Below, in pieces: positions 1-64,000 of a stretch of 64,000 nt of DNA (the stretch's first letter is position 1; every line of letters begins with the position of its first letter). The stretch comes from Meghimatium bilineatum. Taxonomy: Eukaryota; Mollusca; Gastropoda; Stylommatophora; Philomycidae. Position numbers and translations under genes: made by a program. Where the stretch lies: the NCBI GenBank assembly GCA_034231615.1, contig CM067298.1, positions 5,945,799 through 6,009,798 of the forward strand, given 5' to 3'. Below the pieces are notes generated by a model, which was not told where the DNA came from, did no database searches, and saw nothing but the letters and a program-made list of their open reading frames with translations.

Positions 1-65
1 TCCACCGCTATCACTAGTATCTGTTATAAAACACAAGACAAAAATATTAGTATCATCACCATGAA

Positions 66-125
66 ATTTGGTTAGTCTCAAGAATTTTTTTATTGTCCTC
101 TGGCTTCTTACTTAAATTTACTTGC
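66..125 (+). mobile_element. SINE-2 fragment (tRNA-related short repeat)
   Basis: This short stretch matches, in opposite orientation, the 3' side of the repeats at 38390-38775 and 52926-53305 (shared core 'ttagtctcaagaatttttt', then 'ttgtcctctggcttc'). Only about 55 bases of the element are present and the tRNA-like head is missing. It is a truncated, diverged copy. Confidence 0.55.
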
Positions 126-157
126 ACGAAATTTGATAGATTGTATTCCATTCAAGA

Positions 158-255
158 GCACACACAGATAGCTCAGTGGAGGAGGCAGTGAGAAATGGTG
201 GTGTAGGCATCTACATAGAATGGTTCAATGGAAAACAAACTTTAAAATCATTTTT
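158..255 (+). pseudogene. RNase H fragment of a LINE-A-like retrotransposon
   Basis: Read from the CAC codon at 161, the frame gives HTDSSVEEAVRNGGVGIYIE, which aligns with the start of the RNase H domain of the intact LINE at 1556-4912 (VYTDGSAQNAVRNGGAGVYI). The first catalytic Asp and the following beta-strand are visible. Similarity fades after about 25 codons and the rest of the domain is absent. It is a relic of a related but not identical element. Confidence 0.65.
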
Positions 256-302
256 GATCGGTTTTTCTATAATGAAATGTATTATAAAGTTTAATGTTGT
301 CA

Positions 303-695
303 TGTGACATACTCTTTCCAGAACATAGCCTCGTTATGAATCTCCTGAAATCCCAGTGATCTCTGGCAAGTTGTCCCGCCTCGTCTTACGACATGTGCAT
401 GCATTCCTCAATATCTCTTGTCCAACGATGTCTTTGTCAACCTTTACCTCCACTGGCTTCTATTGCCCCCTCCAACAACACTCTTTCCATGCCATTGTGT
501 CTCTTCACATCGCCGAAAAAACGCAACTTCCTTCTTAATATGGTGTTTAAAAGCCAGCCTTCTTGGATTTTGATTTTCTTAGCACGTCTTGATTGGTCTT
601 CCTTGCTGTCTATGGTACTCTCAGGACTCTCCTACAGCACTTAATTTTGAAAGCCTCTATTCTCTTGTCTGTAGTTTTATTTATTGTCCATGTTT
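303..695 (-). pseudogene. RTE-like LINE, C-terminal relic (RTE-G)
   Basis: On the minus strand the broken frame reads NKTTDKRIEAFKIKCCRRVLRVP followed by a degraded 'ARKTNQ' block and a 'GHIKRHDG'-equivalent region. This is the post-RT C-terminal region typical of RTE-type reverse transcriptases. The same region recurs at 30170-30625 (+) and 46672-47112 (-). Several stops and frameshifts make it non-functional. The element's 3' end is near 303, at the recurring 'tgtcacatgac' motif. Confidence 0.7.
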
Positions 696-1373
696 CTCAG
701 CAAGTCAAACGGGGTATTGAATATGACTATAACTAATATTATGATGGGAGGCATGTGATAAAGATGACAAAGGTAATGAAATATCAAGATAAATGCACTG
801 ATGACAATTTGATCACTAACTAAAATTATATTTGCATTACGCATTACAATTTATAGTTCGTTCTTTATCTCCTTGAATACTGTCACAATATATTCAGAAG
901 TTATTGTTTGCTTGTTTATTTTTATCCCCAGGAATTGCAAGCAATTTCCTCTTACTTCCTATGTGCAATGGGGTGGTTTCTCTGAGCTTTCATCCAGGAG
1001 ACTTCAGCTTTCTGCTTAGTCAAATGTCTATTGAAGAAACCTTCTTCTCTGAGATGGGTATATATGACGTGATGAGCTGATAAACTTGCCTTGGTCACCC
1101 ATTGTGTATCTTTCCTTCAACAAGGCATTTCACATCCAGCAACCTGTTTCTCATGTAGGAAGACCATTTCATTACCACCTTTCATGACCCAAGGTCCAAG
1201 ACCTAATTTCTTCTGTGTGAACTGTGTTGGGCAACAGTGAAAGTTAAATTAGACTCAGGGTTTATATACCATCCTAGGTGAGGTGCTGCTTCACCAGACA
1301 TGTTGGGAGTCAGGGATTTGACATATGCATTTCTCATGCACTCACCTCATCCGCTTGTGATGGTCTTTCAATC
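696..1373. repeat. 678-bp tandem duplication, copy 1 (empty site)
   Basis: This unit is repeated at once at 1374-1555 plus 4924-5420. Copy 2 is split by the LINE at 1556-4912. I see about three differences in the ~500 bp right of the insertion point and none in the ~180 bp left of it. The uninterrupted target 'atctccttgaatactg' lies at 867-882. The right part resembles a decayed reverse copy of the element at 50611-51851. Confidence 0.9.
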
Positions 1374-1544
1374 CTCAGCAAGTCAAACGGGGTATTGAAT
1401 ATGACTATAACTAATATTATGATGGGAGGCATGTGATAAAGATGACAAAGGTAATGAAATATCAAGATAAATGCACTGATGACAATTTGATCACTAACTA
1501 AAATTATATTTGCATTACGCATTACAATTTATAGTTCGTTCTTT

Positions 1545-1555
1545 ATCTCCTTGAA
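1545..1555. repeat. Target-site duplication, left (LINE-A)
   Basis: The 11-bp sequence atctccttgaa directly precedes the LINE and recurs directly after it at 4913-4923. The pre-insertion site is present once at 867-877 in the neighbouring duplicate, which confirms the boundaries. Confidence 0.93.
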
Positions 1556-1556
1556 C

Positions 1557-4500
1557 CCAAATGATAAACCATTGGCACTAGACACAATTCCAGACAAAGA
1601 AAGGCTTATGGTGTGTGGTGACTTCAACAGCCACTCTCAGAGCTGGGGCTATGATCATATCGACAAGAGAGGTGAGGAACTTGAGAGCTGGCAGGATGAA
1701 AATAATCTCATTCTTATTAACCAGCCAGCAGACTCACCAACCTTCTACTCGAGAGCATGGCACACCACCTCTACACCAGACCTGGCATTCTACTCACCAG
1801 GCCTGGAATGGAACATCACACGTGTCGTTGGAAAGCAGCTTGGGGGTAGTGACCACAGACCAGTATTTCTGGAAATTCACAATGAATATACCAAGGACAG
1901 CAGCACGCTCACTAGGTGGAACTATAAGAGGGCAGACTGGAAAATGTACCAGCATTTAACCAGTGTTCTAGCTAAGGACATGAACTTGGACAAAGACATC
2001 AATAGAGCAGTGAGTGAATTTAATAGATGTATACTACATGCTGCTAGTAAAACCATACCCAGGGGGGCACGCAAAAACTACAAACCCTACTGGAATGATG
2101 AACTGGAAAAGCTGCAAAATGAGATGGAAACATCTAGAAAGCAGGCCGAGAACAGACCTAGCCAAGAACATCACAACAAATATCAGCAAACAAAGGCTAA
2201 ATTTCAAAGAGCCAAGTTACAAGCCAGACGGAGCAGCTGGAAAGAAAAAACAGAGTCGCTGAACCTAGAAAGAGATACTAGGAAATTATGGAAACTTGTA
2301 AAACAACTAAATGATGACGGTACAGGGAGAAATACCAAGATCACACTTTATAAAGATAGAAACATTTTAACAGGTAAACATGCAGCTGATTACTTTGCAG
2401 ATTCCTTTGCAGAAGACAATAACGTCAAAGTCAGCCCAGACAAACAACAGGAGGTTCGAGAGAACCAGCAAAACATTGGACAAGGTGAACCTATACCTGA
2501 AGTCATGGAGGCACCAATCACAATGAGAGAACTGGAGCATGCAATATCCAAATTGAAAATGAAAAAGTCCCCTGGAGCTGATGGAGTGTCCAATGAAATG
2601 ATTAGAAACCTGGGAAGTGCAGCAAGAGCAAATCTACTGCAGATCTTTAACACAAGCTGGTCCACAGGTAATGTACCACAGGCGTGGAGAGAAGCAATAA
2701 TGATACCACTCCTCAAATCAGGAAAAGATGGCAACACAGTCTCCAACTACAGGCCCATCAGCCTCACAAGCTGTCTATGTAAAACAATGGAACGCATTAT
2801 CAATCTTAGGATGCAGTGGTACCTTGAAAGTGAAAACCTTCTGGTATCACAGCAAGCAGGTTTCAGACAGTGCTACTCTACTGAAGATCAGGCAACCTAC
2901 CTCTCCCAAGAGATTGAGGATGCCTTCCAAGAAAAGAAACTGGTACTAGCAGCATGGATAGACCTCAGGAAAGCATTTGATAAGGTCTGGAAAGAAGGGC
3001 TCCTAAAGAAATTGCGAAATTGCAGGGTTAGCTCAAGAATGTATAAATGGGTAAAAGCATACCTGCATAATAGAAGAGCCAGGGTACAATTAGATGGTCG
3101 CAAGAGCAAGAAAGTTCTACTGCGTCATGGAGTCCCCCAGGGAGGAGTCCTGTCACCCACACTTTTCTTGGTTTACATCAATGACCTAGTTGCTGAACTA
3201 CCTCACGGGATCAAAGTGGCAATGTATACTGACGACCTGGTGATCTGGTGCACGGAAGAACATGCAACAGTGGCCACTAAACAAATACAAAGAGCTATCG
3301 ATGCCCTAACCTTATGGGCTAATAGATGGTGCGTCAGCATTAACACAGATAAGTGCAGCACTACACTCTTTACCCTCTCACCAAAACAAAAAGCTGGTCA
3401 TATCAAGATAGATGGAGAGCTCTTGAAAGAAGACAAACAACCCACATACCTCGGAGTTACTTTTGATGATAAGCTGACATGGAAGCAGCACATAAACAAA
3501 GCAACAACAAAAGCCAGGAGGAAGCTAGCTATCCTGAGAAAACTAAGTGGAACCACATGGGGAGCCAGTGGAAATATACTCAGTAAAGTTTACCAGCAAG
3601 GCATAAGACCACACCTGGAATACGGTTCAGCTGCGTGGTGTCCTGCATCAAACACCACATTACAAGATCTAGATAAAGTGCAAAACCAGGCACTTAGAAT
3701 AATGTTGGGAGCAATGAAATCAACACCCATAGCAGAGATGCAGAAAATGGGAAGAATGCAAACACTTGGCGAACGCAGAGACACAAAAGTACTAATTCAA
3801 GCAGAAAAGTTTCAGTGTATGCCAAGTCATCCAATGAAGGAAAGATTCCAAAATCTAGCAATGGGACGACTGAAAAGGAGCAGCTTTATCCATCAAGCTA
3901 AACGACTCCGTAGACAACTTACAGACCTACCTGAAGTTGGCAGCCCCTTAAGGTCTGTACCAGAGCAAACCCCGTGGAGTGAAAGCCATGGAATGCCAAT
4001 ATACATTCAGACCCATGTGAAAGGAATACTAAGCGAGGACGAACAGAACAGTGTGCAGCGAATGACAATCACCCTCAGTTTCCTGGATGAGGAATATCCA
4101 CAAGATATATGGGTCAGAGTGTACACAGATGGGTCAGCACAGAATGCTGTGAGGAATGGAGGTGCAGGTGTATATATAGAATATCCACACAAGCCTAGAG
4201 ATACAATCAGAACACAGACAGGAAAATTCTGCAATAATTATGATGCAGAAATCCAGGCAATTAGTGTGGCAGCTAAAAAACTGCTGAACTCCAACTCTGA
4301 CCTACAGCCTGTGGTATTCCTGACAGATGCAAGGTCAGTGCTTCAAGCTCTCCAGTCTGGAAAACTAACAGACTTAAAAAAACTACTTAGCGAATTGTCT
4401 TACCAGTATAGGGTAACCATGCAGTGGATACCCTCTCACTGTGGAATACCAGGAAATGAAAAAGCAGACCAACTGGCTAAGGAAGGTGCTGCCGAAGACC

Positions 4501-4874
4501 AACCAGATATACCAATCACCTACCATCAGAAAAAACAGATGATAAAGTCAATAAGAAAGCCACAAACACCAACACAAGATGACTATCACAATATGAACAG
4601 ATCAGAACAAGTTATAATTCTACGTCTCAGAACAGGACACAACCGACTCCGCAGTCACATGTATACAAAGTTCAAAATTGGCAACACGGCCATGTGTACA
4701 TGTGGACAGGCAGCACAGAGTGCCAAACATATACTTCAAGAGTGTTCTGAGCATGAAACGCTGAGGCAGACATATTGGCCAGAGGAAACAACACTGGAAT
4801 CAAAACTCTATGGGACACTGTATGAACTACAAAAGACAGTGAGTTTTATTAAGGAGACAGAATTACAGATATAG
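1557..4874 (+). CDS. LINE-A ORF2 (partial): endonuclease / reverse transcriptase / RNase H polyprotein
   Basis: One uninterrupted frame of about 1106 codons runs from the truncation point to TAG at 4872-4874 (open from 1551, where host DNA adds two codons; residue 1 is counted there). The first visible block is the C-terminal half of an APE-type endonuclease: GDFN at residues 23-26 and SDHRP at 100-104. The linker is followed by a reverse transcriptase with PGADGVSNEM, NYRPISLTS, GVPQGGVLSPTLF and the catalytic box YTDD at 559-562, where Y/FADD is usual. An RNase H domain follows with the full catalytic set visible: D860 (TDGS), E900 (YDAEIQA), D926 (LTDAR), H963 (SHCG) and D973 (KADQLA). The C-terminus has a Cys/His cluster (CTCGQAAQSAKHILQEC). 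The enzyme would nick target DNA and copy its RNA in the nucleus. Lacking its natural start and promoter, this copy is probably immobile, but the absence of any stop or frameshift shows the insertion is young. Confidence 0.93.
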   Translation, partial: PNDKPLALDTIPDKERLMVCGDFNSHSQSWGYDHIDKRGEELESWQDENNLILINQPADSPTFYSRAWHTTSTPDLAFYSPGLEWNITRVVGKQLGGSDHRPVFLEIHNEYTKDSSTLTRWNYKRADWKMYQHLTSVLAKDMNLDKDINRAVSEFNRCILHAASKTIPRGARKNYKPYWNDELEKLQNEMETSRKQAENRPSQEHHNKYQQTKAKFQRAKLQARRSSWKEKTESLNLERDTRKLWKLVKQLNDDGTGRNTKITLYKDRNILTGKHAADYFADSFAEDNNVKVSPDKQQEVRENQQNIGQGEPIPEVMEAPITMRELEHAISKLKMKKSPGADGVSNEMIRNLGSAARANLLQIFNTSWSTGNVPQAWREAIMIPLLKSGKDGNTVSNYRPISLTSCLCKTMERIINLRMQWYLESENLLVSQQAGFRQCYSTEDQATYLSQEIEDAFQEKKLVLAAWIDLRKAFDKVWKEGLLKKLRNCRVSSRMYKWVKAYLHNRRARVQLDGRKSKKVLLRHGVPQGGVLSPTLFLVYINDLVAELPHGIKVAMYTDDLVIWCTEEHATVATKQIQRAIDALTLWANRWCVSINTDKCSTTLFTLSPKQKAGHIKIDGELLKEDKQPTYLGVTFDDKLTWKQHINKATTKARRKLAILRKLSGTTWGASGNILSKVYQQGIRPHLEYGSAAWCPASNTTLQDLDKVQNQALRIMLGAMKSTPIAEMQKMGRMQTLGERRDTKVLIQAEKFQCMPSHPMKERFQNLAMGRLKRSSFIHQAKRLRRQLTDLPEVGSPLRSVPEQTPWSESHGMPIYIQTHVKGILSEDEQNSVQRMTITLSFLDEEYPQDIWVRVYTDGSAQNAVRNGGAGVYIEYPHKPRDTIRTQTGKFCNNYDAEIQAISVAAKKLLNSNSDLQPVVFLTDARSVLQALQSGKLTDLKKLLSELSYQYRVTMQWIPSHCGIPGNEKADQLAKEGAAEDQPDIPITYHQKKQMIKSIRKPQTPTQDDYHNMNRSEQVIILRLRTGHNRLRSHMYTKFKIGNTAMCTCGQAAQSAKHILQECSEHETLRQTYWPEETTLESKLYGTLYELQKTVSFIKETELQI

Positions 4875-4912
4875 ACATGTTTCAAGTGAACGAAAGAAGA
4901 AGAAGAAGAAGA
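4875..4912 (+). other. LINE-A 3' UTR and (AAG)n tail
   Basis: Only 38 nt separate the stop codon from the TSD. The segment reads acatgtttcaagtgaacg and then a GAA/AAG run. The motif GTTT-(c/g)A-(ag)tGAACGAA before the (GAA)n run is nearly the same as the ends of the short D/E elements elsewhere in the window. Confidence 0.85.
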
Positions 4913-4923
4913 ATCTCCTTGAA
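4913..4923. repeat. Target-site duplication, right (LINE-A)
   Basis: Second copy of atctccttgaa. Host sequence resumes with 'tactgtcac', exactly as in the empty site at 878. Confidence 0.93.
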
Positions 4924-5539
4924 TACTGTCACAATATATTCAGAAGTTATTGTTTGCTTGTTTATTTTTATCCCCAGGAATTGCAAGCAATTTCCTCTTA
5001 CTTCCTATGTGCAATGGGGTGGTTTCTCTGAGCTTTCATCCAGGAGACTTCAGCTTTCTGCTTAGTCAAATGTCTATTGAAGAAGCCTTCTTCTCTGAGA
5101 TGGGTATATATGACGTGACGAGCTGATAAACTTGCCTTGGTCACCCATTGTGTATCTTTCCTTCAACAAGGCATTTCACATCCAGCAACCTGTTTCTCAT
5201 GTAGGAAGACCATTTCATTACCACCTTTCATGACCCAAGGTCCAAGACCTAATTTCTTCTGTGTGAACTGTGATGGGCAACAGTGAAAGTTAAATTAGAC
5301 TCAGGGTTTATATACCATCCTAGGTGAGGTGCTGCTTCACCAGACATGTTGGGAGTCAGGGATTTGACATATGCATTTCTCATGCACTCACCTCATCCGC
5401 TTGTGATGGTCTTTCAATCCATCACCAGGCTAGGCCTGTGTTTAAACTCTTCACCACTGTGTTTATCACCCAAAGAAGTAGGTAGTTACGCTTATTTCGG
5501 ATGAGGAGCTTTGCAGTCGGTGAACAAATCTTGTGAAAG

Positions 5540-5885
5540 AAAGACATCATTCCTCTGTGTACACTTGGGTACTGAACCCAAATTTCTCTTTATTAACCAT
5601 GTTGCACAACAGTGACAGATGGGTTAGACTGGGTTTGCTATGTCCTCAAACAAAAACAAGGACGTGCCCATCTACATTGCTCACAGTGGATGTGTTAATG
5701 CAGTGATGTCTGAGATATTTCTATTCTTTTTGCAGGCAGTTCTCATTCCATCTACGGCCTCCACATCCACAGCACAATCCTCAAAAATGTTGGCCAGGAA
5801 TACAGAATGAGCTATTTCTGTTTCCAAGATGCACCATGTGGAGGTACTTTTGGGAACTTATCTGCTAACCATGGGACTGTGCAAG
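5540..5885 (-). mobile_element. Decayed reverse copy of the 1.24-kb (CAAA)n element
   Basis: The segments 'ttgggtactgaacc', 'acagtgacagatgggttagactggg' (shortened here to its conserved ends) and 'tttctgtttccaagatgcaccatgtggaggtac' recur in reverse orientation inside the insertion at 50611-51851, in the same order. The match is patchy. The part nearest 5885 is best and corresponds to the left end of that element. The flank 900-1374 shows weaker similarity of the same kind. Confidence 0.5.
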
Positions 5886-6125
5886 AGCAATGTGGTACCC
5901 TGTTAATACCTCAGTTAAGAGCAATGTGGTACCCTGTTAATACCTCAGTTAAGAGCAATGTGGTACCCTGTTAATACCTCAGTTAAGAGCAATGTGGTAC
6001 CCTGTTAATACCTCAGTTAAGAGCAATGTGGTACCCTGTTAATACCTCAGTTAAGAGCAATAAGGTACCCTGTTAATAACTCAGTTAAGAGCAATGTTTT
6101 ACCTTGTTAATACTGCAGTAAAAAG
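5884..6125. repeat. 34-bp minisatellite (about 7 copies)
   Basis: The unit gagcaatgtggtaccctgtt + aatacctcagttaa is repeated nearly perfectly five times and then degenerates. It starts exactly where similarity to the (CAAA)n element ends. Confidence 0.93.
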
Positions 6126-6440
6126 TTTGTGGTACCTGTTATTACCTTCTGTAATACCTCAGAAGCTATTATAAAAATGGAATATTTATTGACTTAACTG
6201 GTATAAAGATTTTTATCTAAGTAGCAGTTTTATTGGCTCCTCAGTAATAATGAGTTACTCCTAAAATATTTATCTCTGTATCTATGTTAGGGTGTGAAAA
6301 TGATCCACTTAGATCTATCAACTGTGCCGGTAAGCTAGTAAAATTTCCATTTCTATTGCGGATTTCACATATTTTAAAGCACAACAGGAAAATTCTAATT
6401 GAAATAAAACGTTACTGCTCATATGATCTTTCTGTTTAAT
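6126..6440. other. No gene seen
   Basis: AT-rich sequence without a convincing ORF or repeat. Confidence 0.5.
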
Positions 6441-6457
6441 TATTTTGTAAATTCATT

Positions 6458-6700
6458 TTGTTATCTTGTGAAAATTGGAGAAATGCAGCAGCTCAACAGT
6501 GGAGAGTAGCTAGAAAGTCACGGATAGACCAAGACCCGTCTACAGTGGTCATTCCATGCCCGAATTGTCCAAGGACATTTACAGCTCGAATAGGGCTTAT
6601 TAGCCATCTACGCACTCATAATCAAGGACATAACTCTAATTGAATTTTCAAAAGTGGATGTAACAAATGATCATCATCACTTGTGATGGACGAACAACAT
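6458..6700 (+). pseudogene. 3' end of a C2H2-finger-tailed LINE
   Basis: The frame reads ENWRNAAAQQWRVARKSRID, then CPNCPRTFTARIGLISHLRTH and a stop at 6641-6643. A single C2H2-like finger of the form CxxC..FxARIGLxSHxxTH at the extreme C-terminus is a hallmark of a widespread group of animal endonuclease/RT LINEs. The rest of the ORF is absent (5' truncation). After the stop come 'gatcatcatcac' and 'gtgatggacgaac', typical of this family's 3' end. Related ends lie at 28788-28981 (-) and 40491-41056 (-). Confidence 0.8.
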
Positions 6701-7030
6701 ACATATTTTGTAAATTCTTAGTTGTCATTTTTCATTTATTTTTAAATATTCCTATGATTTTGTTTTCCAATTTCTGTTGATTAAATTTAATACTAACCAT
6801 CACTTGTAGAACAAATAATCCGTTGAGTTGTTTTATACTCCAAGATTCTTGACGAGATCGTGTAGAGAAGAAATGATGTTTCAGAGTTGGAGAACCAGTC
6901 TTCCTCTTCCTCCTCTTCAAATTCATCTACTATAGTTTTTGCCAGTTTTATTGTTGATTTCAAGGATCTGATATTAAAAAATGTATGTTATTATAATCCT
7001 ATAAATGTTTATTAAATGTCTATCTGAATA
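6700..7030. other. No gene seen
   Basis: AT-rich spacer; the short minus-strand frame at 6732-6926 has no recognisable features. Confidence 0.5.
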
Positions 7031-7034
7031 GTAT

Positions 7035-7640
7035 TAAAACAGATTCAACAATTCAAATATTTAGGTACAGCGATTACAGCAGATGGAAGAAGTTAAACAG
7101 AAATAATAAACACAATAGGGCAGGCAAAAACAACATTCAGAAAAATGGAAAATATATTGTGTAATATGATCTTGTCATTAGAGGTGAGAAAGAGAGTTCT
7201 GCAGTGCTATATAACTCCTATACTAACATATGGATGCAAGTCTTGGACTATAAACAAACTGGAAAGTTGGAAATTAGAAGCAATAGAGATGTGACTCTAC
7301 AGAAGAATGCTGAGAATACCATGGACTGCCAGAAAAACTAACGTGAAGGTGTTTAAGAGTCAAATATGAAACGGAGGTTAATCAATAATATAAGAAAAAG
7401 GCAATCTTCATTTTTTTACCACTTCATGAGACAGGGAGGTTTTGAGAACAGTCACAACAGGTAAGATTAAAGGCAACAGAGACAATGGACGACAATGTGA
7501 GAAAATATTAGACAGTTTGACAACCTGGTACGGCAGGGAAACAACAATGATCTTGATACATAATGCTAGAGATATAGAGCTGTGGAGAGCCATGATCGCC
7601 TATGCCAGCTGGCATGGCACCTGATGATGATCTGAATTCC
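7035..7640 (+). pseudogene. RTE-like LINE, RT thumb and C-terminal relic (RTE-G)
   Basis: Broken frames give IQQFKYLGTAITADGR, IGQAKTTFRKMENILCNMIL, RVLQCYITPILTYGCKSWTI, AIEM*LYRRMLRIPWTARKTN and, in a later frame, GKIKGNRDNGRQCEKILDSL and WRAMIAYASWHGT with a stop at 7622-7624. This is the conserved block after the RT active site of RTE elements. It ends with 'tgatgatgatc', the (TGA)n tail shared by many fragments in this window. Internal stops and frameshifts make it dead. Confidence 0.85.
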
Positions 7641-7935
7641 AGAGTTATTTTTTCTTGAATGCAAATAATAAAATTTGACTTTCCCAATCATGTCATAAAA
7701 TATGAGAAATGAGTGCTTAAAACATGATCATATTTCATCTCAAATACATCTTTACATTACAGCTAGACTGCAATCACCAATGTGATGCAGCAACACAAAA
7801 ATTGAGCTAGAAATTGTAACACAGCAATCTGCCATGTATGTCATAAAAGATAACTAAGAATGAATTAAGGTCAAGAATGTGAATGTGTCTGGTCCCACTA
7901 AAACAGATATCACAGCAAAATTGAGTCATTACACA
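7641..7935. other. No gene seen
   Basis: AT-rich spacer without recognisable features. Confidence 0.45.
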
Positions 7936-8003
7936 ATGTATTCAGTTCTCATTACACAATACATTCAGTTCTCATTACACAATACATTCAGTTCTCATTA
8001 CTA
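7936..8003. repeat. 22-bp tandem repeat (3 copies)
   Basis: Unit 'ttcagttctcattacacaataca', about three copies. Confidence 0.8.
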
Positions 8004-8149
8004 TATCCTAACTGGGAGGAGTTTAAGAATGAATGCAGAAGATGAAGAAAAAAAGAAGATGAAAAAAAATGATGCATGTTATGACTAAGTAGTATAATGA
8101 TATCATGTTCTTTCCTAGGAGCCAGACCTACATATTTTGCAGGATGTGA

Positions 8150-8750
8150 AGCGAAAGATATTTCTTCTTTCTTTTCTTTTTTTGTTTTATACCCCTTTAT
8201 GCCTTGCAGTGTCAGGGGTAGAAGAGTTCTATGGAGATGGCTTTTTTGTGTGCTTCATATATGTTTGTTTTCACTGAGTCTTTTATTTCTGTAATCCATC
8301 ATTGGCAAAGTCTGCACCTGGCTTTGTACCCATCATGTCTGTATAGTAATACTTTTTGAGGGGCACTGTCTGATGGTTGTCTGGAAGCATGTGAAAACCA
8401 CTTAATCTTTTGTATCTTATGTAATTCAGGATTGGCATTGTGTTTGTTAGTCTTCTGATGTTTTCATTCCTGATTCTGTCTCTTATTGTTACTCCAAGGA
8501 TTCTACATAGACAAGTCATTTCTATTGTAGCAAGTTTTCTTTTGGATTTTGTTGTTAGTGTCCATATTTGACATTGGTAGCATAGTGATGGTACGATGAT
8601 AATTTTATATAGTGCTGTTTTGGTGTTGATGCTCACATATTTGTTTTTGAAAATAGAAGACATCTGCCCCAAGACCCAGTATGCTATGTTGCATCTATGT
8701 TGGATTACTCTGATGTTTTTCCCATTCACTGGGAAATGAAAAGATAGCAA
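8150..8750 (-). pseudogene. RTE-like LINE, C-terminal relic (RTE-M)
   Basis: The 155-codon minus frame 8283-8750 contains RCNIAYWVLGQMSSIFKNKY, TALYKIIIVPSLCYQCQIWT and IEMTCLCRILGVTIRDRIRN, the RTE post-RT region. It then degenerates. The 3' end (8150-8283) carries 'RTLLPL-LQGIK'-equivalent sequence that recurs at 9400-9605 and 9990-10085. The start Met at 8750 is only a chance ATG; upstream domains are missing. Confidence 0.8.
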
Positions 8751-9220
8751 AGCATAATAAAAAAAGTTATTCTTTCACTAGCATTAAATACTAAACACCA
8801 ACCCAGTCTTTATTATTTGCCTACTAGCTCAATCTGCTTTTTAACAGTTCAGTTCAGTTCAGTTAATCTAGCAGCGTAGTACATTAAGATCATAGTATGT
8901 CCCCCGTTTTTGTATCTTTGGATCTGGGAACACCTTCCAACAGTAACAATGAATTTATCAGTTGAACTACAATTATGGCAGCCATTTTGTAACTAGGAAT
9001 AAAGTGGTAGAGGGACATCACAAATTACTAAAACTTTCGGATCTGTGCAGATTTCTTAAAAAGTGTGATATGTAGGCATGTGCTCCTACTAAAGAACCTT
9101 ATTTCATTCCTTCGATAACAGTTACCATGTTGTGCCGACGTTGGGCTTAAACTAGTTATGGGCTCATGTGGGTGGGTGGAACAACAAAGAAACCTGTCAC
9201 AAGGGCCAGAGTTGTGTCCT
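8751..9220. other. No gene; short dispersed repeat at about 8970-9100
   Basis: The stretch 'ccattttgta...gacatcacaaattact' to 'gcacagattt' is similar to 13965-14090, so it is a diverged dispersed repeat of unknown type. The rest shows nothing recognisable apart from a CAGTT run at 8847. Confidence 0.45.
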
Positions 9221-9224
9221 GATG

Positions 9225-9352
9225 TTGACATCTGTTTCTGCAACATTAGACTCGAAACACCATCGAGTCGAATGGCTGCTGGAACAGAGGGCGGAGTACT
9301 TATGGGAATGCCCCATGTGCCGTGAGGCCAGTTTCTAATCAAGAATCAAGAA
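9225..9352 (+). pseudogene. 3' end of LINE-H
   Basis: The segment 'gaacagagggcggagtact' + 'tatgggaatgccccatgtgc' + 'ctaatcaagaatcaagaa' recurs at 18085-18195 and 37300-37490. In the least damaged copy it encodes LTERQEEHIWECHQCCDA, a Cys-rich terminus like those following RNase H in I-type LINEs. Only this 3' end is present. Confidence 0.6.
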
Positions 9353-9399
9353 TTCTTCAGATTTTTGTGAACATCTACATTCTTGTTTTACTCATCATG

Positions 9400-9605
9400 T
9401 ATTATGCTGCAATGCTATACAGGCATGATGGATGCAAAGCCAGCAACAGATCATGTAAAAGATGGATTACAGAAATAAGAAACCACATAAACAAACACAT
9501 ATAAAGAACACAAAGAGGCTATCTCTAGAACTCTTCTTCCGCTGATGCTGCAAGGCATAAAGGATGAAGTCAAAAAGATGAAAGAAGTGTTATGTTGTGT
9601 TCTTA
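9400..9605 (+). pseudogene. RTE-M LINE 3' end
   Basis: Frames read KPATDHVKDGLQK and KRWITEIRNHINKHI, then HKEAISRTLLPLMLQGIKDE. They match the minus-strand copy at 8150-8750 (KPGADFANDGLQK). One frameshift lies between the two blocks. The two copies form an inverted pair about 700 bp apart. Confidence 0.7.
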
Positions 9606-9985
9606 ATAAAGCACTTTTGGTTGAAATATCATACTGCTTGTTATTGTGAGTGATACCAATTATTAGCAAAACGTAATTACCCTGTTTCATGTTTTGCTAT
9701 AATTATTTTCTGTTTCTCATTATTCATGCTGTTTAATTTTCATTCCCTGAATTTGAAAGAAGCAAAAGTTTATTCATAAAACTTACGAACAAATATTTCC
9801 ACTTGCACTATTACTCTGTCCAAAACTTTCTAGCATCGTCAAAAAGAATGCACTCTCCACTTGGATAATCGAATAAATATCAAATTCTGAGGAGTAAACC
9901 ATAAACACACATACATTTTAAAACATTAATTTTTCATTTTCTATTTTAAACTTTTGCATTTTTTGTCAAAATTTTGCTAGTTACC
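9606..9985. other. No gene seen
   Basis: AT-rich spacer without recognisable features. Confidence 0.45.
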
Positions 9986-9989
9986 ACAC

Positions 9990-10085
9990 AAAAAACATAT
10001 ATGATGCACACAAAAAGGCAGTCTCCAGAGAACTCTTCTACCCCTGACCTGTAAGGTGAAAAAAAGAAAGAAAGAAGAAGACTTT
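9990..10085 (+). pseudogene. RTE-M LINE 3' end, short copy
   Basis: Matches the terminal 80 bp of RTE-M ('gcacacaaaaaggcagtctc', 'gaactcttctacccctgac') and ends in a GAAA-rich tail. Confidence 0.6.
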
Positions 10086-10186
10086 TGCTAATTAGCAGCA
10101 TGTAATATATAATACAAAGAACGTAACATGTTGTGTGTTGTAGCTAAACTGCAGTATCTGCCCTTCCCAAGTGGTAAATACTAAAT

Positions 10187-10275
10187 AAAGTATAATGGTT
10201 ACTATAAATACCTATCAATGTTAAAAAAAAAATAACTAACAATAAAACAAAGAACAAGGACAATTTTCCACATTA
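10187..10275. repeat. Diverged single arm of the 10.8-kb hairpin repeat
   Basis: Blocks 'ataatggttact', 'acctatcaat' and 'aacaataaaacaaagaacaa' match the left arm of the inverted repeat at 10765-10983 in the same order. Confidence 0.55.
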
Positions 10276-10570
10276 CGGTCCAACAGGGACCTTTCTCAAG
10301 AAGCACAAACAGAAAAAAAAAATTTTAAACCTTAAAAATATTCAAAACTAGGATAACTTGGATATTTTTTTCTCACAAAAATCATTGCCAAGTGAAGACG
10401 TGTCTTGTATGTCTAGTAAATGACAAAGTATGTGCGTGCTTAGAAAATAACAAAACATTGGAGCAACTTCACTTGGTAATGTTTTTTTTTACAATTCTAA
10501 AAGGTTATGTGTTTAATGTTAATGATATATTAATGATATATTAATGATATATTAATGAGTATTTATAACT
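10276..10570. other. No gene; three copies of 'tattaatgata' near 10522-10556
   Basis: AT-rich spacer with a small 12-bp tandem repeat. Confidence 0.45.
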
Positions 10571-10574
10571 TGCA

Positions 10575-10645
10575 GAATCACAGAGTATTCAGAGAATCCA
10601 TAAAGAAGACCACATTCTGGAAAGAATATATCACATGATGATGAT
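10575..10645 (+). pseudogene. RTE-G 3' terminal fragment
   Basis: Reads NHRVFRESIKKTTFWKEYIT then stop and 'tgatgatgat', equivalent to FRRSIGKTTYCKDMSP at 30560-30620. About 70 bp survive. Confidence 0.65.
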
Positions 10646-10764
10646 TTACTGTTAAAGTCGTGTGTGTTAGGCCACTGGCACAAATAAAACATAAATATAA
10701 ATAACCAAAATATTGGAGGATGTCTGACAAAATGGAAAGTGCTGCAGTAACCAGACAAATAAGA

Positions 10765-10983
10765 GGTAAATATGAAGTATATAATAAAGGTTACTGAATA
10801 TTGCCTAACTATCAATATAAATAAATCAGAAATAGCAATAAAACAAAGAACAAAGATAATTTTCAAATTTAACATTGACAATTATTTTTTGAAAATTGTC
10901 TTTGTTCTATTGCTATTTCTGATTTATTTATATTGATAGTTAGGCAATATTCAGTAACCTTTATTATATACTTCGTATTTACC
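10765..10983. repeat. Long hairpin inverted repeat (about 95-bp arms)
   Basis: Left arm 10765-10865 and right arm 10890-10983 are reverse complements with about two substitutions and one 7-bp indel, separated by a 24-bp AT-rich loop. Arms begin ggtaaatatgaag and end cttcgtatttacc. Such a fold-back may be a hairpin MITE or a recent inverted duplication. Confidence 0.9.
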
Positions 10984-10989
10984 ACAAAT

Positions 10990-11175
10990 AAAACAATAAC
11001 ACAGCACATCTCCGTTCTCTGGACTACATCATAAATATACAAGGGCCCTATTTCTCACAATTCCTTAGATCAAAACAAATTCTTTATATAATTCTGACAA
11101 GATTAAACTTAATCTATGACACAAATATAATAATGTATAGGGATGGCTAAACATAGACTTGGTTCTATAAAAAGC
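10990..11175. other. No gene seen
   Basis: AT-rich spacer. Confidence 0.4.
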
Positions 11176-11179
11176 TCTC

Positions 11180-11432
11180 TCCTAAATGAGTAGAGGATTG
11201 ACTTCACAATACTCAAGTTACCCCATATGTATTCCATGCTTTCAACAAAATGTCATGCTGTCTGATGAGAGTACCACTTATAGCACATACCTCAGTAACT
11301 TAAAGGATAATCCATAGGAAACATTTAAAAAAATATCCTTATAAACAAGATGTTGTGAGCAGAATTTGAACCTGCAACCTCTTTAGCACAAGTGAACTGC
11401 TTAAATCCCTATGCCTAGGAAATAAGCTATCT
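11180..11432 (-). mobile_element. SINE-1 (tRNA-derived), diverged copy
   Basis: The reverse complement has a tRNA-like head (ggttgcaggttcaaattctg, box B-like) and a body ending with 'tgaagtcaatcctctac'. A better copy is at 37508-37740 in the same orientation, and the order of blocks is the same. It is probably Pol III-type in origin; box A is eroded here. Confidence 0.75.
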
Positions 11433-11515
11433 AATAAATATCCAAATATATCACAAGCATAGTCAACATCTTATAAGAATTGTACAGTGCTACATTTACT
11501 CTATTGTGATTCGAA

Positions 11516-11630
11516 ACATAAACAAAACAGCTAGAGGGCCGAGCTTATGTCTTTGAGATGTTATAGAAAACATAAACAAAACAGCTAGAGGGTTGAGCTT
11601 ATGTCTTTGAGATGTTATAGAAAGGGCAGG
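11516..11630 (+). repeat. 54-bp direct duplication inside an RTE relic
   Basis: Two copies of 'acataaacaaaacagctaga...gatgttatag' follow each other with 1-2 differences. One frame reads KQLEGRAYVFEML, equivalent to KQLDDRIDVFEML at 34913, so this is a duplicated RTE scrap. Confidence 0.7.
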
Positions 11631-11710
11631 GGAATCAACTCTCAGTGTTTAGATTGACATTTCAGATTGGTCGAATTTCTTTGAATTTTCTTAGATGTAT
11701 CTTTTATTAT

Positions 11711-12331
11711 TACGCATGTGGTTGCGTCTGTGGGTCTCACCAATGGCCTACTAGACATACCATCCATGCAACAGAAAACCTTAGTGGATGACATGCCGTT
11801 ATATTGAGGTTATCTTCTTAGAGAAGCTACATGGCACGTCATCTATACAATTATGCTCCTTATGCTTTTATTTTGTTGTTGAAATGTATTTCATGTTTAC
11901 TTCAATATACATGTATGCACCCTCTGTGGTTGGGAGGGAGCCAGAGATGTACTGTGCAGCACTGGGGAGGAGGAAACTAACAGCACTGTTTTTTCCTATG
12001 GCTGAAACCCATCATAGAGGAACAGTGACTCAGGACGTGACAATCCTTTTGACTTGAGTATTTGGTTGCATCATGGAGCAATAGAGAAGTTCGGCATAAC
12101 CAGTAGTCAATTGATGGCGGGGAATGAGCACAGTGAACCCTATCTTGGCTACAGTGGATAGGAGCAGTGCATAGGTTGAAATCTACTTTCCTGGAGGTGT
12201 GATAGTTATTCTCTGGCTCTGTCCCGGGGTGGGCCGAAAATCCACAGACTTCTCAGCAATATAATGCCATTTAATGGGATTAGGTTAAAGGGCATGAGCC
12301 CATGGACAGCTGGATCAGCAACCAACCAACC
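11711..12331 (+). mobile_element. F element: about 620-bp non-autonomous insertion with (CAAC)n tail
   Basis: It is flanked by a perfect 12-bp TSD, atcttttattat, at 11699-11710 and 12332-12343. It starts (t)acgcatgtggttgcgtctg and ends ggatcagcaaccaaccaacc. A second copy (34217-34827) has the same ends and a different 11-bp TSD. No long conserved frame is shared by the copies, so it appears non-coding. A simple CAAC-type tail plus variable-length TSDs suggests LINE-dependent retroposition. Confidence 0.92.
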
Positions 12332-12343
12332 ATCTTTTATTAT

Positions 12344-12600
12344 GCTCACTCTTTTGCTTTTTCTATTATCTTTCTTATTTTCTTGTTGTACATGTCTTCC
12401 ATCTTCTTTTACTTTCTCTTATCTTCTCTGTTTTCTGCTTTTGCTAATCTATTACACTTTGATCCTCTTTTCAAAACACTCATTTTTTGTTGGTCCAGTT
12501 TAAGACTTTTTTAGTTGAACATCATCTGTTTTTGTTGATATTATTAGTGTGTTATGTCCTTTGTTGTGACACCCTTCTCATATTTCTGTTTTTCCTAATG
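12344..12600. other. No gene seen
   Basis: T/C-rich spacer; overlapping hydrophobic frames are composition effects. Confidence 0.5.
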
Positions 12601-12609
12601 TATAGAAGA

Positions 12610-12925
12610 ACATGGAGAACTTTAAGAAAAGATTAAATTTTAATCAAAAACCAAGTTCTGGCAATACTATGTCTGAAAAAAGAATTATTAAAGGAAATAA
12701 AAATATTTTTGATATATAAAAATTCATGATATCCTAAACTCTTGAAGACCTTATTTGTAAGTACTTTAGTAAGAGGTAGGCAGAGATACAAGTGGGAATA
12801 AAACATTACGAGGAGGATGAAATAGTCTATCATAATTCATCAACAGAGCATGATACAGAAGATGTTGGAGGTTGGTTACAACCTTTTATGTGAAGACAGC
12901 ACTTGATGATGATGATTAATAAATC
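12610..12925 (+). pseudogene. RTE-G LINE 3' relic
   Basis: Nucleotide blocks 'ctcttgaagaccttatttg', 'gaggtaggcagagatacaag' and 'agaagatgttggaggt' match the cleaner copy at 32370-32655. It ends with 'acttgatgatgatgatt'. Heavily mutated. Confidence 0.65.
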
Positions 12926-12959
12926 ATGTAGGCCTATTTATACTCTTTATATTTGCCTT

Positions 12960-13195
12960 TTCAAAACTATCCTGCAGGGAACAGTTGAGGGTGGAAGAAG
13001 AGGAGGGGAAAAAAAAGGAAATTTTGAATCGATAATATTAAAGCCTGGACCGGATTAAGATTCCCATACTCAAAATGAGGAGTTGTGAACAGGGTGGCAT
13101 AATAGAATTTTTGTTCTGATGTTTCAAGAATGGTACCCTTATGAAAGGTTATAGGTTTGATGATAATGGTTTATACTAACCTCCTTTTGACTGCA
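12960..13195 (+). pseudogene. RTE LINE 3' relic (second type)
   Basis: Reads REQLRVEEEEGKKKEILNR and a downstream 'ADVSRVTPL'-equivalent region. It aligns by nucleotides with 53840-54050 (gaacagttgag, gataatatt, tctggac, gataagattc). Confidence 0.6.
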
Positions 13196-13199
13196 TAAA

Positions 13200-13960
13200 A
13201 TTATACCAAACTGTGAAGTCCCAGCTGCTAACTTCTACTTGACCATTTTTACTTCGTGCTGAAATTGTTTGAAATCGCTATTTTGTAATGATACAAGTAA
13301 TGATAACTGCAACATCTCAGTAAATGTAATTAAGATGTAAGCAACAAGTAAATATAAGTAAGCGATATTCATGGTAAACTCTACTGCCAAATATGTTGGT
13401 GACAACAAACCTCATAGATAGGGAGGGGGGTATTCAACACCCCCCCCTTCCTCCCCAGCTAAGCAGAATGTGTTTTTTAATAATAAGAATGTAGCCAAAA
13501 GGTGGGTAAAATCCTTCATTAATGTTTCCTCATTGAAAAGAAGGTATTACACATGAAAATAGGCTTTTTTTTTAAATGCCCTTCATAGTGAAATCTATCT
13601 ACTGGCCTGGTGACAACTGTTTTAATCAAATACTAAATGTAGCTGAGTTGTTTTTATTATTTCAAATGGGCTGTTCAGGAAACTATATTGATAATTAATT
13701 CATAGAATTTACCATTAGACGGAACTACATTTTTTATGGAAAGCGAAACGACATTAAATGTCAAGGAGTAGACAAATCTTTGTTCTTAATTTGTAGGTGA
13801 TTATTTCCCTTGGTTATAATTAATCATCAGTGGGTGGATGTGAACATATAAATTTAGGATGGTTCATAGATGTGGCTATTAGTAGGTGGCAGTCCTCACA
13901 ACTGTAACAGATTTATAACATCTTTAGCAGTTACAGGTAAGCTCAGTCAAATTTATGATT
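13200..13960. other. No gene seen
   Basis: No ORF or clear repeat; a G-run followed by a C-run at 13424-13447 can fold back on itself. Confidence 0.45.
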
Positions 13961-13964
13961 AGGT

Positions 13965-14095
13965 TACCCATTTTGTATCTGAACAGCAATCAGTGACGTC
14001 ACAAAATTACTCAAAATTTGTGATCAGCACAGATTTGATCAAAAAGTTAGAGATTGTACTCCCATCTACCGGTACTGACAGATGAATTTTCTTGT
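13965..14095. repeat. Short dispersed repeat (pair of 8970-9100)
   Basis: Contains 'ccattttgtatctgaacagc', 'gtgacgtcacaaaattactc' and 'gcacagatttgatcaaaaag', matched imperfectly at 8970-9075. Type unknown. Confidence 0.45.
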
Positions 14096-14604
14096 GAAGC
14101 AATAACAATCATGCAGATCTCTTCTTTCTTCACATTTTCCTAGCTCATCTTCAGATGGTACCCACTCACCTCGCAAATTGAGTCAACAAGTTCTCCATCT
14201 GTAATCTTACTAGTCTAGTAGGCTATTCGACTTTCATCTTACTAGTATTGAGGTTTTCTGGCACTTACTAGTGTTAAATGTTTGTGGTTCTCAAGGAATT
14301 TACATACTTGTGCAGTGTGTGTGTTGTTGTCTGTGTGTTGATCGACCGCCCATATTCATAGTAGCTTTAGAATATACATGTTGGAAGTCTTCAATAAAAT
14401 CACATCTTTTATGGATGTAGTGTAGTCGAAGACGGAAAATGTGTTTAGTCAAATTGCAAGGTGAGTGAGTGTCATATAAGAGGACCTGGTTTAAATCCTG
14501 TTTTCTGCATTATGATTTATCTTTATTCATAAATCCTCATTGCTTTTATATTATTTTATTCATTTAGCTCATTTTTACCAAACAAAGATGAGAGATTTTG
14601 TCTC

Positions 14605-14735
14605 ACTTCACATACTCCATTCCATTATTTTTCCTCCCTTTATACACTCCATTCAATTATTTTGCCTCCATTTACACAGTCCATTCAATTATTTTGCCTC
14701 ACTTCACACACTCCATTCAATTATTTTGCAATTGT
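14605..14735. repeat. Approx. 31-bp tandem repeat (4 copies)
   Basis: Degenerate units of 'cactccattcaattattttg' + 'cctcacttca'. Confidence 0.75.
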
Positions 14736-14945
14736 ATAACACAATCTATTTAGTAATACTATTTACACATTATTATCACTTTCTTAATTACCTTCACTGA
14801 AGAATTGTAACCATTCATCAAAACTCCAGCCTAAGAAAAGATGAAAACAGCAAACATATTAAAGTTGATAGTACATTATAAATACATACACAATGAAAGA
14901 GGTAACAATAATCCAGTGTAAGGTCTGTTCAAAATATATGTAAAT

Positions 14946-15105
14946 TCTTCTTCTTCATCGTTCATTCTCAAACTCCTACTGGATCTCCCATGTAGCAGGA
15001 CCATGGTCCTATTAGATTTCCAGCAGGATGAAGTCCAGAGAATGGAAATGCATTGTGTCACCATTTTATTTGCGCCAATGGCCCGACACATCCGTCTTCG
15101 GTGGG
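14946..15105 (-). mobile_element. D element: 160-bp short retroposon with (GAA)n tail
   Basis: It is flanked by a perfect 15-bp TSD, aaaatatatgtaaat, at 14931-14945 and 15106-15120. The minus strand runs from 'cccaccgaagacggatgtgt' to 'gagtttgagaatgaac' and a (GAA)n tail. Other copies are at 20360-20523, 41322-41735, 61269-61709 and 62985-63105. It has no coding capacity. The 3' end resembles LINE-A's, which suggests LINE-A machinery moved it. Confidence 0.93.
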
Positions 15106-15120
15106 AAAATATATGTAAAT

Positions 15121-15690
15121 AAAAGACAAATGTTAATCCCAGCCAGCTTCTGTGGCATGAGGGTTAGTGACAGAGTCTAAGAAGCCCAACTTTAAAATTC
15201 ATAATAGGCCTAGTTGAAAATCAATATTGTATATAGGCCTACTGAAACTTACATTTAAACTATCATTATTATTATTACTGCTATTATTATTATTATTATT
15301 ATTAATATTACCATCTCTTACTTCCCAGTTTATCTATTAAGTAGCTCTGTTGACATCGCCATTTGTATACTTTGTCTAGTTAATAGACATGATAGTATGG
15401 AACTTAATTTGAAGAATTTATCAAAGTATTTCATGGAAATTCATTATAAATTTGTTCATATGGTCCACTTCTTCTATCACTACAAGTGGTGTATTTTTTG
15501 TGCAATTAATGCTATAGTTACCTTTAAACAAATGTATCAGTGCAAGAGGGTGTATTTTTCTAAGAGTAGTGTAGAGTCCGCATCTCTAACTCACTGAAGT
15601 ATTCTCAGCTAATACAGAAAGATAATGCTGATGAATGATAAAATGAAAATTGGATCACTTAAAGATCTGGGACAAGTTTCTGCAACTCTC
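15121..15690. other. No gene; (TTA)n microsatellite at 15265-15310
   Basis: AT-rich spacer. The 66-codon frame at 15397-15597 has no family features. Confidence 0.5.
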
Positions 15691-15699
15691 CTCATTATT

Positions 15700-16210
15700 T
15701 TTTCTGTGCTCACTCTTAAACTGTAGTATATTAGCAGGATATAATCCACGGAATGAATGCATTGTCATGGTTTATAGTTTAGCTGTAATATCTGCGCCTT
15801 TCAGTTAGACACATCTAACTTTTGAGATAAATGAGCATGAGTCAATATAGAGAATTTGAGAGTGAGGATAGGCATGGCCCATAGAGAACATCTAACGTAG
15901 ATTTAAAAAAGAGCAGTGAACCAACATTGAATCAGAACCATCAGCCATTATGCCTTGAGAAATTTACTGAAGCGGAAATCTGAGCATCTGTGGACATGCC
16001 CGGTGTGCGAAGAGGATAATCAACAGACCTAATACATCCAACGTAGCATGGCTTCTGAGTAACTTTGATCCTAAATGGGATAGAACAGCAAACTCCGCCA
16101 CAAAACCTCCTTAGTCGCCTCTTACAACATGCATGGAAGGTAAACAGTGTTGCTATTCTTTGCTCTCCTTTCAGGACCAGCAACCCGCTGGTGTCTGTAA
16201 CCCTATTAGT
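15700..16210 (-). mobile_element. E element, split by a LINE-C fragment
   Basis: The minus strand begins near 16200 (gttgctggtcctgaaaggag, caaagaatagcaacactg, ttaccttccatgcatg), is interrupted at 16033, and resumes at 15808 with 'gcgcagatattacagct' to the 'agtttaagagtgagc' end. It is homologous to 36473-36745 and 39040-39345. Confidence 0.75.
15810..16033 (+). pseudogene. LINE-C 3' end nested in the E element
   Basis: Encodes EIYxSGNLSICGHARCARRI in one frame and LLKRKSEHLWTCPVCEEDNQ-like sequence in another, the C-terminal Cys-rich end seen at 43678-44139. Imperfect TSDs, acatctaac and acatccaac, flank it. It therefore entered the E element after that element was in place. Confidence 0.75.
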
Positions 16211-16237
16211 CATGTCTAATCTTACTATAGTACTACA

Positions 16238-16434
16238 CCATTAAGGCCAACTCCTTGAAGTGGAGATGGAGCTTTGACCAGCCAACAGAGGCTGGAAACT
16301 CTAAGATTGGTAGGGCCATCCCTGACATCAAGAAGGATCAGTCCTGCCCACTAATGCTGAAGTCAGAGATACTAGGCCAAGAGGTGCATTAGCAACAATA
16401 GTATCATGCAACATGACTAGAATAACATGCTTTC
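16238..16434. mobile_element. 197-bp unclassified insertion with 14-bp TSD
   Basis: The perfect direct repeat actatagtactaca occurs at 16224-16237 and 16435-16448. The enclosed 197 bp has no terminal inverted repeats and no A-tail. One plus frame is open for about 48 codons (ANSLKWRWSFDQPTEAGNSK...). I do not recognise the family. Confidence 0.7.
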
Positions 16435-16578
16435 ACTATAGTACTACAACTGGTTGGGGAGGGAATCTCATCAACTGTGATATTGCCCCATATTTATCAA
16501 ATTTGATATTGCCCCATATCTGTCAAATTATAGTAATAACCAGAGAATGAGAAAAGAAAATGTAAATAATGAGGAATC

Positions 16579-16808
16579 TTAACTCCTTAGCTGCAAAGGC
16601 ATTCTTAAGGATACGATGAAAAGTTACCACCATTTTGCTGAGATCTTCTTTTTCTTAGTTTCTCAGGAGGAAAATCTATCTGGATACCTACATTAAAAAA
16701 TCCAGATGAATTTTTTCCCCTGGGAAACTACGGTAAGAAGAAGATTTTAACAGAATATAGTAACTTTCCATAGTATCTTTAAGGATACCTCTGCAGTTAT
16801 GGGGTTAA
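16579..16808. mobile_element. piggyBac-like hairpin MITE with TTAA TSD
   Basis: The element (16583-16804) is flanked by TTAA on both sides. Almost its whole length is an imperfect inverted repeat: the left arm ctccttagctgcaaaggc matches the right end ...cctctgcagttatgggg in reverse. TTAA target sites with a C-rich terminal repeat are characteristic of piggyBac-type elements. It has no transposase and would depend on one elsewhere. Confidence 0.85.
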
Positions 16809-17090
16809 CAAAAAAAACAAAATATTTGTAAACAATGATGTCAATGTTACCTGCTCTGTAGTACATGAAGGAAGACCACCAGTACGTGCTCCATTCTGAA
16901 GATGAAAATACAAAGATGTTTACAAAAATAGTAGGCCTATTCATTGCTAGTTTCTGAACTAATATCTTGTCACTCAAGACAGATCCTGTAATTTTCACTT
17001 TTCCCCTGTAGAAGTCAGAGGGTAGTCCTATGCATATTGATGAACACAATAATTTTCTAACTCGTTCCTCATTCTGAATGTGAAATTTCT
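16809..17090. other. No gene seen
   Basis: The minus frame at 16747-17049 has no recognisable domain. Confidence 0.45.
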
Positions 17091-17094
17091 GTCA

Positions 17095-17165
17095 TGTTTT
17101 TGTGCTGAGGTCTCCAGTGTCACTGCCCCACAACCCTGGCGGGTTATGGGTCCTATTACTATACT
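17095..17165 (+). pseudogene. RTE LINE 3' end scrap
   Basis: Reads AEVSSVTAPQPWRVMGPITI, comparable to LNMTPPRLCRALGFVITI at 42505-42560. Confidence 0.5.
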
Positions 17166-17169
17166 CCTG

Positions 17170-17685
17170 TCATGTTAATTTCTCTCATTTGACCACAGAT
17201 ACATTATAAATTGCTGTTTCCACAACCTACATTTGATTTGTAAACAGTTTTAGTACATTCCAATTGTTCTTCTATAATTCCTGAACTAGAAATATCTGAA
17301 TGATACCATGTACTCTCTTTCATTATCACAAATGATAACATAAGCAAGGAGTATGGCATACATCCTTTTGATTGGTTCTTGGCTTACATTGATGCAAATC
17401 CATGTGAGGCCCTTGTAGATGTATTAACATCATCAAACCCATAACCCATTAGGCTCAGATTGGTGCAACTTTGGAAATATCAACACAAAAATCTGACAAC
17501 GCCTCTCTGTTTTAAATTCTGTATTTAAATGTGTAATCTTAATCCTGTCCAGTTTTTTAATTTTAACAATCCATACTTTCTATGTCCACATTCTTAACTG
17601 TCCACTGCTTCTGAAATTGGAATCATGCTTTATCCTGTACTGCTAGGAGGTAATCCTGTTGATCTGCAATAATATTTATTTTGTT
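17170..17685. other. No gene seen
   Basis: AT-rich spacer without features I can name. Confidence 0.4.
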
Positions 17686-17687
17686 TG

Positions 17688-17867
17688 CCTGTAGTCAAGG
17701 CTGGATTTAGACTTGATAGGGCCCTAAACTATTTGTGATATGGGGGCCCTTTAACAATTAAGAATATATAGATAGTAAAATTTAAAAAGTTTTGGGGGCC
17801 ACAAGAAAGTGGAGACCCTAAGCTACAGCTTATTTAGTTTATAGGTAAATCCGGCACTGCCTGTAGT
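17688..17867. mobile_element. hAT-type MITE with 8-bp TSD
   Basis: The element at 17696-17859 (164 bp) has terminal inverted repeats caaggctggattta / taaatccggcactg and a perfect 8-bp TSD, cctgtagt, on both sides. The CA(G)NGNCGGATTTA-type ends and 8-bp TSD are typical of hAT elements. Matching blocks 'agggccct' and 'ggggcc' lie inside. Non-coding. Confidence 0.9.
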
Positions 17868-18084
17868 CCCGTAGCCTATAGGTCCTATATTGGTTTAGCC
17901 TATGTTCTATATAATGGATATTCAATACTCAACTGCAACATTTGCTTTTACAAGTCTGTTTTATTCTTTACATGTCTACTGTAATTGTCCAGCTTTCATA
18001 TCTGGACAAAATTATAAGTAGGCCTATAATTACAGATTTCTATTATAAGTTTATCTTCATTGTTGTTTTTATGTGATATTCAAC

Positions 18085-18195
18085 CTGACCGGGACTCTGA
18101 GATACACTGGGATGACCGCTGAACGGAAAGTGGAGCACTTATGGGAGTGCCCCACGTGCTGTGGTGCTAGTTTCTAATCAAGAATCAATATGGGC
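18085..18195 (+). pseudogene. LINE-H 3' end
   Basis: Contains 'gaacggaaagtggagcac' + 'ttatgggagtgccccacgtgc' ending 'ctaatcaagaatcaa', homologous to 9225-9352 and 37300-37490. Confidence 0.65.
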
Positions 18196-18298
18196 ATTGA
18201 AGCCATGCTATTTCAAATCTAATCTTGATTTTTTCTTTTGTTACTGCATCCACCTAGACAACTTTCCCATCACAATGTCAGAGTTTGGAGGTTAAAGT

Positions 18299-18317
18299 AA
18301 CCCCCCCCCCCCCCCCA
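18299..18317. repeat. Poly-C tract
   Basis: Run of about 17 C; length in the assembly is uncertain. Confidence 0.9.
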
Positions 18318-18319
18318 CA

Positions 18320-18705
18320 TACCATAGGAAAAAAAGAGTGACAAACTCATACATCTTCAACTCAAGGTTTCAACATCAAATTTTCTTCAATTTTATTATA
18401 GGGCCCTACTCCAAGACAAAAAAACTGTCAACTTACAGGTATAAATCGCGTACAAGGACATTTGATCCCAGATAGACATGCTGAGCTGAACAGCATTGCT
18501 GAGATTAGGGAATATTGGAGTTTAATGATCACATGACTTCCAACACCTGTCTTGGGTACTGGATAAAGTTGATGCTATTATTGTAGACAAATATCAAATG
18601 TATATACGCAAGTTTAGACTGTTTTAGACTTGTATATATTTATAACTAATCTGAGTATAAAGTCATGTGACTAATTGTAAAAATGTATGTTTGATTTAAA
18701 GAGCT
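18320..18705. other. No gene seen
   Basis: AT-rich spacer. Confidence 0.4.
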
Positions 18706-18709
18706 GTTA

Positions 18710-18860
18710 GACCACTGACCTGATGAGCTATTTGACCATTGTCCAGATGAACTGTTTGACCATTGTCCAGATGAACTGTTTGACCATTGACTTGAGCTAT
18801 TGTACCATTGACCTGATGAGCTATTGTACCATTGACCTGATGATGTCCCATTGGTCCAAG
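18710..18860. repeat. Approx. 25-bp tandem repeat (about 6 copies)
   Basis: Units vary around 'gatgagctattgtaccattg' + 'acct'. The frame 18723-18944 runs through it and is not a gene. Confidence 0.8.
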
Positions 18861-19049
18861 TACCTGAACTTGAATTTGACCACTGCCCTGTTAAATAAAT
18901 TGAAACTAATGTTTAATAGGTCTATGACATTTTCCAAAGTTTAACAATCCTACATCTAACAGTAACAAACAACTGCAATCACTTTGTTATATGATTGAAT
19001 TCTGATCTAACTTAATCCATTTCATTGGCCTATACTGATATGGGCCTAT

Positions 19050-19230
19050 AAGCTGCTCACCATCATCCGGTGTCATGACAAATGGAGTAGTCGATCGTGG
19101 CTCTCCACAGATATCTCTAGCATTAGGCCCTATGTATCAAGATAGTTGCTACTTCCCTGCTGTGTCATGTTGTCAAATTGTCTAATATTTTCTCACGTTG
19201 TCGCCCTCCATCTCTCCTACATAGGCCTAT
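19050..19230 (-). pseudogene. RTE-G LINE 3' relic
   Basis: The reverse complement, 'gagggcgacaacgtgagaaa' + 'atattagacaatttgac' and 'gatatctgtggagagccacg', aligns with 7480-7640. The 3' end is at the left, 'ccggatgatg'. Confidence 0.7.
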
Positions 19231-19234
19231 GTCT

Positions 19235-19995
19235 ATTAATTATCTACCTTCAATAATCCAAAATTAAATAAGCTGTATAATTAAAAAGTGTCTTTTAAGC
19301 ACTCTTCTATTGTATTATTATTATAATTAGGCCTGTTCAAAGTAAACTTGTCTTCAACAGAAATAGGCCTATGTTCCAGTTCTATGATTCTGTTGCTGAA
19401 AAACACACATAAGCTAAACTTCCCTAGACTAAATATAAACTATTTTATGCGGAAACTATCTAAGAGTCATTCTAAAAATCCTTCAATTTCTTACAATGTA
19501 GAAAAACTGAAATCCTTTAGGCGAAACTTGGAACAGTGTAATGAAGTTTTGCTAATCACCGAAATCACACATAATAATTAATAATGCACACAACAAGTGT
19601 TTCCAGTCATTAGCAAAACTCGTGGATTTCAACATTAGAAGACAGGCCTACCAACGCCAACATGATTCAGTTACGTCTTTTAGGTCCTATTTTCAATTAT
19701 TCTTGTGTATTTCGTTGGTTGACTTTGGCATGCGCAAATTGCAAACCATGCCCATAATATTAGGCATAGGCATATTAGTAGTAGGCCTATAGTGACCAAC
19801 AAAAATCACAGCAATAGTAGGGGGGGGCTAATCAAAAACATCACGTAAGAATGCTGATTCTGCTTTGTTTGAAATGGCTTCCTATGTCTTATTTGGCGAT
19901 TTGTCGAGGCAAAACTTCATTACCCTTTTCCAAGTTTTCCCAGTTCAATTTCTTAATAACAATCTCGTCCACCATAGGGCCCTCATATAAAACTC
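19235..19995. other. No gene; small inverted repeat at 19542-19612
   Basis: 'gaagttttgctaat' (19543) and 'attagcaaaactcg' (19601) are near-perfect reverse complements about 45 bp apart, and the motif recurs near 9660 and 19912. It may be a small MITE-like repeat. The 77-codon frame across it is not convincing. Confidence 0.4.
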
Positions 19996-19999
19996 GCAT

Positions 20000-20290
20000 A
20001 GGCCCCTACATAGGGAATTGAAAATTCAGCTCTTGTCTAATGGCGACTGTCTTGGCATCTGTGATCTTGAAGCAAAGACTGTCTGCTCTCTTATTACCCA
20101 GAGCTCCAGCATGATGAAGGTAAATTATCGGCCTAAGTACTTGCAGTTGTGAAACCCAAATATACATAGACATAGACCTATACTCCAACAACGCATGTCT
20201 CATCTATCCGTTCTGAATCTCGTGGATTATTGTTTCAGAACCCTACACAACAGGCCTAAGGGCCACGACCATTACTGTTTCAGAGACCCA
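20000..20290 (-). pseudogene. RNase H C-terminal relic of a LINE
   Basis: The minus frame 20006-20203 contains YLHHAGALGNKRADSL, matching the final RNase H motif H...GN(E/K)(R)AD of LINE-C-like elements, then FKITDAKTVAIRQELNF. Flanking domains are lost. Confidence 0.6.
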
Positions 20291-20359
20291 TTTTAGAGTT
20301 GCAATAAATGCCTCGATTTACATTCTCATTCCTGTTTCACACCTTTTTAAATGCAGTCT

Positions 20360-20523
20360 TCTACTTCTTCTTCAGCGTTCATTCTCAAACTCCCGCTGGA
20401 TCTCCCTTATAGCAGGACCATGGTCCTACTAGATTTCCAGCAGGATATAATCCAGAGAATGGAAATGCGTTGTATTGCCGTTTTATTTGCGACAATGGCC
20501 CGACACATCCGCCTTCGGTTGAA
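20360..20523 (-). mobile_element. D element, copy 2
   Basis: Same ends as 14946-15105, with an 11-bp TSD, aaatgc(a/t)gtct (one mismatch), at 20349-20359 and 20524-20534. The (GAA)n tail lies at the left because it is on the minus strand. Confidence 0.9.
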
Positions 20524-20534
20524 AAATGCTGTCT

Positions 20535-20804
20535 AAATTAAACGGATTTTCTTCAAAGGCATAACGTCTTGTCTATGTCTTGCAACGTTGGATGGGCGTC
20601 AGAAGAAGTAATGCTGTTCCATCTATGTTCTTTCAGCGCCAAACACTGCATAGGACAGAAAGCAAATCTCTCAAGTTCGAGCGATGTGATGATACTGTGT
20701 GTAATTCGTGTATGTTGTTGAGACCCATAGTCATACACTCTTTGATGGTTTTTCTGCGAATAGTCTCTTGCTCTTTTTCTGTGCGCATAGCTTTTGAATA
20801 AGAA
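20535..20804. other. No recognised gene
   Basis: Minus-strand frames (20553-20738 and 20633-20863) overlap one another and have no identifiable domain. The sequence is richer in codon-like structure than its surroundings, but I cannot support a gene. Confidence 0.35.
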
Positions 20805-20806
20805 TA

Positions 20807-21017
20807 CAGTGAAATCCCTCTATAGCGTATGCGTTTATAACAACTTGTTCTATTTAACAACACTAAAAATTCAGTTATTTTTATTCTTTATAAGCATATG
20901 CATATATTGATTACACTATAGGGGCCTATAGACCTATAGCAATTTTCTGTTATTAGGCCTATATAGGCCTAAATATGTGGTCGGTCCTGACCACTTTGCT
21001 ATAAGGAAATTTGACTG
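20807..21017. mobile_element. pogo/Tigger-like MITE with TA TSD
   Basis: Terminal inverted repeats cagtgaaatccctctatagc (left) and gctataaggaaatttgactg (right) are flanked by TA dinucleotides at 20805-20806 and 21018-21019. CAGT-starting ends with 'TATAGC' and TA target sites are characteristic of pogo/Tigger members of the Tc1/mariner superfamily. The 211-bp body is non-coding. Confidence 0.88.
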
Positions 21018-21019
21018 TA

Positions 21020-21877
21020 TATAGGGCCTATGCCTACTACAAGCATCATCTAAATGAGGAGTGGGCAAAATATTACTCGCAGACTAAATCAGGCCCTTCA
21101 AATTATTTTCACAGACTGTTGGCTTCCTTTAAAATTTTAATCAAAGACCTAATAAACAGAGTGTGTTGGTCACATCCCACACACTATGCTCAATCTTACC
21201 AGCCCTCCGAAACAGGTTGCTCATGTCTGATCTAGATAACGTGGGCATAGGCATATGTTCTCCTGAATAATACCCATATGAACTAGTAAAAATGCTAGCT
21301 AGAAAACGGTGAAGAAACTAGAGAGGGGCGACCAAGATGGAAGAGCTAACAGCAATATCAAGGAAAGCTGTGACCAAAATGAAGAAAGTTTATGCATAGA
21401 AGAAAGGAGCAAGCCATGGCGCCAAAATATTAATAAAACGTTAATAATTACAGCTTACCACTGCTAGACGAATCCAAACCTGTTTTTGGTACCGTTGGTG
21501 CAGAACCTATATAGAACAAATAGAATATAGTTTATATGAAATAATGTTTTCATTGTTGCCAAGTTTAAGTCTCCGTGTATCACATTCACTATAATCTTTT
21601 AAAATTGATCACGTGGACAATGAAAGTAATTTGAAAGCAGATGGCAACGCTCAAGCCTACAGATTGGGGAGTTGGGGTGTTTACAGACCTCACCACTGGA
21701 AATCTGTAAATGACTCTCAGTATTAGGAATTCTGTCAAAACAGGATTGACCCACCACACTTTTTTTCAATTTCCAAGAAAAGATCACTAACATGTCATTA
21801 AAATTATGAACTTGCGCACACAAGTTTGTGTTAATGACTTTTTTAAGGTAACCCCTGCCTCCCAACCCTTGCTGAAG
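21020..21877. other. No gene seen
   Basis: No convincing ORF. A stretch at 21300-21440 vaguely resembles an RTE 3' region but is too degraded to call. Confidence 0.4.
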
Positions 21878-21885
21878 ACCTAGAC

Positions 21886-22068
21886 CAGTGGTTCTCAACC
21901 TTCCTAATGCTACAACCCTTTAATACAGTTCCTCATGTTGTGGTGACCCCAACCATAAATTTATTTTCGTTGCTACTTTATATGTGTTTTCCGATGGTTT
22001 AGGCGACCCTTGTGAGAGGGTCGTTTGACCACCTAAAAGGGTCGCGACCCACAGGTTGAGAGCCCCTG
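21886..22068. mobile_element. SPIN-like hAT non-autonomous element (MITE)
   Basis: The 183-bp element starts cagtggttctcaaccttcct and ends ggttgagagcccctg, with inverted termini. Its 8-bp TSDs are acctagac (21878-21885) and acctaggc (22069-22076), one mismatch. The left ~95 bp (attcctcatgttgtggtgac region) and right ~85 bp (tgtgttttccgatggttta, gggtcgcgacccacaggttg) agree, from memory, with the two ends of SPIN ('Space Invader') hAT transposons, with the coding middle deleted. SPIN is known for near-identical copies across distant animal lineages. No transposase is present here. A search against SPIN consensus sequences would settle the identity. Confidence 0.85.
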
Positions 22069-22076
22069 ACCTAGGC

Positions 22077-22450
22077 CTATACTACCCTGGTAACGTTAGA
22101 CCTATATGCAGACGTCCATCTTTTACATAAGTCATTTCCCCTATCTCGTGGAAAGGAGTTTTAGCACGTTGACAATCCTCTTTCGGTAAACAGAAAACGA
22201 ATGTAAATCATTGGACGTGACGACTTAAAACTATACCTCACTCATGTGAAGAAAATATTCAGTAATTGCTTATCAGAGCATTAGGTTCATCCTTTTCATT
22301 AACAATTTTGTGTAATAATTTTACTAAGTTCGGATTTGTTTCGTTTCAAATATTATTTGCATTGTGTGTATTCTCAATAAAGATATGAATAACAATTGTA
22401 CATACTCTTCTTTTTTTTACAATTATTCACTCTACAAAAAAACCTTATTT
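22077..22450. other. No gene seen
   Basis: AT-rich spacer. Confidence 0.45.
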
Positions 22451-22454
22451 GACA

Positions 22455-22618
22455 ACATTATTGGCATATAGTCAAGCAAGTCTTCAACACCTCATAAACT
22501 CCATTAAAGAACATAGTGAGAAACAAAACCTTTTTCTGAATGGAAACAAGACCAAGTTTATGACAAGCGACAAAACCACTAGCAAGTTCTCAATCAGTAT
22601 CGACAACAGCGAACTATA
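22455..22618 (+). pseudogene. Reverse transcriptase fragment (RTE-J)
   Basis: Open frame LAYSQASLQHLINSIKEHSE followed by LFLNGNKTKFMTSDKT and SISIDNSEL before a stop. This is the RT palm/thumb stretch just after the catalytic box (the 'KTKFM' motif). It ends where the minus-strand RTE-L copy begins. Confidence 0.75.
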
Positions 22619-22621
22619 AAA

Positions 22622-25345
22622 TCTATTGTCTATCCCCAGGTGAATGATTGTTGATCGCATTCACTCTTGCCGTTAAGCGTATGGGTGGTATCTTAAGCTG
22701 TCGTTTCAAGGCCAGATGTGTCGCCGAGGTTGTATTTAGTCCATATGTGTTCAAGATCTTAATGTTTTCTATCCACCGTTTTCTTGGTCTACCTTTGGCT
22801 TTATGCACCGATATTCTTGTATTATATGCTCTTATTGGTATTTGGTTTGGCTTCATTCTCATAAGGTGACTGAACATTTTACTTGTTGCGTCTCAATATG
22901 TTCGATACATGATATTATACCAACTCTTTTCCTAATTTCTTCATTTCTTATTTTATCTAGTTTGGTAACCATTGCAGCTTTCCTCAGACACTTCATTTCA
23001 CATGTGATGATTTTTCTTTGCTGCGAAGCTGTTAAAGACCATGTTTGACATTGGTAGCACAGTGTTGGTATAAAAATTATAGATATTATTTGTTTTTTAA
23101 TTTCCATCTTGATCTTTGGATGAAGAAGTAATGGTGAAAGTTGGTAAGTCACTGTGTTTGCTTTCTGGCACCTTGTTTCTATTTCTCTGTCTAGTCTTCC
23201 ATCTTCGGAAAAAAATGCTGCCTAGATATTTAAATTCTTTGGCTTGTTTCACTTTGGTGTTATCTATTGTTATATTCATTGGTGTTGAAGACTTGCTAAT
23301 TTTCATAACTTCTGTTTTTGTACATTAATTTTCATGTTGTACTTCTGACATGCTAACAACAATGCATTGATGTGCTTTTGCAAAGTTTCCTCATCTTTGT
23401 ATATTAAACTTTGATCATCAGCAAATAATAATTCATTGATTTCATTATTAAGTTCTTCATCAGGTTTATTTGCAATATTTTCATCTTTGTTGATATGAGC
23501 TTCTTTTATTATTCTGTCCATGTATATGTTGAAAAGTAGGGGTGAAAGTACGCATCCTTGTCTTACTCCAGATCTTGTTTCAAAAGGTTCAGTCATTACA
23601 TCTGTTGTTCTTACTGAGCTTTGGCATTTTTGATATATTGCTTTTATGTTATCTAACCGTTGTCCTCTGATGTTATACATTTCTAAGGTTTCCCATAGAA
23701 TGTGTCTATCTACTCTGTCGAATGCCTTTTCCTGGTCTACAAATACTGTGTTTAAATCTTGATTGTATTCGATGTTTTACTCAGTTGTCTCAGTGTGAAA
23801 AGTGCGTCTGTACAGCTTGCTCCCCTTCTGAAGCCAAACTGAGAGGGGCTCAACTGTGGCTCGGCAATGTATCGCATTCTTTGTTCTATTATTTTTGCGC
23901 AGATTTTACCTGTGTGACTTAACAAGGAGATGCCTCTATATGATTCACACTCTCTCTTGCTACCTTTGTTTTTCTATAATTGTAGAATTACTGATTTTTG
24001 CCAGTCATCTGGTACTGTACTTTTCTTTCTGACCAGGCTATTGTGAATAGTCTGGCTAACCATTGGACTCCAGTATTTCTACACGCTTTTATTGCTTCGC
24101 TTGGTATACCGTCCTCTCCTGGTGATTTATTACTTGGGCTATGTTTTAAGGCTTCTTCTATTTCTTGATTTAGTATAATTGGTTCTGTGGCTTCTATATC
24201 TTTTTGAGCGTTGGTGGGTCTATATTCTGTTGTTATTGTTGGGTTGTATAATTCCTGGAAGTATTTTTTTCCATCTTGCTTTCCTATTCATTCTTTTCAC
24301 TAATGGTTTGCCATTTTTATCATTGATGATTGTTATGGGATTATAGCTCTCTTTTCTAACTCGCATAGATTTAATACTTTTGAAAAATTCTCTTGGGTTT
24401 GTTTTACATATGTCAGTTAAATGTTCTCCATACATGTTCCATGAATTAACTTTTGCTTCTTTTATTACAATCTTGACATTCTTTCTAGCAAGTCGATATT
24501 GTTGATAGTCGTCACGATGATGTTTGGATTTCAACCATTTCTGGAAACATTGTTTTTTCTGTTGTATGACTTTTTGTATCTCTACGCTCCACCATGATGT
24601 TTTCTTGTCTTTCTTGGGATGTCTTGTGCCGCATATGTTTTGTAGTTGTTTTAACATTGCATTTTTGAAATATCCCATTCTTTTTGGATGTTAGCAGTTT
24701 CTTTTGGTAGGCTATGAAAAATGTGAGTTATTTCCTTGCACAGTTCATCACTTTTATCGGTGTCCTCCAGTGCTTTCAACTTTAGAACTTTTTCCTGCCA
24801 TTGTCTTGATTCTTTTCTTTGTGTTGTTCTTGTTTGTTCTCTTTTCTCGGTGAGTATAACAGGTCTGTGATCTGTATTAATGTCTATATTTGAGAAAGCT
24901 CTTGCATCAGTGATGTGTCTCTTTTGTCTTTGTCTAACGAGAATGAAATCAATTTGTGATGATTGTTGTAAATTGTCCCATTTATACCATGTTTGTATGT
25001 GGCTTCGTCTGTGTTGGTAAAAATAATTTGTTATTATAAGTCCATGTTCTAGGCATATATTGACTAGTTTGTCTCCGTTATTATTTCATTCTGTTGTTAT
25101 GTCCCAAAAATTGCCTAAACAGTGTTCACGCCAAGCTCTTTTCTTGCCTATTCTCCCAATGAAATCACCCATGATGTATAACTCATCTGTATTGTTAATC
25201 TTGTTTAGCACATCTGATAGGCTTTCGAAATATTCAGTATTTTCTTCTATTTTGTCGTTGCACGGTGCGTATACTTGGATCAGTATAGTTGTTCTTTCCT
25301 CTTCTATTAGTTGTATCCGTATTATTATAAAGTGACCAGTTTTTA
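22622..25345 (-). pseudogene. RTE-L retrotransposon, long 5'-truncated copy
   Basis: Reading leftward from 25345 the decayed ORF gives the C-terminal half of an APE-like endonuclease (LYIMGDFIGRIG, QIDFILVRQRQKRH, NTDHRPVILT). It continues with a linker (frame 24220-24678, KKTSWWSVEIQKVIQQKKQC), then RT (frame 23303-23680 with RSGVRQGCVLSPLLFNIYMD and the catalytic LLFADDQSL). The thumb follows (CYQCQTWSLTASQQRKIITC) and the C-terminus (RAYNTRISVHKAKGRPRKRW ... DRQ stop at about 22623). Several frameshifts and stops separate the blocks, so it is dead. It is the most complete RTE copy here (about 2.7 kb); the N-terminal endonuclease is missing. Confidence 0.88.
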
Positions 25346-25383
25346 ATACATTGGTTCTCTTTTTTTTTTAATATATATATTTT

Positions 25384-26200
25384 CATTACCCATGTGATTT
25401 GTTATCCACTCTTGCTGTTCAGCGCTGGGGTGATTGGAGCTCGAGCATATGTTCCAAGACCAGATGTGTGGCCTCGGCTGGGCTATGACCGTGTTTGTTC
25501 AAGATGTCCCTGATGTTTTCTATCCATCTTTTTCCGTGTTCTTCCTCTGGCTTATCACATTGGACCCTTATCACATTTTGTTATATGCCTGTATGGGCAA
25601 CTTGTCGTGATGTATTTTCATAATGTGACCAAACCACATGATCTGCTGTCTTTCGATGAAATATGTTCAATGTTTTATACCCATTCTTTCCCCTATGTCT
25701 TCATTTCGTAATCTATCAAGCCTGGTGATCCCTACACCTTTCCTCAAGCATTTCATCGCACGTGTCACTATCTTTCTGTAATGTGAAGATGAGAGAGACC
25801 AGGTTTGGCACTGGTAACACAGTGTTGGTAGGAATATACTGTAAATCATTTGTCTTTTAACTTCCATCTCGATCTTGGGATGAAGAAGTAGTGGTGACAG
25901 TTGGTATGTTGCTGCATTTGCTTTTTGACATCTCGTCTCTATCTATCAAGGCTTCCATTTATGTGAAAATACTACAGAGATATTTGAACTCTGTTACTTG
26001 TTTTACTCCTATGTTTTCTATCTGTATATTTAGTGGACTCGGTGTTCTGCATATTTTCATAGTTTCTGTCTTTTGTGTATTTATCTTCATGTTGCATTTT
26101 CTACATGTTGCAGATAGTTGTGACATGATTTTGTAGTTGCTCTTCGTTTTCGTATATTAGGCGCTGGTCGTCTGCGAAAAGCAGTTCATTGTTTAATTCT
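25384..26200 (-). pseudogene. RTE-L retrotransposon, second copy (RT end and C-terminus)
   Basis: Minus frame 25667-25867 (FLPTLCYQCQTWSLSSSHYR, RAMKCLRKGVGITRLDRLRN) and the upstream 'INELLFADDQRLIYENEEQL' at about 26130-26200 match the first copy. Its 3' end abuts the 5' truncation of that copy, with a T/A-rich stretch between, so the two lie head to tail. Confidence 0.82.
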
Positions 26201-26204
26201 CTTA

Positions 26205-26575
26205 TCAACAGTAATGTGGATTGTTGTGAAGAAATCAGAAGGAGATTCGTTATCGTGTCAAAGAAGCTGAAACAAATTACATGTAAACGAAAACTGGCTA
26301 AACAGCATAGTTCTTTTCACAAAACAAACTAGAATATTGTGGCCATATCAAACTTTATGACGGCCTATATGGAGCCATATGGAGGCGATGATGCCAGGGT
26401 GACGAACAAGAGTCAGACCAAGAAGAATTGATGGACCCAAGACATCAAAGACCACCTGAACATGACAATAACAGAAGCAGGAACACTGGCTCAAGATAGA
26501 CAGAAGTTTTGAAAAGCACGTAATGACTGCTACATCCTGTTCAGGATAGGCTACATGATGATGATGAGTACAAAT
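26205..26575 (+). pseudogene. RTE LINE 3' relic with (ATG)n tail
   Basis: Broken frames: LEYCGHIKLYDGLYGAI; GRRTRVRPRRIDGPK; TITEAGTLAQDRQKF-like; VMTATSCSG. It ends 'gctacatgatgatgatgag'. The last 40 bp (tcctgttcaggataggctac) resemble the end of SINE-4. Confidence 0.75.
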
Positions 26576-26638
26576 ATGCATGCAAGTTGAAAAAACTAAA
26601 TTGCACAACCTTGGGTCTATTTTACTTCTTTGTCTTCA

Positions 26639-26828
26639 CTACTTTTCAACAAATTTGTTACTTCTCGGTAGCTCATGTTTGATTTGATCATAATTGTTTT
26701 TTCCTGATTGCGTATCTTCTACCATTCTTTTAAAAACGCCTCCGTCTTTCTTGGCTCGTGCAAGGATTGGTATAACTGTTACTTTTTTGTTTCTCTGATC
26801 AAGTAAGTTTGCCGTAGTGTTTCACAGT
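26639..26828 (-). CDS. Unrecognised 61-codon open segment (possible exon or ORF relic)
   Basis: The minus strand is open from about 26828 to TAG at 26639-26641 and reads NTTANLLDQRNKKVTVIPIL, then ARAKKDGGVFKRMVEDTQSG and a Lys/Asn-rich end. Composition is protein-like (mixed hydrophobic and charged residues, no low complexity) and unlike the surrounding spacer. A splice acceptor-like 'cttgatcag' lies just inside. I do not recognise the family; it could be a host terminal exon or a fragment of a LINE. The 26-bp minisatellite abuts its upstream end. Confidence 0.3.
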
Positions 26829-26952
26829 AAGAGGGTAAAAATAAGTTTCACAGTAAGAGGGTAAAAATAAGTTTCACAGTAAGAGGGTAAAAATAAGTTT
26901 CACAGTAAGAGGGTAAAAATAAGTTTCACAGTAAGAGGGTAAAAATAAGTTT
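26818..26952. repeat. 26-bp minisatellite (5 copies)
   Basis: Perfect units of gtttcacagtaagagggtaa + aaataa. Confidence 0.95.
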
Positions 26953-27039
26953 CTTGTGCATTCGATACTTTTCTTTTTAATTTCCAGATCTAATGTGTCG
27001 GAAACATTCGACATTCTGATAAGGACAAATACTTGACTC

Positions 27040-27465
27040 AATGCAATCAGGTTAATTCTTTATAAAGATGTTTAAATTTAGGGGTAAATTGATGGTACCT
27101 TCACGCAGGTTAATTCTTTATAAAGATGTTTAAATTGAGGGGTAAATTGATGGTACCTTCAAGCAGGTTAATTCTTTATAAAGATGTTTAAATTGAGGGG
27201 TAAATTGATGGTACCTTCACGCAGGTTAATTCTTTATAAAGATGTTTAAATTGAGGGGTAAATTGATGGTACCTTCACGCAGGTTAATTCTTTATAAAGA
27301 TGTTTAAATTGAGGGGTAAATTGATGGTACCTTCACGCAGGTTAATTCTTTATAAAGATGTTTAAATTGAGGGGTAAATTGATGGTACCTTCACGCAGGT
27401 TAATTCTTTATAATGATGTGTGAATTGAAGGGTACATTGATGGTACTTTTACGCAATTTTTTTGG
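27040..27465. repeat. 58-bp minisatellite (about 7 copies)
   Basis: Units start 'caggttaattctttataaag' and end 'gatggtaccttcacg'. The middle copies are nearly identical and the edges diverge, as expected of unequal exchange. Confidence 0.95.
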
Positions 27466-27635
27466 TAGCATATTCTATTCATAATGTAGCCTCAACCCAG
27501 TCTTTTTAGTTGTAGTTATTTCTTGACATAATTTACGTTCAGTAGTTTGCCATATTTCTTAAATTTCCTGATGCACAATTGCCTACTGTGAAATTCGAAC
27601 CCGGAACCTTTGCGCTATATTGTTCTCAAGTTAGT
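27460..27635 (-). mobile_element. SINE-4 (tRNA-derived), diverged copy
   Basis: The reverse complement contains a clear B box (ggttccgggttcgaatttca), then 'ggcaattgtgcatcagg', 'atggcaaactactgaa' and an end 'gaatagaatatgctacc', in the same order as 47445-47645 (+) and 62790-62960 (-). It is not a tRNA gene, since no cloverleaf can be closed. Confidence 0.78.
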
Positions 27636-27652
27636 TGATAAGTAATATTAAC

Positions 27653-27656
<4 letters not shown>

Positions 27657-27717
<61 letters not shown>
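27657..27717. repeat. (AT)n microsatellite
   Basis: About 30 TA/AT dinucleotides. Confidence 0.97.
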
Positions 27718-27718
<1 letters not shown>

Positions 27719-27719
27719 T

Positions 27720-28270
27720 TTTAAAGCAATGTCTGCAAAAACTAACTAGTGAAATCGTTAAAATATGTTTCATTCAACAGATTCAGTTGCAAACTGTCTT
27801 GAAATACAATCGAACACAATACAATAATTGCAGAAAACTGCAGTAATATCAGTTTCACTGATCAAATATTGAAGACATACCTTGTTCTATTGAGCTGACT
27901 ACTAACAACAGAAGCAGAAACGGCAGAAGCACAATTTGGCTTTGCCGAGACATGGTTACACGGAGTACGTGAGACACCCAATAGAGCAAGTTTTTGACTT
28001 TTATATGTAGTCTTCCCCACTATCTACCCACACCCGTCACGGTTAATATTACTACCCATCCATTTTCCTTCCATTCATTTTGTCAGATTTCTTTACTAGC
28101 TTTCTGGCAATGTTCTGTGCTTACATTTTGTCAAGCTGTTTTACGTTTTTGTTTTTAAATTTAATGGGCACTTAATATTTCACCAACTGCACTCAAATTG
28201 AGCGAGATAACAGTGGTTCTCACAATGCTGAGGTGGGCTTGCATACATAAGGAAAGGGCATTTTCCGAGC
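27720..28270. other. No gene seen
   Basis: No features supported. Confidence 0.45.
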
Positions 28271-28274
28271 AATA

Positions 28275-29460
28275 TCAGAAAATTAAAATGTGATATGCCC
28301 GTGCATATCTCAGAGTGAGTTCTGACATAGAACACCCACTATACAGTAAGATCTCTCGTGTGAAAGGAAGAGGCTCAAGAGAGGGAAATCGTGGATGGGT
28401 CGTGCCGAGGATACCGTTAACCAAATTTGCGCCCCAAAGGCGTAACTCCTGGCCAGGAATGGATACTTATTTATGTGGTTTCCAAGAGGCGATCAAGACC
28501 GTCATTACACTCAATAGAGAGTGCATAGAACACAGCGCTGTGAACGTGGATGCTGAGGTCAAGGAATAATTTGCGAACATGCTCACGACACAGATGTTGT
28601 GATTTACGTGAACGGGTCGGTCATCCGTCACCACCGATGCGCATTTGCTTTTATTGCCAGATCACACGGAAGAACAGTGCACGAAGTCAGTGGAGCCTTT
28701 ACGGCAACAACAAGTAGTCTCGCAATGGAAGTATTTGTCATAACGCAGGCACTTTACTGGCTGGAATCGCAATCTTATTCCCATGCATGATGTGATGATG
28801 TTTGTCCGTCGTGATCGACGATGACCAAAAACTCAACCATAATAATAATAACAATAAATAATAAAAATAATAAAAGTTAATAGTGCGTTTGTAAGTGACT
28901 AGCAAGTCCAATGCGCGCACAAAATGTTCTTTTACAGTATTGACAACAATAGAAGGTATCTGTGTGATGTTCAGATGATTTCCATGCAGGCATACTAAAT
29001 GACTCAGTTAATATAATTCAGAAAGTTAAAACAGGTCATGTACGTAGGGGATGTGTGAAGTCATTGTAGAGAGCTAGAATGCGGCCATCACTACGGAAAC
29101 GAACCCTTATCTTTGTACCTGAATACGTGGGCGTGGAAAGAAACGAACTAGTCGACCAATTAGCTAAAATGCCACCATAACAGATGGTCAGCCTATGGAC
29201 CGAACAGACATAGTCATTGCTCTTCGTGAGTCCGTACGATCAGAGGATTTTGAGATGAATGAGCATGAGTCAATATCGAGAATGCGTGAATTGGGAGTGA
29301 AGATCGGCATGACCCGTAGAGAACATCTGACAATAATTTTAAAAATAGCAGTGAACCAGCATAGAACCAGAACCATCAGTAGAATACCCTGAGAGATTTA
29401 CTGAAGCGGAGATCTGAGTACATATGTACATGTCCGTGTGCGAGAACATCAATAAATTAA
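28275..29460 (+). pseudogene. LINE-C retrotransposon relic: post-RT, RNase H and C-terminus
   Basis: Frames in order: SSDIEHPLYSKISRVKGRGS and AVNVDAEVKE (28315-28569), then the RNase H start VIYVNGSVIRHHRCAFAF with TSSLAMEVFVITQALYWLES (28599-28790). After a nested insertion come LNDSVNIIQKVKTGHVRRG, LIFVPEYVGVERNELVDQLA, then ALRESVRSEDFEMNEHESIS (29195-29392) and LLKRRSEYICTC. The order equals the minus-strand copy at 43682-45590. The first catalytic Asp has become Asn (YVNGS for YTDGS) and His of the last motif has become Glu (VPEYVG), in addition to stops. It is long dead. Confidence 0.85.
28788..28981 (-). mobile_element. C2H2-LINE 3' fragment nested in LINE-C
   Basis: On the minus strand it reads FYCCQYCKRTFCARIGLASH then LQTHY and stop, the C-terminal finger of the C2H2 LINE family, then about 110 bp of 3' UTR with (TTA)-rich sequence and a 'catcatcacatca' tail. 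It is flanked by ccatgca at 28781-28787 and 28982-28988 (about 10 bp if one mismatch is allowed). Removing it restores continuity of the host LINE-C frame between SYSHA and ILNDS. The whole copy is only 194 bp. Confidence 0.9.
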
Positions 29461-30165
29461 TACCTATTAAACAAGGAAAGGCGTACCTCAACAAAAACAA
29501 AGATGTCTCACTAATTTCACCACCAAATAAACAAAGCATCTTGAAATGAAGGATAATTATGTAAACCTCATGATCAAACAGCTTTACAATTAATGCACAG
29601 ACTATCAGACTATAGGGTGTGGGTACGAAAAAATACATATAACAGTAAGCACTATATAAGTCAGTTTCATTCTTGAGGTTTATTTCAAGAAAATACAAGA
29701 CAAACAGTGAACACGCAATAAAAACAGTTTAAATAAAAGAGATATTACAAAAGGTAGTTATGAATGTAATTCTCTTTTGGAGAGGCGCGGCTCTTTCAAC
29801 CAGCGAACAACACAGTCCAGTTAGGTTGTATGAGGGCGCACTATCATAAAATATTAGAGGTAACAAAGACCCCAAGTTTTGTACACTTTTAAGTGAGTCT
29901 TTCCCTTTACGTGTAGACTAAGTGTTAAAACAAAAACATTAGGCGGCAGACATTTAATTAATAGCAGAGATCTCCAAGGTAACAATGGCGTACTCATACA
30001 CAATTATTGTCATAGAGACACACGTTAAAACAGTACGAGGAGTTTGAACTAAATAAAACAACTATGCCTGAAAACAAAAGAAACGACAATGCAATAAAGG
30101 CCGGATGTATACGAAATGATATGCAGACATATCAGTGTCAGTTTAAATCGGATTTCCTCAAAACA
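29461..30165. other. No gene seen
   Basis: The minus frame 29339-29698 is long (119 codons) but hydrophobic, AT-driven and overlaps the LINE-C relic. I do not call it. Confidence 0.45.
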
Positions 30166-30169
30166 ACTG

Positions 30170-30625
30170 CAAACTGCAGGAGTACAGTGTCAAGAAATAT
30201 TATATGGATGTTCTGTGAAGCATGGACACTAAATAAAACAGTGGCCAAGAGAATAACATCATTGAATTAAAGTGCTATAGAAGAGTTCTGAGAACACCAT
30301 GGACAGCAAGGAAAACAAACCAGGGAGTATTACGAACAATTAACGCACAGAAAGGCTGGCTTCTGAATACCATATTAAAGAAAAGGATAGTGTTTTTTTC
30401 GGTCACATTAAGAGACACGACGGCATAGAGAGATTGATACTGGAGGGGATAATGGAAGGCACAGGGGCAAAGGCCACCCAAGACGCCGTTGGACAAACGA
30501 CATTCAAGAATACATGTGCACGTCACTAAAAGAGGCAGAACAATTTGCTCAAGACCGCGGAGAATTCAGGAGATCCATAGGAAAGACTACATACTGTAAA
30601 GATATGTCACCTGATGATGCCCACA
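30170..30625 (+). pseudogene. RTE-G LINE C-terminal relic
   Basis: Broken frames read WTLNKTVAKRITSLN, KCYRRVLRTPWTARKTNQGV, RRHDGIERLILEGIMEG, GQRPPKTPLDKRHSRIHVH and FRRSIGKTTYCKDMSP, ending 'cacctgatgatgcc'. Nearly the same segment, in reverse, is at 46672-47112. Confidence 0.85.
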
Positions 30626-30709
30626 TATTCCACCTTTAAGCTTGATATCATACAACTTCCGGAGATAATAAAACACGCAGCGTCTGCTAGTGATCATCCT
30701 ATGTTCCCA

Positions 30710-30783
30710 CAACGCACTGAGAGACCACACCCCCGCCCCCATGATCTTCCATGGGATGGGGGAAGGGGCTTCTCAGTGCGTTG
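30710..30783. repeat. 74-bp hairpin with 13-bp perfect stem and C/G-rich inner arms
   Basis: caacgcactgaga (30710-30722) pairs with tctcagtgcgttg (30771-30783). Inside, 'cccccgcccccat' faces 'atgggggaagggg'. The whole segment can fold into one long stem. It is GC-rich in an AT-rich setting. No TSD was found. Confidence 0.8.
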
Positions 30784-31330
30784 CGCGCGGATCGAATAAT
30801 GCTGCTGTATATGCGCCTTTAGCTAAAATTAGTTTCGTTAAATAATATATGGATTGTTTCGTTAAAAATGTGGGCATATCATTCCTCTATGAACCCAAAG
30901 ACCGCCATCCCCCAAATATAAATAAATGAATCCTCTGTATTAAAACTAAATGGCTCTTAAGCGCTGTGACGTGAAATATATAAGAGAAACAATATGTGAT
31001 GTCTGTCACCAGGGAGGGAGGGGGTGTTTTCGCCCGCTTACAGAAACCATGCTTTAGGAAGAATTATTTTGTAGATGCCATATGAGTCTAGAATGATGAA
31101 CTGAGAGTCATGATGCTTCAATTTGCAGTATTTGGAATACTGTACAGCTGAATCAGAACTATTTTAGTGACATAAATACAAGAGTGTAAGTGCAAGGGAT
31201 AAATCTATCGAAAGAAAACAATGTGACTAGATGTCTCCCGAGACGATTTTTCTGATTATTAATAACCATATCTCTCTTAGTTTTCAAATGTATCATAGAA
31301 GACTCATTGGTATGTCGCTGTTGAGATATA
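30784..31330. other. No gene seen
   Basis: No supported features. Confidence 0.4.
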
Positions 31331-31334
31331 TTCT

Positions 31335-31640
31335 GCATTTATCCTCTTTAAGGATAGGAATATCATGATTTCTTCTTTCCACGCTTTTTCTACACTTCCT
31401 TGTTTTCAGCTGAAGTTAGTGATTTTGAGAAGTAATGTTTTGGCAGTAGATGTTAACACTTTAAGTATATCATTTGTTATTCTATCTTTCCCAGATGATT
31501 TCTTTAAGGAATGTAATGCTGTTTCAAACACTTCCATTACAAGGTCCATAATTATGTGCTCTTTTAGAATAATCTCACTGTTTTTATATAATTCCTGAAC
31601 ATTGATTACATCTTGTATTCATGTAGATGTGAGTGTAATG
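31335..31640 (-). pseudogene. LINE-A-like reverse transcriptase N-terminal relic
   Basis: The minus strand reads ELYKNSEIILKEHIIMDLVM, LHSLKKSSGKDRITNDILKV, AKTLLLKITNFS and AWKEEIMI, matching the start of RT in LINE-A (KLKMKKSPGADGVSNEM ... AWREAIMIPL). It has one stop and no downstream domains. Confidence 0.7.
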
Positions 31641-32090
31641 ACTTACTGGTGAACATATCTGAGCAAAAACATTTGCTATATCTTTCCGGTACAATACAAG
31701 AATCAGTGGATAAATCACGTGACAACATACCAACTTTTTAATTTCATATGCTATTGCACTATCTCGGAAACTTACACAGTCATAACTTAAAATACTGATC
31801 TAGTTATTTGCGCGCGATTAACTGGTCATCCACCTACTACTCAGTGTGTAGCGCGCATGTCGAGTGGTCAGGAGCTCTCATCGCGCAACGTGTCGAATAT
31901 TGGATGCCTCGGTATATGCGTCTTTATCGGAATTTCGTTCCCTTTAATTATGTTTGCTATTTGTTCCGTAGAAATCCCGTTTGATAACTATTATCTCATT
32001 ACTTATGTACGCTAATCCTTCATAATTTAGGACTTTTTCTCATCTCCAAAGTATTCTGCCGTTCTTGTCAAGGTTAAGGGTTTAATGTCT
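31641..32090. other. No gene seen
   Basis: No supported features. Confidence 0.4.
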
Positions 32091-32095
32091 CTCTG

Positions 32096-32220
32096 GATGT
32101 GGCAGGTCAACTCGCTCCAAAATCGCAGGTCAACTCGCCCAACAATCGCAGGACAACTCGCCCCACAATTGCAGGTCAACTCGCCCACAATCGCAGGTCA
32201 ACTCGCCCCACAATCCGCCA
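32096..32220. repeat. Approx. 23-bp minisatellite (5-6 copies)
   Basis: Units 'caggtcaactcgccccacaa' + 'tcg', with small length changes. It abuts an RTE 3' scrap. Confidence 0.85.
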
Positions 32221-32221
32221 A

Positions 32222-32280
32222 GATGATACATAAAGAAGACTGCAGTCTGAAACGAATATGTCACACGATGATGATGAGAG
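32222..32280 (+). pseudogene. RTE-G 3' terminal scrap
   Basis: 'cataaagaagactgcagtct' + 'gaaacgaatatgtcacac' + 'gatgatgatgag' equals the terminal segment at 10605-10645. Confidence 0.6.
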
Positions 32281-32369
32281 GCTTATGTTGTTTTGATTCG
32301 TTCTTTCTTTTCCAGAGATGTTTCCTGTTTGTCTGTATTGTGCGTTGCCTTATAAGATATGTATTAAGA

Positions 32370-32655
32370 CACTTAATATGAAGAAAGAACTACTAAGAGG
32401 AATAAAGATAAGCAAATAAAATATTTTGGACACATTAAAAGACATGACACCTTATTGAAGACCTTACTTGAGGGTAAAGTCAAAGGGAGGCGAGCAACAG
32501 GTAGGCAGAGATACAAGTTGGAGAGTAACATCACACGATGGACAGGTTACAGTCTAGCAGAGTGCACCAACACGACAGGAGACAGGAGATGTTGGAGATC
32601 CGTTGCAGCCAACCTTCGTTGCGGGGACGGTATTTGATGATGATGATGATGATAA
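32370..32655 (+). pseudogene. RTE-G LINE 3' relic with (GAT)n tail
   Basis: Reads YFGHIKRHD-type sequence, then frame 32455-32637: MKTLLEGKVKGRRATGRQRY, KLESNITRWTGYSLAECTNT, TGDRRCWRSVAANL and a stop in 'tttgatgatgatgatgatgat'. The last 60 codons are intact, which makes it one of the better-preserved ends of this family. Confidence 0.85.
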
Positions 32656-32754
32656 GGACTAACGGAATGGCTAAAAGTACTTTCAATGACATCAGGAAAA
32701 TATTGCATCTAAACAAATTACAAACATGCTACATATGAGAATCACAACAAGGCT

Positions 32755-34216
32755 AAATCTATTCTCTATCAATGTTTACTGTCTATCCTCAGGTGGAAGC
32801 TGGTTGATAGCATCCACACTTGCCGCTGAGGATAGGGACGGGAGCTGTAAGTTTCTGTTCAAGACCAGATGTGATGCCTGAGTCGTACTGAGTCCGTGTT
32901 TTTGGAGTGTGGTCGTGATGTTATCGATCCATCTCTTTCTCGGTCTTCCCTTGGCTCTGTATCCAGCTGATCGTTTGTTATAATCTCTCAATGGTAATTG
33001 GCTTAGGTCCATTCTCATAAGATAACCAAATCATTTTATCTGCTGACATTCTATATATTTGATACAAGACATTATTCACACTCTTTTTCTGATATCCTCG
33101 TTTCTTATTCTGTCTAATTTGATGACCATATCTGCTTTTCTTAAACACTTCATCTCACATGTGATGATTTTTCTCAGCTGGGAGGTTGTTAAAGACCATG
33201 TTTGACACTGGTAACAAAGTGTTCGTATGAAAATTGTAGATATTCTGACTCTTTATGTCCATATTAATCTTTGGATGCAGGAGTAATGGTGAAAGTGTAT
33301 ATGTCATTGCGTTTGCTTTCTGACATTTTGATTCCATTTCTCTTTCTAGTTTCCCATTTTCTTAAAAAAACACTTCCTAAAAATGTGAATTCTTGTGTTT
33401 GTTTCACTGATAAATTGTCTATTATAATATATGTCGTTGTTGGTGACTTGCTGATTTTCATAACTTCCGTCTTTTGTATGTTAATTTTCTTGTTATACTT
33501 CTTACAAGCTGTTAACAGTGCATCTAAATGGATTTGCATTTATTCTACGTCATTGTATATCAGGCTTTGATCGTTGGCGAACAGAAGTTCATTGATTTCA
33601 CTTGTGTTTTCATCTACTGAGTTGTCTGTATTGTTTATATTTCCCTCTTTTAGAATAATAACTTCTTTTGTTATTCTATGCATATTGATATTGAAAAGTA
33701 AAGAGAAAATCCCCCAACCCTGTCTGACACCTGATTTAGTTTTAAATGTTTCGATCTTTCCATCTGCTGTTCTCACTGCACTTATGCATTTTTGGTATAG
33801 TGCATTTATGTTGTCTAATATCTGACCACTGATGTTGTACTTCTCTAATGTTTCCCAGAGAATATTCCTATCTACTCTATCGAATGCCTTTTCCTGGTCT
33901 ATAAATGTATTGATATCTTTAATGTATTCAATAGCTTTTTCAATTAGTTGTCTCGGTGTGAATAGTGTGTCGGTGCAGCTAGTCCCTCTTCTAAAACTAA
34001 ATTGAGTAAGATTATCAGTTGTGATTCTGTTATACATCGTATTCTTTGCTCTAAGATCTTTGCGGATATTTTTCCTATATGTCTCAGTAGGGAGATGCCT
34101 CTGTATGATTCACACTCCTTTTTATTCTCTTTGTGTTTCCATATTGGAACAATTATTGACTTTTGCCAATCTACCGGAACTTTTCTCTCTGCCCATGCTA
34201 TGCTGAATAATCTTGC
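32755..34216 (-). pseudogene. RTE-L retrotransposon, third copy (RT to C-terminus)
   Basis: Minus frames: 33944-34222 (RLFSIAWAERKVPVDWQKSI, KECESYRGISLL), 33540-34037 (TFIDQEKAFDRVDRNILWET, KSGVRQGWGIFSLLFNINMH, NELLFANDQSLIYNDVE), 33264-33539 (HLDALLTACKKYNKKINIQK) and 32776-33018 (RDYNKRSAGYRAKGRPRKRW ... EDRQ stop). The catalytic box reads FAND, so one catalytic Asp is lost. The copy continues beyond a nested F element into 34828-34885 (ACGETEAIWLARLF). Confidence 0.88.
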
Positions 34217-34827
34217 ACGCATGTGGTTGCATCTGTGGGTCTCACCAATGGCCCACTAGACAAACCACCCATGCAACATAAAACCTTAGTAGATGAAATG
34301 CCGTTATATTGAGGTTATCTTCTTATAGAAACTTCATGGCACATCATCTATACAATTATGCTTATTATGCTGTCATTTTGTTGTTGAAATGTGTTTCATG
34401 TATACTTGAATATATGTATGCACCATCTGTGGTTGGGAGGGAGCCAGAGATGAACTGTGCAGCACTGGGGAGGCGGAAACTGACAGCACTGTTTTTTTCC
34501 TATGGCTGAGACCTATTATAGAGGGACAGTGACTCAGGGCGTGACAATTCTTTTGACTTGAACATTTGGTTGCATGCCTAGAGCAATAAAGAAGTTCGGC
34601 ATAACCAGTAGTCAATTGGTGGCGGTGAACCCTATCTTGGCTACAGTGGCTAGGAGCAGTGCATAGGTTGAAACTTACCTTCCTGGAGATGTGATAGTTA
34701 TTCTCTGGCTCTGGCCCGGGGTGGGCCGAAAATCCACAGACTTTCCAGTAATATAATGCCATTTAATGGCATTGGGTCAAAGGGCATGAGCCCATGGACC
34801 GCTGGATCAGCAACCAACCAATCAACC
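34217..34827 (+). mobile_element. F element, copy 2, nested in RTE-L
   Basis: It has a perfect 11-bp TSD, aataatcttgc, at 34206-34216 and 34828-34838. The ends are the same as the 11711-12331 copy: acgcatgtggttgcatctg at the left, caaccaaccaatcaacc at the right. Removing it rejoins the RTE-L frame (WLARLF|SIAWAE). The minus-strand 129-codon frame inside it is not conserved between copies. Confidence 0.95.
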
Positions 34828-34884
34828 AATAATCTTGCCAACCATATGGCCTCTGTTTCTCCGCATGCTCTTATTGCCGCGTTA

Positions 34885-35300
34885 TTAATGTATGACTCAG
34901 AAATGTGGACAATAAATAAACAACTAGATGACAGAATTGATGTCTTTGAGATGTTGATATATAGAGAATGTGGAGAACATCATGGACAGAGAAGAAAACC
35001 AATAAAAAGGTTCTAACTACACTTCATATGAAGAAACAGCAAATAAAGGAAACAAAGATAAAACAAAATATTTTGGACTCGGTAAAAGACATGACACCTT
35101 GTTAAAAACTTTACTTGAGGATAAAGTCGAAGGAATGCGAGTAAGAGGGAAGCACAGATAAAGTGGGAGAGAAACATCGCTAGATGGACAGATTACATTC
35201 AATCATAAGTGCACCACCAAGACAAGAGACAAGAGAGGAGATGTTGAAGGTATGCTGAATCCAACATTCGTTGCTGAGACTGCACTTAATGATGATGATC
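34885..35300 (+). pseudogene. RTE-G LINE 3' relic
   Basis: Frame 34756-35016 runs into LMYDSEMWTINKQLDDRIDV and FEMLIYRECGEHHG, then nucleotide blocks (attttggactcggtaaaag, acatgacaccttgttaaaa) match 32430-32460. It ends 'cttaatgatgatgatcattg'. It abuts the truncated RTE-L copy, pointing the opposite way. Confidence 0.8.
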
Positions 35301-35309
35301 ATTGATGTC

Positions 35310-35885
35310 TGTACAGACTTTTCTCTTCAGATTTATTTCGAGCTGCCATTGGTTGCTCTTCTAGTTCTTGTAGTTCTTCTTTCCAATAAGGTGTGTAGTC
35401 TTTACCTGCACTACGATTGATTGTATTGATTGCAGGGCAGCCTATAAAATTGCTTTCTTAAAATTATAAACTATTTTTATATTTTTGTTGGGATATATAT
35501 TGGACGATATAGCACATCTGTTATTATTGCGAACGTATTCCAATTTGCCCTTTTGTAGTTCTATTGTGGTATGGTTTTGTGGTATTAATTGCAAATGTTC
35601 CATATTTATTGTTAGCATTGTTTGCTTGCGATCATTGTCTGTCAGTAGGTCACACACGGCACATACAATCCTGTAACTGATCTCTCCATTGCGAAGACAA
35701 GTTCGAGTGTTCAAGTTGATGGTCATCTTTTTGAATAAAAACGTGTTGTGTCTTCTGCTTTGTTAATAAGTTGCATATTCGTGTCAATTACCAAGTCATC
35801 TATCTCAGCACCTCTATTGTTTGTCTCAGCGTAGACCCATCTTTAACACTGGCTTCTGAAGTCTCTAACAAATAATAAATTTGAG
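35310..35885 (-). pseudogene. LINE-A-like relic: endonuclease end and linker
   Basis: On the minus strand: VRDFRSQC and WVYAETNNRGAEIDDLVIDT, NMQLINKAEDTTRFYS (compare VCGDFNSHSQSWGYDHIDKR in LINE-A), a degraded SDHRP region inside the frame 35442-35726, then RSAGKDYTPYWKEELQELEE (compare RKNYKPYWNDELEKLQ). Downstream domains are missing. Confidence 0.75.
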
Positions 35886-35904
35886 TGCTTGATTTTCATA
35901 GCCT

Positions 35905-36965
35905 CATATCATCTTCTTCTCTCTATCAGTTTAATATCTTTACACATTAAGTCCGGTCTTCTTAATAAATGTTATTGTATTTGAAAGATCCTCGGTGCTC
36001 TCATACAACTGTTTGTGGATATCTGTTTCTGTCCAGTGTTCCACCCTTAAGTAATGCAGTCTTGGAGGATATGTTCGGCAGTATGTGATTCCTGCACATA
36101 TGGACACAGAGGTGATAGAACCAGTTTTAGTCTATTTTAGTGACTGATTAGTCAGTTGTGTCCTGACCTGATGTGGAAGATAATAACCTGCTCAGCTCTG
36201 TCAGGATAGTGATAATAGTCTTTTCGGTGGTCGACTTTCCTGATGGCTTGGATGAGGGTACTTTTTCCTTGGTAGGTGATTTCTTGGTTGTTTTTTTTGT
36301 TTTGTTTCTGTGTTGCTCCATCTTTTGCCGGCATATCTGCATCTTCATTTTCTGCTATACCGCAGTGAGATGGTATCCACTGTAGGCCCGCTATTACTAC
36401 CCTTCTTTGGATGCTGACTTCGCGTATGGTTTCCTTCAGGTCTGGCAGCTTTTCGCTGTCAAGGACTTGTATCTTCTTCTTCTTCTTCGTTCTCAAACTC
36501 CTGCAGATTAGCAGGATATATTCCGGAGAACGTAATGCGCTGTCATGGTTTACAGCAATGCTGCGATATCTGCGTCTTTCGGCCGGACACATCCGGCTTC
36601 AGCATGGCGTTGAGTCACTGACCCTATATGGGATGGATAGCCATCTCCATCCCATAACCTCCTTAGTCACCTTTTATCACATGCATGGAAGGTAAACAGT
36701 GTTGCTATTCTTTGCTCCCCTTTCGGGCCCCGGCAACATACGGCGAAGGGCTTGTATGACTGACATTAACATTCGTAAAAAACATCTCCTGTTGACATTG
36801 GTTTGTTTGTGTTTTTAATAATTTATGCAGCAATGTTTAGGGCCTGTACTTCTACAGAGTAGTAGGAACAGAAGATTCCAGTTGGTGAACATGTGCATTT
36901 ATTTCCTTTTTCTGGATATTTCATGTAAACTCGATCATCTCCATTATTCACTGCTCTCTTATGTC
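35905..36965 (-). pseudogene. LINE-A-like relic: RNase H and C-terminus, split by an E element
   Basis: From right to left: NNGDDRVYMKYPEKGNK, YYSVEVQALNIAA (catalytic Glu), then after the nested E element KLPDLKETIREVSIQRR, GLQWIPSHCGIAENEDADMP (H and D motifs), DRAEQVIIFHIRSGHN, a C-terminal QESHTAEHILQDC and TITFIKKTGLNV stop. A GAA-rich tail lies at 35907-35930. The part with the first Asp is lost. Confidence 0.85.
36473..36745 (-). mobile_element. E element: 273-bp short retroposon, nested in LINE-A relic
   Basis: 12-bp TSDs aaggacttgtat (36461-36472) and aagggcttgtat (36746-36757) differ at one base. The minus strand starts cgccgtatgttgccggggc, contains 'caaagaatagcaacactg' and 'gccggatgtgtccggcc', and ends gagtttgagaacgaagaag + (GAA)n. 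The frame at 36152-36592 joins this element to RNase H sequence and is not a real gene. Confidence 0.92.
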
Positions 36966-36969
36966 AAGA

Positions 36970-37295
36970 TGGCCGTATAGGTTGAACAAAATAACATTTT
37001 GTTCTGATGTTTGATGCTTCCAATCACTAGTCATCGGATATTTCGGTGAGATTATTATCAACATCACCTTGGCTCTTATAGCGCCTTCTGTTGTCAGTCA
37101 CGAGACATATTGGTAGTTCAGATGGGATATCAGAAATATTTGATATCACACCACGTCGTTAGTGGGGAAATCGGGTGCTAAACTTATAGTTCAGGGTACA
37201 CAGAATTGGGTCATTGTCTTCATTCCACGAGTACCTCGGGAGGTGATTAAAGAATATTGGGAGACGGGATAATAATCTGTCATCTGTGAAAAAGT
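36970..37295. other. No gene seen
   Basis: No supported features. Confidence 0.4.
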
Positions 37296-37299
37296 AGTT

Positions 37300-37492
37300 G
37301 TCACTGCATAAAGAGGTGATGAGAGAAAGTGCTACCTCTCCGGAAAGATAAAAAAAAACACGTAATCAGCAACTGACTGGGACACGGAGCTTATACACAT
37401 TTAGATGGCTGACGGAACGGCAAGAAGAGCATATATGGGAATGCCATCAGTGCTGTGACGCTTGTTCCTGATCAAGAATCAAGAAAAAAGGT
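37300..37492 (+). pseudogene. LINE-H 3' end, best copy
   Basis: Reads TRSLYTFRWLTERQEEHIWE then CHQCCDACS and stop, followed by 'gatcaagaatcaagaaaa'. This is a Cys-rich terminus in the style of I-type LINEs. Upstream RNase H is not recognisable. Confidence 0.7.
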
Positions 37493-37507
37493 TCAAATAG
37501 TTTAAAA

Positions 37508-37740
37508 GTCGTAGAGGATTGACTTCATTATACTCGGTTTCCCATATGTACTCCGTTACTCTCAACGAAGCGGCACGCCACCTGCCGAGAGTACCACTCA
37601 TAGCACGTAACTCCGTAGCTTCAAGCGATAGTCCACAGGGATCCACTCCGAAAAAATCCACTTTGTAAACACGACGACATGAGCCTGATTCTAACTCATG
37701 AACACAAGGCGAACAGCTTAACCACTACGTTAGGGAGATA
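37508..37740 (-). mobile_element. SINE-1 (tRNA-derived), better copy
   Basis: The reverse complement starts with an A-box-like 'acgtagtggttaagctgttc' and a B-box-like 'gagttagaatcaggctcat' about 30 nt later, then a body ending 'tgaagtcaatcctctacga'. The order is shared with 11180-11432. The head suggests a Pol III promoter. No 3' simple tail is obvious. Confidence 0.82.
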
Positions 37741-37741
37741 T

Positions 37742-38388
37742 GGGTCACTCTAATGTCACTGTATATCTTGCCTTGATTTATTATTTGTGTCATCTGTTAA
37801 ATTGTCCTCATGTCATTCCATTGTAGATTGGTCAAAATATATGACGTATGAATGATGAACTATTGAACCCAGAGTGTGCGTGCTCCACTCCTGACAGGAC
37901 GTAATGATCCTGTGATACTGCCCTACTGAAATGCCTGCCTTCGAATACTAAACACACTTACATAAACCACAATAACAATAACAATAAACCCTAATAAACC
38001 CCGTGCTTGAGATTGCAAACCCTACGGGTTTGAGTGTATCTTTGGTTACTCAACTGAGGAGGACCTATGATTTTCGTGAGTTATGGGCTGTTAAGAGCTA
38101 CCTGCTCACAGTTAAATGAATTGTTCCTTCATCATCATTATCCCACCTCTTCCTGCTACATTTGAAAGTTAAATGTTATATTTCAGCTCACATAAGTCAG
38201 TTTTTCGTTTCTCTGATATTTTGATGAGTCAATGCAGAAATGTATAGACATCTTCTCATAGAAAATATTGTAAATACAGTCACATATTTGTGGGGTTCTA
38301 TCTGTCTGACATTTCTGCCAGCATAAACATTAGATTTAGAGCAGGAGAAATGTATTTAGAAAGTATTTTATACACGTAAATTCAAGTA
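37742..38388. other. No gene seen
   Basis: No ORF or repeat I can support; 'aataacaataacaataaa' at 37971-37988 is a small AT-rich simple repeat. Confidence 0.4.
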
Positions 38389-38389
38389 G

Positions 38390-38775
38390 GAAGCATGAGG
38401 ACAAATGAAAATAATTCTTAGGGCTGATGGGAATTGAACAAGGTGCGTTCTAGCTGCACACAATCGTCTTGCAACTCAAGTAAACAGGGTTTCCCTACTT
38501 GACCAACCACATCCCCCCCCCAAAAAAAAACAGCAACAATACAACAAAGATGTGATCTCGTCAAGACATTCAACCTGTGTACTCAAGTCACTGAGAACGA
38601 ACTTATCCAGACAAGAGCTATTACACCAACAACGAACATCTCGTACAATTATTGAATTATCCTCAGTAACACAAACATACAACATCCGTATTCGTAAAAT
38701 AAGGACTTACAGGCCTGCTTATAAACATAAATACCATAGACACATGACAATTTTAACATTTGGAGGAAGTATTTC
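38390..38775 (-). mobile_element. SINE-2 (tRNA-related), copy
   Basis: Aligns over about 370 bp with 52926-53305 in the same orientation. On the minus strand a box-B-like 'ttgttcaattcccatca' follows a tRNA-like head containing 'ggttggtcaagtaggg'. The upstream body (atccgtattcg, cctcagtaacac) is shared. Neither copy can fold as a functional tRNA. Confidence 0.75.
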
Positions 38776-38935
38776 AACAACTATAACATAAATATGACTG
38801 GCTAGTAAAGAGAATACATTGTCTGAAACATGATTACGTGGATTCAGCGACTAATTTTTAATGCAAACTAATGAAGTTCATAGATGAGACCAGTGGATCT
38901 CAACATGAAGCAAATATCCCCAGAGGTTCACATCA

Positions 38936-39016
38936 AATACCACAGAAAAATACCACAGAAAAATACCACAGAAAAATACCACAGAAAAATACCACAGAAA
39001 AATACCACAGAAAAAT
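38936..39016. repeat. 15-bp tandem repeat (about 5-6 copies)
   Basis: Perfect units of taccacagaaaaa(ta) type. Confidence 0.95.
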
Positions 39017-39039
39017 TTCATTTTGAATGATATTCAATG

Positions 39040-39345
39040 AGATGTATAGTAAATTCTTGTTCTTCGTTTGTTCTCAAACTCCCGCAGATTATCAGGATGT
39101 GGTCTGGAGAACGAAATGTGCTGTATGATGATTTCCAGCTTTGCTGCGATATCTGCACATTTCGTCCTGAAACATCAGACTTCAGTATGGTTTTTGGGTC
39201 ACTTTGACCATATATGGGACTGAACAGCCAAATCCACCACATAACCTCCTTAAGCCTCCTACGACATTCATGGGCTGCAATCAGTGTAGTTATTCTTTGT
39301 TCCCCTTTCCGTCCCGGCAACATACGAGCGTCATTTCGTAACATG
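39040..39345 (-). mobile_element. E element, copy
   Basis: The minus strand runs from 'cgtatgttgccgggacgg' through 'ggggaacaaagaataact' to 'gagtttgagaacaaacg' with a short A/G-rich tail. It is homologous to 36473-36745 over its whole length. Confidence 0.8.
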
Positions 39346-39985
39346 TTCTGGAGAAAATCAACTCACTTTTTTAGGCTCCATGTGAACCACGAAGGAAAAA
39401 ATGTCCTAAAATGGGATCACAAACTAATACAGCTTGAGAAGCACTGAAATTACATAAACCTATCTACGAAATGAGAGTCACCTGCCTGGAGATTGTTGAA
39501 AGGTGAATATGTAACAGAATTTTTTCATGGAAAGCAATCAATGCAGTTCGTACGTCATTTTATCACATGTTACAATTTCCCCTCGCAAACAAAACATTGC
39601 CTGAATCACAAGTAAAATGGGAGATCAGGTTTATCATGACATATTTTAGCTTGCAAATTAACTATTTTGTCAATAAATATGTCATTTTTTAAATTGTGAA
39701 ATATAAAGAATATATTGACACTATTAATTTTGAATTTGTCAACAAGTTTGACAGAACCTTTTATGTTCAATGAATGTGCAAACTATGCGGTGTATTTCAT
39801 GGCTGGTTGACATAGTTATTGCGAGGTAGGATGACGTCATGTCTGTTTTAGTTGGTAACTACGGGTTCGAAGTGTGCCTTTTGCAGAATGTTGTCCTCTG
39901 TGGAAAACTGTACGCCACAAAGTTATGTATAGTTGTTTCCACCTTTGAGGTTGACACCACAATGTATGTATGAAGATTTAATTTA
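39346..39985. other. No gene seen
   Basis: No supported features. Confidence 0.4.
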
Positions 39986-40074
39986 TGAATGGCAAATAAT
40001 ACATCCAATCTTCATACCAACACTGTGTTATCAAATGTCAGGCGTGGACACTATCTAAAGAACAGAAGAGAAAG

Positions 40075-40225
40075 CTAACACTAACTAAAGAACAAGAGAC
40101 AAACATACACCAACTAAAGAACAAGAGACAAACATACACCAACTAAAGAACAAGAGACAAACATACACCAACTAAAGAACAAGAGAGGGTGAGAGAGAGC
40201 TTACACTAACTAAAGAACAACAGAG
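40075..40225. repeat. 30-bp minisatellite arising from RTE codons
   Basis: About five units of aactaaagaacaagagacaa + acatacacc. The first unit is the RTE sequence encoding LTKEQE, so the array is an expansion of coding DNA of the retroelement. Confidence 0.85.
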
Positions 40226-40490
40226 GATGTTTACTAAGTGTGGAATGGCATGTCCTGATAATACAGCAAATGGAACAAGAAGAGATCATGTGAGGAATGA
40301 AGAGATTGCACGAATTGTTGGAACAACATCTGTTGTCAAATATATCTAACAACAGAGATTGAAATGGTTCGGCCACTTAATAGGAATGACCATATGCTAG
40401 CCAGCATAGACTATGAGAATGGAAACATCAAGATACAGAGAAATACCAAGAAGAAGGTGGACTGAATGAGTTACCCATGTTCTGAGACAT

Positions 40491-40532
<42 letters not shown>
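40491..40532. repeat. (ATG)n microsatellite shared by two LINE tails
   Basis: About 13 uninterrupted trinucleotides. It serves as the 3' tail of the plus-strand RTE on its left and, read as (CAT)n, of the minus-strand C2H2 LINE on its right. Confidence 0.9.
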
Positions 40533-40534
<2 letters not shown>

Positions 40535-41056
40535 CTCCTTCGCAAGCGAAGATAAGCATGACATGAAAGTAAATGCGATGGGGGAAAAAAATAATTAATT
40601 AATAATTATTAAAATTGGTAATTAACTAATTTGGTTTGTGAGGTCGTAGATGCCCGATGAGTCCGATTCGTGCACGAAAAGTTCTATTGCACAGTGCATG
40701 CAGGAGTGCTGAAAGTTCGGGGTAGGAGAATTTTCGGATTTGTCCTTCCGCTTTTTGCACTTGTGGATTGCCCGCAGTGTTCTTTCTTTTTTAATTTTCG
40801 TGATGCCAGCAGTGATCTGTGTGTGCCAGGCTGAGCGATCAAGTGATGTAGTCTCCCAGGAGCTAGGATCGATGCTGCAGTGCTTGAGAGAGCTTTTTAG
40901 GTGATTCTTGAAGCGCTTTTTCTGCCCTCCACTTGAACGTTTACTTTTGCACAGCTCCTCATAGAATATTCTCTTTGGACGCCTTACAGAAAAAGCAATG
41001 AATAGACAATAAATAGACAGACAAGATTTTGTGCACGAAGTTCTCCTTTCTTCCAT
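40533..41056 (-). pseudogene. C2H2-LINE C-terminus with frameshifted finger
   Basis: The minus frame 40622-41056 contains KRSSGGQKKRFKNHLKSSLK, SIDPSSWETTSLDRSAWHTQ and SCMHCAIEL, the usual end of this LINE family. Shifting the frame by one base after AIE gives FRARIGLIGHLRPHK, so one indel separates the two halves of the terminal finger. The 3' UTR contains a perfect CTTCGC-AA-GCGAAG hairpin before the (CAT)n tail. Upstream domains are missing. Confidence 0.88.
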
Positions 41057-41068
41057 GTCATATTCAGC

Positions 41069-41320
41069 ATGTCCTCAATATCTCATGTCCATCGACATTT
41101 CCGAACATCGCTTTATCACTATGCTAGAATCTGCCCGTCCAAAATTAATATTTCTAGTCATTTTTTTTTTCATTCATTATCTGCGCAAAGTGTAAATTGC
41201 GGAAATAATTATTCGGAAGTAGGCCTACATTGTATCTTAAGCTCTTTTCAGACGCCTACATTAGATCGTCTCTATGTCCAGGACATTCTTAGGACTTAGA
41301 TACAGCATTTAAAAATTGTA
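41069..41320. other. No clear gene
   Basis: The plus frame 41069-41299 is not recognised; a minus-strand stretch near 41040-41100 may be a further scrap of the C2H2 LINE. Confidence 0.35.
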
Positions 41321-41321
41321 T

Positions 41322-41735
41322 GTGTTCATTCCCAAACTCCCACTGGATATGTCTTGTAGCAGAACAATGGTCCTACTAGATTTCCAGTAGAGTAAAAAAA
41401 AAGTAAAGTAACCCATAGCATTTATTAATGCCGTAGGGGTGTGAGATGTTAGCGATCTCACATTTCACAGGCTCTGCAAATGAGGGCGGTAGCCATCTCC
41501 TCTCCCTCGCAGTCTATACTTCCCGAATTAATCCGGTACCCATTTAAGGCTGGGTCGACCTGGGATCCGTTGCGATCTGAAAACATTTCCGCCTCAACTG
41601 GGGAATGAACCCAGGACCACTCATATGCGTAGCCAGTGCTAGTGGAGATTCAAGTAGAGTGTAGTCAGGGGAACCGAATTGCGTTGTATCCCCGTTTTGG
41701 CTCAACACATTCGGAGTTGTAAAGCGGATGTTCAT
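41322..41735 (-). mobile_element. D element, copy 3, split by SINE-3
   Basis: Two D segments, 41322-41392 and 41648-41735, match the 5' and 3' parts of the D family and would be contiguous without the SINE-3 insertion. Confidence 0.82.
41393..41645 (-). mobile_element. SINE-3 nested in D element
   Basis: About 250 bp flanked by agtagagt at 41385-41392 and at about 41652. On the minus strand a B-box-like 'cctgggttcattccccagtt' lies near the 5' end and the body ends 'gcattaataaatgctatggg' + 'ttactttactttttttt'. No other copy is in the window. The 5' tRNA-like part is incomplete. Confidence 0.82.
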
Positions 41736-41882
41736 ATATTACGGAAATCGACATCTGAAGTTAATGAAAGACTGACCATGGCCGTGGAATCAACATCTGA
41801 TTTGACTAAAAAAATGACCATGACCCCAATGATTAGATTAATCACAATTTGGAACGGTAGAGTCACCACCAGTGTACTTAGA

Positions 41883-42080
41883 TCATCATCATCAGGTGCG
41901 ACGCCGGCTGCCGTAGGCGAGCATGACTCTCCACATCTTCAGCCTTATGTATCAAGATTGGTATTTTCCTGCCGTGCCAGGTTGTCAAACTTATATTTTC
42001 TCACGTTGTCGCCCTCTGTCTCTGTTGCCTTCAATCTTGCCTGTTTGTGACTATGTTCCCCAAGCCTCCCTGCCTCATGA
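41883..42080 (-). pseudogene. RTE-G LINE 3' relic
   Basis: The reverse complement reads GRLGEHSHKQARLKATETEG, DNVRKYKFDNLARQEN and a 3' end 'cacctgatgatgatgatc', matching 7440-7640. Confidence 0.78.
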
Positions 42081-42119
42081 AGTGAACAAAAAAATGATAT
42101 AGTAACTTATATACGTCTT

Positions 42120-42554
42120 GGGTTTTGTCAATATTTGTGTATGGCTGTGAGACCTACACTCAAACTACGGACTTAAGAGAGATGAATCTAGGCATTTGAA
42201 AACAAAAGTTATAGACATGTGTTGGGTATCTGCTACCTAGAACATAAGACCAATGTGTCTGTGCATCAACAAGAACCACTGTTAACATCCGTGAACGTCC
42301 CGCAACCTCCGTTAGTACGGGCACGTGATGAGATATTCCTTGATGGCAAAATATGTTCTTGCAACATATATGCGGTGGAGGGTGGAAGAAGATGAGGTGA
42401 TAGAAGAAGACATGCTGGATAACATCAAGGACTAGGCAGGGTGTGAAGTTTCCAAACTCATCAGGATGGTAGTGGATAGTAATGAGTGGAGATCTGCATT
42501 ATGTCTCAATATGACACCCCCACGGCTCTGTCGGGCTCTGGGTTTCGTTATTAC

Positions 42555-42585
<31 letters not shown>
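42120..42585 (+). pseudogene. RTE LINE C-terminal relic with (ATT)n tail
   Basis: Broken frames: FVNICVWL, FENKSYRHVLGIC, RYSLMAKYVLATYMRWRVEE, EEDMLDNIKD, AGCEVSKLIRMVVDSNEWRS and LNMTPPRLCRALGFVITI, then (ATT)n at 42548-42582. The last 60 codons have a single stop. Confidence 0.82.
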
Positions 42586-42589
<4 letters not shown>

Positions 42590-42590
<1 letters not shown>

Positions 42591-43130
42591 TAAGACTTGT
42601 CTGTGCCTCAATAATTTTTAAACATTTTTCACACTATCTCTCTAACTAACCTATTAAATATATTTGTATACTCCTTTACTGGACACAGTTCAATTGCAAT
42701 GCATAGGACTAGATGTGATGATAATGTACTCAAAGAGAGATTCGGGTTTCATTTGTATGTAGCTTCAATATAACTTTTTTTTCTGTCTTCCCCTGAGCTC
42801 CTGTATGCCTCCACCATAACAATTATTTCTGTCTCCTCCTGAACTCTTTCCTTACAAATAATCTTTTCTTTCTGTCTCCTGAATCTCTTCCCAGAGATGT
42901 TTGATGTTATCGCAATGACGGTCACAGCGATATTTACTCGTAATGTGTATAAAATAAATATAACTGATTCTTTCTGGACAGCTTTCTTTCTTGAATTGGC
43001 CTCACACAGAACTTCCTCGTTGTTTTGTATTAGTTGCCCACTGGTCACACAAACATTGCCGTGTAAACCAAATACCAGTGGATTCCAATGTTCTACTTGA
43101 ATGATTAAACATGCCCATGGTGTTAAGAAT
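42590..43130. other. No gene seen
   Basis: The minus frame 42749-43048 (99 codons, Lys/Glu-rich) has no recognised features and overlaps a plus frame of similar length. Confidence 0.4.
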
Positions 43131-43303
43131 GATTGGTTGTAGTATTGGAGGACATATCTTACTTCCAGTCTCTACCACACAGTAGAATGATTGACTGTAG
43201 TATTGGAGGACATATCTTACTTCCAGTCTCTACCACACAGTAGAATGATTGGTTGTAGTATTGGAGGACATATCTTACTTCCAGTCTCTACCACACAGTA
43301 AGC
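43131..43303. repeat. 58-bp minisatellite (3 copies)
   Basis: Units 'tgattggttgtagtattgga' ... 'ctaccacacagtagaa' are almost identical. Confidence 0.95.
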
Positions 43304-43309
43304 CTACAA

Positions 43310-43681
43310 TTTTTCCTGAATATCTCTTTGTATATATCTAATGTCTTTTCTCTGCTTATGCTGTGTCGACGGATTGAATGACGATCGGTTTGCTGGCTAA
43401 TGAACATCTGGTCGTTTGATATGCAGTAAAACTGTGTATTCTTCTTGGTCTTCCTCTGTATCTTCCTGTTTTCATTTTCATGTTGTATGCTCTTGCCGCT
43501 GACCAATAGGGGTTCATTCTCATTTCAGTCACTTTTTTAGATATATTTGAGCACAGATGTTGTTCCATCAGTTCTTGTAAGCTCATTGTTCACATGATCT
43601 CTACTTGTTCTGCTTGTTGCGTTACTTGGACGTCTTATATTACACGTAGTAAGCTTTCTCTCTTGTTCTTTAGTTAGTTAG
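43310..43681 (-). pseudogene. RTE-L relic, C-terminal part (left of LINE-C)
   Basis: The minus strand reads KEQERKLTTCNIRRPSNATS, MEQHLCSNISKKVTEMRMNP and RAYNMKMKTGRYRGRPRR. It is the continuation of 45591-45935 across the inserted LINE-C. Confidence 0.82.
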
Positions 43682-45590
43682 TTAGTCGTCGGATCATCAT
43701 CACTGCAAACTGGACATATCCATAGTTGCTCCGATCTCTCCTTGAGTGTATCCGCCATCACACTTCTGCTGACAGTACCGGTCCTATGCTGGTTGATCAT
43801 TCTTCTGCGCCCTCCAAAATGTTCACCTCTAGCAACACCGCATTTCAATCCCTGATCTTTAATCCTAGACATTGAAAAGGAATCATCATCCACATTAGTC
43901 TCACTCTCGCGTGTTATATCTCTTAAGGAGTTCAAAACGTCAGCGCGATCCATTGCCCCATCGCCCTTTGCCACAATCGCACACGATGCCAGTTGATCCG
44001 CTCTTTCATTGCCTCGAAAGGCCACATGTCCCTGCACGAAAATAAATGTAACCGCTTTCAAGCTCGCATTTCTCAAGGCCTCAATCCACTGTTCGCGAAC
44101 GAGACCAACTTGTACCTTCTTAATCATACTCATAGTCACTCAAGATGCAGACCTGCGTTACTTTCTGTGTGCGTAGCCACTAAAATGCCTTGGTCACCGC
44201 CATAGTCTCCATGGTCATACTACTCGTAGTGACCGCAAAGGCACCACTTTCCTCCTTGATCGTTTTACCTGCGCACTGAGCTGTAAAGGCCCACGCACTG
44301 TGAACATGCCTAATTACAGATCCATCAGTGTATATAATCACATCCCCCTCTTTGGTATTCTCACTGATTAAAGCCTGCACTTCTTTCTCCACAGCTGTGG
44401 GACACCATTCTCTGCATTCCCTGCTAAGTGATATTACTACTCTCAAACAAGTTTCGAAATCTGTGGGTAGACCTATCCATTCCGCACCTGCTGCCACATC
44501 CTGTAATCTGCACACGCTTTGTATTACATCCTCAGCACGTCCCATCCACGACCTTCCTCTCTTGAGTCTGCTGCCTTTAACTTTCTGTATTTCGGAATGC
44601 AACGGGTGTTCCTTATCTGCATGTATTTGAAGGTACGCCCGTGCACGGCAATACTGTAATCTATGCTCAGCTGTTGGGCAGTCAAGTAGGTATCGAATAG
44701 CTCTTGTCGATGTGTCTTTTGTGCATCCCAGAATGATACGCATTGCTGCATTCTGGACTCTGTCCAGTCTTTCGATCTGAGTTTGGCTAAGAGTCAGAAT
44801 TGCCAGTGCATATTCCACCACAGCCACAACCAAACCCTGGTACAAAAGAAATAACAATCTTTGCTCACACTGCGCAGCAGCCATAACCTTCATTGCTGCT
44901 AAGCCTTTGCCTGCCCTTATGATAATGTGGTCAACATGTTCCCTGAAACTCAGGCTTCTGTCAAAAAACACACCCAGATATCTCATTGTGCTAGTTCTTT
45001 CTAAACTTTTCCCGGACAACGAAACTTGTGGCATGGGTGTCTATACCATGTGATTGTTCAAGGAAAACCACGTCAAATGCCTTAGACGGATTAACCACTG
45101 CTCCCGTATCTCGACACCAATTTGTCAGTCTGTCCAGCTCCTTCTGTAGTTCCACGACGCACTCTTCTCGATTTCTGCCCTGTCTATACACCAGGATATC
45201 ATCGGCATATGACATCGTTCTGCCAACACCTGTGATTTTATTGCCAGCGATATGTACTGTGTATACATTGAAAAGTACAGGAGATAGAGGCGATCCCTGT
45301 GGCAGGCCAGGGCTAATAACCGTTGGTGTAGATATCCAGTTACCACACTTAAGAACTACAACCCTGTGCATCAGGGCGGCGCCAACCCAACGCACGACAA
45401 AAGGATTAACTGCAAGATTTAACAGCTGGTGCATCAAGATATCCAAGGACACCCTATTGTACGCATCCTCAAGGTCTATTGCGACTGCACATGTCTCCAT
45501 GCGCGAATCGAACCCCTCAAAAACATCCTGCGCAAATATGGCTGCATTCTGCCATGTCTTCTTTCCTCGACGATATCCTCCTAACAATGT
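43682..45590 (-). mobile_element. LINE-C: 1.9-kb RNase H-type non-LTR element nested in RTE-L
   Basis: It is flanked by tcttgttctttagttagt at 43664-43681 and 45591-45608 (18 bp), and its (CTAA)n-like 3' tail merges with the left repeat. Minus-strand frames in order: 44991-45587, RT from the LGGYRRGKKTWQNAAIFAQD block through GLPQGSPLSPVLFNVYTVHI to the catalytic SYADDILVY; 44180-45034, RT thumb (LERTSTMRYLGVFFDRSLSF), connection and RNase H start (IIYTDGSVIRHVHSAWAF, TMETMAVTKAF); 43678-44139, RNase H end (FIFVQGHVAFRGNERADQLA) and Cys-rich terminus (SEQLWICPVCSDDD). Two frame breaks, near 45000 and 44150, inactivate it. It is truncated before RT motif 1, with no endonuclease. The conserved RNase H residues D, E, H and D are visible. 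Confidence 0.92.
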
Positions 45591-45935
45591 CTTGTTCTTT
45601 AGTTAGTGTCATTGTTAAAATATTCTTTTGTTAGTCTGACATTGAAAACATAATGTTGGGATGAATATTGAATTTATGATTTGTCTTTTGGTTTCCATCG
45701 GGATAGATATGTGTTTCAACATTGATGAAAGTTCATAATTTACGTATTTGGCTTTTTGAATTCTTGTCTCGAGATCTCTGTTCATTCTTTCATCGATTGT
45801 AAAAATGATCACGAGATATTTAAATGTATGCACTTATTTCAGTAGTTGATCATTTATCTGTATTTTGATTGTATTGGGTGTTCTGCTTATAGACATTACT
45901 TTAGTTTTTCTGTCTTGATCTTCATGTTCCTGAAT
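45591..45935 (-). pseudogene. RTE-L relic, upstream part (right of LINE-C)
   Basis: Minus frame 45615-45833: FKYLVIIFTIDERMNRDLET, RIQKAKYVNYELSSMLKHIS, RQIINSIFIPTLCFQCQT. The next RTE residues (LTKEQE) straddle the LINE-C target site. Confidence 0.85.
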
Positions 45936-46670
45936 TCGTTAGGTCCTATGTCTAATACACATGCATCGAACATTTAACTGGAGATGTTTCAAATGTATCT
46001 TAGGTAAACAATTTTCTTAAGGCACAATTTCTATATATCTCAATGTTCTGTAGAAACACATATACCCTGACACGTATACTCAAATGCGTCACAGTAAAAC
46101 ATATCTACACTTCACCACCCCACCCCCCCCCCCCCACCCCTATACTAATACGTTTCAATAACTCGGAGCGTGTGCAAATGTTTACTAATGTCCTCTACAC
46201 CTAATAGATTTGTCGTGATATCCTACCCTGCTTTTAGAATTCTGATGCGCACTATTAAAATATTTTTGGTAAGGCTTTCTTGCACTTATAGGCACAGTGT
46301 TACCTTTGTATCGTAGTTACTGCTTCCGATATTTCTGTACCAATTTCCTGACATCAGGTGAACCAAGAAGTGAAAGCGAATAACGTGAAAAGATTTAGAA
46401 ACGTTCTAACGGATCACACATTAATATTTTTTAAATTTATATAATTTCTAGAACTGTCAAATGGTTGCTGTGTATATAACTTTGCAATAATTTAATATCA
46501 TAAATGAAATAACCTTTAAATGGTATTTAAATAAACGATAGATATTCATTTTCTTTTAAATGTGACAGGTTCTTGTTTGTATATCCAAACAAAATTACCA
46601 AACGCTTGCTGCTGAACACAACACGGGAATTCTTACTAACTTTAAATTATTAAATGCATCTGTTCATCAT
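45936..46670. other. No gene; poly-C tract at 46118-46138
   Basis: AT-rich spacer with one C-rich run. Confidence 0.45.
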
Positions 46671-46671
46671 C

Positions 46672-47112
46672 ATCAGGTGACATATTCTTCCCAGAACGTA
46701 GTCTTCTCTATGGATCTATGGAATTCTCCGCGGACTTGAGCAAGCTGTCCCGCCTATTTTAGTGACATGTGTACTTGGACAATGTCTTTTGTCCAACGAC
46801 GTCTTGGGCGGCCTTTGCCCCGGTTGCCATCTATCAATCCCTCCAATAACACTTTCTCCTTGCCGTCGTGTCTCTTAATGTGACCGAAAAAAATAGCTTT
46901 TTCCTTAATAAGGTGTTCAGAAGGCAGCCTTCCTGGATGTTAATTGTTCTTAACATCTCCAGGTTTGTTTTTCTTGCTGTCCATGGTATTCTCAGAACTC
47001 TTCTATAGCACTTTAATTCAAAAGATGTTATTCTCTTGGCCACTGTTTTATTTAGTGTCCATGCTTCACATCCATATATACCACAGAAAACACACATATT
47101 TGTAGTAAACAT
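46672..47112 (-). pseudogene. RTE-G LINE C-terminal relic, best-preserved copy
   Basis: The minus frame 46834-47112 is open for 92 codons: YGCEAWTLNKTVAKRITSFE, KCYRRVLRIPWTARKTNLEM, TINIQEGCLLNTLLRKK. A frameshift follows, then RRPKTSLDKRH-like sequence and the terminal 'tatgtcacctgatgatgatg'. It pairs with 30170-30625. Confidence 0.87.
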
Positions 47113-47138
47113 AACTTGGTTCTTATATTAGTACCCTG

Positions 47139-47432
47139 CCATAGGAAAAATCAGTGTTGTCAGTTTTCTCCTCCCCAGTGCTGCACAGTACATCTCTGGC
47201 TCCCTCCCAACCACATATGGTGCATACATATTTAAAAATATTCAAAGCATAAAACACATGGCAACAACAAAATAAAAGCATAAGAAGCATGCTTGTATAG
47301 ATTACTTGCCATGAAGCTTCTATAAGAAGATAACCTCAATATAACGGCAAGCCATCTACTAAGGTTTTCTGGTGCATGGGGGGGGGGTTGTCTAGTGGGC
47401 CATTGGTGAGACCCACAGACGCAACCGCATGC
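47139..47432 (-). mobile_element. F element, short form (5' half only)
   Basis: The minus strand starts at the normal F 5' end (gcatgcggttgcgtctgtgg) and stops after about 294 bp at 'ttttcctatgg', internal in the long copies. An 8-bp direct repeat, gtaccctg, lies at 47131-47138 and 47433-47440. It lacks the (CAAC)n tail. Confidence 0.8.
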
Positions 47433-47444
47433 GTACCCTGACAT

Positions 47445-47645
47445 TAAATGTCCGGTTCTGTGGCTGCGTGGTACAGAACATGTCTGTGATGGCCGGGTTC
47501 GAAATTGGTACAGGCAATTCTGCATCCGGACAATTCAGAAAGCAATGGCAAACTACTGAATCTATTTATATTGCCTTTAAAATAAATGCAACTTTAAAAA
47601 ATGCTGGATTAATGGCTAAGTCCTGAATAGGATACGCTACTATTA
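47445..47645 (+). mobile_element. SINE-4 (tRNA-derived), best copy
   Basis: A-box-like 'tgtggctgcgtggtacagaa' and B-box-like 'gccgggttcgaaattggtac' are about 30 nt apart, followed by 'ctgcatccggacaattcag', 'atggcaaactactgaat' and the end 'gtcctgaataggatacgct'. The end resembles the 3' terminus of the RTE at 26540-26560. It inserted beside the short F element. Confidence 0.83.
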
Positions 47646-47999
47646 GATGTACTTTTCTAGCATACATGGAACATGAAATTCTGTCACCGAATAGCCATGT
47701 CACAATCAACCGCCTTACTTCTGCAAATAATTCGTGTGTAACCAGATCTCATTTCTCAACTTTCTTCCTATAGGCTAATCCTCACTTTTAGGCTATGCGA
47801 TTGGCGGCGTAAGCTTGAATGTAATAGGGGTTGTTGTTATCGTCTTCACGTGTGAATGTTAGTTTAATATTCAAGAGTTGTTAAAAATTATGATTTAAGG
47901 AATAGAAATATAAAATTAGGCCTTTGCATCGAATACTGAATTTTATTGATTTCTTATTACAGTAGGAAATACAAACTTTCTGTTGTTTCTTTATTATCG
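47646..47999. other. No gene seen
   Basis: No supported features. Confidence 0.4.
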
Positions 48000-48640
48000 T
48001 AGAAAACGCCTATATTCTTTTCTTTCCTTATTCCAACAGAAAATGTAGAAATTCTTTTCTTTCCTTATTCCAACAGAAAATGTAGAAATTCTTTTCTTTT
48101 CTTTCCTTATTCCAACAGAAAATGTAGAAATTCTTTTCTTTCCTTATTCCAGATTTTTAAAAAGTCTATATTCTCTTATTTCCTTATTCCATTAGAAAAT
48201 GTCTATAGTGCCTATCTTCTTTTTTCTTTATTCCAATAGAAAATTTTGAAAGTATCTTCTTTACTTATTCAAAATGTCGAAATTTTATATCTTATTCCAT
48301 TCGAAAATGTCGAAATTCTCTTCTTTCGTTATTCCAATAGAAAATGGCGAAATTGTTCCTCTTTATTCCATTAGAAAATGTCGAAACTATCATCTTTTCC
48401 TTATTCAAATGGAAAATTTCTTTATTTTCTTCATTCCTTATTCCAATCAAATATATATATTCTCTTCTTTCCTTATTCTAATAGAAAATGCCTATATTCT
48501 CTTCTTTCCTTATTCTAATAGAAAATGCCTATATTCTCTTCTTTCCTTATTCTAATAGAAAATGCCTATATTCTCTTATTTCCTTATTTCAATAGAAACT
48601 TTCGGAATTCTCTTATGTCCTTATTCCCGTAGAATATGTT
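48000..48640. repeat. Degenerate 37-40-bp tandem array (about 16 copies)
   Basis: Units such as 'ttctcttctttccttattct' + 'aatagaaaatgcctata'. The frame 48274-48555 is produced by it. Confidence 0.9.
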
Positions 48641-49415
48641 GAAATCAATAGGTCATACTGTTAAGAGAATACGCTTCTGTTACTTTAGCTGATTGAACTT
48701 GACAGATCACCTTTTAGTGCACCTGTAAACCGTAGGCGTCGTGATTCTAAGCAGGAATGTTCACGTAATGTTATTGTTTGATATTGCCCTGTCCATATAA
48801 TTCAACAATCAGTTGGATATAACAGAATAACGAACATTCAGCTGAATAATTTTCCACGCTTTTAAGCTGTCATTTTAATGCAACTTGATAGTGATAATCG
48901 TCTGCAGACGGATAAGTCAACATAAAGATTTCAATACATTCTAATGGCAAATGAAAGTAGTCTCAGAACGATCATATTAAATGCCTGAATACAGTAATAT
49001 TTCGCACCACTGAAAGCTGTGTATACTGATCCGAACGTCTTTTCTATTCAGACTAATACAGGGACAATCACAAATTGAAGGACAAACAACTACGTCTAAA
49101 TAAATGATTGAAAAAAATCGACTGAATTTATTTCTTTGTGCCATAAATGACTGAATTAATTATTTTTGCTTTTCTAGGTAGAATCTTTGGGTGAATCAAT
49201 AGCCTGTCACCTGACATGTCACTGGAAAGAAAGCGGTATCCATAGTCTGGATTATTACCGAACATGAAGGCGACATTTAAAAAAATGTACCACTCGTTTA
49301 AATAGCTTACGAAGGGTGTTTCTACTAGTGAAGTATTTATCCTCTTCGCTACTGAACGAATCATTATCTTAATTCAAGTTTTCTGTTCAACTGATTAGCT
49401 ATTTATTTTGTATTT
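48641..49415. other. No gene seen
   Basis: The minus frame 49128-49364 (78 codons) has no recognised motif. Confidence 0.4.
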
Positions 49416-49419
49416 AATC

Positions 49420-49690
49420 TTCTTCTGCGATCAGTTTTCTATGCTCATAAGTCTAAACAGGAAAGTGGGTCGCCTCCATGAATTTAGCCGTCAGCATACG
49501 GTCCTCACGGTTGCCCTGCAGCTTGACATTCAGGTCTATCTCTTGGAACCACATTTTAGTTCTCGCATCATCGAAAAGTGGGCATGTCTGAAGAATGTAT
49601 TCTGGAGTCTGGGAATCTTTTTGACATGGGCATCGATCAGAGACATAGGCCCTACATTGAGATCATACATTGAAGAGAAGGGGGAAAAGG
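49420..49690 (-). pseudogene. LINE-A-like C-terminal relic
   Basis: The minus strand reads CPCQKDSQTPEYILQTCPLF, DDARTKMWFQEIDLNVKLQG and NREDRMLTAKFMEATHFPV stop, then a GAAGAAGAT tail. This is the Cys/His terminus (compare CTCGQAAQSAKHILQEC in LINE-A), from another LINE-A-related family. Confidence 0.8.
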
Positions 49691-49744
49691 CACACGCAGA
49701 CGACAAATAATGAAAAAAACTATCTGGGACAGATTGAGAAGCTG

Positions 49745-49890
49745 ACATAAAAACCATAAAACAAGTCTATGTATGTCATATTCGTCCAACTCTGGAATAT
49801 GAATTGAGCACATATGCAACAGCAGAAAATAAAAATCTTCACAAGCTGGACAAAATTCAGGTTCTTATTCTAATATATGCTGCTTGTTGT
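49745..49890 (+). pseudogene. LINE-A-like RT thumb relic
   Basis: Reads KTIKQVYVCHIRPTLEYELS, TYATAENKNLHKLDKIQVLI, matching SKVYQQGIRPHLEYGSAAWC ... LDKVQNQAL in LINE-A. Confidence 0.75.
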
Positions 49891-49907
49891 TATTATGAAT
49901 AACAAAA

Positions 49908-50610
49908 ATATGAATCATTACATTTCTCTCATATTGTGGAGTATTGGTATATGGTTTTATTTCTACATTTCTCTCATATTGTGGAGTGGAGTATTGGTAT
50001 ATGGTTTTATTGCAACATTTCTCTCATATTGTGGAGTGGAGTATTGGTATATGGTTTTATTGCTACATTTCTCCCATATTGTGGAGTGGAGTATTGGTAT
50101 ATGATTCTATTGCTACATTTCTCTCATATTGTGGAGTGGAGTATTGGTATATGGTTTTATTGCCACATTTCTCTCATATTGTGGAGTGGAGTATTGGTAT
50201 ATGATTTTATTGCTACATTTCTCTCATATTGTGGAGTGGAGTATTGGTATATAGTTTTATTGCTACATTTCTCTCATATTGTGGAGTGAAGTATTGGTAT
50301 ATAGTTTTATTGCTACATTTCTCTCATATTGTGGAGTATGGAATATAGTTTTATTGCTACATATCTCTCATATCATATTGTGAAGTGGAGTATTGGTATA
50401 TGGTTTTATTGCAACATTTATCTCATATTGTGGAGGGGAGTATTGGTATATGGTTTTATTGCTAGATTTCTCTCATATTGTGGAGTGGAGTATTGGTATA
50501 TGATTTTATTGCAACATTTCTCTCATATTGTGGACTGGAGTATTGGAATATAGTTTTATTGCTACATTTCTCTCATATTGTGGAGTGAAGTATTGGTATG
50601 TGTTTTTTTG
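49908..50610. repeat. 50-bp satellite, left block (about 14 copies)
   Basis: Unit: tacatttctctcatattgtg + gagtggagtattggtatatg + gttttattgc. Because the unit is not a multiple of three but lacks stops in several phases, long overlapping frames (e.g. 49936-50289) appear. They are not genes. Confidence 0.95.
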
Positions 50611-51851
50611 CTACATTTGGGGTGCAAAGGGAACGCATTGCTCTAGGCGGACCCAGGGTTAGCAGATAACCAAGATCCCAAATGTACCTCCACGCGGTGC
50701 ACCCTGGAAACAGAAATACAGCAGCTCGTGCTGATTCTGGCCAAATCATTTGGGGATCGTGTCCGAGAATGTGGAGGTAGCAGATGGAAAGAGATTTGAC
50801 TGCACAAGAGACAGACAATATCTCCGACACCACCAGCAGCACCACATATAGCGAAACTGTCGACATACAGTGAAGCTAGTCAGTCCAGTCCGAACATTGG
50901 AGGGGCGGCCAATGTAAAATGCATGTAAAGGTAGATGCATGGCGAGAGACAAATAGATTTCATACCGAGTACAATGAAACAATGAAAGGGCAGAACAGCG
51001 CTAGAGGGCTGCGCGAACTGCAAATAGAAAATGAAAAGTTCCTAGGAAAGGGGAACTACAAGCTCCGTCAGCTCGAGTCGAGCTTCTAGTTATATGTGTT
51101 CCTTACAGGCAGAGACCCAGACCCATTCATTGGCGTTTGGTAAAGCAAGAAGACCTAATCCAACTCTAATGTCGAGCCTTCCTAAACCGGAAATATGCTC
51201 GCGAAGAGAAAGGGTTCCGTACTCGATACGCTCAGGCACAAAAGGGACAACGATTTAGCCCTGGCCCAACTCTACTGTCAGGTTTTCCTACACCGGAAAT
51301 ACACTTGAAGAGAGAAAGGGTTCAGTACCTGATGGGCTCAGGCGCTATTGGGACAAGGACGGTCAGCTCGAGAACGCCTTGCTCTCAAACGCGTGGTGTG
51401 AGACTCGAACTTGGACAAGGGGTACACGATGTCGGTGAATGACACCTCGGCTAAGAGGGTGAAAGAGCCAGGGTCCAACTCATCTGTTGAGTTCTTCCTC
51501 TTAAGGAACCAGGCTCACGGATGAGAAACGGTTCAGTACCCAATGGGCACAGGCACAGCACGTCCAATTACACGAGGCAAGTTCATAGACAGTGGAACAC
51601 CTCGTTCGAGTCAGACGAGAACAAAAAAATCGTCTGGGCGAAGAGTCTCCACTACGCGTGCCTGGAGACAGATATAGAGGCTGTCACAGGCTAAGGGTAG
51701 CCCACCCGAATTGTCAAGGCATGCTGAAATCGGATGTGCTAGGCCTACAAGGCGCATAATGGTGGCACAACGTAATCACGCTCCCGGCGGAAATCGCACG
51801 GATATCCGTGATGGTTACAATGGAGCGAACGAAAAACAAACAAACAAACAT
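50611..51851 (+). mobile_element. 1.24-kb unclassified element with (CAAA)n tail, inserted in the satellite
   Basis: The insertion is flanked by ttgctacattt, which is part of the satellite but fits a TSD, and ends aaaaacaaacaaacaaaca. It is clearly more GC-rich than its surroundings. Three ~100-bp internal repeats (51158-51257, 51264-51358, 51472-51570) share 'ccaactct', a 'ccggaaata'-like core and 'gggttcagtac'. The tail-proximal region can be read RIMVAQRNHAPGGNRTDIRD before YNGANEK. No RT motif is present. A decayed reverse relative is at 5540-5885. It may be a non-autonomous retroposon or the 3' part of an unknown LINE. Confidence 0.7.
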
Positions 51852-52600
51852 TGCTACATTTCTCTCATATTGTGGAGTATGGAATATAGTTTTATTGCTA
51901 CATATCTCTCATATTGTGAAGTGGAGTATTGGTATATGGTTTTATTGCAACATTTCTCTCATATTGTGGAGTGGAGTATTGGTATATGGTTTTATTGCAA
52001 CATTTCTCTCATATTGTGGAGTGGAGTATTGGTATATGCTTTTATTGCTACATTTCTCTAATATTGTGGAGTATTGGTATATGGTTGTATTGCTACATTT
52101 CTCTCATATTGTGGAAGGGAGTATTGGTATATGGTTTTATTGCTACATTTCTCCCATATTGTGGAGGGGAGTATTGGTATATGGTTTTATTGCTACATTT
52201 CTCTCATATTGTGGAGAGGAATATTGGTAAATGCCTATGGTCTTATTGCCACATTTCTCTCATATTGTGGAGTGGAGTATTGGTATATGGTTTTATTGCT
52301 ACATTTCTCTCATATTGTGGAGGGGAGTATTGGTATATGGTTTTATTGCTACATTTCTCTCATATTGTGGAGGGGAGTATTGGTATATGGTTTTATTGCT
52401 ACATTTCTCTCATATTGTGGAGGGGAGTATTGGTATATGGTTTTATTGCTACATTTCTCTCATATTGTGGAGGGGAGTATTGGTATATGGTTTTATTGCT
52501 ACATTTCTCTCATATTGTGGAGGGGAGTATTGGTATATGGTTGTATTGCTACATTTCTCTCATATTGAGGAGGGGATTATTGGTAAATGCCTATGGTTTT
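51852..52600. repeat. 50-bp satellite, right block (about 15 copies)
   Basis: Continuation of the left block. Here a gaggggag variant predominates from 52100 onward, so the array has two subfamilies. Frames such as 51929-52675 are artefacts. Confidence 0.95.
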
Positions 52601-52925
52601 ATTGAATCAATGATGGTGGCACATTCTCATTCTCAGATCTGCACAGCATCGTGGGATGCAAGTAGGGGATATTAAGCTAGCCAATGACAGGCAAAGTATC
52701 TGAACACGACAACAATTACCAAAGTATCTTAACGTAGGCAATAATCGAGTCTCTCGTCAATTATATTAATATAGCCATATGGACTCATTGATTTAAAAAA
52801 AATGATGCTATTTTACTTTTCCCCCTGTAATTTTGTTTGGATGCAGACACAAAGCATGTAAAATGTGATAGAAATTAAGGAAAGTGTGCTGATTCGACAA
52901 CGAGTAGGCTATCTCAGATTACCAG
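52601..52925. other. No gene seen
   Basis: No supported features. Confidence 0.4.
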
Positions 52926-53305
52926 TAAATTTTAAGTAGGAAGCCAGAGGACAATTATTAAAAATTCTTGAGACTAACGGGAATTGAACCAGTCCGTTCA
53001 CGGCACCAAATCGCATAGCAACTATTGCATGCGTTCTTCCGTACTTGACTAACCGCATCTCCAAAAAAAGATGCAATTTTGTCAAGACATTCAAAGCGTG
53101 CACTAAAGATCCTAAACGCACCAATCGAGACAATGAGTATTACAACAACAACAAACATCCCGTACAGGTATTGAAATATCCTCAGTAACAACAAACATAT
53201 AACATTTAATATCCGTATTGGTTATACAAGGGCCGATAGGTCTTCTTGTAAACATAGATAACATATATAGACTCCTGTTAGTCTCAAGAATTCTCAAATT
53301 ACCAA
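52926..53305 (-). mobile_element. SINE-2 (tRNA-related), better copy
   Basis: The reverse complement contains 'gatgcggttagtcaagtacg' (A-box-like), 'actggttcaattcccgttag' (B box) and a tail region 'ctctggcttcctacttaaaa'. The B box is about 75 nt from the A-box-like site, suggesting origin from a tRNA with a long variable arm or an altered spacing. Confidence 0.8.
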
Positions 53306-53376
53306 CGTTTTTTTAAATGTTGTAACCAATAACGATTACCAACTTCAATCAAGTGTAATCTCGAGTAACGTAGGGG

Positions 53377-53745
53377 ATCATGCTTCTCCACGGCTCGCTG
53401 TCTCTTGTGTTGTTAATAAGTTCAGTTGGTGACATCTTTTTGTGCCACAGTGACAACACATCTAGAAATGTTTTTTTTTGGTCTTCCTCTGTCCTCTCTC
53501 ACCTTGATCTTTCCGGTGGTTATGAAATGTTCAAGTTTTGCTTTTCTCATCAAATGGCCAAAAATCTTTACTGTCCGCTTTAAATTTTTGCAGCAATTTG
53601 TTGTTTTACTCCAGAACCTCTGAGCACTTCTAATTTTCTTGGCTGTCCATGGAATTTTCATTATTCTTCTTTAAAATAACATCTCATTGCCTCCAGCTTA
53701 TCATTGGCACTTTTGTTTACTGTCCATGCCTCGCATCCATAAAGA
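53377..53745 (-). pseudogene. RTE-G LINE C-terminal relic
   Basis: Minus frame 53422-53661: MKIPWTAKKIRSAQRFWSKT, RTVKIFGHLMRKAKLEHFIT, TGKIKVREDRGRPKKNISRC. The upstream 'GCEAWTVNK' block is at 53700-53740 in another frame. Confidence 0.85.
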
Positions 53746-53839
53746 AATGAAAATCATCAACTTATCTGAACGTAAATCAACAACAATTCTTAATGTAGCC
53801 AACAAGCATGAAAGATCTACTCCAATTTTTTTTTCAAAA

Positions 53840-54050
53840 ATATCTCGCAGAGAACAGTTGAGGAAGAAGAAGAAGAGGGGACGAGAGGAAGTATGAATTG
53901 ATAATATTCAAGTCTGGACTGGAATAAGATTCTACACACTCAAACAAAAAACTGATAACAGAGAAGAATGGCGAAATTTGTGTGCTGATGTTTCCAGAGT
54001 GACACCCCTACGACACTGAAGTGTTATGTGTTTGTTGATGATGTCTGTAG
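53840..54050 (+). pseudogene. RTE LINE 3' relic
   Basis: Reads SRREQLRKKKKRGREEV, then DNIQVWTGIRFYTLKQ and EEWRNLCADVSRVTPLRH. Homologous to 12960-13195. Confidence 0.75.
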
Positions 54051-54094
54051 TCTCTAGATAAAATAAAAAGTAAAATGATCCAACGTTGTAGCTC

Positions 54095-54580
54095 ATGGAT
54101 GGGGTAGATTGTAGCTCATGGATGGGGTAGAGTTCATGGATAGCAATTGTAGCTCATGGATGGCAGATTGTAGTTCATGGATGGCAGATTGTAGCTCATG
54201 GATGGCAGATTGTAGTTCATGGATGGCAGATTGTAGCTCATGGATGGCAGATTGTAGCTCATGGATGGCAGATTGTAGTTCATGGATGGCAGATTGTAGC
54301 TCATGGATAGCAGATTGTTGCTCATGGATGGCAGATTGTAGCTCATGGATGGTAGATTATATCTCGTGGATAGCAGATTGTAGTTCATGGATGGCAGATT
54401 GTAGTTCATGGATAGCAGATTATTGCTCATGGATGGCAGATTGTAGCTCATGGATGACAGATTGTAGCTCATGGACGGCAGATTGTAGCTCATGGACGGC
54501 AGATTGTAGCTCATGGATGGTAGATTATATCTCGTGGATAGCAGATTCTTGCTCATGGATGGCAGATTGTAGCTCACAAA
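54095..54580. repeat. 21-bp minisatellite (about 23 copies)
   Basis: Unit gtagctcatggatggcagatt. Since 21 is a multiple of three, both strands stay open for 150+ codons (DCSSWMA and YNLPSMS heptads). The frames carry no further domain, so I treat them as artefacts of repetition. Confidence 0.95.
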
Positions 54581-54762
54581 GAAAATGAAAGAACATATCT
54601 CATTGGCAGAAAAAATTGTAATTGTTGACACAGTAATCTGGAGAGATAAATTAGTTATACATTTTATACAGAGTAAAGAATGTGATGCTGTGTGTAATAA
54701 TGTAGGCTCTATAAGTTCACAGAGACATGGGAGTGACTAGAGGAGAGGGAAGAAATTGTGCC

Positions 54763-54812
54763 TTCTTTGGAAGTCCTCTCTGGAAGTCCTCTCTGGAAGT
54801 CCTCTCTGGAAA
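54763..54812. repeat. 15-bp tandem repeat (3-4 copies)
   Basis: Unit ggaagtcctctct(ct). Confidence 0.85.
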
Positions 54813-54984
54813 GAACCAAAGAACACATAATCATAACCCATCCTTCTCGTGTTAACTGCTAACAAACCTTCCCACCACCTCCTAGTTGGACAACCCCCAA
54901 AGAGAATCTGTCTGGGTCATGCTAGAATCTAGAGAGTAAAGTTCTCTTTGCTATCATACAGAGAAAACAAATGTTGGGTTATAA

Positions 54985-55135
54985 ATGGGAGGCCAGCGTT
55001 GGGTAATGAGTTATAAACCAAAATCATTGCACTCCCGACAGACTTATAGATGCTCAGTCTCTCCCAGCAAATGTCGAAGGGCATACATGCTAATTGTTCC
55101 TGTGACGTGATGGTTGTATACACTCATCATCATAC
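54985..55135 (-). pseudogene. LINE-C2 3' end
   Basis: The reverse complement gives NHHVTGTISMYALRHLLGET followed by EHL and a C..C pair, the C-terminal 'TGT(V/I)SR..L...EHLW.CP.C' block of the LINE-C type. A related end is at 58135-58245. Confidence 0.65.
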
Positions 55136-55139
55136 TCTG

Positions 55140-55810
55140 TCGGCGTCCAGTACAACAATACATAATTGACTATCAAATATAACAATGATTAAAGATCAAC
55201 AAATATAACAGATATAGTCAATCAACACATTTTATTTCATTTTTTGTTTAAAGACAGAAAAAGCACACCATATAAAAACTTTACAAAGGACAGCAGAAAT
55301 AACTGACCAAAATATGTTTATTCAGCTCTATAAATCTGAAAAATCAATAATTCAATTTCTTGTGTAGTCAAACACAATATAAGTATCACAATTATTGCCA
55401 CCTTTAGCAGGTCTAAAATAATATAAAAAAATTAGAAAACAAATAGAAGTAACATTAGAAAATAGCAAAGGAGTTTCAAAACTCATGGCAGATTGATATG
55501 AGAAAAAGGTGATAAAGTGTAGATATCATCATATTGTCATCAGATCTGAACCTGTTACTGGAGTTTGAGAGGGGAGCAAAGAGCACAGAATAATTACACT
55601 GCCATCTGCTATGCATGTCACATGATAATTATAAAATAATCCCTTTACTGCGAGCAGACAGCTCTTGACACATGATGATGATGAATACATCCATTTAGTT
55701 TGAGCAGGTAGCTCTTGACAGCCCATAACCTTTCTGACAAAATTACAAGTCCTTCTCAAGTGAGTTCTTGTACTCACTAACAAACACAAGATACAACCAA
55801 CAAGCTATGT
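55140..55810. other. No gene seen
   Basis: AT-rich; the minus frame 55529-55789 has no recognised motif. Confidence 0.4.
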
Positions 55811-55814
55811 ACAC

Positions 55815-56545
55815 TCGCTGATCAGATTGGGTTCAAGATCAACACATCCAAATATAAAATCATGGAACTCACCAACTCATCAAATAACATCTCAGCAAAC
55901 AACCAAATACTGGAGAAAAGTCTCCACCTTTACTTATTTGGCTAGCAGAATGCCTGCAGATGGTGACTCAATGAAATAAATAAATACACGCATAGCAGTC
56001 AGAGCAAACACATTCACTAAACTAACAAGCATCTGGAAATCCAAAGACATAAGAAGAAACACCAACTTAAAACTATTCGACTCCTGTGTTGACTTATCAA
56101 CTCCATCATTGACTTATGATAGTGAAAGCTGGAAATCAACACAGACAATGGATCAAAAGTTAAACATCTTTGAAAACAAATGCCTCAGAAAATTGTTGAA
56201 CATAAAATGGAGCGCTTTCGTCATAACTAGCGACCAAAGAAATAAAACACACCAAGAATATGTTTCAAATGTTATAAGAAAATACAGATGGAAATACCTG
56301 GGACACGTTCTTAGACTAGATGAAAACAGGCTGAACCAGCAAGCCATTATGTGGACACCTGAGGGGAAAAGAAAAAGAGGAAGACCCAAAATTACCCTAA
56401 AAAGCACCGTACTTAAAGAAGGAGAAATAATAGGTTGCAAGTCCATACAAGAAATAAAAGTACCCACAGCGGACAGCAATGCATGGAGAATCAAAACTTC
56501 TGCCCTATGTTCCACCTGTGGTATGAAAGGAACAAACTAACTAAC
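55815..56545 (+). pseudogene. RTE-J LINE: RT end to C-terminus
   Basis: Earlier frames give IGFKINTSKYKIMELTN and RAVRANTFTKLTSIWKSK-like blocks. Frame 56109-56540 (143 codons) then reads YDSESWKSTQTMDQKLNIFE, NKCLRKLLNIKWSAF, RKYRWKYLGHVLRLDENRLN, GKRKRGRPKITLKSTVLKEG and SALCSTCGMKGTN stop. This is the GH..R / KRKRGRP / W / CxT C-terminus of a widespread RTE-like group. The last 143 codons are intact, although RT itself is lost. Confidence 0.85.
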
Positions 56546-57695
56546 CTGAATTGAGTAATCGAGGTGACTCCCAAACTCATATTACGCTGTAAGAAGGCAT
56601 GATTGTGTTGGGGGAGGAGTTTATGGATGTATGTTTAGTCTCTGAAAGGTGATATTCTAGTGCACCAGTACCCCAGGATCACGACATCCAGCCAGAAGGT
56701 CATCACAGACTTCGGGGCCAACTAACTCATCATTCTTCTCAGACTGTTGATCCATCCATGGTGATGGTATATCTAGCATTCCCTGCCACAAAAGGACAAA
56801 GGTGATATGTCCAGTGTCCTGAATCTTTTCATCACCCATGAGGATTATTTGATAGGAAACAAAAATAACAATTTAATACAAGGCATACAATGATAATGAT
56901 ATTGTTTCACTTGTGACAGTTTGTCAGCCTATCCCCCAACTTTCCTTAGTCACATCCTATTACATGCCTGGAAAGAAGACAGTAGCTATATTTTTGCACA
57001 CCCTGAATTAGAAGTCCAGACCTTAGTTGCCCATATGGGCAATGCATGTTACATGAGAGAACTAAAGTGATTGGGTGTGAAGTAGGCTAAACCACCCCAT
57101 GATATCCGATGTCATGAACCATGCTGAAGATTCATGTCTAAACTACTAAAAGGAAATTAACCATTTTATCTACGCCATGAAACCACTAGCAGGAAATTAA
57201 CCATTTTATCTATGTCATGCCTTGAGATTGCAGAAAAGTGAGAGCAAATTTTTCCTGAGTAGCTGACTATCCAGGTTATAGCACTGCATCTTACAGTTAT
57301 ATTGAGTAAAACAGTATTTGGGAATTACAAAATCTATTTAAAAAAACACCTCAATCAAACAGATTGCCAGAGCAAACAACAATTTGGAATTTAAAGTAAA
57401 ACTGCTCAGGAAACAAAATCACAAACATGAACTTAGTAAAACTGCACTACCTGGCTCAGGAAACATGAATCAGAAATGTGAACTTCTCAGGAATCTATCA
57501 TTATGAGCTTAAGATTATTATAATATGTTAATGATACCAAAAGGAATATTCTGGAATATTACACATGTCTAAGGCACAGGGAAAGCCTATTTTTGGATAT
57601 GGAACTATGGGGATGGACAGTTCACCAAGACAACAATTAGCAAAAAGAGATTTTACAGTAATTCATAAGAGTATCTTGATGAGAGTATCTTGATG
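56546..57695. other. No gene; 2x ~50-bp repeat at 57140-57225
   Basis: 'aggaaattaaccattttatc' occurs twice. No ORF is supported. Confidence 0.4.
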
Positions 57696-57699
57696 AGAG

Positions 57700-57960
57700 T
57701 ATCTTGATGAATGATTTCATGAATATGAGGTAGTTTCAAAAGGTTCCCAGAATTAGTGGATTACATAGAAAAAAAGTAATAATAGAATTATCTACACTTC
57801 CTTCAAAGTAGTTCCCTTTAACAACTACACACTTTTGTCAATGTGCATAATGCAGCTGTAAACATTCATGAAACCCATTCTTTGACAAACTGTCAGTCCT
57901 CTGAACAGAAATCTCTTGTACCTCCCTGAATACAGAAATTTCTTTTTTGACAAGAGCAAA
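57700..57960 (-). pseudogene. Possible mariner-like transposase C-terminal relic
   Basis: The reverse complement has stretches like 'LLKGTTLKEV' and 'NPLILGTF.NYLIFMK', reminiscent of the C-terminal end of mariner-type transposases (CI.L.GDYFEG). It is degraded and short, and I am not sure. Confidence 0.3.
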
Positions 57961-58134
57961 GGAAAAGTTATATGTTAATCATATTACATACTAAATGATT
58001 TAATTTGACAGCAGCATAAAGTCTGCAATTGGAATTAATTAAAGCTTCATTTTTGTAAGGTACCGGTAATACCTCTTTCAAAAATTGATGCAGTGTCTGT
58101 CTATTTAGTGATAGGATATAAATTATGAACCGAA

Positions 58135-59290
58135 ATGATTTCATACCGGGTAGATATAAAGATGCTCAGTTTTCCTCAGACAATCATCAAGGGAAAGCAT
58201 GCTAATTGTTCCTATACCTCAATGGTTGCATGTATTCCTCATTCTACATGTAGGTGTCTAATTTTACTATTTCCAAATTTCATACTAAACTCCATGAATC
58301 TCAGCAATGATGTGCTATCAATCATGGTTTCCTTATCCAGCAGCCGTTTCCTCATCCAGCAGCTGCTTCCTTATCTAGCAGCTGCTTCCTTATCTAGCAG
58401 CCGTTTCCTCATCCAGCAGCTGCTTCCTCATCCAGCAGCTGCTTCCTCATCTAGCAGCTGCTTCCTTATCTAGCAGCTGCTTCCTTATCTAGCAACTGCT
58501 TCCTTATCTAGCAGCTGTTTCCTCATCCAGCAGCTGCTTCCTTATCTAGCAGCTGCTTCCTTATCTAGCAGCCGTTTCCTCATCCAGCAGCTGTTTCCTT
58601 ATCCAGCAGCCGTTTCCTCATCCAGCAGCTGCTTCCTTATCTAGCAGCCGTTTCCTCATCCAGCAGCTGCTTCCTTATCTAGCAGCCGTTTCCTCATCCA
58701 GCAGCTGCTTCCTTATCTAGCAGCCGTTTCCTCATCCAGCAGCCATTTCCTTATCCAGCAGCCATTTCCTCATCCAGCAGCTGCTTCCTTATCTAGCAGC
58801 CGTTTCCTCATCCAGCAGCTGCTTCATAAGCAGTTTAAATATGTCACCCTTATCTATTCTCAACTCCTAATCCATTGATCCATTGCATTCAAGTCTGTCT
58901 GCTCTCTCATTACCACAAACTTCTGCAAGTCCCAGGCAGTAGATCCATATGATGCCATGGCGGTTGGAAGCAGCTATAGATCCTAGCCAATCATATCAAC
59001 ATCTGCCATTTTGTATCTTACAAAACATGGACAATAACTGCTTTAGTACAAGAAAATGCAGAGAGTCATTTGCAGAAGGTCATAAACTTAACTTCCATCC
59101 ACATGCTTGAAGTGTCTGTTCTGTCCACATGCTTGAAGTGTTTGTTCTGTATGCTTAACTGTATTCAGCAATGACACCTAACAATAGTAGTAAAACTCCA
59201 CCCAGACTTCTCACCTTGATGTACAGATCCATCATTGAATACAATAATGTTATCTCCATAGCGATTGAATACAATAACATTATCTCCATA
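58135..59290 (-). pseudogene. LINE-C2 relic: RNase H and C-terminus with embedded minisatellite
   Basis: From right to left: NIIVFNDGSVHQGEKSGWSF (RNase H start, Asp kept), a degraded middle, GNERADRLECNGSMD-like sequence near 58890, then a 19-bp minisatellite. After it, LLRFMEFSMKFGNSKIRHLH and a terminal LRKTEHL-like block resume. This matches LINE-C domain order but the sequence is distinct. Confidence 0.7.
58325..58828. repeat. 19-bp minisatellite (about 26 copies)
   Basis: Unit cagctgcttccttatctag with variants (ccgtttcctcatc). CAGCTG palindromes recur at each unit. It sits within the LINE-C2 relic. Confidence 0.95.
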
Positions 59291-59624
59291 GCAACAAGCA
59301 AATATGATAGACCAATAATGAGTTGAGCAATTTTGATGTGTGTTTTAGTTCTGCCCTAATCTCTACACTTCCTTGTCAAGAGTGATTATTGCTTTGTGAA
59401 AGTCTGTTGAGTTTCATCAATCAAGCACCATTCTTCTCCTATAGATAAAAATCCAGACTGTGGTTGCCTTTTCCAATTGCAGTTTCATTGCCTGTATAAT
59501 CTATGTCATTCCTTGCTTAAATCTTGTGCTCTTTACATCATGAATATTCATGAGCTGTGGATGTCGCTGATCTGACATGACATGCATGTATGATTTAGTT
59601 TGGGCAACAGCATGGTGGGAATGT
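59291..59624. other. No gene seen
   Basis: A 32-bp direct repeat (tgaatacaataatgttatct type) lies at 59235-59290; nothing else supported. Confidence 0.4.
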
Positions 59625-60085
59625 AGTCCCAGTATATAACTCATTATTAAATACTTCCAGCATATATCTCATTGTTACAATAGAGTACCTCCAGCATATA
59701 TCTCATTGTTACAATGGGAGTACGTAAAGCATATATCTCATTGTTACAATAGAGTACCTCCAGCTTATATCTCATTGTTACAATAGAGTACATCCAGCAT
59801 ATATCTCATTGTTACAATGGGAGTACGTCAAGCATATATCTCATTGTTACAATAGAGTACCTCCAGCATATATCTCATTGTTACAATAGAGTACCTCCAG
59901 CATATATCTCATTGTTACAATAGAGTACCTCCAGCATATATCTCATTGTTACAATAGAGTACCTCCAGCATATATCTCATTGTTACAATGGGAGTACGTC
60001 AAGCATATATCTCATTGTTACAATAGAGTACCTCCAGCATATATCTCATTGTTACAATGGGAGTACATCAAGCATATATCATTGT
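59625..60085. repeat. 34-35-bp minisatellite (about 13 copies)
   Basis: Unit 'agagtacctccagcatatat' + 'ctcattgttacaat', alternating with a 'gggagtacgtcaag' variant. Confidence 0.95.
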
Positions 60086-60159
60086 ATATAAATATTTTTT
60101 AAACATAGGCAACTGAAGAAACTAGTTCAGTGGATACCTCTTATAGTGCATATAAGATA

Positions 60160-60356
60160 TATGTTTATAACTAATTTCTCTATTTAATATGTTTATAACT
60201 AATTTCTCTATTTAATATGTTTATAACTAATTTCCATATTTAATATGTTTATAACTAATTTCTCTATTTAATATGTTTATAACTAATTTCCATATTTAAT
60301 ATGTTTATAACTAATTTCCCTATTTAATATGTTTATAACTAATTTCCCTATGTAAT
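60160..60356. repeat. 28-bp minisatellite (7 copies)
   Basis: Unit tatttaatatgtttataact + aatttctc, with 'catat' and 'ccctat' variants. Confidence 0.95.
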
Positions 60357-60379
60357 AACACATTTCAAAATCCCTAATT

Positions 60380-60396
60380 ACTTTATTCTTTATTGT
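60380..60396 (-). promoter_or_regulatory. Possible polyadenylation signals
   Basis: On the minus strand the sequence holds two AATAAA hexamers (caataaagaataaag) about 370 bp after the stop codon of the exon at 60761. This is plausible as the end of its 3' UTR. Confidence 0.4.
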
Positions 60397-60760
60397 GTAT
60401 AAAGGCATATAGCAAATATTTATTAGAAATATATAAGTTATTAGATATATATTTTATCTTTCCAGACCAATTTGTCATACAGGGATTCCACTATATACAA
60501 GTATACAATGGAAGTTAAAGATTTTAATATGATGTTCTTAGATGTAACAGACATTAACCCCCTATGGCCATTTCTAGACAATAATGACATGTGATGAACT
60601 TAAAATCATACAGACAATAATGTCATGTGACCAGAAACCGCTAATTATTGTGGGCAGTTCACTTGATTTGTTTAAATATCTATTTACATGTATGATAGAA
60701 GTTGAAATAAAAATATCCTAATTAGGAAAATCAAATATTTTCACAGTGAAATCCAGTGCT

Positions 60761-61105
60761 TTATGTTAAAATTAAATCTGATTTGACTTCAGAATCTATC
60801 AAAGATATCTTCCTGATATAAGGGAAAGTGAAAGGATCATGATGTATGACTCTGCCTTTCTCTTCTAAAGTCTGGTCTATCAACTGCTCGTTGCTCTCCT
60901 GTGGTGACTCTACAGGCACATGTTCTGATATACCATCTTGATCATTATAAAATTCAAAATTATCGTCTCTCGCAAACTTAGTTTGTTCAACCTCTAGTGT
61001 TGGCTTCAATTCTCTATAAATTTGAAGCAGACGATTAAGCTTGCATGTCTTTTCTCCTCTGCTAGGTCCACCAAGTTTAATGAATCTTGCATTAATACCA
61101 ACAGC
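60761..61105 (-). CDS. Terminal coding exon of an unidentified host gene
   Basis: The minus strand has a good acceptor (tttatctctttgatgacag; AG at 61106-61107) followed by 114 open codons and TAA at 60761-60763. The protein begins AVGINARFIKLGGPSRGEKT, then CKLNRLLQIYRELKP. It continues into an acidic, Ser/Glu/Gln-rich tail (QESNEQLIDQTLEEKGRVIH, FPYIRKISLIDSEV). Sharp protein-like composition from the acceptor onward, lack of repeats and a downstream poly(A) signal favour a genuine last exon. An ATG-only reading would start later (61009) and miss the conserved-looking first 32 residues. I do not recognise the family. Upstream exons should lie to the right, probably beyond this window. Confidence 0.62.
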   Translation of the reverse strand, partial: AVGINARFIKLGGPSRGEKTCKLNRLLQIYRELKPTLEVEQTKFARDDNFEFYNDQDGISEHVPVESPQESNEQLIDQTLEEKGRVIHHDPFTFPYIRKISLIDSEVKSDLILT

Positions 61106-61268
61106 CTGTCATCAAAGAGATAAATGTATTTAGTAAACAATATTTTAGTCATTTTTTGATCAGGATAATTACTAAATGTGTTGCAATTTGTAAAATGGTA
61201 GCAGCTGCAGGTAAGACTATATGGTAGAAAGATTGTGGCGCAACTCCTCCACACTGTAAACAAAATTC

Positions 61269-61709
61269 CCTGTTAAAGACGGTTGTGTCGGGTCATTGAC
61301 GCAAATAAAAATGCGACACAAAGCATTTCCATTCTCTGGAAATTACATCCTGCTGGAAATCTAGCAGGAACATCGTCCTGCTACAAGAGATATCCAGCAG
61401 GAGTTTGAGAATGTGTCCTGCTACAAGAGATATCCAGCAGGAGTTTGAGAATGTGTTCTGCTACAAGAGATATCCAGCAGGAGTTTGAGAATGTGTCCTG
61501 CTACAAGAGATATCCAGCAGGAGTTTGAGAATGTGTCCTGCTACAAGAGATATCCAGCAGGAGTTTGAGAATGTGTCCTGCTACAAGAGATATCCAGCAG
61601 GAGTTTGAGAATGTGTCCTGCTACAAGAGATATCCAGCAGGAGTTTGAGAATGTGTCCTGCTACACGAGATATCCAGCAGGAGTTTGAGAATGAACACTG
61701 AAGAAGAAG
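61269..61709 (+). mobile_element. D element expanded into a 40-bp tandem array
   Basis: 11-bp TSD aaacaaaattc at 61258-61268 and 61710-61720. The left part (gacggttgtgtcgggtcatt) and the (GAA)n end match other D copies. Between them the segment tcctgctacaagagatatcc + agcaggagtttgagaatgtg is repeated about eight times (61375-61692). Each unit contains the inverted pair TCCTGCT / AGCAGGA. Confidence 0.93.
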
Positions 61710-61859
61710 AAACAAAATTCAGCGCTAGTCATTACTGAACTATCATGTTAATGTTGATGAAGGAGCAGACATGCTGAGCAGAAAACATGGTCCGCATGAA
61801 AGATCATAATAGACAAAAACAATTTGTTGGAGAACTCCAGAATGACTCATGCAAGGCAA

Positions 61860-62384
61860 TGGTAGAAACAAGTACAGGTATATCATAGAAAAAAGTACAG
61901 GTATATGGTAGAAACAAGTTTTGGTATATGGTAGAAACAAGTACAGGTATATGGTAGAAACAAGTTTGGGTATATGGTAGAAACAAGTACAGGTATATGG
62001 TAGAAACAAGTACAGGTATATGGTAGAAACAAGTACAGGTATATGGTAGAAACAAGTACAGGTATATGGTAGAAACAAGTACAGGTGTATGGTAAAAATA
62101 AGTACAGGTGTATGGTAGAAACTACTACAGGTAAATGGTAGAAACAAGTACAGGTGTATGATAGAAACAAGTACAGGTGTATGGTAGAAACTACTACAGC
62201 TATATGGTAGAAACTACTAAAGCTATATGGTAGAAACTACTACAGCTATATGGTAGAAACTACTACAGCTATATGGTAGAAACAACTACAGCTATATGGT
62301 AGAAACAAGTACAGGTATATGGTCAAAACAATTACAGTTGTATGGTAAAAGCAAGTAGGGGTATATGGTCAAAACAAGTACAGG
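61860..62384. repeat. 23-bp minisatellite, left block (about 22 copies)
   Basis: Unit acaggtatatggtagaaacaagt. The minus-strand frames FLPYTCTCFYH... (61743-62170) come from it. Confidence 0.95.
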
Positions 62385-62708
62385 TTAGTTAGTTAGTTTT
62401 AGTTAGTTAGTTAGTTAGTTTAGTTAAGTTTAGTTTAGTTTAGTTTTAGTTTTAGTTTAGTTTAGTTTAGTTTAGTTTAGTTAGTTAGTTAGTCGTCAGA
62501 TCATCATCACTGCAAACTGGACACATCCATAGTTGCTCTGATCTCAGTACCAGTCCTATACTGGTTGACCATCATTCTTCTGTGCCCTCCAAAATGTTCA
62601 CTTCTAGCAACACCACATTTCAATCCCTGATCTTTAATCCTAGCCATTGAAAAGGAATAATCATCCACTTTAGTCTCACTCTCGCGTGTTATATCTCTTA
62701 AGGATTTT
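62385..62708 (-). pseudogene. LINE-C 3' end inserted in the minisatellite
   Basis: From right to left the sequence matches 43678-43930 (cgcgtgttatatctcttaag, ccattgaaaaggaat, ctgcaaactggac) and ends with a long (AACTA)n tail, seen on the plus strand as tagttagtttagttt runs at 62385-62493. Flanking 'acaagtacaggt' on both sides fits a TSD but is also the array unit. It has an internal deletion of the 'gtatccgccatcacactt' segment compared with the 43-kb copy. Confidence 0.88.
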
Positions 62709-62785
62709 TTTTTACAAGTACAGGTGTATGGTAGAAACTACTACAGGTAAATGGTGGAAACAAGTACAGGTGTATGGTAGAAACA
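62709..62785. repeat. 23-bp minisatellite, right block
   Basis: Three further units after the LINE-C insertion. Confidence 0.9.
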
Positions 62786-62789
62786 ACTG

Positions 62790-62960
62790 AAACTGATATT
62801 GGTAGTATATCATGTTCAGGACTGAACAATTAACCCAACATTTTTGACTGTAGTAACAATATTTACACACAGTAGGTTGCCATTGTTTTCTGAACTGTTT
62901 GGACATCCAATTTCTACTGAGATTGAATCTGGTACCTGTATTTATACAGAGAATGATAAA
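62790..62960 (-). mobile_element. SINE-4 copy, head missing
   Basis: The reverse complement reads 'ggatgtccaaacagttcag', 'acaatggcaacctactg', 'aatgttgggttaattg' and ends 'cagtcctgaacatgatatac', matching 47500-47640. The B box is mutated. Confidence 0.75.
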
Positions 62961-62984
62961 ACTATGAGTGATCAGGCTGACGAC

Positions 62985-63105
62985 GGTGAGTGTGCTTGAC
63001 CATCAGTGCAAATCAATATAAAGCAACTCAGTTCTCTGGAGTACATCCTAGGAGAATCATTGTTCTGTTACAAGAGAAATCTAGTGGGAGTTTGAGAATA
63101 TATAC
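62985..63105 (+). mobile_element. D element, diverged copy
   Basis: Shares 'gtgcaaatcaatataaagc', 'cagttctctggagtacatcc' and 'gtgggagtttgagaata' with other D copies; the tail is lost. Confidence 0.7.
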
Positions 63106-63194
63106 TTTATTAAAATGTGTTGAAAAGTTACCAGGGATTAGAGGGAGGAAAAGTGTGTTTTTTGTCTGGAAATATCCAAAGATCATGTAATCAA

Positions 63195-63485
63195 CTTATG
63201 ACTTTTACATTGAACACTCATGGATACTACTGTAATTGTTTAGATTGAACACTTGTGGATACTACTGTAATTGTTTAGATTGTGAACACTCATGGATACT
63301 ACTGTAATTGTTTAGATTGTGAACACTCATGGATACTACTGTAATTGTTTAGATTGTGAACACTCGTGGATACTACTGTAATTGTTTAGATTGAACACTC
63401 ATGGATACTACTGTAATTGTTTAGATTGAACACTCATGGATACTACTGTAATTGTTTAGATTGAACAATTGTGGATACTACTGGA
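63195..63485. repeat. 34-36-bp minisatellite (8 copies)
   Basis: Unit 'gaacactcatggatactact' + 'gtaattgtttagatt'. Confidence 0.95.
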
Positions 63486-63624
63486 ATTGAGAGCAAAACA
63501 CTTATAGGACTATCATTCTTCTTCTTGTACGCAGTCTTCTTCCTCTTCTCGTTCAGTCTGGAATGTCATTAATCAAGAACGATTCACTATTGTGTAGATG
63601 GAAACATTCAATATTGTGTAGATA

Positions 63625-63965
63625 CTTTTAATGTTATGGCTTCTTCTTCTTATAGTCCATACCATGTGGCGTTGGTTATCATGTCTTTCCACAACCTTCT
63701 ATTTTGTGTGCTGTCAATCATTTCTGATACCAATGTTCTCCCATGCCACAATGCTAGGTTGTCAAGCATCTTCTCTTGGTCTTCCCCTATGCCTTTTTCT
63801 GTTCAATTTGTCTGTTATTATGTGTTCTATCTTTCCTATTCTCATGATGTGTGCAAAATATGTGAACTGCCTCTTTCTGATACGGGTAAAAAATTTTCAA
63901 CTAATTACTTTCAACAAAATATGTGAACTGTCTCTTTCTGATACGGGTAAAAAACTATCTTTTTG
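63625..63965 (-). pseudogene. RTE LINE 3' relic
   Basis: The minus strand reads QFTYFAHIMRIGKIEHIITD, KLNRKRHRGRPREDA, PSIVAWENIGIRND and a 3' end with (GAA) at 63640-63650. Its upstream 45 bp are duplicated (63856-63900 and 63916-63960). Confidence 0.8.
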
Positions 63966-64000
63966 AATTAATTACTTTCAAAATATCTCCATTATGTTTT

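Follow-up and report, generated by a model that had tools for sequence, protein, structure and literature searches.

A degraded, probable SPIN-type hAT MITE in a window of probable gastropod DNA

Overview

The 183-bp element considered here is very probably a single, degraded, non-autonomous copy (a MITE) of a SPIN transposon, that is, of a hAT element of the Buster group, residing in what is probably a gastropod genome. It lies in a stretch of DNA 64,000 nucleotides in length, the whole of which is referred to here as the ‘window’. SPIN is well known as a transposon that crosses phyla. The element carries inverted ends and a duplicated target site, has no comparable counterpart elsewhere in the window, and displays homology to SPIN-type sequences that continues from its ends into its interior. 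Coordinates are collected in Table 1.

Table 1. Positions of the element, its parts, and an open LINE frame within the window
Feature	Position	Strand	Basis or remark
SPIN-type hAT MITE (very probable), non-coding, 183 bp	21886..22068	+	sequence, homologues, window scans
Left target-site duplication, ACCTAGAC	21878..21885	.	nnnTAnnn, CTAGA core
Right target-site duplication, ACCTAGGC	22069..22076	.	7/8 same as left
5' terminal inverted repeat, CAGTGGTTCTCAACCT	21886..21901	+	
3' terminal inverted repeat, CAGGGGCTCTCAACCT	22053..22068	-	2 differences vs 5' repeat; read on - strand
42-nt (14-codon) gap relative to P0124	21986..21989	.	approximate place; breakpoint alignment-dependent
GYGACCC matches (n = 4)	21943..22050		element positions 58, 118 and 159 on +, 154 on -
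Open LINE frame, 1127 codons	1491-4871	+	Pfam RVT_1, endonuclease, RNase H

Ends and target site

The ends of hAT transposons begin with CAG. So too do the terminal inverted repeats (TIRs) of this element, which are 16 bp in length and identical to one another at 14 of those 16 positions, i.e., as seen upon comparing the first 16 bases with the reverse complement of the last 16. The flanking 8-mers, ACCTAGAC and ACCTAGGC, represent an 8-bp target-site duplication (TSD) of hAT type, and this duplication, which can be written as ACC-TA-GAC, fits as well the nnnTAnnn pattern of Buster elements. A repeat finder applied to the interval 21700-22300, and to that interval only, reported one inverted repeat, consisting of the element's own ends. 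The segment gggtcgcgacccacaggttg is located at 22039-22058.

Within the element the motif GYGACCC is found four times, the matches at element positions 159 (+) and 154 (-) overlapping as a single palindrome and leaving three separate places. There are just 3 matches in the rest of the window, which corresponds to 0.009 expected per 183 bp versus the 4 that are seen. By analogy with other hAT elements, these motifs may be candidate transposase-binding sites.

How unusual this combination of features is can be judged from the window itself. Flanking 8-mers of at least 7/8 identity, at the spacing of the element, are found at 45 of 63,800 window positions. If ends of the form CAG...CTG are also required, 100-400 bp apart and again with flanking 8-mers of at least 7/8 identity, then eight places in the window qualify, with the element's TIRs matching at 14/16 and those of the next best place at 7/16. 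When as many as 3 mismatches are tolerated, the first 24 bases of the element have a single occurrence in the window, and 0 of 100 shuffles gave a match. The earlier note's description of a 183-bp element with these ends and an 8-bp TSD (7/8) is thereby borne out, no other place in the window being comparable.

The element itself contains no long reading frame. No second copy of it was found in the window, with the best remaining match covering 14 bases at E 0.11, and no hAT domain was detected at E<=0.01 among the 20 window ORFs that were scanned with Pfam (of 83 stop-to-stop frames of at least 90 aa). Possible decayed hAT-like ends, CAGTGGATCTCAA ... TTGAGAAGCACTG, are present at 38891 (+) and 39434-39446 (-), 556 bp apart. 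They enclose a 13-bp tandem array and may be due to chance. As no TSD is visible there, 38891-39446 is not counted as a hAT element.

Homology beyond the ends

A database of 5.8 billion proteins was queried with the element as read in frame 1, stops being represented as X. Among 57 candidates, 40 match at E<=10, the best of them at 2e-8 and the worst at 0.096. These proteins (P0123-P0162) carry SPIN-type readings, and 39 of the 40 are without an organism name, being found mostly on short contigs. The sole organism-named match, P0151 of Gekko kuhli (E 2.5e-3, 87% identity over 38% of the query), is found on a 33-Mb contig, with an NCBI title that includes the flag UNVERIFIED_CONTAM.

Thirty-six of the 40 homologues reach codon 1 of the element (P0136, P0138, P0156 and P0162 do not) and these 36, which may be non-independent, were used to compare the two sides of the left boundary. 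Over the 20 residues upstream of 21886 identity is 68/667 (10%), versus 645/720 (90%) over the 20 residues downstream, the latter figure being biased upward because the homologues were selected by words which they share with the element; the upstream stretch played no role in that selection. The repeat therefore starts, and unrelated flanks stop, at 21886. In addition, 24 of the 36 homologues have Leu at residue -2, versus 13.7% in their flanks (binomial P 5e-13, the 36 again being possibly non-independent). That is what would be predicted given a target duplication of the form nnCTAGAn, such as is seen in the left flank of the window copy.

Further into the element, P0124 is colinear with it across a gap of 14 residues, and the window copy therefore is one without 42 nt at that place. 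P0144 and P0161 extend to the element's 3' end, with P0128 stopping 12 bases before.

A different source of comparison is supplied by a pair of reverse primers serving the 3' arm of a mouse Ate1 targeting construct, as given in the accessible text of PMC2767504 and likewise in that of PMC2837401. Searching literature text for sequence strings returned nothing beyond these two papers, neither of which, in the text available, names an element at that location. The first primer, R1, matches the 3' TIR at an edit distance of 3/20, a value that none of 2000 shuffled versions of the element attained, though this match is weak by itself because R1 also matches elsewhere in the window at 3 edits. The second primer, R2, matches the interior of the 3' half at an edit distance of 4/20, equalled by 3 of 2000 shuffles, with 5 its best elsewhere in the window. 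Both primers would appear to lie within one mouse element.

The name ‘SPIN’ is based here on the flagged gecko protein, the mouse primers, and a presumed SPIN-type consensus, rather than on a named Repbase or Dfam consensus. Aligned to what we take to be a shortened SPIN/URR1-type (mouse-type) consensus, the element agrees at 166 of 182 positions (91%), with the placing of the internal gap uncertain. The 16 differences from this presumed consensus consist of 10 transitions and 6 transversions. Translations of the same presumed consensus hold strings of 24 and of 20 residues which are found exactly in P0127 and P0124. Homology to SPIN beyond the TIRs is seen, that is, with the Gekko kuhli protein (UNVERIFIED_CONTAM), with the 39 proteins of unnamed organisms, and with the mouse primers. 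The agreement with SPIN that the earlier note had described for the ends also holds against retrieved proteins and primers, and it extends past the ends.

Additional nucleotide searches were made in other kinds of DNA. Element patterns gave 0 and 0 matches in genome contigs, E. coli genomes contained no match to the element, and 5 plasmid and 11 phage records gave short matches only, at E 2 or worse. Pattern searches of viral contigs found no SPIN, and in an alignment search of such contigs (P0121 plus 18 of the 40 matched proteins) 47 stretches fit a pattern, with none confirmed. The single exact pattern match in a viral contig consists of a 20/21-base match along with shorter, weak pieces in GC-rich DNA, and was taken as chance.

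Alternative explanations and origin

Buster is the placement within which SPIN is found in the portion of PMC3499496 available, where nnnTAnnn also is given as the TSD of TcBuster in insects; in the part of PMC3517528 available, it is by this same consensus that the Mar MITE is placed in Buster. SPIN nevertheless is filed under hAT-Charlie in the available text of PMC4054807, such that group labels overlap. That overlap lends something to the idea that the element belongs instead to another Buster- or Charlie-type hAT family, one sharing little with SPIN beyond the CAGTGGTTCTCAA end. So too does the lack of specificity of that end when taken alone, as four further window positions carry it with 1-2 mismatches, against a chance expectation of 1.95 in all. 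Against this, homology continues through the interior, and the interior-matching mouse primer, like the gecko protein, aligns inward of the TIR. Membership in another family is accordingly viewed as improbable.

Less probable still is vertical descent, i.e., SPIN having been inherited by gastropods and tetrapods alike from the ancestor they share, as identity is about 90% over the first 20 codons versus copies of mostly unnamed origin, and 91% versus the presumed mouse-type consensus. Such identity in non-coding DNA would be unexpected after >500 My of descent. SPIN, moreover, is described as horizontally transferred in the available part of PMC11614815, even if descent can draw upon there being another gastropod which, per the available text of PMC5440852, has a SPIN-like hAT. 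Vertebrate contamination or a chimeric assembly could also have brought the element into the window, and the SPIN-type readings of the 40 database proteins, mostly from short contigs of unnamed origin, might be read in this way. An 8-mer of the surrounding DNA, though, is duplicated on the two sides of the element, which a chimera would not create, and the organism-named matches of the window's LINE, among those listed, are gastropods. This explanation is considered to be extremely unlikely.

A SPIN-type MITE is thus the preferred reading, and the SPIN family probably entered the host lineage horizontally because non-coding sequence so alike in gastropod and tetrapod would be hard to obtain by descent. 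Under this SPIN-type reading, a SPIN transposase encoded elsewhere would bind the ends of the MITE, and perhaps the GYGACCC motifs too. Supplied in trans, that transposase would move the MITE by ‘cut and paste’, inserting it at a CTAGA-type site. Later mutation would then have changed one base of the TSD and two bases of the TIRs.

Other features of the window

The open LINE frame has 1031 protein matches at E<=1e-30 among 7996 candidates scored, of which the best 120 were listed. Among these 120, four are organism-named and every one is from a gastropod: Bradybaena similaris (74% and 51%), Littorina saxatilis (57%), and Batillaria attramentaria (52%). The closest among the matches listed, at 89%, is a JGI protein without an organism name. 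From these matches the host is probably a gastropod and may be a pulmonate. Broken LINE copies are seen as well at 22859-25367 and 33264-34255 (-), with frames 23303-23773 and 33540-34106 matching RVT_1.

The region 47000-64000 is rich in minisatellites, tandem arrays taking up 5431 of its 17000 bases versus 2244 of 47000 elsewhere. Two of these arrays, 49936-50618 and 51850-52589, lie 1.2 kb apart and share an almost identical 50-bp unit, with its phase differing between the two. At 60761-61105 (-), preceded by ttgatgacag, there may be the terminal exon of a host gene resembling enolase. Its match to Enolase_C (E 0.0025, 17.6 bits) is under the Pfam cut-off of 21.5, and searches gave 23 protein candidates, 0 of them at E<=0.001, along with no PDB relative at E<=0.001.

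Comparison with known systems

Copies of SPIN or of SPIN-like elements are in print for several animals. A hAT in the genome of the snail Biomphalaria glabrata shows significant identity to SPIN and is present in approximately 1,000 copies (PMC5440852, in the part available), the painted turtle has 385 SPIN copies (PMC4054807, likewise in part), and SPIN is found in Rhodnius, with SPIN_NA_12_RP and SPIN_NA_13_RP of Rhodnius prolixus named in the available text of PMC11614815. Within the portions of the literature searched that were accessible, PMC5440852 is the sole link found between SPIN and molluscs, and no SPIN report was found for Stylommatophora.

The earlier note had proposed the element as a cross-phylum marker, should the host be an invertebrate. 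This stands to the extent that a SPIN-type MITE is present in an invertebrate, but support does not extend to its being a new marker, a SPIN-like hAT of Biomphalaria glabrata and SPIN in Rhodnius having already been reported. As a SPIN-like hAT in Biomphalaria glabrata is in print, the window element therefore is one more gastropod copy rather than a discovery, and taken alone it agrees with a pattern already published. Its value is that a copy with a TSD and a shortened interior can be compared with those of tetrapods, Rhodnius and Biomphalaria, and could be dated from sister copies. Were the host a land snail or slug (Stylommatophora), then it might tentatively be suggested that terrestrial gastropods acquired SPIN, whether independently of the published freshwater case or prior to the divergence of the pulmonate groups. 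Parasites common to snails and tetrapods would, if that suggestion were true, be a candidate route of transfer.

Among elements known by description, OC1, hAT1 and ET are horizontally spread DNA transposons of tetrapods and Rhodnius that are listed together with SPIN (PMC11614815, available text). SPIN_NA_12_RP and SPIN_NA_13_RP, from the same text and again likened by description, are closer in being non-autonomous SPIN elements of an invertebrate, though with an insect as host. The SPIN-like hAT of Biomphalaria glabrata, also likened by description only (PMC5440852, in part), shares with the window element a gastropod host. With SPIN MITEs of the Buster group, the window element has in common its TIR, an 8-bp TSD with central TA, its interior, and a short, non-coding form. 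It differs from them in having 42 nt fewer than P0124 and, between its own two ends, in two TIR differences along with one in the TSD.
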